From assembly GCA_036874045.1 (NCBI GenBank), contig CM072335.1, positions 12,606,001-12,670,000 of the forward strand: DNA of 64,000 bases, read 5' to 3'. Of this stretch, positions 1 through 64,000 are shown in pieces. A model generated the notes under the pieces. That model was not told the origin of the DNA, did no database searches, and saw only the letters and a program-made list of their open reading frames with translations. Each line of letters opens with the position of its first letter. Position 1 is the first letter of the stretch. The DNA is from Cymodocea nodosa (taxonomy: Eukaryota; Streptophyta; Magnoliopsida; Alismatales; Cymodoceaceae). A program made the translations under genes and the position numbers.

Positions 1-1000
1 GTATTTCAGTAAACACTTGCTTGAATGTATCAGAGTTGAGTGTGTGGAGAGCTTCCAAATTTGAGTCTATATATGCTGATGATGATTTGATCTCGAAGAC
101 TTTCTCCTGTTGAGCTTGGTGTATATATTTGTATATGAGCAAAAGCTATCTGATTCTATTATCTGTTGATTGTATATATACTATTATATGTAACGATCAT
201 ATTTTTCTTCTAACAGATGTATTCTGCTATACTTGGTAAAATTTCAGACCCAAATTTGGTAAGTTACCATTCAAGGAGGTATTTCAAGATACCCTTCTGA
301 TTTTCTGGGTTTTTCGGAGGTTTAACAATGTAACTCTCTAAGGAATACCTGTAACTTACCGAAAAGTCACTTAAGTCTTTCTACCATGTAGGATTTTAGA
401 TCGTACATATGAGCTATCTTTTGATCAAATACTTGCAACTGTAACTTACCGAACTATTCTTTGACTGCCAGATAGTTAACTATAGTAACCCTCCAAAATC
501 CTTCTTTAAGTTTCTGACTGCTTTCTTATTTCAGCATGTGCATAATAGAATAACTTAAGTTTCAGATGGTTATAACTATAACTCACCGAAACTTCATATT
601 TCGGATAGTTAGCTATAGTAACTTTTCGATTCTTCTTTTAAGCTTCTGTCTGGATTTCTGCACGTGGAAAATTCAATGACTTAAGTTTTGGATAGTTAGC
701 TATAATAACTTTTCGATTCTTCATACATCCATCTTTCTAACTCTCTAAAAGCCTTCTACTTTCGGATACTTATTCTTCTAACTGTCCAATAGTGTTGCTA
801 CTGCTTTATACTACCTTTTGGATACTTAGACTAATAACTCACTAAAAATATATCTCTTTTAGATAATTAAGCCTGGTAATCTTTCGAAATCTTTTTTATC
901 ACTTGCAGCACACTTTGAACTATCTGTATCATCTTCTATTCTCTTGCTAAACTGTTATGCCTAAGAAATACAATTTGATTCCTCACATTGATTTTTGCAT
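1..1000. repeat. Degenerate array of TTTCGGATAGTTA-type short units, probable LTR remnant
   Basis: No gene is visible. From about 230 to 900 the sequence repeats a loose theme of GGATAGTTAgctaTAGTAAC followed by CGAAA or TCGATTC-like words, with spacing of roughly 50 to 60 bases. The same words fill the Copia LTRs at 9703-10720 and 27366-28380. The stretch adjoins the 3' part of a minus-strand Athila-like element, so it is probably an LTR relic of a related family. The left boundary is outside the window. Confidence 0.5.
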
Positions 1001-1557
1001 TATCAAAATCTAAAGGTCCTTTCAAAACTAACTTCGTTAAGTTATAGATAACTCAACGGAGTGACCTTATTTTTTTAATATTGACTTCGTGGAGTTAAGG
1101 TTAACTCAATGGACTTACTTTGTTGAGTTAACACTTAGCAAATTTTTCTAAAACTTACTCTTCATCTTAACTTCTATATTTTTTTTCCTACATGTCATCA
1201 ACTCAAATAAAGTTAAATATAAAAGTTAGAATATGGAATTAGTGCTTTATATTTAACTTTTAGTTCAATACCAACTATGTAGAAATTAAATTTTACTTTT
1301 CAGTATATAGATATGTTTAGATATTATCCTATCATCGTGCATTTAACCATGTCATTCATAAAATTTTGAAAAAACTTCAAACAGTTTTAACACATATATA
1401 TAATATTTTCGTTTAGTACAGTTTTGAATTAAATATTGTATTCACTGTCATACAAATTCAACAACATTTTACTTCAAACATTCATATATATATATATATT
1501 GAAATTTTTTATATTACAACAAACAAATGTTACAATATAAGTAGATGGTTGATATAT

Positions 1558-3880
1558 TTAATCTTTTTTTCTTAATTCATCTACTTCCTTTTGGAGTTTT
1601 TCTAATTGTTGCTCTAACTGATTTATAAGCTCTACAACCCCTCTACTTTCTCTAGAAGATCCTGTAACAAATGTTTCAGTAGTAGCAGTCAAATAATTCT
1701 TGTATTCCTTCACTAAGATGGCATTGGATTTCATCTTTTTGGATGTCCATCTGGTGAAGTCAATATTGTCCACCATTAGTAGTGGAATCAGATCTCCATA
1801 GAATAATTTTTTCTATGCTGCCCTTAAGTTGGAGATAAAAACTACAAACTAGTTTACTTGAATTTGTTCACAACTGAATATGTGGCCCATTTAACAAACT
1901 GACTTAATTCTATATCATGGACTTGTCGTTGGTAGACACTTTTAATCAAAATGTTAGCTACCATGTGTGCTTTACCATTTAAGTACTTCAATCTATTTAA
2001 TAATGGCACACCAAGATTGATAGTTAAACAGTCTTTTATTTCTTGTTCTGTCCACTCGATTGTAGTCATACCCTCAAGAATTTTTTTTCCTTCATTTCTA
2101 AGTCCAAAAATATTGTGAAGAAGCTCTAGTGTTATCAGTACATCAACTTGCTCTACGTTGGAAATTAATCCTCTTTCCTCATCTCTTAAATTTACATAAA
2201 AATAGGGCACTAAATTTTCATACACTACATACCCTTTCTACTAAGAAATAAATTACAATAGACCCTAGAACTCAAATAATTCTTTAATGTCTTCCATGCC
2301 ATCCTAGTTTATTGGTCTACTATATATAATATCAAACCCCTTTATCTCTTCATATTTATTCATTGCTTCTTGACTCCAAAAACATACGTCATTCAGAACT
2401 TACTATTGGGAAGGGTTAAGAATCTGAAATTGTTCCTCTACTAAGGTTTATTTTTCTACTACTTCCTCAAGGTGCTGAACTAGTGTTTGTTAGAAATGAT
2501 CCAGAGATTCCTGCAATTCAATTCCTACTTTTGTTTGTGGTGGAGAGTCGACAAAACTCTCCACTCTTTTCCATGTACTTTCTCAATAAATTACTAAAGA
2601 GCCTCTCCCTCTTTAGTGGAATTTGTCGAGTCTTTTCCTCTTTGTTCAATATGTTCTTGTTTAGCTTCTTCTATTTCTTCTTCCTCCTGACTACCAATCT
2701 GCATTATTACTGTTCTTTCTAATTCCATGGTAGATTGGGATGGAGTCACGGGCACAATATATTCTACCCTAACTTTAGTTTCTGATTCCTTAAGTTGTAG
2801 ACTAATTTCAACCTATTTTTCTTCTTTTCTTTACTCTTACTGCTCCTACTCCTACTCCTCCTCAGATTCGGATAACAAATTAACAAAAAAGGGCTCTTTA
2901 GGCCCTACTAATATTATAGGCTCGTATTTAACTATTTCCTCAACCTTAGGCACTTTCTCTTTTTCTTTTCTTCTTCTTATTAGTTGTGTCTGTTCTTCAT
3001 CTTCTTCCTTTAAGACTAAGTCAACAAAACTAGACTCTCCAAGCCCTGAGTCATAGGTACTAGCTCTTCCTGCTTAACATTTACTGGTCTAGAAGGACCA
3101 ACTTCAGTTTCTCTCGCAACTAGTGATCTAACTGCTTCAGAATGTTGTTATAATTTAATTTTATACTAGGTCTTCAACTTAACTTCGGCCCTCTTCTTGC
3201 ATAGTACATCATAAAGTAAATGAGTCTTTGCCACGGCCATATCTTCAGAATTTCCTTGGCTCTTGGTAACTTTCACAAGCTCTACAAATTCTCTCCATTC
3301 CTCTAACATTGATGGCCCCAAAAATGCTTCTCTTCCTAATGGCCTAGGTGGTGGAATTGATGGTCCTGGCTGTTGTTATTCTATAACAGGTTTTTTAGTA
3401 GCAGGCTCTTCAGCTGCTTTCTTTTCTTGCTCCCTAATGTCTCACCAAGCATGTCCAACAATATATCTTACAAATCACAGTTGTGACTTGCGTCAAATCA
3501 ATTCTAGGGCAACCTCATTATTTGGTCTTATTCTCCTTTCTCTATTCACAGCATCTCTATTGCTACTTTGATTCTAGTTTCTACTATCTAGGGTATTCTA
3601 ATATTTAAATCAACCAAAACTCTTGTCTAGTAGAAAATATCAGATTCTACCTTTTTTAATTGTTTTTCCTATGTCATGTTCCTAATCTTCTGTTGTGTAT
3701 GTCATTCCTCTAACTTTTTTAGAAATCTTGTAGTGTCAACTACTTCCTAGAATTCTAGCATCATCTTGTATCTTCATGGTGTTATGGAACAGAACAGAAC
3801 AATTTTGATCTCTACTATTCTAAGTTCTAAATGATTTTTGTGGATAATGCCCTCAAATCCTAAGTTTTAGTATAAATAAA
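1558..3880 (-). pseudogene. Extra ORF of Athila-like element (plant transposon protein type), remnant
   Basis: Minus-strand remnant of the ORF that follows integrase. The block at 1854-2225 reads as an ENLVPYFYVNL ... LISNVEQVDVLIT ... GLRNEG pattern, like the putative plant transposon protein domain found in many plant Gypsy elements. The C-terminal block (1558-1776) ends in a coiled coil, INQLEQQLEKLQKEVDELRK. A plus-strand homologue lies at 21271-23159. The role of this ORF is unknown to me; in Athila the position is that of the env-like ORF. Broken in many places. Confidence 0.6.
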
Positions 3881-4186
3881 CCTTAAGTTTTTCGCAAGTA
3901 ATTGGGTCATTTTCCCACGCAAACTCTCGCTCTCTCACTCACTTCTCTATGGACTTAACTATAGTACTCCATTGAGTTATAGTTAACTCAACGGAGAAAG
4001 TTCGTTGGGTTATGCTTAACTCATCAAACTTCCTGTACAACTATACTAATAAAACAATGCAAATACAATACTAAAACTTCGGTCTATACCGAAAAAAATT
4101 TCCAATCTGATCAATTCTTGATTTTACTTTTCTTACTTTCAGTCAGGCCATTATATTTTCTCGATTGAACTGAAGTTAAATACATT

Positions 4187-4212
4187 TATTATTATTATTA
4201 TTTTATTTTTTA
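4187..4212. repeat. TTA/ATT microsatellite
   Basis: Short run of TTATTATTATT units inside the non-coding stretch between the extra ORF and integrase remnants of the Athila-like fossil. The surrounding 3900-4440 has no coding signal; it contains one GAGTTA/TAACTC inverted pair at about 3968-3999. Confidence 0.6.
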
Positions 4213-4439
4213 GTTTAGTTTTATATTCAGTTGAACTGATACCTTGTTTCGATTAAACTGACACATTTACTTAATATAATATATATATTTTCCTTTTTTT
4301 AGTTATGGTCAAACCGATGGATCTTTTTGCTATGACCGTAACAAAGTTTTTTCTTTTAATATATGTTTCGGTAAAATTGATGATTTCTTTTGGTTGAACT
4401 GTGACTATATTTAAAATAAGTTTTTTTTTTTACTAGTAA

Positions 4440-5220
4440 ACATATGTATATTTACTTAATAAAGCTCGAGTAGTCCTCTACTCTTACTTCTTTTATAATT
4501 TCAAAGGAACTTTTTGGAATTTTTAGAATAGGTCTAAGTCTTTGTCCATTTACTTTAAATATATTCTAATTTTTAGGATTTTCAATTTTAATAGCTCCAT
4601 AGGAATAAATATTTCCAATTATGTAAGGTCCTACCCATCTAAATCTCAATTTTCCTTGATGGTTATGAAGTCTATTCATGTCTAGATATACTTTTATCTT
4701 ATTTCAAAAGTTTTTGGAATAATTTTCTTGTCATGCTAGAATTTCATTTTCTCTTTTTCTTTTACAATTTTCGAATAAGCTTCATTCCTAAATTCTTCTA
4801 ATTCAACCAATTGCATTTTTCTATTTTTAGTAGCTTGATTTAAATTAGTGTTTAGAGTTTTTAATGCCTAATAAGCTTCATGTTCAATTTCAGCTGGTAA
4901 ATGGTAATTTTTTCAAATTATGTAAGGTCCTGCCCATCTAAATCTCAATTTTCCTTGATGGTTATGAAGTCTAGTCATGTATAGATATACTTCTTGTCCT
5001 ACTTCAAAAGTTTTTGGAATAATTTTCTTGTTATGCCAGAACTTCATTTTCTCTTTTTATTTTACAATTTTCGAATAAGCTTCATTCCTAAATTCTTCTA
5101 ATTCAATCAATTGCATTTTTCTATTTTCAGCAACTTGATTTAAATTAGTATTTAGATTTTTTAATGCCCAATAAGCTTTATGTTCAATTTCAGTTGGTAA
5201 ATGGCAACTTTTTCCATATA
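4440..5220 (-). pseudogene. Integrase C-terminal region of Athila-like element, with a 300-bp tandem repeat
   Basis: The minus strand encodes the conserved post-core integrase words KTFEVGQEVYLY, RLHNHQGKLR and RWAGPYII, which in Gypsy integrases form the C-terminal DNA-binding region. The unit containing them occurs twice in tandem (about 4619-4917 and 4918-5215, both starting TTATGTAAGGTCCT). It adjoins the integrase core piece at 5250-5890, which lies on the other strand. Fossil. Confidence 0.65.
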
Positions 5221-5249
5221 CTATCCTGATTTGGTTTTAAGGAGGTGTG

Positions 5250-5890
5250 TTCTAGAAATTGAATATCATAGCATATTGTATTTCTACCATGACCAAACAT
5301 GTGGAGGACATTTTAGTTCAGGGAAAACTACTGCCAAAATTCTGTAATGTGGATTCTATTGGCCAACACTATTCAAAGATGCTTATAAATACTGTTTAAG
5401 TTGTTTAAGATGTTAACAAATAGGAAGAATATCAAAGAGGAGAAAACAATGTTAAACAAATGTGTGAGGAATAGATTTTATGGGTCCATTTCCTATGTCT
5501 AATCAATTTAATTATATATTGTTAGGGGTGGATTATGTATCTAAATGGATAGAAGCTATTCCTAAAAAAACTAATGACAACAAAGTGGTAATACATTTTA
5601 TCAAAACTAATATAATTGCTAGATTTGGAATACTTAAAGTTATTATTAGTAATAGAGGAACTCATTTCTATAATAGAAGTTTTGAAGCCTTAACGAAGAA
5701 ATATGGAGTAAATCACAAAATAGCAATATCATATCATCTACAAACAAGTGGACAAGTAGAAAGTGCAAACAAACAAATTAAGTTAATCTTAGAAAAAGTA
5801 GTAAATCCTACTAGAAAAGATTGGGCTAATATATTAATAGATGTACTTTGGGCTTATAGAACTACTTTTTCTAGTAGGATTAACTAATTT
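5250..5890 (+). pseudogene. Integrase core of Athila-like Gypsy element, opposite strand to its neighbours
   Basis: The plus strand encodes a zinc-binding HHCC-like start (5300-5420) and the catalytic core, with GPFPMSNQFNYILLGVDYVS, the acidic positions of the DDE triad region, YHLQTSGQVE and WANILIDVLWAYRT. These are typical Athila integrase words. Flanking integrase C-terminal and RT sequences are on the minus strand, so this piece is either inverted in place or comes from another copy. Fossil; not a host gene. Confidence 0.7.
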
Positions 5891-5929
5891 TTCTTCGAAA
5901 TTAATTTGTTTGTAGTAGGATCTATGAAG

Positions 5930-6540
5930 TTTCATATATAATAAAATTATCCATAAATATTTCTAAAAAATCTTCAGTCATTCCAAGGAATATGCCCTAC
6001 ATACAGCTTTGAAAGGTAGCTGGTGCATTACATAATCTGAATGACATTCTCTTAAAAGCATAAGTTCCATTAAGACATATGAGAGTTGTTTTGTCTTAAT
6101 CCTCTAATGCTACTAGAACTTGGTTATATCTTGAATACCTGTCTAGGAAATAAAAATATTCTTGCCTTGCTAATTTCTCTAGCATTTGGTCTATAAAATG
6201 TAGGGGAAAATATCTTTCCTAGTCACAGCATTCAACTTCCTATAGTCAATACATGCTCTCCAACCTGATTGAATTCTAGTAGATATTAACTCCTAACTTT
6301 CATTCCTAATAACTGTTAATCCTGATTTCTTGAGAACTACATGGGTGGGACAACTCATAAGCTATCAGAAATCGGATAAATTATGTCATTATCTAACAAT
6401 TTCACTATTTCCTTCCTGACTACTTCTTTAAGGTTTGGATTTAATTTCCTCTCAGGAATTCTAACTGGTTTAGCATTATCTTCTAAATATATGTGGTGAC
6501 AGTATAAAGTTGCACTTAACCCTTTTATATCAACCATAGT
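5930..6540 (-). pseudogene. Reverse transcriptase N-terminal half, Athila-like
   Basis: The minus strand reads IYLEDNAKPVRIPERKLNP, then KEIVKLLDNDIIYPISDS, followed by recognisable RT words around the fingers-palm region (KDHFPL, FIDQML, CNAPATFQ-like). This is the canonical entry into the Athila-clade RT. Broken in many places. Confidence 0.65.
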
Positions 6541-6609
6541 CTATCCTATTACTTCTTTATAAGTTTTTACTACAACTTTTAATTTAGAAATTTGATCCTC
6601 TTTTAAATC

Positions 6610-7449
6610 TTAAGCAATAATGATTGGACATGTTCGTTTTTCTTCCAGAAATATATAAGTTAATTCAGGAGATAAAGGTTTTAAATCTAAATGTTGACCA
6701 TCAAAAGCTAGAGCTCCTAATTGAACATTTTCATCTTTAAAATTAATCTCTTCTTGATCTCCTTCTACATATATGCTTTCACTTACTTCTAAAGTTTTAG
6801 AATCTAATTGCCTATTTAATTCTTCTTGAATCACATCATCTAGCATATCTCCTTCATCCTCTAGAAAGTCTATAGTATGTAATGACATTTCTAATTCCTC
6901 AAACTTTTCTGGTTTGAAAATGTTTAATTGAGTATCCTCATTACCATATGCTAACTTCATCACTCTAGTTTTACAATTTATAACAACCCCTAATGTTGCT
7001 AAGAATGGCCTTCCCAAAATTAAAGATGTATTATGATTCTTATGCTTAATTTGTTGGGAATCCAATATTACAATATCAATAGGATATATGATGTTTTTGA
7101 TTTTAATTAAGACATCTTCTATTTTTCCTCTAGGGTATCTTATACTTCTATCAGCTAATTAAATGACAGTCCTAGTAGGGATTAAGCCTTCTAATCCTAA
7201 GTATGCAAATATATCACTAGGCATAACATTTATACCTGCACTTAGGTCTATTAAGGTTCTTTCTAGAATGGTATTTCTTATGGTGCATGATATAATAGGG
7301 ATTCTAAGATCAGATAACTTTTTAAGAATTTGTGGCAAAATTAGGGAACTACTTTGCTCAATTAAAAAGACTTTCCTTAAAACTTTTCGCTCTCTTTTCT
7401 TAGTACACCAATGCTTAAGAAATTTAGCATAAGGTGGTATTTTATGCAA
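6610..7449 (-). pseudogene. Aspartic protease region of Athila-like element
   Basis: The minus strand encodes the retroviral-type protease, with LIDLSAGINVMPSDIF around the active-site loop, GLEGLIPTRTVI, and LILGRPFLATLGVVINCK near the C-terminus. A closely similar copy is at 28865-29700. The overlapping plus-strand frame at 7163-7432 is a shadow. Fossil. Confidence 0.65.
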
Positions 7450-8520
7450 TAAGTCTAATAAAGGAATGTTAACTTATACTTTTTCAAAAATTTCTCTAAT
7501 TTTTTCTTATTTTTCAGGAAATGTTTATTGTAATCTTTCAAGATAGGGTGCTAATGATTGTGATTTACAAGATTCTTTTTCTTTCATTTCATTCATTTGA
7601 TCATCTTTAATCTCATTTTCAAATTCAAATTTTTCTTCATTCATTTCTAAATTTTCAAATATTACATTTTCATTATCATTTTTAATTTTGTTCTTATCCA
7701 CCTTCACATTACTTTCTTTTTGAGTTCTTGGTGGTATATCAGTTTCAGATGTTAATGTTATACATACATCTTCTAAATTTTCATTACTTTCATGATGTTC
7801 TTGTATTTCATTTTCATAATTTTGGTCTTCAGTTTTTTTAGTTTTAACTTAGATACATTAAATTCTATTACATTGGTATTTTCTTTTTTCTATATGTCTT
7901 GCAACTTATGCAAATCTATAATATTAAAGTTTTCATTTGTATTTTCCTATTACATAACTTGTAATTTCTTTGTAAATTCATCCAATGCTTTTAGCTTTCT
8001 TTCAAGATCATCTAGTCTCGTTACATTCAATTTTTGATCAATTTTCATTATGGTTTTTTCAATTTCGTATATGATATCAATTTTAGGTTCTGAATATTCT
8101 TCCTTATAATTTAATTGGTTGACTTCTTTTTGCTGACACATGAATTGTTACAATTTATCCATGTTTTGCTTTAAACTCGCTCTAGTCTGTCATACCTATC
8201 CCAAACTTCCTTGTCTCTCAACATATTATATGTTCTAAACTGACCATTAGTTAGGTAAACTATAGGATTCTCATACTCAGCTCTATTATATTGAATATGA
8301 TTCATTTGTTGTTTATGTGATCTAATCATCTGCAATCGTCTCAGTTTCAAACAATCAGAGATGTCATGACCTTCTAAATTGCAGAATTCACATATGCTAA
8401 CTACAAGTTTCAAAAATCTTTAAGCACAAGCATATGTCATATTCTCAATTATATAATAAAAACGCACAACACTCCCTCTGCTACTAAAACAAAACAACAC
8501 TCACAGTTGCTTAGCTTCTC
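7450..8520 (-). pseudogene. gag C-terminal region with CCHC-like zinc knuckle, Athila-like
   Basis: A minus-strand segment at 8171-8413 carries CEFCNLEGHDISDC, which fits the C-x2-C-x4-H-x4-C nucleic-acid-binding knuckle of gag. Downstream (7525-8141) are charged, coiled-coil-like stretches rich in Lys, Glu and Asn. The region links gag to the protease of the same fossil. Confidence 0.5.
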
Positions 8521-8540
8521 AATCCCTAGCAACAGCACTA
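8521..8540 (-). promoter_or_regulatory. Relic primer-binding site (tRNA-Asp type)
   Basis: On the minus strand this 20-mer resembles the TGGCGCCGTTGCCGGGGATT site complementary to the 3' end of tRNA-Asp that follows Athila 5' LTRs. The differences are all transitions of the kind expected from decay of methylated CpG. It marks the inner border of the LTR at 8541-9702. Confidence 0.6.
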
Positions 8541-9702
8541 GAAAACTTGTATTATTGTGAAAATTTAAATCAGAAACTTATCTACTAGACGGTACTAGAA
8601 AAATTGTTTGATTTGTTTTTATGCTTATATTAATAAATTCTTTTAGAAGTAAACAAACAACTTTTCACACAAATTAGATATTAAGTCTAATTTGTATTTT
8701 TAATTGCAAGTAAACAGTGTATATTGTATTTGTGTGCAAGTACAGGTCGATCTCACAGAGATTGAGTAAGAATTATGTACTATTCTAATTTTTATATTGG
8801 AGTTTATATGTGTTTAATTAAGCACTCCATTGAGTTACAATTAACTCAACAAACTTAGTTCATGGAGTTATGGTTAACTCAACGGACTAACCTCGTGGAC
8901 TTCAGTTAACTCCATGAGCCTACCTTTCCAATTAAATACTGTTATTCATAGAGGAATTCAACCAACCATTGGCTGATTCCATAGAATGTAAATAACATTA
9001 ACTAAGCTCTTTAATATTAGTTAATCTAAGATTTGTCATTAAGCAACACTAACATTCAAATATTTCAAATAGTAACCATTAAAATCTATAAGTATTTGGG
9101 ACAAATCAATTTCTATAAACAATAAAACTATTTTCTATTTTTTGAATTAAACAAACATAAAACAATCACAATACTGACAATGATAACATTAATCACAATA
9201 CAAAACAAATAATACAACACTTAATACTAAATGTAAATACAGATAATTATTTATTTTTGGTATTTTTGTTTTGATATGTTCCTGAAGATGAACAAAAGGT
9301 GAAATGTAAAAATCTCTATCGATAATAAAAACTTCTATCATTACATGTGACACGATTACACCACTGAAAACTTAATCACTTACAATCTTATCTCCTCTCC
9401 TTATAGAATCGCGAACCAAGAATTGTAAGTTGATCTCCTCTTCAACACACTAGCATCAACCCAAAACCAAGGCTAGAAGCTTTACGATCTCCTAAGATAT
9501 GAGTCGGTGCTTGGTGAAAATGACTTCCCTTCTTACAACGCGATCACTCCTCATAGTGGTTGTCAATCACTATTTTTGGCTCAGAATCGATCCAACATCC
9601 GGAAAGTATCCTCACAAGCCTCTGATGGTTGGTGATTTTGGTGGTAGTGTGGAGCTTTAGGCAACTTCCGACGCTTCCTGCTGTTAATGTAGTTCTCTAC
9701 CT
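8541..9702 (-). repeat. LTR A (Athila-like), 3' part, minus strand
   Basis: Inverted homologue of the plus-strand LTRs at 12432-13321 and 13439-15300, sharing for example the stretches around 8990-9070 and 9400-9660. It is cut at 9702 by the Copia LTR. The same LTR resumes at 28381, on the far side of that element. Confidence 0.7.
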
Positions 9703-10720
9703 TGTTACTTTTAAAACCAATCGTTCAATCAACTTTCTATGGCACGATTTAGAAATACTCACCTCTTAACTCACCAAAATTGGAAAGTAAAGAGAAAGAG
9801 GAAGAGATAATACTGAAGACAAGGATTTACGTGGTTCAGCAACTGCTTACGTCCACAGAGAGTTGAGGGTTCTACTATGAGCTTCGACACACACAACCGC
9901 AATGTTTTACAACATCATAAAGATTTATATACTACCCAACTTAGGGTTAATAAACATTTAATTACATTCAAGCCATTATAGTAGAGGAATAAAGCTTCGA
10001 AGAAGGGACTCTCAATTTCCAAGCCTTATCTTCTTATCTTTCCGAAATCTACAACATTTCGGATAGTTACAGACTTAACTATCTGAAGAAATTCTTCTTC
10101 CTTCATTTATTGTAACGGGCAGTACTGTAGTAGGGTAATTGTTTGGAGAGATTCGGTCTTTCAAATAGTTACAAACTTAATTGTCTGAAAACCCACTTAC
10201 TCCTCTCTCTATCCTTTCAGAAGGTTCTGTTGTTAACTCTTCGAAAACTACATGCCTTTCAGATAGTTACTGTCTTAACTATCCAAACACTCACTTAAGT
10301 GTTTCTTTAGTCATTTCAGAAGGTTGTAGCTATAACCTTCCGAAAACTTATGATTTTCTGATAGTTACTTCTTAACTATCCAAAGATCCACTTAAGTCAC
10401 TGCTTTTCGGATACTTGGCTTCTTAACTATTCGAACATCTACTTAAGTATCTGACTTTTGGATACTTAGCTTCATAATTGTCTGAATGTCCACTTAAAAG
10501 TCATTTAAGTAATTTCGGATGGTTACAGCCAGTAACCCTCCAAAATCTTCTGACTTTCGGATAGTTAGCTCAAAGTCTCCGATTAAAACTTTATTTTCGA
10601 ATACTTAGACTTGATAACCTACCAAAAATATAAATCTCCTAGATACTTACTGTTAACAAGCATCCGACTGTACCTGGACTTCTTGTGACATACTCCACAC
10701 TTGTACTATTTGCCCTAACA
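9703..10720 (-). repeat. 3' LTR of outer Copia element
   Basis: Plus-strand ends are TGTTACTTTTAAAACC and GCCCTAACA, the TG...CA pattern of LTRs. The next bases (10721-10733) read as the polypurine tract AAGTGGGAGAT on the minus strand, placing this as the 3' LTR. The interior is packed with TTTCGGATAGTTA/TAACTATCCGAAA units. It is nearly co-linear with 27366-28380. Confidence 0.85.
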
Positions 10721-11056
10721 ATCTCCCACTTGGAGTATGACACAATGATCGAAGGAAAAATTAATCTCTACACTTGGCTAATAGAATATTGCACAGCAGC
10801 TCAAATAATCATCAACTCTTCATCTCCTTCTTCTTCTCAATTATTTAGGAGACCAATTAAGGTCATACAAAGCCTTAATTTCTGTAGATTCAGAACTTTA
10901 GTTAACATGTCTACAGTATTTTCAGCTCTAGTAATCTTCTACATATCTAACCTATTTTGCTCTATCTCTTCCCTTATGAAATGAAATCTCATTCTCATAT
11001 GTTTGGACCTTGAATGAAACTTCGGATTTTCAGCTAAATAAATGACACTTTGATTG

Positions 11057-12431
11057 TCACAGAACAGAATGCTTTTTTTTTGTTTGTCCTAATTCGGCTA
11101 GTACATTCTCTAGCCAGATTCTTTCTTTAGCTGCCTCTGCTACTGCAACATATTCAGCTTCTGTGGTCGAGAGTGCAACAATACTTTGCAACTTGGATCT
11201 CCAACTAATTGCAGTACTCCCTATGCAAAAAACATAACCTGAAGTACTTCTGCTTTTATCCAACTCTCTTCCCAAATCAGTATCACAGTAGCCAATCAAT
11301 TCAACTGGTCCTTTCTTGAAATTCAGATCTACATCTAAGGAATATCTGAGACATCTGAGTATCCATAGTACAGCAAATCAATGCTCAGCGCTTAGATCTA
11401 CCATATATCTATTGACCACTCCCACTACATGAGATATATCAGGTCTTGTGCATGTCATGGCATACATTAAACTTCCCACTACTGAAGCATATGATATTCT
11501 AGACATTTTTGTCCTTTCTTCTTTAGTCTTGGCTGACTAATCTTTAGACAACTTGAAGTGGGGTCCAAGAGGTAGTTCAATTTTCCTCTCATTTGAGATA
11601 TTAAATCTCCTTAGTACCTTTTCTAGATACTTCTTTTGATTTAATCTCAAAATATCTACTACTCTATCTCAAATAATTCTCATACCCAAGATTTGCTTGG
11701 CTTCTCCCATATCCTTCATGTCAAATTCTTTTGACAGTTGTCTCTTTAATTGCTTAATCCGTTCCATACTAGAACAGGCAATTAACATATCATCTACATA
11801 AATCAGTAGAATAATGAAGCAATCATTAAACAGTTTTATGTACTAGCAATAGTCTGTATCACATCTTTTGAAGCTTAGGGTACAGATAAAGGTATCAAAT
11901 CTCTTGTACCATTGTCATGGTGTTCGCTTCAAACCATACAATCTTTTCAGCAATCTACATACTATCTTTCTTTTCTTGCCAATTATTGCAAATCCTTCTA
12001 ACTGCATCATGTAAAGTTCTTCCTACAAGTCTCCATGTAGGAATGCTGTCTTTACATCCATTTGCTCTAAGAGCAAATTTTCTACAGCAACAATGCTTAA
12101 GACTATTCTTATAGTATTCATCTTCACAATAGGAGAGAATACTTCAGTATAGTCTATGTCTTGAATTTGCTAAAAACCCTTGACGACAAGTCTGGCTTTA
12201 TATTTCTTACTGTCATCTGGTTGTTCTTTCATCTTGAACACCCACTTGTTTCCAAGGATTTTCTTTCCTTCTAGCAATGAAGTTAGCTCCCAAGTTTTAT
12301 TCTTCTCTAGGGACTTCATTTCTTCTTTCATTGCTAACTCCCATTTGTGTGCATCACTTGCACAAATTGCTTCCTGATATGTTTTAGGTTCACCATCATC
12401 CATCAACAACAGATAATTGAATGATGGTATA
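11057..12431 (-). pseudogene. RT and RNase H part of outer Copia element
   Basis: The minus strand encodes the RT entry WELAMKEEMKSLEKNKTWEL ... GNKWVFKMK (12170-12409). The RNase H region (11057-11299) carries STSGYVFCIGSTAISWRSK and STTEAEYVAVAEAAKE, standard Copia motifs. Fossil, part of the 9703-28380 element. Confidence 0.75.
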
Positions 12432-13321
12432 TGTTTAGAATGAAAAAGTGCATAATATTAACGGTTGATGCCAGTATGCTGAAGAGGAGATCATCTTACA
12501 ATTCTAAACTCACGATTCTATAGGGAGAGGAGACAGGATTGTAAGTGGTTAAATTTTCAGTAGTGTAATCGCATCACATGTAGTGACGAAAGTTTTTACT
12601 GTTAATAGAGATTACTTTTACATTTCACCTTTTGCCCATTTTCATGACCATATCAAAACAAAAATACCAAAAAACAACTTATTTGTGTTTATAGTTAGTA
12701 TTTAAGTGTTGTATTGTTTGTTTTGTATCGTGATTAATGTTATCATTGTCAGTATTGTGAATGTTTCATGTTTGCTTGATTCAGAAAATAGAAAATAGTT
12801 TTACAGTTTACTAAAATTGAATCGTTGCTAAAACTTAAAGATTTTAATGGTTACTATTTGAAATATCTGAATGTTAGTATTGTTGAATGATAAATCTAAT
12901 ATTAGCTAGCATTAAAGAGCTTAATTGATGTTATTTATAATCTGTTGAACCGCTCAATGGTTGGCCGAATTCCTCTGTAAATAATAGTATTAAACTAGAA
13001 AGATAGCTTTGTTGAGTTAATTCAATTCCACGAGGTTAGTTCGTTGAGTTAGCTATAATTCAATGGAGTGCTTAATGAATATATAAATTTCATTATTAAA
13101 AATGGAACAATACATAATTCTTACTCAATTCTTTGTGGGATCGACCTGTACTTGCACACAAATACAATATACACTGTGCACTTGCAGTTAAAATACAAAT
13201 TAGAATTTTTATTCTAATTTGTGTGAAAGGTTGTCTCTTTACTTCTAAAAAGGAATTATTGATATTAGCAAGTTTAAGATCCGCCTAATAAACAGAAGTT
13301 AGCAAATCAATACAAGTTTTC
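12432..13321 (+). repeat. LTR A (Athila-like), shortened copy, plus strand
   Basis: Begins TGTTTAGAATGAAAAAGTGC like the copies at 13439 and 18751 and is followed at 13322 by a primer-binding-site relic. It is shorter than 13439-15300 but shares its second half, including the AGGAGATCATCTT and GGTTGGCCGAATTCCTCTG stretches. Confidence 0.7.
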
Positions 13322-13341
13322 TAGTGTCGTTACCGGGGAAT
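13322..13341 (+). promoter_or_regulatory. Relic primer-binding site (tRNA-Asp type)
   Basis: TAGTGTCGTTACCGGGGAAT resembles the tRNA-Asp primer site TGGCGCCGTTGCCGGGGATT of Athila elements. It lies directly after the LTR and is followed by about 100 bases of leader that match the inverse of 8420-8520. Confidence 0.6.
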
Positions 13342-13438
13342 TGAGTAGCTAAGCAACTATAAGTGCTGTTTTGTTTTAATAGCAAGAGGGGTATTGTGTG
13401 TTTTCTTCTATAATTGAGAATATGGCATATGCTTATTG

Positions 13439-15300
13439 TTTAGAATGAAAAAGTGCATATTATTAACGGTTAAATGATGGTTAATTACATAATATTTAGC
13501 TTATCATATGAGAATTAAGCCATTATGTTATAATTGCACTGTTATATGCTTTAATTGAAGAATCTGCTTAATTTTGGGGAATTAACGTTAATTTAGTATA
13601 TTTATGAACTGTCGGTAAGTTGTAGGCTGTGAAATTCTTAAGTATCCGAATTTTCTGATATTTCGGATAGTTATGTTTAAATTGCCGAACAATTATGTTT
13701 AGAGAGAATATTTTATTATTTCCAGATGTACACGTGTCGAAACCAGAATGAATGTCTTAAGTGAATTTTCGGTGAGTTAGCTGTAACTATCCGAAAATGC
13801 TTCTAAGCATCGGATAGTTAGACCTGTAACTCTCCGAAATGTTATTTTATGTTTAAACTGCTGCTGACACATGTCGAGAGCTGGTAGATTTACTTAAGTT
13901 ATAACTCGTTAAGTTAGCATAACTGTACGCATTGAGTTACATGAATATATACTAAGGTAACGCGTTAGGTTAGCGGCTTATTTCTTTATTGCATGTATTT
14001 TATAGTTATTTTCTAAAATGCCACTGTAGCAGTTGCAGGAACAGACAGTTGGAAGGAAAAACCACGTTTGCACGTATCACGCAGGAATTCAATCGCATAG
14101 GGAGAAAGAAATCATCGCCGTTGATCTAAAGGAAGGAAATCCAACCGACCATTCAAGCAGAAGCAATTACTACTGAAGAAATATAAAAGAAAAGAAGAAA
14201 AAAGAAGAAGTGTGTGTGATCGATGGGCGGCTAGTGTATACAGAGGAGGAGCACCGAGCTTTCTACAGAAAGTATCAGCGATTCTCCGAAGTATCACACC
14301 AACCATCGTATCACCACCATAATCACCAATCATCGGAGGTCTGTGAGGATACTTGCCAGATGTCGGGTCGATTCTAAGCCAAACATAGTGCCTGACAACC
14401 ACTATGAGGAGTGATCGTGTCGCAGGAAGGGAAGCCATTTTCACCAAGCGCCGACTCATATTTCAGGAGATCGTAAAGCTTTTAGCCTTGGCTTCGGGTT
14501 AATGCCTGTATGCTGAAGAGGAGATCATCTTGCAATTCTGGACTCGGGATTCTATAGGGAGAGGAGACAGAATTGTAAGTGGTTTAATTTTCAATGGTGT
14601 AATTGCGTTGCAAGTAGTGTCGGAAGTATTTACTGTCAAGTGAGATTACTTTACATTTCACCTTTCGCCCATTTCCATGTTCACATCAAAACAAAAATAC
14701 CAAAAACAATTTATCTTTGTTTGTATGTTGTATTTGAGTGTTGTATTGTTTGTGTTGTATCGTAATTAATGTTATCTGTATCAGTTTTATGATTATTTTA
14801 TGTTAGTTTTAATTTTATGGTTTACTGAAATTGGTTCGTACAAAAACTTAAAGATTTTAATGGTGACTGTTTGAATCATCTGAATGTTAGTATTGCTTAA
14901 TGATAAATCCAATGTTAACTAGCATTAAAAAGCTTAATTGATGTTATTTACAATCTGTGGAATCGCCCAATGGTTGGCCGAATTCCTCTGTAAATAGCAA
15001 TATTATAAAGAAGAGACAGGCTTGTGGAGTTAACTTAAGTCCACGAGGATAGTCCGTTGAGTTATCCATAACTCAACGAACTTAGTCCGTTGAGTTAACT
15101 GTAACTCAACGGAGTGCATATTGAATATAAATTTGAATTCTTCACAATCAAACATTTCTTAAATTCGTCAGCAATTCACTGTGGGATCGACCTGTACTTG
15201 CACACTAATACAATAGATACTGTGCACTTGCAGTTAAAGTACAAATTGGAATTAATATCTAAATTGTATTAAAGGTTGTTTGTTTACTTCTAAAAGAAAG
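13439..15300 (+). repeat. LTR A (Athila-like), near full-length copy, plus strand
   Basis: Starts TGTTTAGAATGAAAAAGTGC, exactly where the leader of the preceding copy breaks off, so it is a nested or recombinant insertion. The first half carries CGGATAGTTA/TAACTCTCCGA units. The second half carries two consecutive GAGTTA/TAACTC hairpins at 15053-15113. Its end abuts gag sequence at about 15312. Confidence 0.7.
15053..15113. repeat. Tandem pair of GAGTTA/TAACTC hairpins
   Basis: TCCGTTGAGTTA (15053-15064), 4-base spacer, TAACTCAACGAA (15069-15080), then TCCGTTGAGTTA (15086-15097), 4-base spacer, TAACTCAACGGA (15102-15113). The second has a perfect 12-bp stem and the first 11 of 12. The arms include CAACGG, the core of plant MSA/Myb sites; that functional reading is inference. 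Confidence 0.85.
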
Positions 15301-15311
15301 AATAGCCATAA

Positions 15312-16440
15312 AGATATCCTGAATTAATTGATGAACCTTCATGTATTCGATTGCCAAACTTTGAGGGAGATAGGTTTGAACTGAAATCTAATTATATTAG
15401 TCAATTGCCACATTTTCATGGATTAGAAAGAGAGGATGTCTATTATTTCCTTAGAGAATTTAACGAAGTTTGTCAAATGATGAGAATGTCGAACATGAGT
15501 ATAGATGCTATTAAACTTAGATATATCCTTTTTGCTTTAAAAGATACAGCTAAGAGATGGTTATATACTTTATCGCCTGATTCAATTTCTACATGGACTG
15601 AATTTTGCTCTATTTTTCTGGAAAAATACTATCCAACACATCAAACGATTAAAAAGAAGAAAGAAATATTAATGTGTAGCCAAAAACAGGGTGAATCATT
15701 CTGGAAATATTTTGAAAGATTTAAAGATTTACTGACTCAATGTCCACATCATGCAATGAGTAAAGCACAATTAATAGGCATAATTTATGAAGGCATAGAT
15801 GTTTCAACGAAATCTTTATTAGAATCTACTTGTCAAAATGGATTTTTAAAATTATGTAGTGAAGAAGCATGGGCATATTTAGAAAATTTTGCAAAAAGAA
15901 CTACACAGTGGGAAAATTCGGCTGAAGCTATTGCAGATAAAAAATTATTGCCAAGAGGAATGCATGAAATAGATTCCAATACTATGCTTGAGGTGAAATT
16001 AAATGAATTAACAAAGAAAATAGAAGAGTTATCATTAAATCAAAAGCTAGCAGAAAAGAATACAAACATAAATGACTTAGATATTATTTATGCTAGAAAC
16101 CAGAGAGATAACTTGGGAAATTCTTATAATCCTAATTGGAGAAATCACCCGAATTTATCTTAGAGAAACAACAATTTCCAGGGAGGAGAAAATATAAATG
16201 AGAAGAACATAAGTTATGAAGTATTAATTGAACAAGGAGCTAGAATAAAGAAATTAGAAAAGATAATCCAACAAGTAAACAATCGTCTAGAATTTATATT
16301 TGGAAATGCTGTAATTCAAAATCAGAATAGAAATATATCACTTAGACAGAAGGAACCAATGGAAGTTAGACCTACTGGAGGATTGCCAATACAAGCTATA
16401 CCTAATCCTGTCAATAGAACGGTTAATGAAATTTAATCTT
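15312..16440 (+). pseudogene. gag of Athila-like Gypsy element, copy 1
   Basis: The plus-strand frame from 15351 to 16163 gives the Retrotrans_gag pattern: FHGLEREDVYYFLREFNEVC, FALKDTAKRWLYTLSPDS, W-TEFCSIFLEKYYP, GESFWKYFERFKDLLTQCPH, and a C-terminal Lys/Glu-rich helix. It matches copy 2 at 24190-25490 closely. It is joined upstream directly to LTR A. Remnant; no protease follows. Confidence 0.75.
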
Positions 16441-16479
16441 GTTTTAAATAACATAAAAAAGGTATTATTACAAAAGTTA

Positions 16480-17044
16480 ATACATACCTTAAAATAAGGA
16501 TAGACATCATTATTTGCATTATCTACAATTCGACTTAGTGTTGAGAATGAAGGTCATGCTATAAGTACATGATTTAAACAAAATATAGCATTTAATACTT
16601 CATTAAAGTATTTGCTAACACTCTAACTTGAATGACTAAATCGCTCAATTGTTACTTTGTACCTTTGATTTTACCCTATTGTGACGAGGAACATAGCAAA
16701 TTTTTCCTCTACATTGATGTTGTTAGTATTAGCAATAACTCATTCATTTCTCATTAAAGTACAAAATCTTTTAAACACACTTTGACTCATTCTATAAATC
16801 TTTGAACAATTGTAAACTTGATGTGGTTGAGAAGGATCTAGTAATCTCTTGATATAATCTGCACCTTCACTATATATACAACTTGTGTTATTGTAAAGTA
16901 ATGGTGACATGCTATTTCTGTTAAAATTGTCCATGTTGCAAATAGATGCTTTCGCCTTCTTCTATCCACTTCTTCTTCATCTTGTAAGAATGAAAGTGCA
17001 TTATTAACCATAACAGTAAACATGTCACTAGGAATCATCCTCAT
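16480..17044 (-). pseudogene. PIF/Harbinger transposase N-terminal remnant
   Basis: The minus strand carries words of the HARBI1-like N-terminal region: YIKRLLDPSQPHQVYNCSKI, YRMSQSVFKRFCTLMRNE (16740-16934), then VEEKFAMFL, KVTIERFSHSS, SVSKYFNEVLNAI and NDVYPYFK (about 16490-16735). The upstream frame (16838-17044) adds FLQDEEEVDRRRRKH. Family proteins continue with a CIGALDGTH-like DDE start after YPYFK; here a GTATGT donor-like word and then unrelated sequence follow. Stops interrupt the frame after MRNE, after MFLVTIG and after FSHSS, so it is dead. The DDE catalytic part is absent. Confidence 0.6.
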
Positions 17045-17076
17045 TTACAATATAACAAGAACATTAAGAATTTATC

Positions 17077-17330
17077 ATTTTACATTTCAATATATAAAAG
17101 ACATTCAACATTTCTAAGAAAATAAAAGGCATTCCACATTTCAAAAATCAAAAGACATTCCTCAAAATATAAAAGCATTCGACATTTGAAAATGTAAAAG
17201 ACATTCCTCAAAATATAAAATCATTCGACATTTGAAAATGTAAAAGACATTCCACATTTAATAATGATAAGTCATTCCACATTTCAATATAGAATATCCA
17301 TTGTACATTTCAAAATATATGGCCTTTCAC
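17077..17330. repeat. Minisatellite with AAAAGACATTCnACATTTn units
   Basis: About eight to nine imperfect units of 25 to 35 bases with the theme AAAAGACATTCCACATTT or TCAAAATATAAAAGCATTC. It lies between the Harbinger remnant and the SIRE-like LTR. The following 17330-17470 shows no clear feature. Confidence 0.7.
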
Positions 17331-17471
17331 AAGAAGATTTCATCCACAAGAGACTTCAGCCATAAAAGATCACATCCACAAAAATACTTCATAAGCACAA
17401 CAAGTTAAAGATTAGACAAAAAGTGAATTAATCCATAAGAGATTTCATTCATTGTAACCACATGCACACTT

Positions 17472-18750
17472 CTATAGGATCATATGGCTACACAAGAGAG
17501 GGGTGAATTGTGTTTTTCAACATTTTCGATTATAATTGAAACTTTAAAACTCAAAAACAAGTCGAGACATTGTTTTCATAAAATCATTTTTATTTAAGGT
17601 TTCAATTACAATATACAATTCAATTCTCCTCAGAAATTGTAGATGCAATTATATATCGATACCATGTTTCATCTATACAATTTTATAACTACAAATAGAG
17701 AAAACTAATTTACAGAATTTAAAACATTTCTCCCTGTTTGAGATCTTTCTTCTTCTTCTTCTCTTTCTTCTTCAACAATTCTTTAGTGACAAATATCTAG
17801 TCTTTCTCTACTTCATCGAATTTGATTTCTTCTAATACTTCAAATCTTCAATGATATAAATCTAACCTTTTCTGCTTCATTGAATTTTCTTCCATTTGAT
17901 ACTTCAAATCTTCAATGACATAAATCTCACCTTTTTCTACTTCATTGAATTTTCTTCCACCTGATAGTTCAAATCTTCAGTGACATAAATGTCACCTTTT
18001 TCTACTTCACTGAATTTTCTTCCATCTGAGAGCTTTTCCCCGAAGATGTGTTTTTGATACCTGAAAAGATTTTTTGTTTGGTGTGCAAGGATAACTGATC
18101 AACGAGAATTCTATGTATTTTATACTGTATCTTCATTTCATGCATATCTTTCACGTTTAATTACTATCAGTCTTCCACTTCTTCACGTCTTTTCTTTTTC
18201 CTTCATTGAAATACATACATTCTGACCCACGTTTACATTTTGAATTTTCTTTAATCATCAATCCTAGATCTCTGACAAATTTCCTGCAAAATAAACTTTC
18301 TCATCCAAAATCTTTCATCAAGTGTAATAAAAAGTCATTACTTTAATGTTAACTAAACGAGTAAAACAAGTAGATATATAACTTAACGAGTTACTCATGT
18401 GCCAACTCACGTGATAAGTACTATAGTTAACTCAATGAACTAAGTCCGTGGTGTTATGTTAACTCAACGAACCATCTCCATGGTATTACGATAACTCAAA
18501 GAACCATCTCCGTTATGTTACAGATAACTTAACAAACTAGTAATAAACAAATGTTTTTATAATAAGAATTTTACCACGTGCAAAAATAATAACTTAAGTT
18601 TTTAACGCTAACCTAATGCATTGCCTTAGTGTTCAATATAGCAACTCAACGCGTTTAGTTATCTTAACTTAACGAGTTAAACATGTGCACCTCACGTGAT
18701 ACAATATAACATTTGTAACTTATAATTTCACCACGTGTACAACACTAATG
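17472..18750 (-). repeat. LTR B (SIRE-like Copia), minus strand, partial
   Basis: Starts TATAGGATCATATGGCTACA, the inverse of the end of 19826-21270, and runs to about the inverse of 20240, where it meets LTR A at 18751. A GGGGTGAATTG word near the end and a TTTTGATGATG start (in the full copies) are typical of SIRE/Maximus-type Copia LTRs; the clade call is inference. Confidence 0.6.
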
Positions 18751-19825
18751 TTTAGAATGAAAAAGTGCATATTATTAACGGTTAAATGATGGTTAATTGT
18801 ATAATATTTAGCTTATCATATGAGAATTAAACCATTATGTTATAATTGCACTATTATATGCTTTAATTGAAGAATCTACTTAATTTGGGGGAATTAATGT
18901 TAATTTAGTACATTTCTGAACTGTTGGTAAGTTGTAGGCTATGAAATTCTTAAGTATCTGAATTTTTTGATATTTCGAACGGTTATGTTTAACATACCAA
19001 ACATATTCGGACAGTTATGTCTAACAGACCGAATATGTATCGGATAGTTATGTTTAAATTGCCGAACAGTTACGTTGAGAGAATAGTTTATTATTTCCTG
19101 AGGTACACGTGTCGAAACCATAATGCATGACTTAAGTGAACTTTCGGTGAGTTATCTATAACTATCCGAAATTGCAGTTAGGCATCGGATAGTTAGCTCT
19201 GTAACTCTCCGAAATATCTTTTTATTTATAAAATAGCTGAGGACACGTGTCATGTTATAGGGAAAGTGATTTAAGTGGATTTTTGGTGAGTTATCTGTAA
19301 TTATCCGAAATGCATCTGAGCATCGGATAGTTAGCTACGTAACTCTCCGAAATGTTATTTTATGATTAAAACTGTTGCTGACACATGTCGAGATCTGGTA
19401 GATTTACTTAAGTTATATATCGGTGAGTTATCTATAACTATTCAAAATACACTTGAGCATCGAATAGTTAAGTTTATAAGTATCCGAAATGCACCTGAGC
19501 ATCGGATAGTTAGATTTATGCACGTGTTGAATTTAAATGCTTTAGAATCACGTGAGATACACATGTTTAACTTGTTAAGTTAGCATAACTCTACGCATTG
19601 AGTTACATGAATATACACTAAGGTAACACATTATGTTAGCGGCTTATTTCTTTATTGCATGTATTTTATAGTTAAATCTATTTTCCAAAATACCACTGTA
19701 GCGGTTGCAGGAACAGACAGTTGGAAGAGAAAAACCACGTTTGCACGTATCGCGTAGGGAAAGAAATCATCGTCGTTGATACGAATGAAGTAAATCCAAC
19801 CGACCATTCAAGTAGAAGCAGTTAC
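18751..19825 (+). repeat. LTR A (Athila-like), 5' part, plus strand
   Basis: Begins TGTTTAGAATGAAAAAGTGC and follows 13439-14175 closely, then stops where LTR B begins with TGTTGAG at 19826. It is flanked on both sides by LTR B copies in opposite orientation. Confidence 0.7.
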
Positions 19826-21270
19826 TGTTGAGTATTTTTGTTTTGATGATGTGTGCTGAATGAAAATAATCATATTTGCTCAATTACTATTGCTTGTGAA
19901 AAGAAATTAAAATCATCAATTAATACAAAAAACGTTTACTGATATAAATACTTGTCTGTATTGGATCTGAAGTTAATAACTAGTCGTTTCGTTGCATTAA
20001 TTTCTCATTTAGCTAAACGTTAAGTTAACGTGTGTTTTTATTGAAAAGCATGATATGTTTTAATGTTATATCTTTTGTATCATGAACAATGCACGTTTAG
20101 ACAACTCGTTAAGTTAGAGTTTTGTTTGTATAGAGGTCACGTGAGAACTCGTTAAGTTAGAGGCTTAAAGGTTAAAATAGGTCACGTGATAACTAGTTAA
20201 GTTAGTGAGTAAAAGAAGAGACGAACTCGTTAAGTTAGTGTTATACACGTGGTGAAATTATAAGTTACGAATGTTGTATTGTATCACGTGAGGTGCACAT
20301 GTTTAACTCGTTAAGTTAACATAACTAAACGCGTTGGGTTGCTATATTGAACACTAAGGCAACGCGTTAGGTTAACGTTATAAACTTAACTTGTTATTTT
20401 TGCACGTGGTAAAATTCTTATTATAAAAACATTTGTTTATTAGTAGTTCGTTGAGTTATCATAACACAACGGAGATGGTTCGTTGAGTTATCATAACACC
20501 ACGGACATAGTTCGTTGAGTTAGCTACAGTACTTGTCACGTGAAATGGCACATGAGGAACTCGTTAAGTTAGAAACGTTAAGTTATATATATCCTTGTGT
20601 TACTCGTTTAGTTAACATTAAAGTAACGACTTCTTATTACACTGATGAAAAACTTTTGGATGAGAAAGTTTATTTTGCAGGAAATTTTTCAAAGATCCAG
20701 GACTGATGATTAAAGAAAATTCGAAATATAAACGTGGGTTAGAACGTGTGTGTTTCGATGAAGGAAAAAGAAAAGACATGGAGAAGTGGAAAACTGGTGG
20801 TGGTTAAACGTGAAGGATATGCATGAAATGAATATACAGTATAAAAGGCATAGAATTCTCGTTGATCAATTTATCCTTGCACACAAAACGAAAAATCTTT
20901 TCAATGATCAAACCATCCCTGCACACCAAAAGAAAAATCTTTTTCAGGGATCAAAAACACCTTCTCAGGGAAAATCTCTCAAGTGGAAGAAAGTTCAGTG
21001 AAGCATAAAAGGGTAAGATTTTCGTCACTGAAGTGGAAAATCTGTTTGTAGTTATGAAATTGTTTAGATGATACATGGTATCGAAATATAATTGCGTCTA
21101 CAATTTCTGAGGAGAATTGAATTGTATATTGTAATTGAAACCTTGAATAAAAATGATTTTATGAAAACAATGTCTCGACTTGTTTTTGAGTTTTAAAGTT
21201 TCAATTATATTTCAGAAAATATTAAAAATACACAATTCACCCCCCTCTTGTGTAGCCATACGATCCTACA
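19826..21270 (+). repeat. LTR B (SIRE-like Copia), plus strand
   Basis: 1445 bp from TGTTGAGTATTTTTG to CGATCCTACA. It contains several CACGTG boxes and a dense run of TTCGTTGAGTTA / AACTCGTTAAGTTA units (20100-20580). The five flanking bases on each side differ (GTTAC and AAGAG), so it is not a simple solo LTR in one target. Other copies are at 17472-18750 and 59537-61474. Confidence 0.65.
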
Positions 21271-23159
21271 AAGAGGTAACTACAGAATAAGAGGAACCAA
21301 CTGCTGAAAGACCTGTTCCTAAGGAACAGCAGCCAGGACCTTCAGTTCCACCACCAAGGCCGTTGGAACGAGAAGTAATTTTGGGGCCTTCTACTAAAGA
21401 AGAAAGAAGAGAATTTCAAGAACTAGTTCAAATAGGAAAAGACCAAGGAGAACTAGAAGAATTGGCAATAGCTATAGCACATTTGGTGTTTGATGCACGG
21501 TGCAAAAAGAGGGCTGCAGAAAAGTTGAAAGTCCAATATAAAATCAAAGTGGAATAGCATCGTGAAGCTACTGCTAGACCTGCTGCAAAAGGAGATGAAG
21601 TTGGTGCTTCGAGACTAGTAATTATGGAAAGAGTTAAATAGGAAGAGCCAGTACTTGTAGCTCAAAGGCCTGTAGAGTTTATTTTTGTGGATTTAATCTC
21701 AAATGAGGAAGAGGAAGATCAAGCACAATTAATTAGAAAAATGAAAGGAAAAGAGATAGTACAATTAATATCAAGAGGAGATTAAATCTGAAAGACAAAT
21801 GTTAGTAGGGCTTGTAGAGCCAAATTTTGTAAACCTACTATCCGATTCTGAAGAGGAGTAGGAGTAGTAGTAGCAAGAGCATAGAGAAGAAGAAAAACAG
21901 GCTAAAACTAATCTACAGCTTGTACAAATAGAAGAAATAAAAATTAGGGCAGAAGCTGATTTGCTTGGAATCCATCCCAATCTGCCACAGAATCAGAAAG
22001 AATAGTGACAATGTAGATTGGTAGTCAGGAGGAAGAAGAAAGAACAGAAACTAAACAAGAAGCTGAACAAGAGCAGATGGAACAAGAAAGGAATGACTCG
22101 ATAGATTCCACTAAAGAGGGAGAAACTCTTCAGCAAATTTTATAAAGGATGCAAGAAAGAAGAGTGGAGAGTTCTACCGACTCACTACCATAGATAGAAG
22201 TAGAAGAAAATATTCAGGAATCCCCAAAGCATTTTCAATCTATCTAAGTTCAGCATATGGAAGAGGAAGTTCAAGAACAAACCCCTCTAGAGCAACAAAT
22301 TCACATTCCTAACCTGACTAAAACAAAAGTTCTAAATGAAGTACACTTTTGGAGTCAGGAAGCTTATAATAAATACCAAGAGATAAGGGGTTGTGATATC
22401 ATTTACAGTAGACCAGTAAATTGAGACAGAATGCAAGAAATTAAGGATTTATTTGAGTTCCAATGTCTACTATAGTTTATTTCTCAACAAAGAGGGCATG
22501 CAGTATATGAGAATCTAGTGTCCTACTTTTATGCAAACTTAAGAGAAGGAGAAGGAGGATTAATTTCCAACGTGGAGGAAGCTGATGTACTGATAACACC
22601 AGAGCTTTTCCACAACATTCTTGGATTGAAGAATGAAGGACTAGAAATTCTGGAAAGCACAACTGCAGTCGAGTGAATAGAACAGACCATAAAGGATTAT
22701 TTAACTATCAATCCTGGTGTGCCGTTATTAAATAGACTAAAGCAATTAAATGGTAAAGCACACATGATAGCTAACATTCTCATTAAAAATGTCTACCAAC
22801 GACAAGGCCATGATATAGAACTGAGTCAATTTGTCAAATGAGCCACATATGCAGTTGTAAACAGAATTCAGATAAATTGGTCTACAGTTTTTATCTCCAA
22901 GTTGAGAACAATGAAGAAAAAATTATTTTATGAAGATCTGATTCCACTACTGATGGTGGACTATATCGATTTCACTAAATAGGCATCCAAAAGGATAAGA
23001 TCAAGAACTATTCTAGTGAAAGAGTACAAAAATTATGCTGCTGCAGAGATTGCTGAACCTTCTGGAGGAGTTACAAGAGCTGTAGAAAGGATTAACCAAT
23101 TAGAGCAACAATTAGAAAAACTCCAAAAGGAAGTAGATGAACTTAGGAAGAGAGATTAA
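21271..23159 (+). pseudogene. Extra ORF of Athila-like element, plus-strand copy
   Basis: Homologue of 1558-3880. It has a Pro-rich start, an acidic Glu-rich middle (21600-22330), the VYENLVSYFYANLREGEGG and GLKNEG block (about 22500-22640), and the same C-terminal coiled coil INQLEQQLEKLQKEVDELRK ending at 23157. The role is unknown. Broken; fossil. Confidence 0.6.
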
Positions 23160-24189
23160 ATTGTATTGTTCGTCTACTTGTACTTATATTTGTATGAAAG
23201 ATATCTGACTGAATGTAATGTAAAACTATTCATACTAATGAATGTATATTTTTTTTAGATATTGTTACATGTGTGTTTGTGAATGATTGATATAATTGAT
23301 GAATTATCTTGAATATTAAATAACTGTTTGAACATTATGCAATCTGCTGGATGACAAGATTAAATGCATGGTAATGGATTAATGCTTGAAAATATCTGCA
23401 TGTTGCAAAGTAAAATATAAATTCTACATAACATGAAATAAACTGCAAGTTAAATATTTATATAATGTTCAGATGTAAATGAGTTTTAATTAGAATGCTG
23501 CATTAATGACATGTATTTAACTTTAATTAAGTTAACAGAATGCAAGAGAGAAGAAAAGTATAGAAGTTAATACGAGGAGTAAACTTAGAGGTTGCTAAGT
23601 GTTAACTCAATGAAGTAAGTCCATTGAATTAACCTTAACTCCACAATGTCAATAATATATTATAAGGTCACTCTGTTGAGTTATTTGTAACTCAACGAAG
23701 TTAGTCCGTGGAGTTAACAGTAGTAACTGAAGCTAGTCCGTTGAGTTAACTATAACTCAACGAGGTTAGTTCGTGGATTAAGCTAAACGGTTATTCTTTT
23801 AGCCACAAACGAAACATTGTGGGTTTAGCGGTTACTAAAATTTGAAATTAGAAGTGGCACACGTATCCATAAAAATAGGAACCACATTACACGCTACAAG
23901 ACACGTTCTTGCAACGAGATTCATTTGCTTTATAGACATGCATTATAACATAGAACAGAATGTTATTTACAAGTTACCAGCATTTGAGAAAAGAAAATTC
24001 GTTGGGGAACTAGAAGGAGAAGCAGCTGATTCAACTTCATCCGTCAACAACTATTTACTAAATATAAAGCTTCAAACTAGTACATAATTAATATTCTGTT
24101 ATTTTATTTTCTGTTAAGAGTTTATGAGCACATGGATTCATTCTCCTAGCACTAAACGATTAGTAAAAACACTTACACAGGATTATTCA
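23160..24189. other. Non-coding stretch between extra ORF and gag, with hairpin units
   Basis: No convincing gene. 23160-23500 matches the inverse of about 1200-1555 and is the 3' flank of the extra ORF. 23595-23790 repeats GTTAACTCAA and GAGTTAACTATAACTC units, including a TCCGTTGAGTTA-ACTA-TAACTCAACGAG hairpin near 23740. An 81-codon open frame at 23842-24087 has no family resemblance that I can see. Confidence 0.4.
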
Positions 24190-25490
24190 ACATAGAGAAG
24201 TACTGAAATATTTTCTGAATTGGACTTTAACGAAATCCTTAGGGGTGTAGCTAACCTTTCTTTAAAAGAGAACGAAGATATGGCTGCTCTAGTAGAGAAA
24301 CCATTAAGGGAAATTCTGTATCTTGAATTAGTTGATGAACCTTCATATATTCGATTGCTAAACTTTGAAGGAGATAGGTTTGAATTGAAATCTAATTATA
24401 TTAGTCAATTGCCACATTTTCATAGATTAGAAAGAGAGGATGCCTATTATTTCCTTAGAGAATTTAACGAAGTTTGTCAAATGATGAAAATGCTGAATAT
24501 GAGTATAGATGCTATTAAACTTAGATATATCCATTTTGCTTTAAAAGACACAACTAAGAGATGGTTATATACTCTGTCGCCCGATTCAATTTCTACATAG
24601 ACTGAATTTTGCTCTATTTTTCTGGAAAAATATTATCCAACACATCAAACGATTAAAAAGAAAAAGGAAATATTAATGTGTAGCCAAAAACAGGGAGAAT
24701 CATTTTGGAAATATTTTGAAAGATTTAAAGATTTACTGACTCAATGTCCACATCATGTAATGAGTAAAGCACAATTGATTGATATAATTTATGAAGACAT
24801 AGATGTTTCAACGAAATCTTTATTAGAATCTACTTGTTAGAATGGATTTTTAAAATTGTGTAGTGAAGAAGCATGGGCATATTTAGAAAACTTTGCAAAA
24901 AGAATTGCACAGTGGGAAAACTTAGCTGAAGCTATTACAGATAAAAGAATATTGTCAAGGGGAATGCATGAAATAGATTCAAGCACTATGCTTGAAGTTA
25001 AATTAACTGAATTAATAAAGAAAATAGAAGAGTTATCATTAAATCAAAAACTAGTAGAAAAGAGTGCAAACATTAATGACTTAGATATTATTTATGCTAG
25101 AAATTAGAAAAGAGTGCAAACATTAATGACTTAGATATTATTTATGCTAGAAATCAGAAATATAACTTTGGAAATTCTTATAACCCAAATTGGAGAAATC
25201 ATCCGAATTTATCTTGGAGAAACAACAATTTCCAAGGAGGAGACAATATAAATGACAAAAATATAAGTTATGAAGCATTAATTGAACAAGGATCTAGAAT
25301 AAAGAAGTTAGAAAAGATAATTCAACAATTAAACAATCATCTAGATCTTGTATTTGGAAATGCTACAATTCAAAATCAAAATATAAATAGAAATATAACC
25401 CCTAGACAGAAAGAATCAATAGAAGTTAGACCTATTGGAGGATTGCTAATGCAAGTAGTACCTAATCCAATTAACAGAACTGTTAATGAA
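24190..25490 (+). pseudogene. gag of Athila-like Gypsy element, copy 2
   Basis: Parallel to copy 1 (15312-16440) but extending further upstream, with the N-terminal block LDFNEILRGVANLSLKEN (the frame opens before 24220). Retrotrans_gag words FHRLEREDAYYFLREFNEVC and GESFWKYFERFKDLLTQCPH are present. Its end is joined to Copia integrase sequence on the other strand. Remnant. Confidence 0.7.
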
Positions 25491-25589
25491 ATTGATACCT
25501 CCTCTAGGAGGGTAGCTAAATGAAACATCATAACTGAAGTAACTATGTATAATATAGTAAGTAGAAAAATATAAAAAAAAAATATAAGT

Positions 25590-27230
25590 TTAATTATAGT
25601 TAGCAACTCCATCCTTTCAACAACTCCATTCTGTTGTGGAGTTCCAACTACAGTCATCTACCTTTTAATCCCTTGCTCCTCACAGTAAACTTTGAATTCA
25701 TGGCTATCATATTCTCCTCCATTATTTGACCTAATGGATTTGATTTTTTTTCCACTCTGATTTTTCACTTCTGCCTTCCATTTCTTAAAGACTTGGAAAA
25801 CTTCAGACTTCTGTTTCAGAAAGTAAACTCATACCTTCCTTGTATTGTCATCAATGAAGGTATCATAATAGAGAGCACCTCCTAAAGAACTGATAGGGGC
25901 AGGCCCCCACACATCCGTGTGAACCAGCTCCAATTTCTATGACTTAGGATCATGAGTCCTAACAAAGCTAAATTTCTTCTACTTTCCCTCAATACAGTTC
26001 TCACATATCCCTAAATTGACATTCTTTAGCTTAGGGATTTTCCCTTCTGCTACTAAAACTTTCAGTCCATTCTCACTAATGTGTCTCAATCTTTTATACC
26101 ATAAGTCAGTGTCTTTAGTATCACTGACTGCTGTAATAGAGTCATCTTGATCCAATGTTAGATATAAGGTACTAGTCCTCTATCTTGAGGTAATAATTCT
26201 TGCACCTTTGGTTACCTTCCATTTGCCTGCACCAAAGGCAATCTGATAACCATCATTATCTAGGGAACTTATGGAAATTAATTGCTTTACAAGATCAGAA
26301 ACATATATGACTTCTTGCAATTTTCATATCCCTTATTTTGTTTTAATGTGTACCTCTCCTATTCCCAACACATCCAAACTTGTGTTGTTAGCTAGGTACA
26401 CTTTCTTCACAGGAGTTGCATGATAATTATGCAACAAATCCTTCCTGTAGGTAGTGTGGAATGAAGCTCCTGAGTCTAGTACCCATGAGTCAATAGACCT
26501 GTCTACACAGCATACTAAGGCATCATCTGAATCGTAGGAGACAACATTTGCACTTGCTCCTTTTGATTCCTTCCCTCTACAGTCTTTCTTGGGAGCCTTA
26601 CATTGTGACTTGAAGTGCCTCCATTGATTGCAATTCCAACATTTGATATCTGATCTCACTTTACTAGTACCTCTAGATTTTGACATTTCTTTGGATTTAA
26701 ATTGTTTTGATTTATTTCTCCCTCTACTTTCAACACTAAGGGTAGAAGTTGAAGTTGACAATTCACTTTTCTTGCGAATGTCCTCACTCAAAATTAAATC
26801 TCAGATGTCACTCATTTTGAGCTTCTCATGACCTAGTGAACTACTTACACTAGTCACGACAGGAGACCAACTTTCTGGTAATGAGGATAATAAAATCAAA
26901 GCCCTGATTTCATCATCAAATACTATATCTACTAAATGCAATTGATTCAAAATAGTATTTAACTCATTAACGTGGTCTGTAACATTTCCATTTTCATGCA
27001 TTTTCAAAATAAATAATCTACGTATGAGAAATACCTTGTTGGTGGCTGATGGCTTCTCATACATATTGGACAGTGCTTTCATCAAGTCAACCGTTATTTT
27101 CTCCTTAGCAACGTTTGAATGAACGTTCCTTGCCAGTGACAACCTGATGAGACCTAGAGCTTTTCTATCCACCAACTCCCACTCTTTCTGATCCATCTTC
27201 TCTGGTTTTCTTCCGAATAGAGGTTAATGA
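25590..27230 (-). pseudogene. gag-protease-integrase part of outer Copia element
   Basis: Minus-strand order: gag (26801-27196, WELVDRKALGLIRLSLARNV ... LSSLPESWSPVV), zinc knuckle CWNCNQWRHFKSQC and protease WVLDSGASFHTT (26333-26791), then the integrase core down to the GTPQQNGVVERM motif at about 25620. This is standard Copia order. Fossil, part of 9703-28380. Confidence 0.8.
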
Positions 27231-27350
27231 AGATCCTTCTGATACAAATAGTCTTCTATTTGAGACCTCCAATATCTAAAATCTTTTCCATCAAACTTCT
27301 CAACCTTGAGCTTTCTATCGTCTACCATTCTATTAAACTGAGAAACTTTC

Positions 27351-27365
27351 GGCTCTGATACTAGT
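27351..27365 (-). promoter_or_regulatory. Primer-binding site of outer Copia (tRNA-iMet type)
   Basis: On the minus strand TAGTATCAGAGCC follows the LTR directly and resembles the TGGTATCAGAGC site used with initiator tRNA-Met by Copia elements. It fixes 27366-28380 as the 5' LTR. Confidence 0.75.
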
Positions 27366-28380
27366 TGTTACTTTTAAAACTGATCGTTCAGTCAACTTTC
27401 TATAGCACGATTCAGAAACACTCACCTCTTAACTCACCAAAATTGGAAAGTGAAGAGAAAGAGGAAGAGATAACACTGAAGACAAGGATTTACATGGTTC
27501 AGCAATTGCTTACGTCCACGGAGAGTTGAGAGTTCTACTATGAGCTTCGGTACATACAACCGCAATGTTTTACAACATCATAAATGTTTATATATTACCC
27601 AACTTAGGGTTAATAAATCTTTAATTACATTCAAGCCATTACAATAGAGAAATAAAGCTTTGGAGAAGGGACTCTCAATTTCGGAGCATTATCTTCTTAT
27701 CTTTCCAAAATCTGCAACGTTTCAGATAGTTGACTTAACTATCTGAAGAAAATTTTCTTCCTTCATTTATTGCAATGGGCGGTACTGTAGCAAGCTAACT
27801 GTCTGAAGAGATTCAGTCTTTCGGATAGTTACAAACTTAACTATCCGAAAACCCACTTACTCTTCTCTTTGTCCTTTCGAAAGGTTCTGTTGTTAACTCT
27901 CCGAAAACTACATGCCTTTCGGATAATTACTGTCTTAACTATCCGAAAACTCACTTAAGTGTCTCTTTAATCATTTCGAAAGGTTGTAGCTGTAACCTTT
28001 TGAAAACTTATGATTTTTGAATAGTTACTTCTTAACTATTCGAAGATCAACTTAAGTCACTACTTTTCGGATACTTGGCTTCTTAACTATCCAAACATCC
28101 ACTTAAGTATATAACTTTTGGATACTTAGCTTCATAACTGTCCAAATGTCCACTTAAGAGTCTTTTAAGTCATTTCGGATGGTTACAGCCAGTAACCCTC
28201 TAAAATCTTCTGACTTTCAAATAGTTAGCTCAAAGTCTCCGATTGAAACTTTATTTTCAGATACTTAGGCCTAATAACCTACCGAAAATATAAATTTACT
28301 GGATACTTACTGTTAACAAGCTTCCGATTGTACTTGAACTTCTTATGGCATACTCCACACCTGTACTATTTGCCCTAATA
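27366..28380 (-). repeat. 5' LTR of outer Copia element
   Basis: Partner of 9703-10720. It contains a perfect 13-bp inverted repeat TTTCGGATAGTTA-CAAACT-TAACTATCCGAAA at 27819-27850 and several looser copies of it. The outer end meets LTR A at 28381. Confidence 0.85.
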
Positions 28381-28864
28381 CACCTCTCTCCCCACACTTT
28401 TTCTTCATCTTTCTCCTCTTCTTTTATATTTCTTTTAGTAGTAACTACTTCTGCTTAAATGATGGGTTGGATTTCCTTCATTCATATCAACGATGGTGAT
28501 TTGTTCTTCATTCCATAAGTAAATTCCTCTGTGATACGTGTAATCGTGGTTTTCCTTTGAATTTATTGTTTATGTAATTACTACAGTGACATATTAGAAA
28601 ATAAACGATCTGTGGAGTTAGTGTAACTCAACGGACTTACTTCGTTGATTTAACTATAAAACACATGTAATAAAGAAATAACTTATAAACTTATAATATT
28701 AAAACAACGCATTACCTTAGTGTATATTCAAGTAACTCAACACATATAGTTATGCTAACTTAACGAGTTATACATGTGTAGCTCACGTGACATAATAAAA
28801 TATTTAATTTCAACATGTGCATAACTCTAAGTTAACGAGTAGTGCATAACACATTACTTTAGTC
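28381..28864 (-). repeat. LTR A (Athila-like), continuation beyond the Copia insertion
   Basis: Matches the inverse of about 13950-14220 of the plus-strand LTR A, including the TTCTTTTATATTTCTTTTAGTA stretch near 28418, and so continues the LTR cut at 9702. It stops at about 28864, where protease sequence of another Athila-like copy begins. Confidence 0.65.
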
Positions 28865-30095
28865 TAAATGTTGACCATCAAAAGCTAGAGCTCCTAATTT
28901 AACATTTTCATCTTCTATATTATACTCTTCTTGATCTCCTTCTACATCTCTATGCTTTCACTTACTTTTAAATCTTTAGAATCTAGTTGCCTATTTAATT
29001 CTTCTTGAATCACATCATCTAGCATATCTCTTTCATCCTCTAGAAAGTCTATAGTATATAAGGACATTTCTAACTCCTCAAACCTTTCTAGTTTGAAAAT
29101 GTTTAATTGAGTATCTTCATTACCATATGCTAGCTTCATCACTCCATTTTTACATTTTATAACAGCCCCTGATCTTCTAAAAATGACTTTCCTAAAATTA
29201 AAGATGTATCATGATTCTAATGCTTAATTTGTTGGGAATCCAAAATCATAATATCAATAGGGTATATGAAGTTTTTGATTTTAATTATGACATCTTCTAT
29301 TTTTCCTCTAGGGTATCTTATACTTCTATCTGCTAATTGAATGACAGTCCTAGTAGGGATTAAGTCTTCTAATCCTAAGGATGTAAATATATCACTAGGC
29401 ATAACATTTATATCTGCACCTAAGTCTATTAAGGTTCTTTCTAGAATGACATTTCCTATGGTGCATGATATAATAAGGATTCCAAGATCAGATAACTTTT
29501 TAGGAATTTGTGGCAAAAATAGAGAACTACTTTGCTTAGCTAAAAAGACTTTTCTTAAAACTTTTCGCTCTCTTTTCTTAGTACACCAATCCTTAAGAAA
29601 TTTAGCACAATGTGGCATTTTCTACAATAAGTCTAACAAAGGAATGTTAACTTGTACTTTTTCAAAAATTTCTCTAACAAGGTGCTAATGATTATGATTT
29701 ACAAGATTCTTTTCCTTTCATTTCATTTATTTGATCATTTTTAATCTCATTTTCAAATCCAGATTTTTCTTCATTAATTTCTAAGTTTTCAAATACTACG
29801 TCAATTAAGCTCAAAGTGCATCTATTAATCTATTAACCCAATATTTTCTAGTAGGATTTACTACTTTTTCTAAGATTAACTTAATTTATTTGTTTACACT
29901 TTCTACTTGTCCACTTATTTGCAAATGATATGATATTACAATTTTGTGATTTACTCCATATTTCTTCATTAAGGCTTCAAAACTTCTATTACAGTAATGA
30001 ATTCCTCTATCACTAACAATAGCTTTAGGTATTCCAAATCTAGCAATTATATTAGTTCTTATTGAGGTCTTAACTTCTGACTCTGATTTCGACTG
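28865..30095 (-). mobile_element. Second Athila-like pol fragment (protease and integrase pieces), minus strand
   Basis: The protease region (29217-29618) has LIDLGADINVMPSDIF, LADRSIRYPRGKIEDV and the flanking LDSQQIKH. An integrase core piece (about 29830-30090) reads NIIARFGIPKAIVSDRG and SGQVE words on the same strand. It is closely related to the 5250-7449 pieces, with several breaks. The overlapping plus-strand frame at 29341-29688 is a shadow. Confidence 0.65.
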
Positions 30096-30159
30096 TTGAC
30101 CTACAACTTAAAGATTGATTCCACACATCTGCCTTAACACATTTAACATAATTCTAGTT

Positions 30160-31080
30160 ATTTCTTAAAGTGATCAATTCTTTCTCTTAATAATATCATT
30201 TTGAGGTGGTGCTCTTAGAAAAGAATATTTGAGATCAATGCCTAGATTTTTACAATAGTTATTCATTTGATTATTATCAAATTCAATATCATGATTGCTC
30301 CTTAGTTTTTAAATAAAGACACCATGTTCATTCTAAACAAGATTACAAAATGTTTTAAACTTTCAAAAAATTTTGTTTTTGATGTTATAAAATATACCTA
30401 AGTGTATCTAGAGAAGTTATCTTCTAAAACAAATACATACCATCTACTACCAAGACTTATGATTCTTGTTGATCCAAATAAATTTATATATATAAGTTCT
30501 ACGATTCTCTTGCTTGATATGTCATTTTTGGATTTAAAATAGTTTTTATGAAGTTTACTTAATTCATATGCATTACATAAAAAATCCTTTGAGTATTTAA
30601 TTTTTGATAAATCTCTTACCAAATTTTTCCTTGATAATTTATATAATAATGTCATATATATATGTCTAACCCTTCTATATTAAAGATATGCATCACTAGT
30701 TTCAGCTAGCAAATATGAATTTAAATCAACTATACTAGAAGGTAAAGATAAAATACAAATAGAACCTTTTCTTTTAACAATAAACTTAGTTCTATCTGAA
30801 ATTTTATCAATAATTTTATATAAATTATCTTCAAATATCACACAATATCCATTATCAATAAGTTATATAATACTTAGTAGATTAAATCGTAAGTTTTCTA
30901 CATATAACACATTTGAAATAATACAAATAGAAGTTATTCAAACATTTCCCCTACCTATGATTTTATCTTTGCTTTTACTTCCAAATGTTATACTTTCTTT
31001 CTTAACATTTGTAAAATCTTTTAGTAAGTTTTTTTGTTCGATCATGTGATATTATTCTTCATTAAACCATACTAATTGCA
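30160..31080 (-). mobile_element. SIRE-like Copia fragment (pre-integrase and integrase), minus strand
   Basis: The minus strand reads LYVENLRFNLLSI-like words (about 30870-30910), the GAG-pre-integrase block, and FKSKNDISSKRIVELIYINL followed by FGSTRIISLGSRWYVFVLED with NFSRYT (30398-30655). The integrase continues to the RAPPQND region near 30190. The wording resembles SIRE/Maximus Copia; the clade call is tentative. Fossil. Confidence 0.6.
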
Positions 31081-31221
31081 ACTCAAGTTTGATAAAATAC
31101 ACAAATTATTTTATAGAAAATACATAAATTTAGGTCTCAACATAGCCTTACTTTAACTTTTCTTTTAAGTAGAGACTTATTTCATAAGTTACTAAATATC
31201 TTGCTAATATTCAAATACTTA

Positions 31222-32557
31222 GGGCCCTGTTTGTGCATGTTTCATGTTAGAAAATGAAACAACAAGAGATGTAGGAAATAGAAAGAGTAGGACATCACAA
31301 GATATGATAGGAAATGAAATGTTGTTTGTGCACATTGGGAAATGATAGGAAATGACAAAAAATGAAATGTTGTTTGTGCATGTTGAGAAATGATAGGAAT
31401 TCCAATATTATGTTTGTGTATTTATAGAAAATGATTAGAAATATATTAATTGAAAATTTTTAAATGATTAAATATTACAAATTAAATATGAAATATTTAA
31501 ATTTAAAAAGAAAAATTATGAACATTGTATTATATATTAATACATTGTGCTTAGAGAATGTAGCAACATTGTTAAGCTAAGGGATGTCAATTAGCTAAGA
31601 GGCTGCCTTTGCATCAACAATCTACAAGTTGTGTAGTGCAAGGAGGATGTCAGAAAAGCCAGACTAATGGAGAAGAAGCAATTGGATGTGTTGGTGTTGA
31701 ATTGGGGCTACGACGACGACAACCAAAAGAAGAGATTAATTCTCAACGTTGGAAAAAGGAGAAGCACCATGATAATCTGCTTTCTTAGAAAGAGGAGACA
31801 ACATAAGAAGGTGCTAGAAACATGGTGCCATGGCAACATCGCCATCACAATACTTGAGTCCTTGAAACCACACCTAGCACTTCACTGCTTGGAATCTATG
31901 GCTTCAATGACACTTCTTGTCTCAACTGGATTTCACCACTCACCCACAAGCAACTCGTTGTTTCGTTGGAGGGTTGCAGCCTCCTAACCTCTGTCCAACT
32001 TCCAAAGAACCTCATGGAGCTAAGGATGGTGGATTGCATGAAACTACAAGTCTACTCCTTGGACAACATCGATGTGGTGAAACTTAATAGACTGGTCATC
32101 CAAAGGTGCCCCATGTTCAAGAGCTTAAAATCCATCGACGACACCACCAATGCATTGGAGGAGAGGGAGCAGGTGACAAGCGAGAGTATGGAATGGGAGA
32201 GCTTGACATGGGAGGAAGATATGACATGAGGTGGGAGCAAGAGTAGGTGATGAGCAAGAGGTTGTGAGTGACAAGTGAAAGGTTGTGAGCAAAGAGCGAA
32301 GCAGGAAACAAAAGAGCTTGGCATGGGAGGAAGATGGGATGAGAGGTAGGAGTGGAAATGTTCGACAATTTCCTTTTGTTATTGAGGGTGGAAGGAAGGG
32401 AATTTTTTTTCCATCATTTATATATAAGGACAATGAGGGGAGATGATTTTAGTCTATATCTTGATTGCATAAACAATGCAAATATAGGAAATGGATGGAA
32501 ATCATACCATTTTCCACCATGACATGTCATTTTTCACATGTCATAGTGATAGAACCC
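31222..32557. mobile_element. Probable non-autonomous TIR DNA element carrying an NLR fragment
   Basis: Left end GGGCCCTGTTTGTGCATG, preceded by TTA (31219-31221). Right end reads inward GGGTTCTATCACTATGACATG, with TTT-TTA just outside. GGG...TTTG ends with a 3-bp TTA/TAA target are typical of PIF/Harbinger elements. The terminal 350 bases at each side are AT-rich with ATGATAGGAAATGA-like words; the centre (31575-32350) is clearly richer in GC and coding-like. The inverted repeats and the right target copy are imperfect, so the ends are provisional. Similar in size and ends to 44417-45745. Confidence 0.5.
31575..32150 (+). pseudogene. Fragment of an NBS-LRR disease-resistance gene (LRR start)
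   Basis: The plus strand reads LRGCLCINNLQVV, then EDVRKARLMEKKQLDVLVLN with WGYDDDN (about 31590-31721), and further on WISPLTHKQLV, SLEGCSLLTSVQLPKNLMEL and RMVDCMKLQ (31930-32050). These are hallmark phrases of the region entering the LRR domain of plant CNL resistance proteins (KARLMxKKxLDxLxLxW; ILESLKPH; L-x-L-x-x-C repeats). The NB-ARC domain is absent. The frame shifts at least twice between 31722 and 31900, and a stop interrupts the first block after LQVV. It sits inside a probable TIR element, as captured host sequence. It has no start or promoter of its own that I can see. Confidence 0.7.
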
Positions 32558-34000
32558 TTTTTAGTAATCTAACTTTTCATTTTGTGTCTATTAAAATTTT
32601 TTAAGTTTAACTAAATTCAACAAATTTAATTCATTATGTTTCACGTCGACCTACTTAAGATTTAACCTTTCGACAAGTTAAAAATATGCTAGGTCCAAAG
32701 CATTCGATATTTCATACATTTTAATTTTAACTTTATAGAAAATTAGCCTTTTAAGTCACTGATCAAATCAGATGTCCTTCTAAACTTCTTAAACTCAGCT
32801 ACTATATGAAATTATTTTAGTTATATTACAATAATTGACTTATTGACTCTTCTTCTATATTTATAAAATACATAATTATCCTCACATGTATATAATATAT
32901 GCATATATGTATATAATTAATTAAAAAATACGTGTATGGGTTCATGGTCAGATAGACATGCACTTGGAAAGAATCCAAATACACGCATTACGCCACGAAA
33001 GTCAGGGAGAAATAATATTATACTAAAACAAGCGTGCTGGTGCCGTAAGGGAGAACACTTAAATATTTCAAGTTTGAAAGGAATGTAATGTAAAAATATA
33101 TAAATATTAATACTTAAAATGTTGAATTTGGATATGACATATATAAATATTTAAATGTTCAAAAAATTATTTAGATATAAAATATACAAAAATATCCAAA
33201 TATTCAACAAATGATTTAGACATAAAGTTTATAAATATCTAAATGATTAAAATAACATATACTATTAAATAAAAACCTAAATTATCTAAAATATTAAGGA
33301 TATGTACATGTTTATGTTATCAAAATGCCTCCACCAGAATGCTCTTGTTAGATATGAGACAGATGTGAATATTTAAAGGCATCTAAATATCATATGTTCC
33401 TAGACACAAGTCTAGATTATCTAAAATATTAAATATTTTTTGATATATCGTATTATGTAAATTTTAAAGATAGATTTCCAAATGTTGTTTGTCACCTTCA
33501 TTAATATAAATATGAACGGTACAAAATCATTTTGTACTTTTCTTTATAAACAATAAAATTATATATTTTTCATATGTTATGTGTATTTTGATAGAATTAA
33601 CATGATATAAACGGCGTATTCTTCTTTTAAATATGTAAGATACAAAATTACTAGTTATATATTAAGAACTTTCACATATTATAAATATACATTGTTAAAC
33701 TATAATATTTGTTACATGAAGAAAGGAACTCACTAAAATAACATTCTCTAGATATATTGTAAATATAGAGTTTGCTTGTTCCAAGGAATAGAGCTCCCGC
33801 TCTCCTATGAATCCTCATTATAAAAGCGATGCCCTAGCATAGCACACAACAAGTATTAAAATAGATGAGGGTAATGTTTGTTTGTCGACGAAGAATTGTT
33901 TACAATACAACCGTGATGTTGTTCGTGGCAAAAGACATCGTCGATTGACAACACAAATATGGACAGGGAAGGGGTAAAAGGGGGAGGAGGGGGAGGAGTG
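32558..34000. other. AT-rich intergenic sequence upstream of CDC27B
   Basis: No gene found. 33060-33480 is very AT-rich, with repeated AAATATTTAAATGTT / ATATCTAAAT words that look like a decayed MITE or simple repeat. GC content rises sharply after about 34090, towards the CDC27B start. Confidence 0.5.
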
Positions 34001-34089
34001 AACGAGGGACTCATCATGCTGTTGTATTTAGTTGTAGATTTTTCATGTTTGTTGTTTCGTAACTGAAATTTTAACTTTTAATTTAACTC

Positions 34090-34434
34090 TACATTTGAAA
34101 AAAGAAGAAGCAGTCACCAGCCCATCGCTTTGGCAGGGCATTGACCGTTGGAAGCCAACATCCAAAGCCCCGATCCAACGGCCGTCGATCGCACCCTTTC
34201 TAATCGACCCCGTCAATTTCAAAAAAGCAGCAGGAGCAGCAGCAACGAGGCAGGACTGGACTGGAGGTGGCCGGAGATCGGTGTGATCCCTGCGGAATCC
34301 TCGGTTTAAATTTCCTCCCCGAAAGAAAACCCTCCAAATCCCAGGCATAACAGGAACGACGGAACCGAACGAAGCAGATCCCTCCGCTCCGCCCTCGCCT
34401 GGTGCGTCATCGGACGTCTCCCGTCTCCGTCGCC
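34090..34434 (+). promoter_or_regulatory. Probable core promoter and 5' UTR of CDC27B
   Basis: A GC-rich, CpG-containing stretch directly before the start codon, in contrast to the AT-rich upstream DNA. The context GTCGCCATGG around the start at 34435 is a strong plant initiation context. The transcription start cannot be read from sequence alone. A 63-codon open frame begins at 34095; if the transcript starts upstream of it, this would be an upstream ORF. Confidence 0.45.
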
Positions 34435-34539
34435 ATGGAAACCCTAATGGTGGATTGCGTGCAGAGTAGCCTACGCCTCTTCATGCACCGCAACGCCATC
34501 TTCCTCTGCGAGCGCCTCTGCGCCGAGTTCCCTACCGAG
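34435..34539 (+). CDS. CDC27B: CDC27B exon 1
   Basis: 35 codons from METLMVDCVQ to AEFPTE, GC-rich. Donor GAG|GTCTGC; intron 1 is 354 bp. The start is fixed by homology of the first residues and by the strong GCCATGG context. Confidence 0.88.
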
Positions 34540-37500
34540 GTCTGCTGTTTTCTCTAGTTTCTGACTGATGATCCGATGAAAATGGGGACGGTGTGGGAAT
34601 TTGGTTTGTGGTGGATTGACTTGTTGTGACTCTGTTGGTGCGATAATTGCTTTTTTTGTCAGAGGTCACCTTCAAGTTTTCGATAGATTTTAGGATCTGG
34701 TAACGTGGAAGTGCTGGAGCGGTGAAGAACGGTGTTTTTCCAGCTTGTTTTTCCTTTGTCAGGATGTACTTTTGGTGCATTCCTTTATAATAGTGTTTGT
34801 TTGCTATGTTCTGGTTGCTAATTTAGTTGCTGCGTACGCAGAGCTTAGCTTTGTACTTTTATTATATGAAATTTGACTTTTTCCTTTTTGCAGCTGAACT
34901 TGCAATTGCTCGCGACTTGTTACCTGCGAAATAACCAAGCTTATTCTGCTTACCAGCTTTTGAAAGGTATTTGCTACGTCTAACAGATGCCCGTTTTGTG
35001 TTGATATTATACACTCGTTAGAAACATATAAATGCGGTTGATTGATGAAGCGATTGTTAAAGTTTTATCCTTCCTCCCAAAACATTCCTATTGTTACATT
35101 TCAGACCACAGTTCAACACAAAGTAAGTAAGCTACATACATGTAAGATCTACAATAATTAATCAACCATTTCAATTTTGAATGACTCAGTTAAGATAGGC
35201 ATTTCTGAGGTCTGGTTGTTATTATATAAAAATACTCTTTATTTTTTTATCACAATTTCTCAATGTATTTTATAATCCCAATGATCTCATCACATGACTC
35301 ACTTTTACCTACTGATTTATTTATGAAGGTACACAAATGGCTCAGTCACGCTATTTGTTTGCATTATCATGCTTTCAAATGAATCTCCTTCGTGAAGCAG
35401 AAACAGCATTATGTCCAGCCAATGAGTCAAATGCGGAAGTAATTATTTTCCATAATTGCAAATTTCTGACACAGTAATATAGTACTAGTTCATTGGAGTT
35501 AACACATTCATATACTGGAACCCCTTTAGCTTTCTTTTCTTGGTACTTCACTCATGTTAAAATGGAAACTTTTACTGAGTAAATTGTTATGCATCTTTTC
35601 AAGCTCTTGCTTCTATCCAGAATTGCCACTTTAAACAACCTTGAACATTCTCTTCATCAGAAAACATCGTTAGCATTAGGCATTGCATGGATTTGTGGTT
35701 TGTCTTGTAGACACAATCTTGTTGATGCCCTACACAATTGATGGCTGGCATCATTAGTTTGTAAGTGTTTTTTTGTTCTTGTAAGCCTTTTTCTTCCTAT
35801 TGTTGATGTCACGTTTCTTCTGGTTCAAGGTCATTTTGATAGTTCAATCTCCTTTGGAAGTTATAAATTTTCTAGTACATGCATGGTTGATGGCTCTGGT
35901 ATCTGATTTTATGGAGAATTGGAGATGCTTTTATGAACTTGGCAAAACATCTGTGCTCTGAAGGTCTGAGATCTGATTAGATTGAAGCTTCATAAGAACA
36001 TTTCCTTTGCACTCCCCAGTGATCAAAAGACCATACATCTAAGGGTGGTTGAAGGCATCAAGACAAAGTAAGAGAGGAGAATCATCACATGCTATTGGTC
36101 TAAGAAAGAGTGCTCTTTTTATGGTTTACCGTACAGAGGTTGCATTGCAACTCACTGAAGCTACGAGATGGAGATCTGTTTCTTTGTATATTATCCCTTT
36201 TGAGTTTGCTCATTGAACTTTTTTTGGATGTTAAAAAATGGCTATCAATCATATCCCTTTTTGAAATGATCAAAGCTGATGGTTAGAGTCGAATAAGTTG
36301 TAATTTGTGTATGAAAACATTTTCTCTTAATGGGCTACATTTGAGCAATTTGTTGGATACTGAAGGTTGAGTATTTTACCTGATAACCGAAAATAGGGCT
36401 AAACCTCATAAGACAGTCAATAATGCTGAATATCTTAATTCTGGTTCTCAAATTCATCTTTGTGCTTCTAGTTCAAATCTAAGTAGCTGATGGTAAGCAT
36501 ATTGAAAACTTAAAATGACTTTTATATTGAATACTTAAAATCACTTGCATTAACCATCCTCCTTTGTTAACACAATGATCATTTTATATTCGAATCAAGT
36601 CACTATGTATTGTTGAGCTCTCATTTTACTTCATGTCCAGGCTTCTTATAACTTGAATTTAACTTTTATTCTGCAGATTCCAAATGGTGCAGCTGGTCAT
36701 TATCTTCTTGGTCTCATTTATAGGTAACTGAATTTCATATTTCTTCATATATAAGCTGCATTTATAATTAGAAAAATGTTCCAACAACTTCATTGTTCAT
36801 TTCTCCGTGAAACATAGTTGAAGCTTGATTTTTTCCCACTTATCATAAATTAAATTAATGTATGGTAGCTATTATTTGTAATTTTTTTCTGTAAGCTGGT
36901 CAAATCAAACTACAAGTAGTGGGATTGATCTTGGAGTTGAATGAAGAAGTTACTTGAATCAGGAGCTTACACTTACAATAATGCAATGCTAGGTAGAACT
37001 AGAGGAATGTTCTGTTGTAGGTTTTGGTTCCCATTAAATTAATAAATAGTTAGACTTTGTTATTGTATTTTATTTGACACCATGAATGAGGGTATTTGTA
37101 ATTGCTTTCTAAATTTCAGTATTATGTGTTTTGTTGATTCATTCTTGCAACTTGGATGTCATGATTATGGGTTGGATGCCTAGTTGTCTGGGTGACAATT
37201 ATAATTACTTGGTAGAAGAGGGTCTATATGGTAGTCATCCTACTTGGCGAAGGGATGGGAAAGGGCTTTGTCATGGAGGTAGTATTTCATTTTACTATAA
37301 ACCTTCTTTAGGGTCTTATGTTTTTGTTTGTTTACCTTCTCTGTGTTTAAATCTGTAAATGGATGTTTAGAATCTGATTCAAATTCATCATCTAATTAGA
37401 TATTTAGATGCCTGACATAAATTATATTTATTATTTTATTTATAAATTTACTATTTTATCATTATAATTTTATTTGTATTTTTATTTTTTTAATATGAAA

Positions 37501-40500
37501 TAATCATACTTGAATCTGGATGACTTGATTCAAATATTCCATTAGGGTTAAGATTTTTTTGAATAAAATATAATTCATTAATGTGAAATAGATATTTTGA
37601 AAAGTTGATTTCCAAATTCAGATTTTTGGATTTAGATATTTTGGAGTTTCCCTAGATTTGGATAGTATTGTAATTCTGATTTTCAAATTTGGATATCTAG
37701 ATTGAGTTTTCTTAGGTTTGGATATTATTTGAATTTAGCTAAATCCAAAAGGTATAGATTTAGATATTTAAATATTTATCTGAATATTTTGAATAGATTT
37801 GAAGATTAAATGGATATGTATTTACATATAGGTTGTGATTAGAGTGAAAAAATTGTGTAATAATCCATTAATAGTAAGAGATTACTTATAAATATCTAAG
37901 AATTCAAATGGATCCTAAACAAAACCAACTACATTCTACACTACCTCTCAACCTAAAGAGTATATATTTATCATACTTATCTTGTCATAGATTGACTTAA
38001 AGACACATTGACTTAACCCTTTAGTGAGAACATCAATGAGTTACTTTGAAGATGGGGTATAAGGTATGGAGATTATTTCCTTCCTCACCAAATTTCAAAC
38101 ATAATGGTAGTTCTATCTCTATATACTTAGTACATTTGTGGAATATTTGATTGTTTGCAAAATGCATGACTACTTGATTATCATGGTACATGAGCAATAA
38201 ATCCTAAATTGGCATCCTAAACTCTTGCATGAGACATCTGAGCCACATCATTGCACAGGTAGTTTGTGCCATTGACCTATACCCTACTTTAACATTAAAG
38301 ATTGAAACCACATTTTGTTTCTTACTATGCCATGTGACTAGATTTTCTCTTACATAGGTATAATAGTCAAAAGTAAACTTTCTATTCTCTTTATCACTTC
38401 CATGATCAGAATTTGAATAAGCTTCTATCTTTAGGTGTCCATTAGCCTTGTAAAGGAGAGCTTTACCTAGTATGCCTTTAATATAATGAAGTACTCATTT
38501 TGTGCTTATCCAATGCATCTTTTTTGGTTTATATATAAATTGACTTAATAGACTTACAAAATAGGCAATGCTAAATTTTGTAATAGTAAAATATACCAAT
38601 TTTTCAATTAATCTCATGTATTGATTAATATTATCCAATTTCTTAGATGAATCATCCTAAAACAATAGATTTGGCTTTATGGGAGAAGGTTTGATTTTGC
38701 ACCCAAGACATCTTATTTCATCTAATAATAAATTCATAGGATACTTTCATTGAGATAACACCATTTTCCCTTTTGAGTATGCAAACTCAATTATTAAGAA
38801 GTTGTTTGGTTTGCCCATGTCTTTAGTAATAAAGAATCTTGGAATATAGTTCTTGATCTTTATAGTTGGATTAGTTGGGAAAAAAGCAAGATTAACTTCC
38901 TTGATTAGGTTTATGGGGATTACATATATCTTGAACATATAAATGGATATCTATTTATCATGAAATGGATCCTACAATATAAACTAACACTCTCCTTTAA
39001 GCTAGAGCATATATATCAAATAACTTTAGCTTGTTACAAAGAAGTTCAAAGACCCTTACTCCAAAACCTTTGGTAAGAATGTTAGCAAGTTGATTCTTAG
39101 ATCGAGTGTATGGTGTAGATATAATTCCCTCTAGTACGTTGTCCCTAATGAAGTGGCAATTAACCTCCACATACTTAGTCCTTTCATGACATGTTGGATT
39201 CTTGGTTATGTAATAGCTACTTGATTGTCACAACATAATGAGATAGGTGTAGTAACTTCAACACCGTTCTCATGAAGTAAAGTTTTTAACCATATCAACT
39301 CAAAAGTGACATTTAACATAGCACAATATTCAACCTCTACTCTTGAGACTACATTTTTCTTTTTACTTCACCATGTAACAAGATTTCCACCAAGATAAGT
39401 TAAATACTTGGAGGTGGATTTTCTATCCACCCTGTCACTAGTGTATTTAGCATCTAGAAATCCTTCAATCTTCAAATGTTTATATTTGACATAAAGAAGA
39501 CCTTTCTCAGGAGCTTTCTTGAGATACACAAGAATCTGAAGAGTTCCTTGCTAATATACCTCTCTAGGTGCATGCATAAACTAGTTGAGCAAATTGACTA
39601 TATAGGAGACATTTGATTTGGTAGCAGTTAAATATATAAGCTTGCCTATAAGCTTCTTATATCTCTTAGTCTCTTTAAACAACAAAGAATCTTTATCCCA
39701 GAAAGAGTGACTCTATTCTATTGGAGTATCAGTAGATTTGCACTCCTTAAGATTGGTTTCCTTTAGTAGGTCTAGGACATTTCTTTTGGAATAATGACAA
39801 GCATCCTTTGGAAAAGACAAACTCAATGCCAAAGGAAATACTTTGGAGTTCCTATATCTTTTGTAGTAAAATTCTTACACAGAAAACGTTTGGTTTCCTC
39901 AATAGCTTGACTATTGTCTCTAGTGAGCAATATATCATCGACATAAACTACAAGTATAACAACTCTTCATGAAGTATGTTAGACAAAGACTAAGTGATCG
40001 ACTTTACAACTATTAAAGTCACTACTGTACATGACATTGCTGAAATTTTCAAACTAGGCCTTAGAGTTTTGTTTTAGATAGTCTTGTGAAGCATGTTGAC
40101 TTGAGACTTCCCCTAAGTAACATAGCTTGACAGTTGTTTTATAAAAACTTGTTCATCTAAATCACCATATAGGAACACATTTTTGACGTTTAGTTGAGTC
40201 AATTGCCAAGAATTGTTGATAGTCATAGATAAAATCATTTGTATTGAATAAAGATGGGCAATAAGAGAGAAAATCTCAAAGTAGTCAATCCTATACTCTC
40301 GTGAAAAACCATGAGCAACCAAATGAGTTTTATATTTGTCAATACTTCTATTAGGTTTTCTCTTGACGGTGTAGACCTATCTACAAGAAACTTTGTTCAC
40401 TCCTTCGAGTTAAAAAACAAAATCTCATGTGTCGCGTGAGAGAAAAGCACTCATTTTCTCACCCATGACAATTTTCCAATGAGGCATTTGAAGAGCTTCC

Positions 40501-43500
40501 TTGTAATTTTTAGGTAGAGATTCTATGGAAATGGCTAAGGTATAGGTATGGAAAGTAGAATTAAGGTTATCATAGGAAACAAAAGAGGCTATGGGATGTT
40601 GGGTACATGACTTAGAAGAACAATAGGAAGATCATTAGGGATAACTTGGGTGGACTCATTGTTCAAGTTAGAGGTTGGCATGGGTGTAGTCGAGGAGGTC
40701 GTGGTTAAAAACTATATACTTGTAGTGGTGTATAATTATTTGCATCAATAGTGTTTATGGAACTTGTGGTAGGTAGAGTTAGGAGAGGAGAAAGTTCAAC
40801 TAGATTAGGAGTAGGAATGGAGGACATGTTGGTAGAAGAAATAAGAATGAAGTCAGAAGCATTATTAAAATATGATTGACTCTCAATAAAGGAGACATCC
40901 ATGGAGGTGTAAGATTTGCAAGTAAGAGGATGATATAACTGATATCCTTTTTTAGTACATGAGTATTTGACAAATATACACTTGATTGCTCGAAGAGATA
41001 GCTTGTCAAGGTTAAAAGAAAGATTTTGAACAAAGGTAACACATCTAAAAACTTTTGAAGGAATACGAAACAACTCTTGATTAGGATAAAGGTGATGAAG
41101 AAGTATTACCTTCTCAAAGATAAGGAAGACATCTTATTAATGAGATATGTAGCAATAAGAAGAGCATCAGATTAGATATATTTAGGAACCCAAGCATGTA
41201 TCATAAGGGCATGTGTGATATCAAAAAGGTGGCGATATTTCGTCTTTGCAATCCTATTTTGTTGAGAGATGCGAGAACAAATGGTTTGATGTAAGATGCC
41301 AAAGGAAGCATAAATGGATTGAAACTTAGCTTGCACAAATTCAAGAGCGTTATTAGTACGTAATATTTTTGGACATAGAAAATTGATTTTGTATTTCAGT
41401 AAATTTTTTTTTGAATACATCTAGGACACTATGGTGGTCCTTTAATAAGTAAACTTAAGACACTAGAGATTAATCATCAACAAAAACTACATAATACTTG
41501 TGATTATTAATAGACATTGTACGACTAGGATCTTTTACAATGAACTAAATCAAATATATGTATAGACGAAATAAGATGTAAATGCTTGAAGGAAGCACGA
41601 GTATGCTTCCCAAGTTGACATGACTTACAACTAAGAGGGAAAAGAGAGACCCAAGGAATAGCTTGATGAAAATTCTTAATGGATGGATGACCTAAATGGT
41701 AATGCCACAGAATAAAGGAATTAGTGCTTGACGTGCACACAACTAGACCATAAGGTTTATAGTCACAAACCAAAATATATGCTCTTGAAGATGACAACCT
41801 ATGACCCAAACTAATCCTCCCTGTTGACAAGTCTTGAAAAATGTAAAGGAAAAAAGGTTACTGAACAAGATAATTGAATAGTAATAGTACTCATGGATAA
41901 AAGATTAAGAAAAAAAAGGGTATATATAAGGCATTGTTCAACCACATCTGAGATGAGACCTGAATCTCCTCCTAACTAGATATAAGATATGAACGATCAT
42001 CGACAATGGTGATAGAGGATGAATTAGGTAAGGAGGATAAGTGATTGAATAAAGTAGATGTAATTGTCATATGGGAGAAGGCTCTATAGTTGATGATTTA
42101 AGGATCATCACTGGAAGCAACCAACCATGACAACATTAAAAGTGATACTTGTAGAGGCATGAACACTCATGGTAGTAGGATTCTGTCCTTGGGATAATAA
42201 GAGGCAATTATAGTTTTCTTGTAGGATGGTGCATTGCATTAACATCAACCTTGGTATTGACATGAGCAATTTGAGGTTTTAAATGAGGAAACTTGTTTCA
42301 GCACTTCTTGAATTTGTGTTTCAAATTGCCACACCATTGATATTTGAGATGTTATCGGTCTTCATGCTTGGTACTCCCTTAGTCATGACAATAGTTAGTT
42401 GAACTAAGGCAAATTGTTCTCCATTGACACTTGGGAGTATAGAACTAGATTGAGTAGAGATGCATATAACCTTTGCAAAAGTCTCGTCAATGTTTGACAT
42501 GCAATTTGCTCTAAGGACTTGCTTACGAATTTGGAAGGCAATTTCTAGATTGATGCCAACAAGGTAAGTTGTAACATCTAGTTCATCATGATGGCGCTAA
42601 AAGTAGTAATGTTGGTGGTTGGAGGTTGATAAGTGTTCAACTCATCAATTAGTCTTCTCAGAATACTGTATTGCTCCTAACACATTTTGTCTTCTTGTTT
42701 TAGTTGAAAAATTTGTTCATACACTTGAATGGTTTTGGAAATATTCTTCTTATAGCCCACATCTTCTCAATGGGTCGCATCATGAATACCTCATGAGCCA
42801 TAATAGGTTCCATATTAGTGAGCATCCATGATACTATGATAGTATCATTAGTGAGCCACTTATCATAACCTGGAGTATTTTCATTTGACAGTGATTTTGT
42901 CAAATGGTGCAATTAATAGTGGATAATAACAATTGTTTCAAAGTTTTAAGCCTAAAGAATGTAGTTGGTGCCATTGAGTTTCTCCATTAAATTAGTGAAA
43001 CTACAAATAAGAAGATCATGTTGTGATGGTGTAGTGGAGTTCAAAGACATGGTGGAATTGGAGTCTGTTGAAGCCATGATATATATATATATATTTTAAA
43101 TACTTCTATAATACTTTGAGACAGACTACCTTGGTATGGAGTTGTGATCAGGTGAACAGAGTCTAAAGCTGGAAAGTGATTTTCACTTGTCCTGCTTGCA
43201 AGAAAGAAAAGGGAGAAAACTTAGTTGAGTGATGATGGTTGGAGAAGGTAATGCTACTTGACAACAAAGTAGTGGATGAATAGATGGAAGAGCCAAAAGC
43301 CTTAGGTGGAAGATTGGGAACAAGATTGTTAGGGGAACTTCAGTTGTGGACGAACAAAAGAGGGAGTTGGAAGCTTTGTACAGGATGAAGAAGTCAGATA
43401 GGACTATCAACGATGATCTCAACTAAAAGTTTGGATGCAATTGCATTTTCTTTATTGACATTGACATTGATAGCACAAACGATGTTGACGTAGGAAGATG

Positions 43501-46500
43501 GAGTGATCGGGCATGTGCAAACAAACGTGATGGAGAGCGACAACTCGCTGGCTATCCATGTGGGAGATCAACAAAGTCTTGATTGCGAGTGCTTGATGAA
43601 GGAGGACAATGGAGGAAGTCAACAAGGGATCGGTGGAGGATTAGTTGCTCTAATACCAAGTTGGATTAGTTGGGAAAAAAAAAGATTAACTTCTTTAATT
43701 AGATTTTTGAGGATTACATATATCTTGAACATATAAATGGATATCCATTTATCATTAAATGGATCCTACAATATAAAGTAACATTTATAATTTTTATTAC
43801 ATTACTACTAGTAAGAAGGATATCAACATAAATTGCTAGTATTACACATCCAATGGTCATTTTCTTCAAGAAATTAAAGTGATCCATAACACATTGTTGG
43901 AAATCTCCATCGATCATGACCTAGCTAAATTTGTTGAACCATGCCTTTAGACTTTATTTAAAATCATAGATAGTTTTCTTTAATCTATATATTATATTCT
44001 CCTCTTGAACAATATACCTAAGAGATTGCTACATCTAAACCTATTTAGTTAAATCATTATAAAGAAAGACATTTTTGACATTAAAATGGTGGAGTTCTCA
44101 TTGACAATTGATTGCAATAAATAAAAGAACATGAATAGAATTAAGACTAACAATTGTTGAGAATGTCTTTGTATAATTAATCTCATAAGTTTGAGTAAAA
44201 CTATGAGTTACAAGCCAAACTTTATATCTATCAAGAGACTTATTTGACTTATATTTAATGGTAAAGACCCATTTAGAAGAAACTATGTTTGTTTCAATAG
44301 GACAATACACCAATTCCTACATACCATGAAATTACAAAGTCACTACTTCTTCATCCATAATTGCCTTTCAACATGGTAGTTGTAAAGTCTTTAGATAATT
44401 CTACAGTATAGATTAAGGGGGGTTTGTACATGATGGAAAGTGAGGAAAAGGAAAATGATGGAAAGTGGATGAAAAATTTCTTGCGTTTGTGCATATTGTA
44501 TAAAAGCTATGACTTTCTATTGAAAGTTTTTACTACCATCACACTTTCCATATGTAGAGCATTTGAAGGTCGATCTTTGCTCCCTTCAAAACCTAACTTT
44601 TGCTCCCCTTGAAGTTGAGACCTCCGCTCTATCTTCGCATCCCTCATGTCATCTATCCCCATCCATCACTCAAGCTCAAGCATGTATTTTGTTCACCGCT
44701 CACACATGTCATTTGCTCATTGCACACCACCATAGCCGACTTCCCTTATTTCAAGACTGTCACTATCTGCTTGACATCACCCATTGCAAACTTGATGCAA
44801 ATCATTTAGAGTTCTCAGTTGCATCAAGCTCATCAAACCATTTCTTGTCAGTATGGAGCTTCCCCTACGCAAAACATGATTCTTCTTCTTTAGCTCCTAC
44901 CAACGAACTCAAGCGATCAATGACTATTGTTTCACCACCCACACTTGTGACAATGCTGTTCTCCCTTTGCTAAAGCTTCTTCGACCTTCGGCTGATGTCA
45001 CATGCCTATCCTACATTGCTGCCGCCACTCCTCTATAAGTATTGAAGCCCCTTTTGCCATGCTCCGCTAAAATAGGGGACAGACGCCATTAGTCCTTCCC
45101 TTGTGTGCTTATTTTTACTTCATAATCTCATTTTGGTTGAAGATGTAAATATTGCATATGATACCTTAATCTTATTTTAATAGAACTAATTCTTTTAATT
45201 TTATTTAATATCATTAAATTCAATATCATTAAGGTTAATACTAATTTTGTAATATATAATTATAAATTTTTAATAATGTATTTTATTATTAATTTATATT
45301 GAGTATATAAAAATATATTGAGTATATAAAAAAATAAAAAAATAAATTTAAAAAATCAGTTTAAATTAGTTATTTATTTATTATTTATGAATTATCAAAT
45401 TATTCAATGTAATAATTTGTTATTTTTTACTTATCAAATAATATATTTGATGATGTTTTTATAAGTGATATTTTTATTTATGTGGGAAGAACACAATGTG
45501 TGATGTATTATCATAAGAATGTAAATATTATTAACTTATGAATTTTTTCATAAACTTGTTAAAAGTGTAAATATTTTTATATTATTCAATTCATATTCTA
45601 TTACATTCTGTTATTTTCTAGACTATACATAAATGCTTATATTTTCTATTGACTTTCCGTTACTTTTTGCAACTTTCATTTTCATCACTTTTTACAACTT
45701 TTCGATACTTTCTTTTTGTTACTTTCTAGGTACATAAACAAACCCTAAAAGAAAATGATTAAAGTAAGATTATGATAAGAGGGGCTAAAATGATCATATG
45801 AGAAATATGGTGACAAGTACAGGTTTATGTACCTTTTTGTAAGGCAATTGGTAGGTCCTCTATAGGGTTTGATTCTAAACTTACATTAGGAGATGTGAGA
45901 GGTTTTGTTGGTAGAAGTAATAATGGTGTATGCCAATGTCATTGATACACTTGTAGTAGACAAGTGGTAACATTGTTATCTCTATTAGGATTGTCGTTGT
46001 TTTTAAAATTGGCATTCCTTTGAGATTGGTTGTTTAAAGGGATAGGAATTGATAAGGAGACACTATCAAGAGTCTCAAGATCCTCAATAAAATAAAATTG
46101 CCATTTAAAAAAAAAAGGTAACATCGACAAAGACATAATATTTCCTTATAGAAGAATAATAACACCTATATCCCTTCTAGGTCTAACAATATTCGAAAAA
46201 GACACATTTTAGTATCAAGGTGAGAACTTATCAAGGCTAAGACAAAGATCTTGGATAAAAGTGACACAACCAAATACATGAGGAGTTAAAGAGAAAAGCT
46301 TCGTTTCAATAGGTAAATGATGAAGGGGAATTTTGCTACCAAGAGGCATAGATGGCATACAATTTATATAAATATGAAAGGTTAACAATACTTTTCATAT
46401 GATGAGAGATCTCTAAGTTTATAATCCAAGGATTATCATCCTTTGCTACTGTGGACATATCTATATTTGAAGTGAAAACTACATGTAACAATGGTTGAGG

Positions 46501-49500
46501 AATTGGTAGTTTGTAACTACATGATCTACTTAAGAGATTGTCATCTTAGTTAAGTTTTTAGGAATTGTTGATGTAGATGAATTGGTAGGCTTGGTGGTAA
46601 CTTGGGCTCATGTAGATCGCCTAAACTTCTCTCAACAACATTCTAACCTAATCTTGTGGATCTAATCTACTAAACTTACTCTCTCCAATGTATGCCTTAC
46701 GAAGCCAACTAGCTCGTAGACTTGCTTGCCAAGACTAACATTAATAGAGGTCAAAGATACATATTTAACAATGCTAGTGAATTTCTGGTTAAACCTCATT
46801 AAGGCTGGTAGCTAGGCGAATTGGGTGTCCCCAGTAGTAAGAGATGTTAATTGGATGTTTTCTCTTGCATGTTCCTAAAAATTCTTCCTCCCTTTTATTT
46901 TGCTCTATTGAGCTTCCCCCTGTTTGTAAAATCTTTTGATTGGTGCCCCCACCCTTTAAATAGATTGAGGTTTTATCCCAAAAAAAGAGGAATACAATGC
47001 TTACCATTAGATTGTTCACCTTTGGTATTGCAACCTCTAGGTGGTTATACTACAGCCATGGTGGCTATAGACTCAATCTGAGTACTAGTTGTGGATATCC
47101 TGAGAACACACACAAATGTAGTTGCAAGATTAGGAGTAATATCTCCACCAAGCATCTATTAGGATCTATTAATTTCACTAAAGAGAGGTGAACAGTGAAA
47201 TTTAATTATTTAAAAAATGTTTCAATAAAAATCAATTGATTAAACACTTTATATAAAAAATGCTTAATGAAAAAATGATAATTAATGTAAAATACAATCA
47301 CAAATAATAAAATGAAGTATATAAGAATATAAAAGATTTTTATAGTGGTTCCTTAAACCGAATTTGTCTACTCTACAAACCCCCAAACTTGTGTCTTTCA
47401 TTAAATCTAGTATTTTTATAGATTCATCACTCAAATTTTACATCCAATATTTTTTTGAATTCAATGTTTAACCCTTACAGGTGTTTATGGTTGTATACCT
47501 CAACCAACCATAGGTATTTATAGTCAAAAACCTCAACCAACCGTGTTATTTTCAGGTTTAACACCATGCTCAAGTGCTTGTGGTTGAATACCTCAATTAA
47601 TCATACTATTTTCTGGTGAACACCAAATCTTTCTTGGTACAATCCTACCAAGTGTAATTTCACTTCTTACGTCAAAGAGTTTTACCTTAAATTCAAGGTG
47701 TCTACACCAGTTTTAGCGTGTTTCTCACCACAAAATAGTAAAATAGACTTTTATAATAAGAATTAGAAGTACAAAGGAATTTGAAGTTCAAACATAATAA
47801 AACAAATTGCAATAATGTTTTTCAACTTCCTATCATGTAACCTTGATTGAACCTTCATAGAATTGAAACTTTTCAACACTTTTGAACATACTTAATGTAG
47901 ATCTTGAATGCAGCAATAAGTGCTCTTCAATTTCAACCTTGATTAATCTTCTATTAGCGTTGGGATGTCTCAAAAAGTGTTGATTGAATGCTCTAAACAA
48001 TGTTAAAGTGAAAATACATAGAGGTGTCACTTCTTACAATGTGAGATCTCTTGTATATATAAGGTAAAACTTAGGGGTTCAAAAAGCTGGAAAGTGAATC
48101 TGTTAGAATCTCTATCAAATTGGTATGTTGTTTTTTTGATTAATATGCTGTTATTTGAATTTTTGTCTAACTGTATCCCAAATCGGTATAGGTATGTTAA
48201 GTTCAGATTTTCCATTTTATATTTACCATTTACAAATTAGTATGTCATTCCATATATCAGTATGTCATTTTGAAAACTTCTGCACAACTATCATCCAATT
48301 AGCATTTATGGATAGTTTCAATCTTTCGTTTTTTAGGTTCTGTTTAACTTGCTACAAAAAATGATATTCTTGATAGAAGCATTGGTATGCCGTTTGTTCC
48401 TTTTTGACATTCTCAAGAACAAATGATGTGTTATCCCTTTATATTGATCTTCCATTTACAAGAACTTGTATCACCTGTTCTAGGAAATGGTATGTCGATA
48501 GCATGTTATCAATATGTTGTTTACTCATCTTGGGTTGCAGATGATCAAACAGGGTCTTGCTATTTGGTAATGGCATATCATTTTCTTGTTTAAAAACTTC
48601 AACTGATCATTGTTCATCACAAAATGGTATATCGTTGGACTTAACAATATATCAAATATTGGTCTAGTAACTTTGCTTGATTACTGCTCATCTACAAATA
48701 GTATTTTGTTTATGAAAATGACAAACCAAAATATTGTTTTAGTAACTAAGATAAGTTCGTATTTAACCAAGAATAGTATGTCAGCATAAGATATATTCTA
48801 AGTCTCTATTTAATACATAACTTATATCTAAATACATCATTAATTTTTTTTTATCAAAATCTCATAAAAAAGATTTTCCTAACAATCTCTTTTTTATTAT
48901 GATGACAAAATTTGATGACATGTAACTCTCTCTCTCACTTTAAACTTTAAAATTACAGCACATTATATTAACATAAGACAACATACATCATTATTTACCT
49001 CTCCCCTTTTCTGTCATAATCAAAAAGAAAATTAAGATTTTCAGTTTCTACCTCTTTCAATATGATAAGACTCTTTTTTACCTTTAGGAAGCTTCCCTTG
49101 CAATTATGCTATGAATTCATATTTGCTTCAAAAATTCTTCTTGCACAGTAAGATACCAATTGTTATTTCTAATTGTTGATTGCGATATATACCAATTTCT
49201 ATATGCACATCAATTTATCAATTAAACCATCATAATTGGAAAATTTTAAATTCCTTTTGTCTCTCTCTTTTTCAATCAGCAAAATTAATGACATATTCAG
49301 TAAATATCAAAAGAAAATATGCTCCCCCTACCATGAGAAAGATTTTCAAAAGATTCATTTTAAAATGGAAAATCAAATAGACCAGACATGTAAGCAAAAC
49401 AAACAATCAGAAAAATAATTGGCATATTCAGTAAATATCAAAAGAAAATATGCTCCCCCTACAATGAGAAAGATTTTCAAAAGATCCATTTTAAAGCAGA

Positions 49501-52500
49501 AAATCAAATAGACTAGACATGTAAGCAAAACAAATATAATCTCAACAAACTAAATTCAGAAGAAATAAAAACCAGATGAAAGAAAAACACACGGTAGAAT
49601 TAAAATTAAATCCAAAAGAAAATAACTAGTAATATTGTTGTCATTGTCTATCATCTTTTAACTAGGAGGGAGACTGTTAAGATACCTCAAGTTTATGCTT
49701 TTAGGTTTACCTCAAAACAGGTTTTCTCTCTCTGTTTAGTGATGAAGATTAGATTCTATCTTTTATATTATCTTTTTTAGAATATGGTTTACATACACCT
49801 TGTGTCTATGAAAATAATCCAAAACAAGGGCTTTCAAGTACACATTTGGTATTATTTTTTAAAAAAAATTTCCAACCCTTTGAGAAAACTAAATCTTTAT
49901 ATTCTTAGGCTTTCTTAATTACTTATGTAACAAGTTTTAGGTTAATGATTCTCAATTCAGTTGACTCTAAGACACTAGGTATTAAGACACTCTTATGATT
50001 AAGGTGTATTTACACCTACTATTAAACACCTACTTTTGTAAGAACTTTGGAGTTAACTGTGTTTGGGTGGGAGCAGAACCAGGATGGGTGACTATTTAGG
50101 AAGTTCTCGTGTAATGTCTATAGGTAGTAGTGTTGGCTTTGCTCAAATGTTGGTAAGTTATAAGTGTGTGCATCACTTACCTAATTCACGTGTCAACATT
50201 GCAGACTTTGCCTTAGTCAGTAATCTCAATCGAGTTGGTAAATAAGGCCACTTAGGATATCTCCAACTAGTTGAGAATCTTTACGAGATAAAGTACACGA
50301 TACTCGGAGAAATCTACCATGTTGGGGCCTAACAAGGCCTCCTACAATAAAAAAAAAGACACTCTTATGACTTAATTACTTAAGCAATTAGGGCTACAAT
50401 CACAGGAATTTATTTCTCCCCTCTTATTATTCTAAGTTTTAGACCTTTAATCACCTTTTTATGTGAATATCTAATCCTTTCTGAGGCATGATTACCTAAT
50501 TACTTGGTGGTTGTAAGATTTTAGGTTCAAAATAATTTATTCATTACTTTTAGGACAATCCAGGTGTGTTACTTGAGTAAACATTTCTATTTTTTATTAT
50601 GTTTTAAAAACTAAAATACTATAGGTACTCTCTACTTTCCTTAATCAAGAATTAACGTGTAAGTGCAAATAAGGTATATATGAACTAAATAATAATTTAG
50701 ATAATGTTATCCTTTAGAATTCATTTCACTCTAGGGTTTTGAAAGATAATCCTATTATTGGATTCACCTTAGAACTTCAACTAAGGGTCACTCATCTATC
50801 CCTAACTAGTTAAATCTATTAATGACAACTAACATATATTTTTACTTTAAAATATAAGTAAAAACATTTCAAACATTAAAAGGAATAAATAAACCCCCCT
50901 CCCCCAAAATAAGCAGTGTTTTAAAATAATTTTAACTTATATAAACTTATGTTGAAAATAATCCAGAAAACAATTTAGAAAAAATTAGGTCCGTTTTATC
51001 TAAACGGTATACGGAAAATCAAATTTCAGTAAATCTATATACTAAAAACAGCAAGCCAGTTTATATGTCAGTATGTTGGAAACCAGTTTTTTAAAAATTC
51101 TGTACTGAAAATGGTATTTCAATTTTCAGATCTGTATGTCGATTCTGACAGATCAATAAAAATTGTAACAAAACTAATGAAAATAAATAATTTGATTTAC
51201 CAAGAAATTTTAATATGCAGATCAATAACAAATAAATGCAGTAAAACAAAAACATATTCATAGAATATTTGCTGGGAATTATAATAGATTTTCAAATTAA
51301 TTCAATAAAGATTTAAGAACCAATTTCATCTTGGAATGAGTTTTAAAACATGACACAAATGAACTTTTAGTTACCTAAACATATGATTTAGATTTTTTAA
51401 CAATAAAGACATCTTTTCCATCAAGATAATTTTTATTCAATTTATTTTCATACGGAACATAAGATTTCATCATCAGGATAAGACGTGCATGTGACTCGCA
51501 ATGATGCAGTGTTTAAGAAGGATTCAGTTGTGTGTAGTTTTACCCTTTATAATAAATGGAGATGCTGTTCTAAGATTCAGACCTTTATCCTGCCAATCAT
51601 AATGGAATGACCTTACTATTATGCTAAGGTTCCTCTAATTTAGGAAATAAAAGGTAAAATCTAACTCTTTATAAAAATAAATGTGATGAGATTTTAATAG
51701 GTTTCTTTTTTTTGGAAAAAGGTCTAAGCATAAGCATAAGTTCATAAGGTATTTTAGAAAACAAAAAGGCAAAATTAAGTTTTTTTTTTAACAAGAATAG
51801 TATGGATAAAATAATAGAGATTTCGCTTAAGTGCTTGTTGGATGACATGAAACATTTGCTGCATCCCTTTTATACGTGGTGCTTTTTCCCTTTCTATTTT
51901 GGTTGATCATAGCCTTCTTTTTCCATTTTTATCTCCAGATACACTGATAGAAGGGCCAATGCAGTTCATCACTTCATGCAAGCATTGGAAATAGATCCGC
52001 TTCTATGGTCTGCATATGAGGAGTTATGTATACTTGGTTAGTGACAGTACTAAAAGAATCTTAATATTTGTTTACTGGTTACTTGGTTGTGGTACCTTGT
52101 ACATTGTCTTTAATTGAACTAGTCTTTATGACATACTCTACAATTAAACTCATTGATTTTTCAGGTGCTGCAGATGAAACACATGAATACTTTAATGATT
52201 CAGCTTCTCATCGTATAATGTTGCAGCATCAATTTGAGCACATTTCTCAAAACCTGCAGTGTGTCAGTGGTGACTGTAATGCAGCAGCTACAAAGATATT
52301 ATCATCTTCAGTGGATTTTAGTCCAAGGCAATCAAAACAATTGCATCCTAATAATCTTAAAGAGAACCCTTGTCATCCTCATGCAGTGCACCCAATCAAT
52401 TGCAGCAGTCATTCTAATATGTCATTATACAATACTCCTTCGCCTACTCATATGCAGGTGAGTTAATTATTAGTGGGTGACAAGGTAATCATATGATTTC

Positions 52501-55500
52501 TATGCAAGGGCATGTTTCATTCTTGAACATTTGGTTGATAATTGAACTCTCTCTTCACACACACACATACATACACATGTACACACATGCACATGGATGT
52601 GCATACATGCATGTATACAAACACATGCACACAAACACACACACATGCATGATAGGAGAAAGAAAAGGATTATCTATTTCTCATGAGAGTATGTATATAT
52701 AGCATATTGGATATGTAATGAACATCCAATTACCCTATCACAACTATGACCTCATTAAGCTATATAATAATAACCCCAACACTTTCCCACAAATTATCAT
52801 TCCTAACTTGGTACATAAATTCTTAAATACTCTTATACTTCATCCTTTGGTGATATTATAAGGCATAAGCTAAAAAACAATTTTATCAGGAAACAAGAGA
52901 AAATTAGCTTAAGCAGTTTGATTTCTACATAATACACCAATTCAATGGAGCAACTTGCTGATATTTTTATCAAAGGATTGGGTATTAATGCTTTTTAATC
53001 TTTATGTAACAAGTTGAGAATGATATATATTTATACACCAACTTGAGGGGAAAGTGATCTATGTATATACTTGTGTAAGTGGGTAAATGGATATCCTTTC
53101 ATCTAGAATCCATTCCCACATATATATTGTATTCCTTGCACTAATCTATGTCAATATTTGGCTCAACAGCTTGAGCCAATGTTGGTTGGTAGTGGTGAGG
53201 GTGGTGGACAAGATTTTTGGGTGGGGAATGTGTGGTGGTTGCCGTTGAGCCTTAGGTTTTTTCCTTGGCTCTAGTACCATGTGAAAGGGGAAGAAAAAAT
53301 TATCTATTATGAGAGAGTACATATGTCTGCATAGGTTGTTGGATATGTAATGGATATTCAATTACCCCATTGTAATTACGACCTCATTAAGCTTATCTAT
53401 ATATATGTATAGAGTGAGAGAGAATTAATCTAAGTTACCTCCAGAAGTATCAAATAAGTTGCTACTTCTAATTTATTTACAATACTAAAGGTTTCAAATC
53501 AAAAATCCAAACCAAGGGATTAAATTTATAACATAAAAAGCATATGCAAACAAAATTTCAAGTGAATCAGAGGTATCTATCATGTTCATCCAAAAGTGTG
53601 TATTTTAGAATGTTTTCAACACTTAATTTTGTAGTCATCTAATTAATAACATATAGTTATCAAAACTAATTGAAATTTAATTTATAGATATGATAAAGAC
53701 TAAAGAATATTGATCAATTTCAATGGTTTGAATCTTGATTTGTAACCTCTAATATTGAAAATAAATTGGAGTACCATCCCATTTGGTACTTCTTAAAGTA
53801 GCCTAGACTAACTATATATATATGTATATAAATGTAATCACAAGATAATTACATATAATTATATATATCTTTGTATACTTCTAGCTCTATTATTTCTTAA
53901 ATAACATTGAAATACATAAATAATCACAAGATAACTTCAAAATATGAAATATAAAATCCAAAGTATAAAATGTAGCACACATGATCTAAATATGTTCCAA
54001 ACAAGTTTGATATCGAAAGTTTTTACTTTACATGTGATAATAAGATTAAAAGTAATGTAATGGTTTCGAACATATAAAATATAATTATGAACTTTTCAGT
54101 AGTGTTTTTCAAAAATGGTAATTTATATTTTGGTAATACACTAATATGTATATTTTAGTAATATATATGATTATATATTTCAATAATTGTGTATATTTTA
54201 GTAGCATTCCATCAAAAAAGATGTATATTATTATGTTTTTCTCAGGGAAAAAAGCCTTTAAAAAACCCACCTACATCATGGATACTTTCTTGATCAATTA
54301 CCAGATCTGACAAGGATCCAGTCAGAACCCAAGACATGAAGCATGCGAAGGTCAATTCACTTCTAGGCATCTATGCACCTTAATAAGTATGCTGTATGGT
54401 GCATACACTATAGTCGCTACTAAACATGAAATGTACACTTGTATGATTTATATACATCATAGAACAAGGAATCAGAAGATTACCTTATTTATAAAACTCA
54501 CAAGATTACAAACTCGAAAGATCTTTAGCAATAATGAGAGATATATGATAATGAAGAAAAGAGGGGTCTACACAAGACATATGCCTAGCCATAAATAGGA
54601 CCAAGTCTCCCATCCACAAATTAAAATACAGAAATACTTTAGAGAAAACATAAATAAAGATGAGAACGATGTGCTAGCTATGTGGGAACACTAAGAGACT
54701 AGCCAAATCCATGCAATCAATTTGTTGCTTTTGATCATGTTGTCAAGAGAAGTGTTTAATCCTACCTGTTAGTGTTATATAGATCCATCTCTTGTATATA
54801 AATACCTGCATTTACCTTAATGAAATTAATCCCTTTTTTCCCTTACGTTTCTAACATGGTATTAGAGCACTGATTCCCCCGTGGAGGTTGCCAGCCCCCC
54901 CCCGTGGAAGCTCTCTCCCCTGTCGTGGACAGAAACGTGCGCGCTCCCCCTGGTGCCGCTTGCCCCCTGTCGTGGATAGACACGCGTGCCTGGACCCGTC
55001 TATGTGTTGTTGTCTGGAGGCCATCAAATGGACCCTGCTTGGTTCAATCAACCGTCACTTAAGGTGGTGATGTGATAGGCTACCGACAAATTGGTGGTTG
55101 TGCAGACGGTGGCTGCTGAATCCACTGAAGTTGCTGGAGGCAATTGTTCCAGTTCGTTGAATCTTGCTTGATTCTTGGAGTTTTTGGTTGTGATGGCTTT
55201 TCGAAATTCTTTGATCTAACCTATTGCTGGACCCTCTATGAAGCTCAATGATTTGAACTATCATAGTTGGTCTTTAAGTTTTCTCACCTTTATGGCAGCA
55301 CAAAGGAAAAGCAGCACTTGACTCAACCTCCTATTGATATCAAGGATCCCAGGTATGATGATTGGTTTGCTGATGATGCTATGGTGATTACTTGGCTAGA
55401 AAACAGTATGGAACCTATTATGGCTAAGGGAGTGATGATACTCCGACCGGCCAAACTCATTTGGGACACATTGAAGCAGATGTATGCAGAAGAGCGAAAT

Positions 55501-58500
55501 ATTTTAAAATTTTATGATGTGTATGAACAGATTTTCAACTTGAAAATGGGTAATCAGTTGGTTCAAGAATACTATAGGACTATTCGGTCTCTATTTGAGG
55601 AACTGAATGTGTTATAGTCTCCTACCACTGATTTGGTTACATTATAGAGATATAGGAATGACTTGCAGGTGGCTGCTTTCTTATCTGGTTTGCCTTAGGA
55701 GTTAGTGTCCTAGGTGTGTGGACATTTATTGGGAGGAGACACTACACCTGATTTGGGAACTGCATTTGCACGAGTCCTGCGTATCTCCAAGGCTGGAAAC
55801 ATGACAACTCCTATAGGTCAGGACAGTTCAGCGTTGGTTGTTAGAAGGGTTCAAGTGAGACAGAGTGTCCAGTAGTTTCTTATGACTACAGGAAGATGCA
55901 GGGTTTCTTGTACTCATTGTGAGAAGACCAATCACAAACCTGAAAAATGTTGGGAAAAGTTTGGTAAGCCTACTTGGGCGAGGAATGTGATTGATGTGCA
56001 TGATACTCCTAGTGGAGGAGGAGGCAACTCTGGGGAAGCGATAATGGTTATTTTTCAGCAGAAGCATGAGAGGTTGAAGCAGACTCAAGACTCTAGTTCT
56101 TCAACAGTTGCATCATTGGCTTCCACTTCTAGCATGACTGTGCGTACTAACGAGATACAACATTAGATTGTCGATTTAGGTGCATCTCAGCACATGACAA
56201 GTTGTCCACTCTTTTCTCACCTCAGGAAAATGTCCACCTTACAGAGTGTTATTGTGATTGATGGTTGCTCATGCCCTATATTTGGAAGCGGCACAGTTGA
56301 TGTCACTTCAGATATATGGCTTAAGAATATCTTATTTGTTCTCGATCTTTTTGTTAACCTATTATCTATTAGTGCTATAACTGTTCAGCTATCCTGTTTT
56401 GTGGCATTCTTTCCTTTTCATTGTACCTTTCAGGATCTGCGAACGAGGAGGAGAATTGGTTTGGGTCATAGGCGGGGCATTGGGGAGTATGTTCTCGGTT
56501 GTGATACACCTTCTAGTGGCCTTACAGTCTCACTGTCTTCTGCCACCGTCTCCTCTCTTATGGCATAGGCATCTTGGTCACCCGTCTATTTACAAGCTTC
56601 GTCAGGCGCTACCATGGATAGACGTTTCTGAGTTTGTCTGTGAGTCGTTTGAGTTGGGCAAACATAGTCGATCCCTCTCTCCTCATGTGTCGCTCACCAA
56701 GAGTCAGGTTATGTTTGATCTGGTTCACTGTAATGTGTGGGGTCCTAGTTGTGCTACCTCTTCTAATGGGTACTAGTATTATCTTATGCTAGTTGATGAG
56801 TTTTCCAGAGTTTGTTGGGTGTATCTGCTAAAAGATAGAAAAAATATTGTGGTTTTTGTTGAAAATTTTGTGAATGAAATTAATATCCAGTTCTCTATTA
56901 TCTTAAAGTGTCTTAGAACTGATAACACTCTTGAGTTTGTGAGTACTTAGTTTCAACACCTTTGTACTTTTCGTGGGATTATTCATCAAACGACATGTCC
57001 TCACACCTCTCGGTAGAATGGGGTGGCGGAGAGAAAACACTGTCATTTGTTGGATATTACTAGAACTTTTCTTCTTCACATGAGTGTTCCGAAATCCTTT
57101 TGGGCGGATGTTATTCTCACTACTGCTTACTTAGTGAATAGGATGCTATCTTCCCTCCTCGGAGGGGAGATTCCTTTACATCGCCTTTATCTTGAGTGTG
57201 AACTTTTCTCTCTCACCCTTAGGATGTTCGGGTGTACGACTTTTGTTCAAGATCTAAGACTTGGTCTTGATAAACTTGATGCAAGAGTTCTTAAATGTGT
57301 CTTTGTGGGATATTCCAGAACTCAAAAAAGGTATAGGTGTTTTCACCCTCCTACAAGAAGTTATTACACCTCCTTTAATGTCTCCTTTTTTGAGGACCAA
57401 CCTTATTTTATGTAAAGAATTGATACTTTCGTTGATCAGTCCTCCCTCAAGGTTCTAGGTCCTTATTCTACTCTTTGTGAGTTTGATGAGCTTGTGATTC
57501 CTACTATACCTAAGTCTCCTAGTGAGGGTGCCCAAAATGAAGAGAGTGAAGTAAGGCCACTGTAGGTGTATTAAAGGAGGTAACGAACTCAAGTTCAACC
57601 TATGGCTCCACCAAGCACTTCTTTAACTGTAGATTCTCCCACTACTGTTGATGATTTACCTATTGCCCTCTAGAAAGGCACACGCTCATGTACATAGCAT
57701 CCCATTTCTCAATTTGTTTCCTATGAGCATCTAACCTCTTCTTGTCGAACCTTTGCCTTGTCCATCATGTTTGAGAATGTTCCTAGGACATACTAGGAAG
57801 CTTTGTAATGCCCTGCTTAGAAGCAGGTCATGGATCAGGAGATGAAAGTCTTGTGGTCTCGTGGCATTTAGAAACTAGTTTCTCAGCCTGTTGATGCCAA
57901 CTTAGTTTCTTGCAAGTGGGTCTTCACTATGAAGTTTAGACTAGATGGGAAGGTAGAAAGATATAAGGCTCGGCTTGTTGTTAGAGGATTTACTCAGGAG
58001 TATGGGGTAGACTATGCAGAAACCTTTTCTCCTGTGGCTCGGTTGAACTCAATCAGGGTATTATTGTCAGTGGCGATCAACCAAGGGTGGGAACTTCACC
58101 AATTGGATGTAAAAAATGCTTTTATATACGGCGATTTAGTTGAGGAAGTATACATGACCCAACCTCCTAAGTATATTTCACAAGGTAAACATGTGGTTTG
58201 TAAATTAAAGAAGACAATTTATGGCCTTAAGCAAAGTCCACGTGCCTGGTTTGAGAAGTTGAGCAGTGTCCTTTTCTCTAGCGGCTTTAGAAGGTGCACA
58301 GTGGATCATTCGGTATTTATTTGCAGGTCTGACAGGGGGTATACCATTCTTGTTATATATGTTGATGACATCCTTCTTACTGGAGATGATTGTGTAGGGA
58401 TCAAGAGGACCAAGGACCACCTGGCCAAAGTCTTCGAAATCAAGGACTGGGGCGACCTGGATACTTTCTAGGTGTGGAGTTTACGTACTCCAAAGACAAG

Positions 58501-61500
58501 ATGGTTATCTCAACGAAAGTATGCTTTAGATTTGTTGGTAGAAACTAGCACCTTGGGGTGCAAACCTACATCTACTCCAATTAAACAAAATCTCTCCTTT
58601 TAGGACACGTCTACTAAGGAATTTTCTGATCCCAACAGGTATAGATGCCTTGTTGGGAAACTAATTTATCTTACTGTTACTAGGTCAGACATTACATACA
58701 TTGTGGGGTTGCTTAGCTAGTTTGCATCAGCCTAGAGTTGTGCATTGGGAAGGAGTTGAAAGAATTTTAGCATATATCAAAGGAACTCTAGGAAAATGAT
58801 TGGTGTATCAGAAACAATGCCATCTAGAAGTTGAAACCTTCTCTAATGCTGACTTTGCAGGTAACAAGGGCGACAGGAAGTCCACCTCAGGTTACTTAAC
58901 ATATATAGGAGGAAACTTGGTAACTTGGCGCAACAAGAAACAAAGTGTCATATCTTACTCTAGTGCAGAAGCTGAGTACAGGGCAATGAGACTTACAGAG
59001 TGTGAAATAGTTTGGCTTAGATCATTGTTGAATGAGCTTGGGGTAATGGTCAAAGTACTAATGGCGATATACTGCGATAATCAGGCTGCAATTTACATAG
59101 CCAAGAATGAGACCTTTCATGAGCGTACCAAGCACATTGAAGTCGATTACCACTACATTAGAAATCTAGTCACTAAAGGCATTATTCGTACTCCTTACAT
59201 TTCATTCAGTGAAGAACAAGCTGACATCTTGACCAAGGCTTTAAGTTGTAGGTCCTTTAACTCAATGTATGGCAAGCTAGAATTAGTTGATATATACTCT
59301 CCAGCTTGAGGAGGAGTGTTAGTGTTTTATGGATCCTTATATGGATCCATCTCTTGTATATAAATACCTACATCTACCTTAATGAAATTAATCCCTTTTT
59401 TCCCTTACATTTCTAACACTACCCATTAGAGTTTTACTAAGAACCATGAATCTTCACTTCAATGGGGTGGAATCTAGGTTGTAACGTGAGGGTGAAGCAT
59501 TCAAATGTTTGAAGAGGCAGCATATTGTTTTCTCTGTGTAGGATCGAATGATTACACAAGAGGGAGGTGAATTGTGTTTTTCAATAATTTCGATTATAAT
59601 TGAAACTTCAAAAATAAAAACAAGTCGATACATTATTTTGATTAAATCATTTTATTCAAGGTTTCAATTACAATATATAATTCAATTCTTCTTTGAAATT
59701 GTAGATGCTATTATATAACGATATCATGTTTCATCTAATCAATTTTATAACTACAAATAGAGAAAATTAATTTACAGAATTTAAAATATTTCTCCCTATT
59801 CGAGATTTTTTTTTTCTTCTGCAATTCTTCAGTGACAAATATCTGACTTTCTCTGCTTCATCGAATTTGTTTTCTTCTGATACTTCATATCTTCAGTGAC
59901 ATAAATCTGACTTTTTCTGCTTTACTGAATTTTTTTTCATCTAAGAGCTTTTTCCTAAAGAGGTGTTTTTGATCTTTGAAAATATATTTCGTTTGGTGTG
60001 TAGGGATAATTGATCAATAAGAATTCTATACCTTTTATACTATATATTCACTTCATGCATATCCTCCACGTTTAATCACTATCAGTTTTCCACTCTTCAC
60101 GTCTTCTCTTTTTCTTTCATTGAAATACACACATTCTGACTTATGTTTTCTTTTCAATTTTTTTTTAATCATCAATCCTAGATTTCTAAAAAATTTTCTG
60201 CAAAATAAACTTTTTTGTCCAAAATTTTTCATTAAATATAATAAGAAGTCGTGTTAATGTTAACTAAACGAGTAATATAAGTAGATTTATAACTTAACGT
60301 ATCTAACTCAACGAGTTTATCATGTGTCAAATCATGTGACAAGTATTGTAGTTAACTTAACGAACTAAGTTCGTAGTGTTACGTTAACTCAACAAACTAA
60401 GTTCGTGGTGTTACGTTAACTTAACGAACTAACTTCGTGCATATCCTCCACGTTTAATCACTATCAGTTTTCCACTTTTCACGTCTTCTCTTTTTCTTTC
60501 ATTGAAATACACACATTCTGACTTATGTTTTCTTTTCAATTTTTTTTTAATCATCAATCCTAGATTTCTAAAAAATTTTCTGCAAAATAAACTTTTTTGT
60601 CCAAAATTTTTCATTAAATATAATAAGAAGTCGTGTTAATGTTAACTAAACGAGTAATATAAGTAGATTTATAACTTAACGTATCTAACTCAACGAGTTT
60701 ATCATGTGTCAAATCATGTGACAAGTACTGTATCAAACTAAGTTCGTGGTGTTACGTTAACTTAACGAACTAACTTCGTGATATTATGCTAATTTAACGA
60801 ACCAGCTTTATTTTGTTACAGATAACTCAATGAATCAGTAATAAACAAATATTTTTATAATAAAAATTTTACCACATGCAATAATAACAACTTTAAGTTT
60901 ATAATGTTAACCTAACGTATTGCCTTAATGCTCAATATAGCAATTCAACGCGTGTAGTTAGTATAATAATATTAACTTAATGAGTTAAACATGTGCAATT
61001 CATGTGATACAATATAACATTTGTAAACTTTAATTTCACCATATGTACAATACTAACTTAACGAGTTTGTTTCTTCATTTTGCTCTTTTACTTACTAACT
61101 TGAGTTCTCATGTGACCGATTTTAACCTTTAAGTCTATAACTCAATGAGTTCTCACGCGACGTATACAAATAACACATTAAGTCAATGAGTTGTCTAAAC
61201 GTGTACTGTTCATGATACAGAAAATATAACTTTAAAACATATCATGCTTTGCAATAAAAATATATGTTAACGTTTAGTTAAATGAAAAGTTAGTACAACG
61301 TAACGATTAGTTATTTAACTTAGTATAATTTTAGATCTATTACAGACAAATATTTATATCAGTAAACTTTTTCTATATTAATTGATGTTTTTAATTTACG
61401 TTCACAAACAATAATAATTGAGAAAATATGATTATATCCGTTTATCACATATCATCAAAACAAAATACTCAACACTCTAGATGCTTAAATATCGAAAAAT

Positions 61501-63692
61501 TGCTCTAGGTCGATTTCATGTTCAAGGTGGAGATTAATCATCTTTTACCACCTTTGGTTGATGGTGGAGCAACCAAAGAATATGTGCCTAAAACCCTCAA
61601 GCATGCTGATGAACAACATCACACCTAGTGGGATGATATCTATGCTTCTGAAGACTCAACTCTACCAAATACCATGCGTTAGGAGTTGTTGCATAAAAAG
61701 AGACTTTTGAAGGAGCTTTGTCATACTAGGTCCATTTCCATCATCTCCATTGGATGCCACTGTAAGTGAGAATAGATAGGGAGTGGACCAAGAAAGGACC
61801 ATCTGCCTTGGTGCCTGAGTGCCTTGGCACCTTAATAAGTATTCCATATAGGTGCTTCCATTTGTTGGATAATTGAACTCTGAGATCTTACTTGATTTGA
61901 TATTTACACCTGTTGTAAGTTCATTTTTTTGAGCTAAAAAACTTAAAAGGTTTTTTTGGATATTCTGAATAGAAATTTAGTGCATTTATAAATCTATAAT
62001 ATAATTGTGTATGATCGTATGCCTTGTGGATTCTCTAGATGAAAATTTGCCATGATCTATCTTATCATTCTGATATAGTTTACTGATTGCAGTTATCAGG
62101 AATTGTTCCACCACCTATATGTAGAAACACACATCAGACCTTGAATGCAGCTTCTGATTGCACAACCAGATCAAATGTCAACAATGCCATTCAAGCTCCT
62201 AGGAGAAAGTTTATGGATGAAGGAAAATTAAGAAAGGTTCTGGTTTTATATGCCTTGGGATAATTTCAACAATGCTTCTGCATTCATTTATCACATAAGT
62301 AACCTGCATATTTATGCAGAATCTTTGATCTAGACACTAGAGCTGCTTTTTGTGATTTCATACAAAAGATTTGTTGTGCATCTAGGGAAGTTATTTTATT
62401 TTATACCACAACAAATTAAGCCATAATTCCGTTATGTGGAGTTAGTCACATGAATCCTTTTTTTCCAAATATTTCTATCCATTGTCAAATTTTCAGTTAA
62501 ATTACATAAATTTAATTTAATTTTTTTAAAATTCATAACTAAGTACTTTTAGAGTCATCTTTACTTCTTTTAATTTCTATTGTTCTAATTAAAACTCCTT
62601 TACCAACTAGTACATTTCTTGATCTCCTATAGATTTGGCCAAACTACTTAAGAGATTTTCTCTTATCTTGTCTTATCTTCAATTAGTGTTAAGTTATCTC
62701 AGTTCAGACTCTTAAACAAAAATGTCTACGGACACTTCTTGTTTCCCTCAGATCTTTAGGTGTTGAAACATTTATTTCTTGCTTAAATGCCTAGCTATTT
62801 CACTCTAACCTGAAAGCTTCTAGATATGCCATTCTGGAATTGTTATTATGTTCACTAATATTAATAGAACGGGGATTCCTCCTCATTTCCTTTCTTTGCA
62901 TGAAACAAGTTGACAACTTATCTGACTCATTTCATATTTTGAAATGAGAGATGGAAATCTGCACATCTTTTGTTCTTTCTAGATAGTTGGCATGCTTTTG
63001 ATTTTTTTTTAGATTAGCATTCTTTGGCTTTTTTTTCTTCTTACATATACAGCCAATTGCTTTTTTTACTTTCTTAGTATACTAAATAGTTGCATGCTCT
63101 CAATTTAGTAATGTTGATCAAGGTTTGGTTTCTGATCATGATTTAGTTTTGTCTGTGGTTGAGTACTTGGGTTGTCCTTCTGAATTTCTCATGTTTGGTG
63201 CTTGGATGTGTCTCTCTTGGATATTGGATCATTTATGCATTTTGTATTTCTGCCCATTCATAGTTATAGTAAATTTCAAAATTTTTTGGCCTTGTTCTAC
63301 ATTTCTGCACATCTCTCCGTTTATATGCCTTGTTAAATGATAAGGACATATTCATTGTAATGTCTCAGTGATTCAAATCCATTCATAAATAATGTAGGCA
63401 CTTTTCATGCTGCAATTTGTTATCAATATCTAAATTGATTTGTTATTGATCATTCTTCTGTAGGTCTCAGGGAGGCTTTTTTCTGATTCAGGACCCAGAA
63501 GAAGCACTAGACTCTCAGGAGAAGGGAGCACTACAGGAAGCTCAAATGTTTCACAAATAGGGGGAAATGGAGCCAACCATTCTTCTCTTAAATTTCTCAG
63601 TGGGTTTTCATCGTCAAAAATGAGCACTGGAACCTTTCGTTCTGTGACACTGAGCAAAGGCCAATCTTGTAATCTGGAAAATCTAGAAGAAG
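34435..63692 (+). CDS. CDC27B: CDC27B/HOBBIT, anaphase-promoting complex subunit 3 (N-terminal part, 8 exons)
   Basis: Joined exons 34435-34539, 34894-34966, 35329-35438, 36677-36723, 51939-52036, 52165-52457, 62093-62236 and 63464-63692 give 366 codons plus one base in a continuous frame; the rest lies beyond the window. The protein starts METLMVDCVQSSLRLF and carries AYSAYQLLKG, SRYLFALSCF, GHYLLGLIYRYTDR, DPLLWSAYEELCILG, YNTPSPT, QAPRRKF and SGRLFSDSGPRRS, matching plant CDC27B. CDC27/APC3 is a TPR scaffold of the APC/C ubiquitin ligase that, in known homologues, binds co-activators and substrates in the nucleus to drive mitotic exit; Arabidopsis HOBBIT is needed for root meristem development. 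This part holds N-terminal TPRs (about residues 1-145) and the Ser-rich linker; the C-terminal TPR superhelix is outside. The ORFs seem intact. Introns 4 and 6 are enlarged by transposons. Confidence 0.9.
34894..34966 (+). CDS. CDC27B: CDC27B exon 2
   Basis: Acceptor TTTTTGCAG|CTGAAC, donor AAAG|GTATTT. Encodes residues 36-59 (LNLQLLATCYLRNNQAYSAY then QLLK) and the first base of Gly60, part of the first TPR pair. Intron 2 is 362 bp. Confidence 0.88.
35329..35438 (+). CDS. CDC27B: CDC27B exon 3
   Basis: Acceptor TTATGAAG|GTACAC, donor GGAA|GTAATT. Encodes Gly60 to Glu96 with TQMAQSRYLFALSCFQMN and EAETALCPANE. Intron 3 is 1238 bp, with no transposon that I recognise. Confidence 0.88.
36677..36723 (+). 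CDS. CDC27B: CDC27B exon 4
   Basis: Acceptor TTCTGCAG|ATTCCA, donor ATAG|GTAACT. A 47-bp micro-exon-sized piece encoding IPNGAAGHYLLGLIY and two bases of Arg112. It precedes the 15.2-kb intron 4. Confidence 0.88.
37364..37921. repeat. MITE-like inverted-repeat element in intron 4
   Basis: Left end TGTTTAGAATCTGATTCAAA and right end, read inward, TGTTTAGGATCCATTTGAAT form an imperfect inverted pair around 558 bp of very AT-rich sequence with many GGATTTAGATATTT-like words. No coding content. I could not fix a target duplication, so the class is open. Confidence 0.45.
38864..38989 (-). repeat. 3' LTR of younger Copia (intron 4)
   Basis: 126 bp, AGTTGGATTAG to AAACTAACA on the plus strand. Pairs with 43659-43783 and is flanked by TTTAT on its outer side. 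Confidence 0.8.
43659..43783 (-). repeat. 5' LTR of younger Copia (intron 4)
   Basis: 125 bp, AGTTGGATTAG to AAAGTAACA on the plus strand. The inner edge abuts the tRNA-Met-type primer site at 43647-43658; the outer edge is followed by TTTAT. Confidence 0.8.
44417..45745. mobile_element. PIF/Harbinger-like non-autonomous TIR element in intron 4
   Basis: 1329 bp between two TAA copies (44414-44416 and 45746-45748). Ends read inward GGGGGGTTTGTACATG and GGGTTTGTTTATGTAC. Both termini carry ATGGAAAGT / GAAAGTAACA words. The centre (44560-45080) is richer in C and G and has a 136-codon open frame (44563-44973) that resembles no family I know, possibly captured sequence. No transposase is visible. 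It splits the old Copia RT from its integrase. Confidence 0.65.
47157..48884 (-). repeat. SIRE-like Copia 3' LTR relic in intron 4
   Basis: The low-coordinate end, TATTAGGATCTATTAATTTC, leads into AAGAGAGGTGAACAGTGAAA, comparable to the GGATCnnn...GGGGTGAATTGTG end of LTR B. The high end is ATTTTCCTAACA, followed by ATCTCTTTTTTATTATGATG, which on the minus strand is the CATCATAATAAAAAAGAGAT polypurine context known before SIRE 3' LTRs. A CCTCAACCAACC-bearing degenerate repeat of about 45 bases lies at 47480-47620. Old relic. Confidence 0.5.
48885..49680 (-). mobile_element. 3' internal end of SIRE-like Copia, with a 134-bp tandem repeat
   Basis: Begins with the polypurine-like stretch at 48885-48905 and includes a direct tandem pair: 49286-49419 and 49420-49545 share ATATTCAGTAAATATCAAAA, GCTCCCCCTAC and GACATGTAAGCAAAACAAA. 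No coding domain is recognisable. Assignment rests on its position beside the LTR relic. Confidence 0.4.
49984..49998. repeat. Target-site duplication, left copy (5S-headed retroposon)
   Basis: AAGACACTCTTATGA, identical to 50356-50370 on the other side of the retroposon. Confidence 0.85.
49999..50357 (+). mobile_element. SINE-like retroposon with a 5S rRNA-derived head and poly(A) tail
   Basis: About 357 bp. The first part (50002 to about 50115) aligns without gaps over its first 55 bases to plant 5S rRNA from its 5' end. It keeps GAACTnnGnAGTTAA, the intermediate element region and the box C word AGGATGGGTGAC, then GGAAGTnCTCGTG at the 5S 3' end. A unique tail of about 230 bases follows, ending in A9 (50349-50357). 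A perfect 15-bp duplication flanks it; the A run overlaps the start of the right copy. A head that can serve as an internal Pol III promoter, a poly(A) end and a long target duplication are the marks of LINE-mobilised SINEs (SINE3 type). A Cassandra LTR is less likely: those have 5-bp duplications and no poly(A). The plus-strand frame at 50063-50245 is a shadow. Confidence 0.75.
50356..50370. repeat. Target-site duplication, right copy (5S-headed retroposon)
   Basis: AAGACACTCTTATGA directly at the end of the A run; matches 49984-49998 in all 15 positions. Confidence 0.85.
50371..51938. other. Rest of intron 4, no recognisable feature
   Basis: AT-rich intron sequence up to the exon 5 acceptor. 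I see no gene or clear element. A short C7 run lies near 50895. Confidence 0.4.
51939..52036 (+). CDS. CDC27B: CDC27B exon 5
   Basis: Acceptor ATCTCCAG|ATACAC, donor CTTG|GTTAGT. Encodes YTDRRANAVHHFMQALEIDP and LLWSAYEELCIL, completing an N-terminal TPR. Intron 5 is only 128 bp. Confidence 0.88.
52165..52457 (+). CDS. CDC27B: CDC27B exon 6
   Basis: Acceptor TTTTTCAG|GTGCTG, donor TGCAG|GTGAGT, close to consensus. Encodes about 97 residues of variable linker ending in SLYNTPSPTHMQ, with SPRQSKQLH upstream; both words are conserved in plant CDC27B. Intron 6 is about 9.6 kb. Confidence 0.88.
52555..52652. repeat. CA/CATA microsatellite in intron 6
   Basis: Imperfect run of CACA, CATACA and ATGCACA units just inside intron 6, about 100 bp after the exon 6 donor. 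Confidence 0.8.
52660..53400. mobile_element. Copia scraps in intron 6
   Basis: A plus-strand RNase H end, EQLADIFIKGLGINAF (about 52945-53000), is followed by a polypurine-like CTTGAGGGGAAAG and an LTR-like stretch (53054-53150). Separately, 52672-52762 and 53308-53395 are similar to each other (TTGGATATGTAATG, GACCTCATTAAGCT). The second is preceded by GGCTCTAGTACCA, a possible primer site on the minus strand. At least two decayed Copia elements overlap here. Confidence 0.5.
53401..54766. other. Intron 6 sequence without recognisable genes
   Basis: Very AT-rich. 53620-54250 has many ATATATAT and AATATGTATATTTTAGTAAT-like words. A GCACCTTAATAAGTAT stretch at about 54375 recurs at about 61827. 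Nothing else stands out. Confidence 0.4.
54767..54856 (+). repeat. 5' LTR of intron-6 Copia
   Basis: TGTTAGTGTTATATAG ... TTTCTAACA, 90 bp, followed immediately by the tRNA-Met-type primer site. Confidence 0.85.
59317..59418 (+). repeat. 3' LTR of intron-6 Copia
   Basis: TGTTAGTGTTTTATGG ... TTTCTAACA, 102 bp. The extra 12 bases come from a repeated GGATCCnTATAT-like unit relative to the 5' LTR. Followed by the CTACC target copy. Confidence 0.85.
59537..61474 (-). mobile_element. Solo LTR B (SIRE-like Copia) in intron 6
   Basis: 1938 bp from TGTAGGATCGAATGA to AATACTCAACA, inverse of 19826-21270. Flanks are CTCTG (59532-59536) and CTCTA (61475-61479), a four-of-five match expected for an old 5-bp target duplication. 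No internal region adjoins either end, so it is best read as a solo LTR. It contains a direct tandem repeat of about 381 bp (60056-60436 and from 60437). Confidence 0.7.
60056..60790. repeat. 381-bp tandem duplication inside the solo LTR
   Basis: GCATATCCTCCACGTTTAAT occurs at 60056 and at 60437, and the following roughly 300 bases match nearly base for base, through ACGAGTTTATCATGTGTCAA. The near identity suggests it arose after the LTR inserted. Confidence 0.8.
61517..61765 (+). pseudogene. Unidentified coding-like remnant in intron 6
   Basis: One plus-strand frame gives about 80 codons of protein-like composition: MFKVEINHLLPPLVDGGATK, EYVPKTLKHADEQHHT, then WDDIYASEDSTLPNTMR and ELLHKKRLLKELCHTRSISI, interrupted by two TAG codons. 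I do not recognise the family. It could be a captured or retroposed host fragment, or chance. It lies just after the solo LTR and before exon 7. Confidence 0.3.
62093..62236 (+). CDS. CDC27B: CDC27B exon 7
   Basis: Acceptor TGATTGCAG|TTATCA, donor AGAAAG|GTTCTG. 48 codons with LSGIVPPPICRN and the conserved QAPRRKFMDEGKLRK. Confidence 0.88.
63464..63692 (+). CDS. CDC27B: CDC27B exon 8
   Basis: Acceptor TTCTGTAG|GTCTCA, donor GAAG|GTAATA, phase 1. Encodes VSGRLFSDSGPRRSTRLSGE, a Ser/Thr-rich stretch and FRSVTLSKGQS ... LEE. A second donor-like word, CCT|GTAAGT at 63767, lies after an in-frame TGA at 63761. The next exon is outside the window; 63693-64000 shows no coding sequence. Confidence 0.82.
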
Positions 63693-64000
63693 GTAATAAT
63701 GGGGAACCTTGCAGATATTGGATAAAAAATCTGATTGATTGTTTAGGAATGAATCACAAATGACCTGTAAGTTATGGTATTTAGATAATGCTTGAATGCA
63801 TAATCAGTTTTTGGGCTTCATATCAGGTTTCATTAGAGAGGTCTAATTGTTTAATCCATGGCCCAAATTAGCTGGTACATGCTTCTATGCTGGTAAAAAT
63901 TGAAGCATATGTGAGAATGTTTTTTATCAAGTGTCTGATTCACAATCAACATTCTTAAAATATTTTGATGAAAATTCATAAAGGATCATCATAATCATTT

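Follow-up and report, generated by a model that had tools for sequence, protein, structure and literature searches.

Retroposons whose 5' heads derive from 5S rRNA are described under the name SINE3, with named members that include the zebrafish SINE3, the lepidopteran HaSE3, PxSE4 and PxSE5, SINE3-1_TC of Tribolium, and SINE3-1_AO and AfuSINE3 of Aspergillus (PMC8010984, PMC5063351, PMC7245038; here and below, sources are cited for the portions of their text that were available). The Plutella elements PxSE4 and PxSE5 are given as 389 bp long with a promoter region about 63% identical to 5S (PMC8010984), AfuSINE3 as 259-343 bp long with 50-65% identity to 5S (PMC5063351), and the group as a whole is reported from various vertebrates and some insects, with partners of the CR1, I and RTE clades (PMC7245038). 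A first-pass annotation of the locus considered here had described such elements as known from animals, a statement that holds for vertebrates and insects but not for animals alone, since fungi carry them too (PMC5063351).

The picture in plants is a different one. Our literature search returned SINE3 for vertebrates, insects and fungi and none for plants among the matches listed from sources outside subscription journals and Repbase; a maize survey for 5S-derived SINEs by their A, IE and C boxes came up empty, the four maize SINE families being tRNA-like (PMC2774510), and two plant SINE annotation papers mention 5S, in their available text, in general statements or the reference list only (PMC8825457, PMC11490119). 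As far as found, a 5S-headed SINE type is apparently undescribed in plants. Maize SINEs lie mostly in genes, introns or UTRs accounting for 1174 of 1991 (PMC2774510), and ZmSINE2 and ZmSINE3 have a 3' hairpin in common with an L1 lineage, the CGAG flank and UCU loop of this grass L1/SINE hairpin being conserved (PMC3747384). Plant retroelements with 5S sequence are represented by Cassandra, whose organization comprises LTRs, a Met primer site and a PPT, with the 5S part placed within the LTR at 25-75% of its length (PMC10853983); one speculation traces it to a SINE3 that had landed in an LTR (PMC10886601), while capture from 5S rDNA arrays is favoured elsewhere (PMC10853983).

Here we describe a locus in a 64-kb stretch of Cymodocea nodosa DNA (64,000 nucleotides, hereafter the window) at which a 5S-headed RNA was almost certainly inserted by LINE machinery. 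We are inclined to regard it as a copy of a dispersed plant SINE family with a 5S-derived head (SINE3 type), known here from one copy.

Results

An inserted element within a CDC27B intron

The features of the locus are as follows (window coordinates).
About 34435-34542, 34897-34968, 35331-35441, 36680-36723, 51939-52038, 52164-52463, 62093-62239 and from 63467: exons of CDC27B/HOBBIT (APC3)
36724-51938, plus strand: CDC27B/HOBBIT intron of about 15.2 kb, its boundaries placed by eye at GT and AG, with the element in sense
49984-49998, no strand: 5' copy of the target-site duplication, TATT directly upstream, nick context TT/AAGA
49999-50357, plus strand: SINE-like element in full, reaching from the 5' duplication to the last A of the A-run, whose final two A's also belong to the 3' duplication
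50002-50121, plus strand: 5S rRNA-derived head, positions 1-120, gap-free
50051-50065, plus strand: box A equivalent (5S positions 50-64), 12/15 identical
50068-50073, plus strand: intermediate element equivalent (5S 67-72), 4/6 identical
50081-50098, plus strand: box C equivalent (5S 80-97), 13/18 identical to Citrus
50122-50348, plus strand: tail of other origin, 227 bp
50320-50346, plus strand: stem-loop, two bases upstream of the A-run
50349-50357, plus strand: A9 end
50356-50370, no strand: 3' copy of the target-site duplication

CDC27B exons flank the element on both sides, which bears out its earlier placement in a plant intron. Solved-structure and Pfam searches with one CDC27 exon yielded no match to CDC27; the gene was identified by comparison with a homologue and then by a protein database search covering proteins up to about 650 aa. 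Among the 80 proteins listed, Musa CDC27B comes closest to the joined product (63%, query coverage 100%), and the next monocot is the orchid Platanthera (63%, coverage 88%); eudicots rank between the two at 56-58%, and some eudicot matches attain 64-71% with coverage of about half. This ranking places the host among the flowering plants, and probably among the non-grass monocots.

The gene (34435-63757) spans at least 29 kb, and its introns of about 15 and 10 kb hold retrotransposon pieces, among them Copia-type polyprotein pieces at 55267-59309 in a downstream intron, on the gene's strand (plus), with RVT_2 at 57872-58471 and the rest assigned by eye. A 131-bp unit is tandemly duplicated (92% identical) at 49273-49534, within the intron that holds the element and some 450 bp upstream of it. 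Elsewhere in the window, two related gag-like retrotransposon frames lie on the plus strand at 15312-16436 and 24196-25523, the first matching Retrotrans_gag and the second alike by eye, and a weak match, below the curated cut-off, to the LRR domain of R13L1-type disease-resistance proteins at 31637-31987 (plus) is probably a resistance-gene fragment.

Ends and target-site duplication

The word AAGACACTCTTATGA occurs just twice in the window, at 49984-49998 and 50356-50370, as a perfect 15-bp duplication (15/15 identical) whose 3' copy follows directly on the nine-A run at 50349-50357 and has two bases in common with it; the A9 end flanked by a perfect duplication on both sides, noted at first pass, is thus exactly as it had been read. 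By eye, TTAA follows the 5' copy and CTTAA the 3' copy, so that the duplication is possibly 19-20 bp long with one indel (one lost C), in which case the element would start almost exactly at 5S position 1. The element begins TTAAGGTG and finishes CTACAAT(A)9. The nick context TT/AAGA departs at a single base from TT/AAAA, which PMC13174262 quotes as the L1 motif. Head and tail have a G+C content of 39-41% as against 26-28% in the 1-kb flanks, computed for boundaries shifted leftward by one base relative to the final coordinates.

We scored as a signature any run of seven or more A's with a 15-mer of ordinary complexity that recurs 100-600 bp upstream; it appeared in none of 4570 simulated windows (in two of 4570 once the complexity filter was lifted), nor in a smaller control of 10 windows, plus strand only. 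The real window holds one other such signature, on the minus strand at about 60141-60542, which was rejected as a SINE: it is part of a tandem repeat array without an Rfam match. This array, at 60050-60808, consists of a unit of about 380 bp in tandem, with 78-86% similar sequence near 18.1-18.5 kb and 20.4-20.8 kb and shorter pieces elsewhere. A further 12-bp repeat after an A-run is present in the real window (38888 and 43682).

These ends bear directly on the alternative that the locus is a decayed solo LTR, of Cassandra or of another LTR element, with a long duplication and an A-run that came about by chance. Solo LTRs of Cassandra end in TG...CA and its target duplication is 5 bp, against 15 bp here; duplications of 5 bp are likewise given, in the available text, for plant Helenus and for Ajax. 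LTR-type ends and a 5-bp duplication are among the features that the first-pass annotation had named as speaking against a SINE, and neither is present at this copy, where the duplication signature, absent from every filtered simulation, brackets the head to within 3 bp. The fact that the only well-known 5S-bearing retroelement of plants is an LTR element (in line with PMC10886601) lends the solo-LTR explanation some appeal, and yet 5S similarity at the terminus is a position seen in 0 of 81 Cassandras (PMC10853983), so that we consider this explanation very improbable.

The 5S-derived head

The gap-free alignment of 50002-50121 with a Citrus 5S reference, assembled from three published probes (PMC13342924), has 74 of 120 positions identical, and the Rfam 5S_rRNA model aligned over its full length (1-120) at 50002-50120 on the plus strand with 33.2 bits and E 4.7e-5 (551 bases searched), a score below the curated cut-off of 38 bits, at which a scan of the whole window returned nothing. 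The best ungapped 5S match elsewhere in the window, on either strand, reached 49/120, and the best over 3982 windows simulated by an order-2 Markov model 60/120. Positions 1-49, which precede the promoter boxes, agree in register at 25 of 49 sites (0 of 20000 shuffles; 19 in the best of 30 slid registers), and positions 98-120 at 14 of 23 (0 of 20000 shuffles); on these comparisons, the 5S similarity extends beyond the promoter core.

The equivalents of boxes A, IE and C were placed by what we take to be their numbering in 5S. That of box C contains the canonical word AGGATGGGTG (PMC10853983), and AGGATGGGTGAC is exact at 50081-50092; the full-length 5S-like head from about 50002 with its box C word, as proposed from the letters alone, is hence upheld. 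Identity to 5S is 29/39 in the promoter boxes and 45/81 in the rest of the head (P 0.07), or 30/39 and 46/81 (P 0.043) if a match to either reference is counted, which is only suggestive of the boxes having been kept somewhat better than the remainder.

A working 5S gene was rejected as an identity for the head, given the score below the Rfam cut-off and a 5S helix I that is largely lost. The sole T4 run of the element, TTTT at 50034-50037, could stop or weaken Pol III transcription, so that this copy may be dead. Derivation of the head from 5S over its whole length is also what would be expected of an ordinary 5S rRNA pseudogene or dispersed 5S repeat that is not composite; the duplication and the A-run, however, enclose 227 bp beyond the 5S part, and we give this explanation hardly any credence.

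Divergence of the head in relation to the insertion

With agreement to either of two references counted as identity, 44 of the 120 head sites still depart from 5S, and C>T or G>A changes account for all but 20 of these. Had the 20 accumulated after insertion, about five differences would be expected between the two copies of the duplication (Poisson P about 0.007), and counting all classes of change an undiverged duplication has P about 2e-5. A head diverged by 37-38% beside a perfect 15-bp duplication implies that the source had itself drifted from 5S beforehand, as would be the case in a SINE lineage, and most of the divergence thus predates this insertion, with the ascertainment bias that a decayed duplication is less likely to be noticed.

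This timing argues against a fresh 5S chimera and weighs upon the main rival, namely a one-off chimeric or readthrough retropseudogene: a single LINE insertion of either a 5S-like RNA fused by template switching or ligation to a second, polyadenylated RNA (a LINE 3' end or an mRNA) or the readthrough transcript of a 5S pseudogene. Such events have a precedent in the mammalian 5S/LINE-1 chimeras, 27 of which are catalogued, 20 with duplications of 7-17 bp (PMC13174262), the relaxed RNA recognition of the L1 machinery is said to extend to plants (PMC7245038), and the single copy known here fits an isolated event. The 5S part of the mammalian chimeras is, however, typically antisense and truncated (PMC13174262), whereas here it is sense and full length, and had real 5S rRNA gone into a chimera, its 5S part would have started out near-identical to 5S. 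The divergence is nonetheless compatible with the transcript of a 5S pseudogene that had already decayed, and it is in this form that the retropseudogene, unlikely as we hold it to be, deserves to be weighed ahead of the retroposed Cassandra RNA discussed below.

The tail and its 3' stem-loop

The tail had been described as some 230 bp of other origin, and the 227 bp delimited here agree with that description: no Rfam family matches above chance (no match better than E 0.76), and ARAGORN found no tRNA in the window. A tRNA-headed SINE was accordingly rejected, the head being 5S. Two reading frames, one running through both head and tail and the other a reverse frame of the tail, had no protein homologue among 5.8 billion proteins. 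The 27-nt tail segment 50137-50163 has partial matches at 23967-23993 (minus) and 18913-18936 (plus), of 24-27 bp and 83-85% (E 0.005 and 0.22), which we judged to be chance.

The RNA fold of the complete element is unremarkable (z -1.06). For the final 40 nt of the tail the predicted fold has -13.2 kcal/mol; none of 300 letter shuffles was as stable, as against 17 of 1000 dinucleotide shuffles and 1 of 498 40-mers from the flanks. For 3' segments of 40, 60, 80 and 110 nt, letter shuffles did as well in 0 of 300, 0.7%, 1.7% and 0 of 300 cases, and under the stricter dinucleotide control the counts were 17, 33, 31 and 4 per 1000, which makes the predicted 3' stem-loop moderately unusual. The CGAG flank and UCU loop of the grass L1/SINE hairpin are absent from it.

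The tail also speaks to the possibility that a Cassandra RNA, transcribed by Pol III from the LTR 5S and polyadenylated, was inserted by a LINE and not by LTR machinery. A search of the tail with what we take to be the sequence of the initiator-Met primer-binding site yielded 8/13 at best, a value that 71% of 2000 shuffles reach (mean 7.9), so that no such site is seen. Cassandra is widespread in plants, its RNA reportedly begins within the 5' LTR, in the 5S part (PMC10886601), and the length could be similar; its 5S core, on the other hand, measures about 70 bp, and more than 100 in some species (PMC10853983), whereas the similarity here spans positions 1-120. On balance, we consider a retroposed Cassandra RNA improbable.

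Searches for further copies and for a partner LINE

Within the window, blastn of the element returned itself and short matches only, without a second copy, and in plasmids and phages it returned nothing. Exact 22- and 24-nt words of the tail had no occurrence in viral_contigs or genome_contigs, nor did a degenerate pattern designed to fit plant 5S, Cassandra and the present head. A reverse transcriptase motif scan of the window registered three LTR-type YVDD sites and two others, and found no LINE with this 3' end in the window.

Discussion

The anatomy of the locus (head, ends, duplication signature and divergence) supports a LINE-mobilised, 5S-headed, SINE-like retroposon, and to this extent the SINE3-type reading offered at first pass stands; membership in a dispersed family is the part that we hold with less assurance. 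It is favoured by the full-length, gapless sense head that starts 3 bp inside the duplication, and the element resembles known SINE3 in length (about 350 bp) as well as in head identity (62%). A single copy in the 64-kb window and a stem-loop without the letters of the grass hairpin count against it.

The sequence of events that we envisage for a SINE3-type copy starts with a source element bearing an internal 5S promoter (boxes A, IE and C), which Pol III would have transcribed from 5S position 1, the position that lies at the edge of the present element. The resulting RNA, whose tail would have ended in a stem-loop and poly(A), may have been recognised by the reverse transcriptase of an L1-type LINE, a partner suggested by the A-tail in conjunction with TT/AAGA. 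The LINE would then have nicked the intron at TT/AAGA and copied the RNA from its A-tail by target-primed reverse transcription, leaving the 15-bp duplication. In this scheme the A-tail, the duplication, the nick context and the position within the intron are read directly from the DNA, as are the 5S head and its start at the element edge; the 3' stem-loop is moderately supported as a participant, and Pol III transcription, an L1 partner and further copies in the genome would follow from the scheme.

If a SINE3 does exist in plants, it would be a candidate intermediate for the origin of Cassandra, a proposal that is testable by comparing the 5S parts of both, and it would mean that the LINEs of plants are not restricted to tRNA-derived Pol III heads. 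The most far-reaching version, in which 5S-headed SINEs mobilised by L1-type LINEs form a lineage in monocots, the first plant SINE3 and a living relative of the postulated Cassandra ancestor, is a conjecture that we put forward with considerable doubt.

Comparison with known systems

Several described systems share individual features with the locus. With the mammalian 5S/LINE-1 chimeras it has in common 5S joined to other sequence, the duplications and the L1 nick motif, the orientation and completeness of the 5S part being the points at which the two diverge (PMC13174262). The tRNA-headed, A-tailed SINEs of plants, such as ZmSINE3 of maize and the Brassicaceae SINEs, likewise end in poly(A), and differ in that their head is tRNA-like with A and B boxes whereas the present one is 5S. 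Cassandra, a TRIM LTR retrotransposon, is the likeness within plants with respect to a 5S Pol III promoter carried by a retroelement, but neither its LTR ends nor its Met primer site nor its internal 5S position recur in this element: in the available text, the 5S part of Cassandra is never at the LTR terminus, whereas here only 3 bp separate 5S position 1 from the duplication.

The closest correspondence is with SINE3, whose described members combine a 5S-derived head with A, IE and C boxes, a 5S part about 60% identical to 5S, an unrelated body and tail, and a length of a few hundred bp. The sense 5S-derived 5' head is present at this locus, and so are ends of the LINE type, which comprise an A-tail or simple tail with a duplication of 7-20 bp and are here A9 and 15 bp. 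The two part ways in host and partner, the named SINE3 hosts being animals and fungi with partners of the CR1, I and RTE clades, whereas the host here is a plant, in which the A-tail and TT/AAGA suggest a partner of the L1 type.
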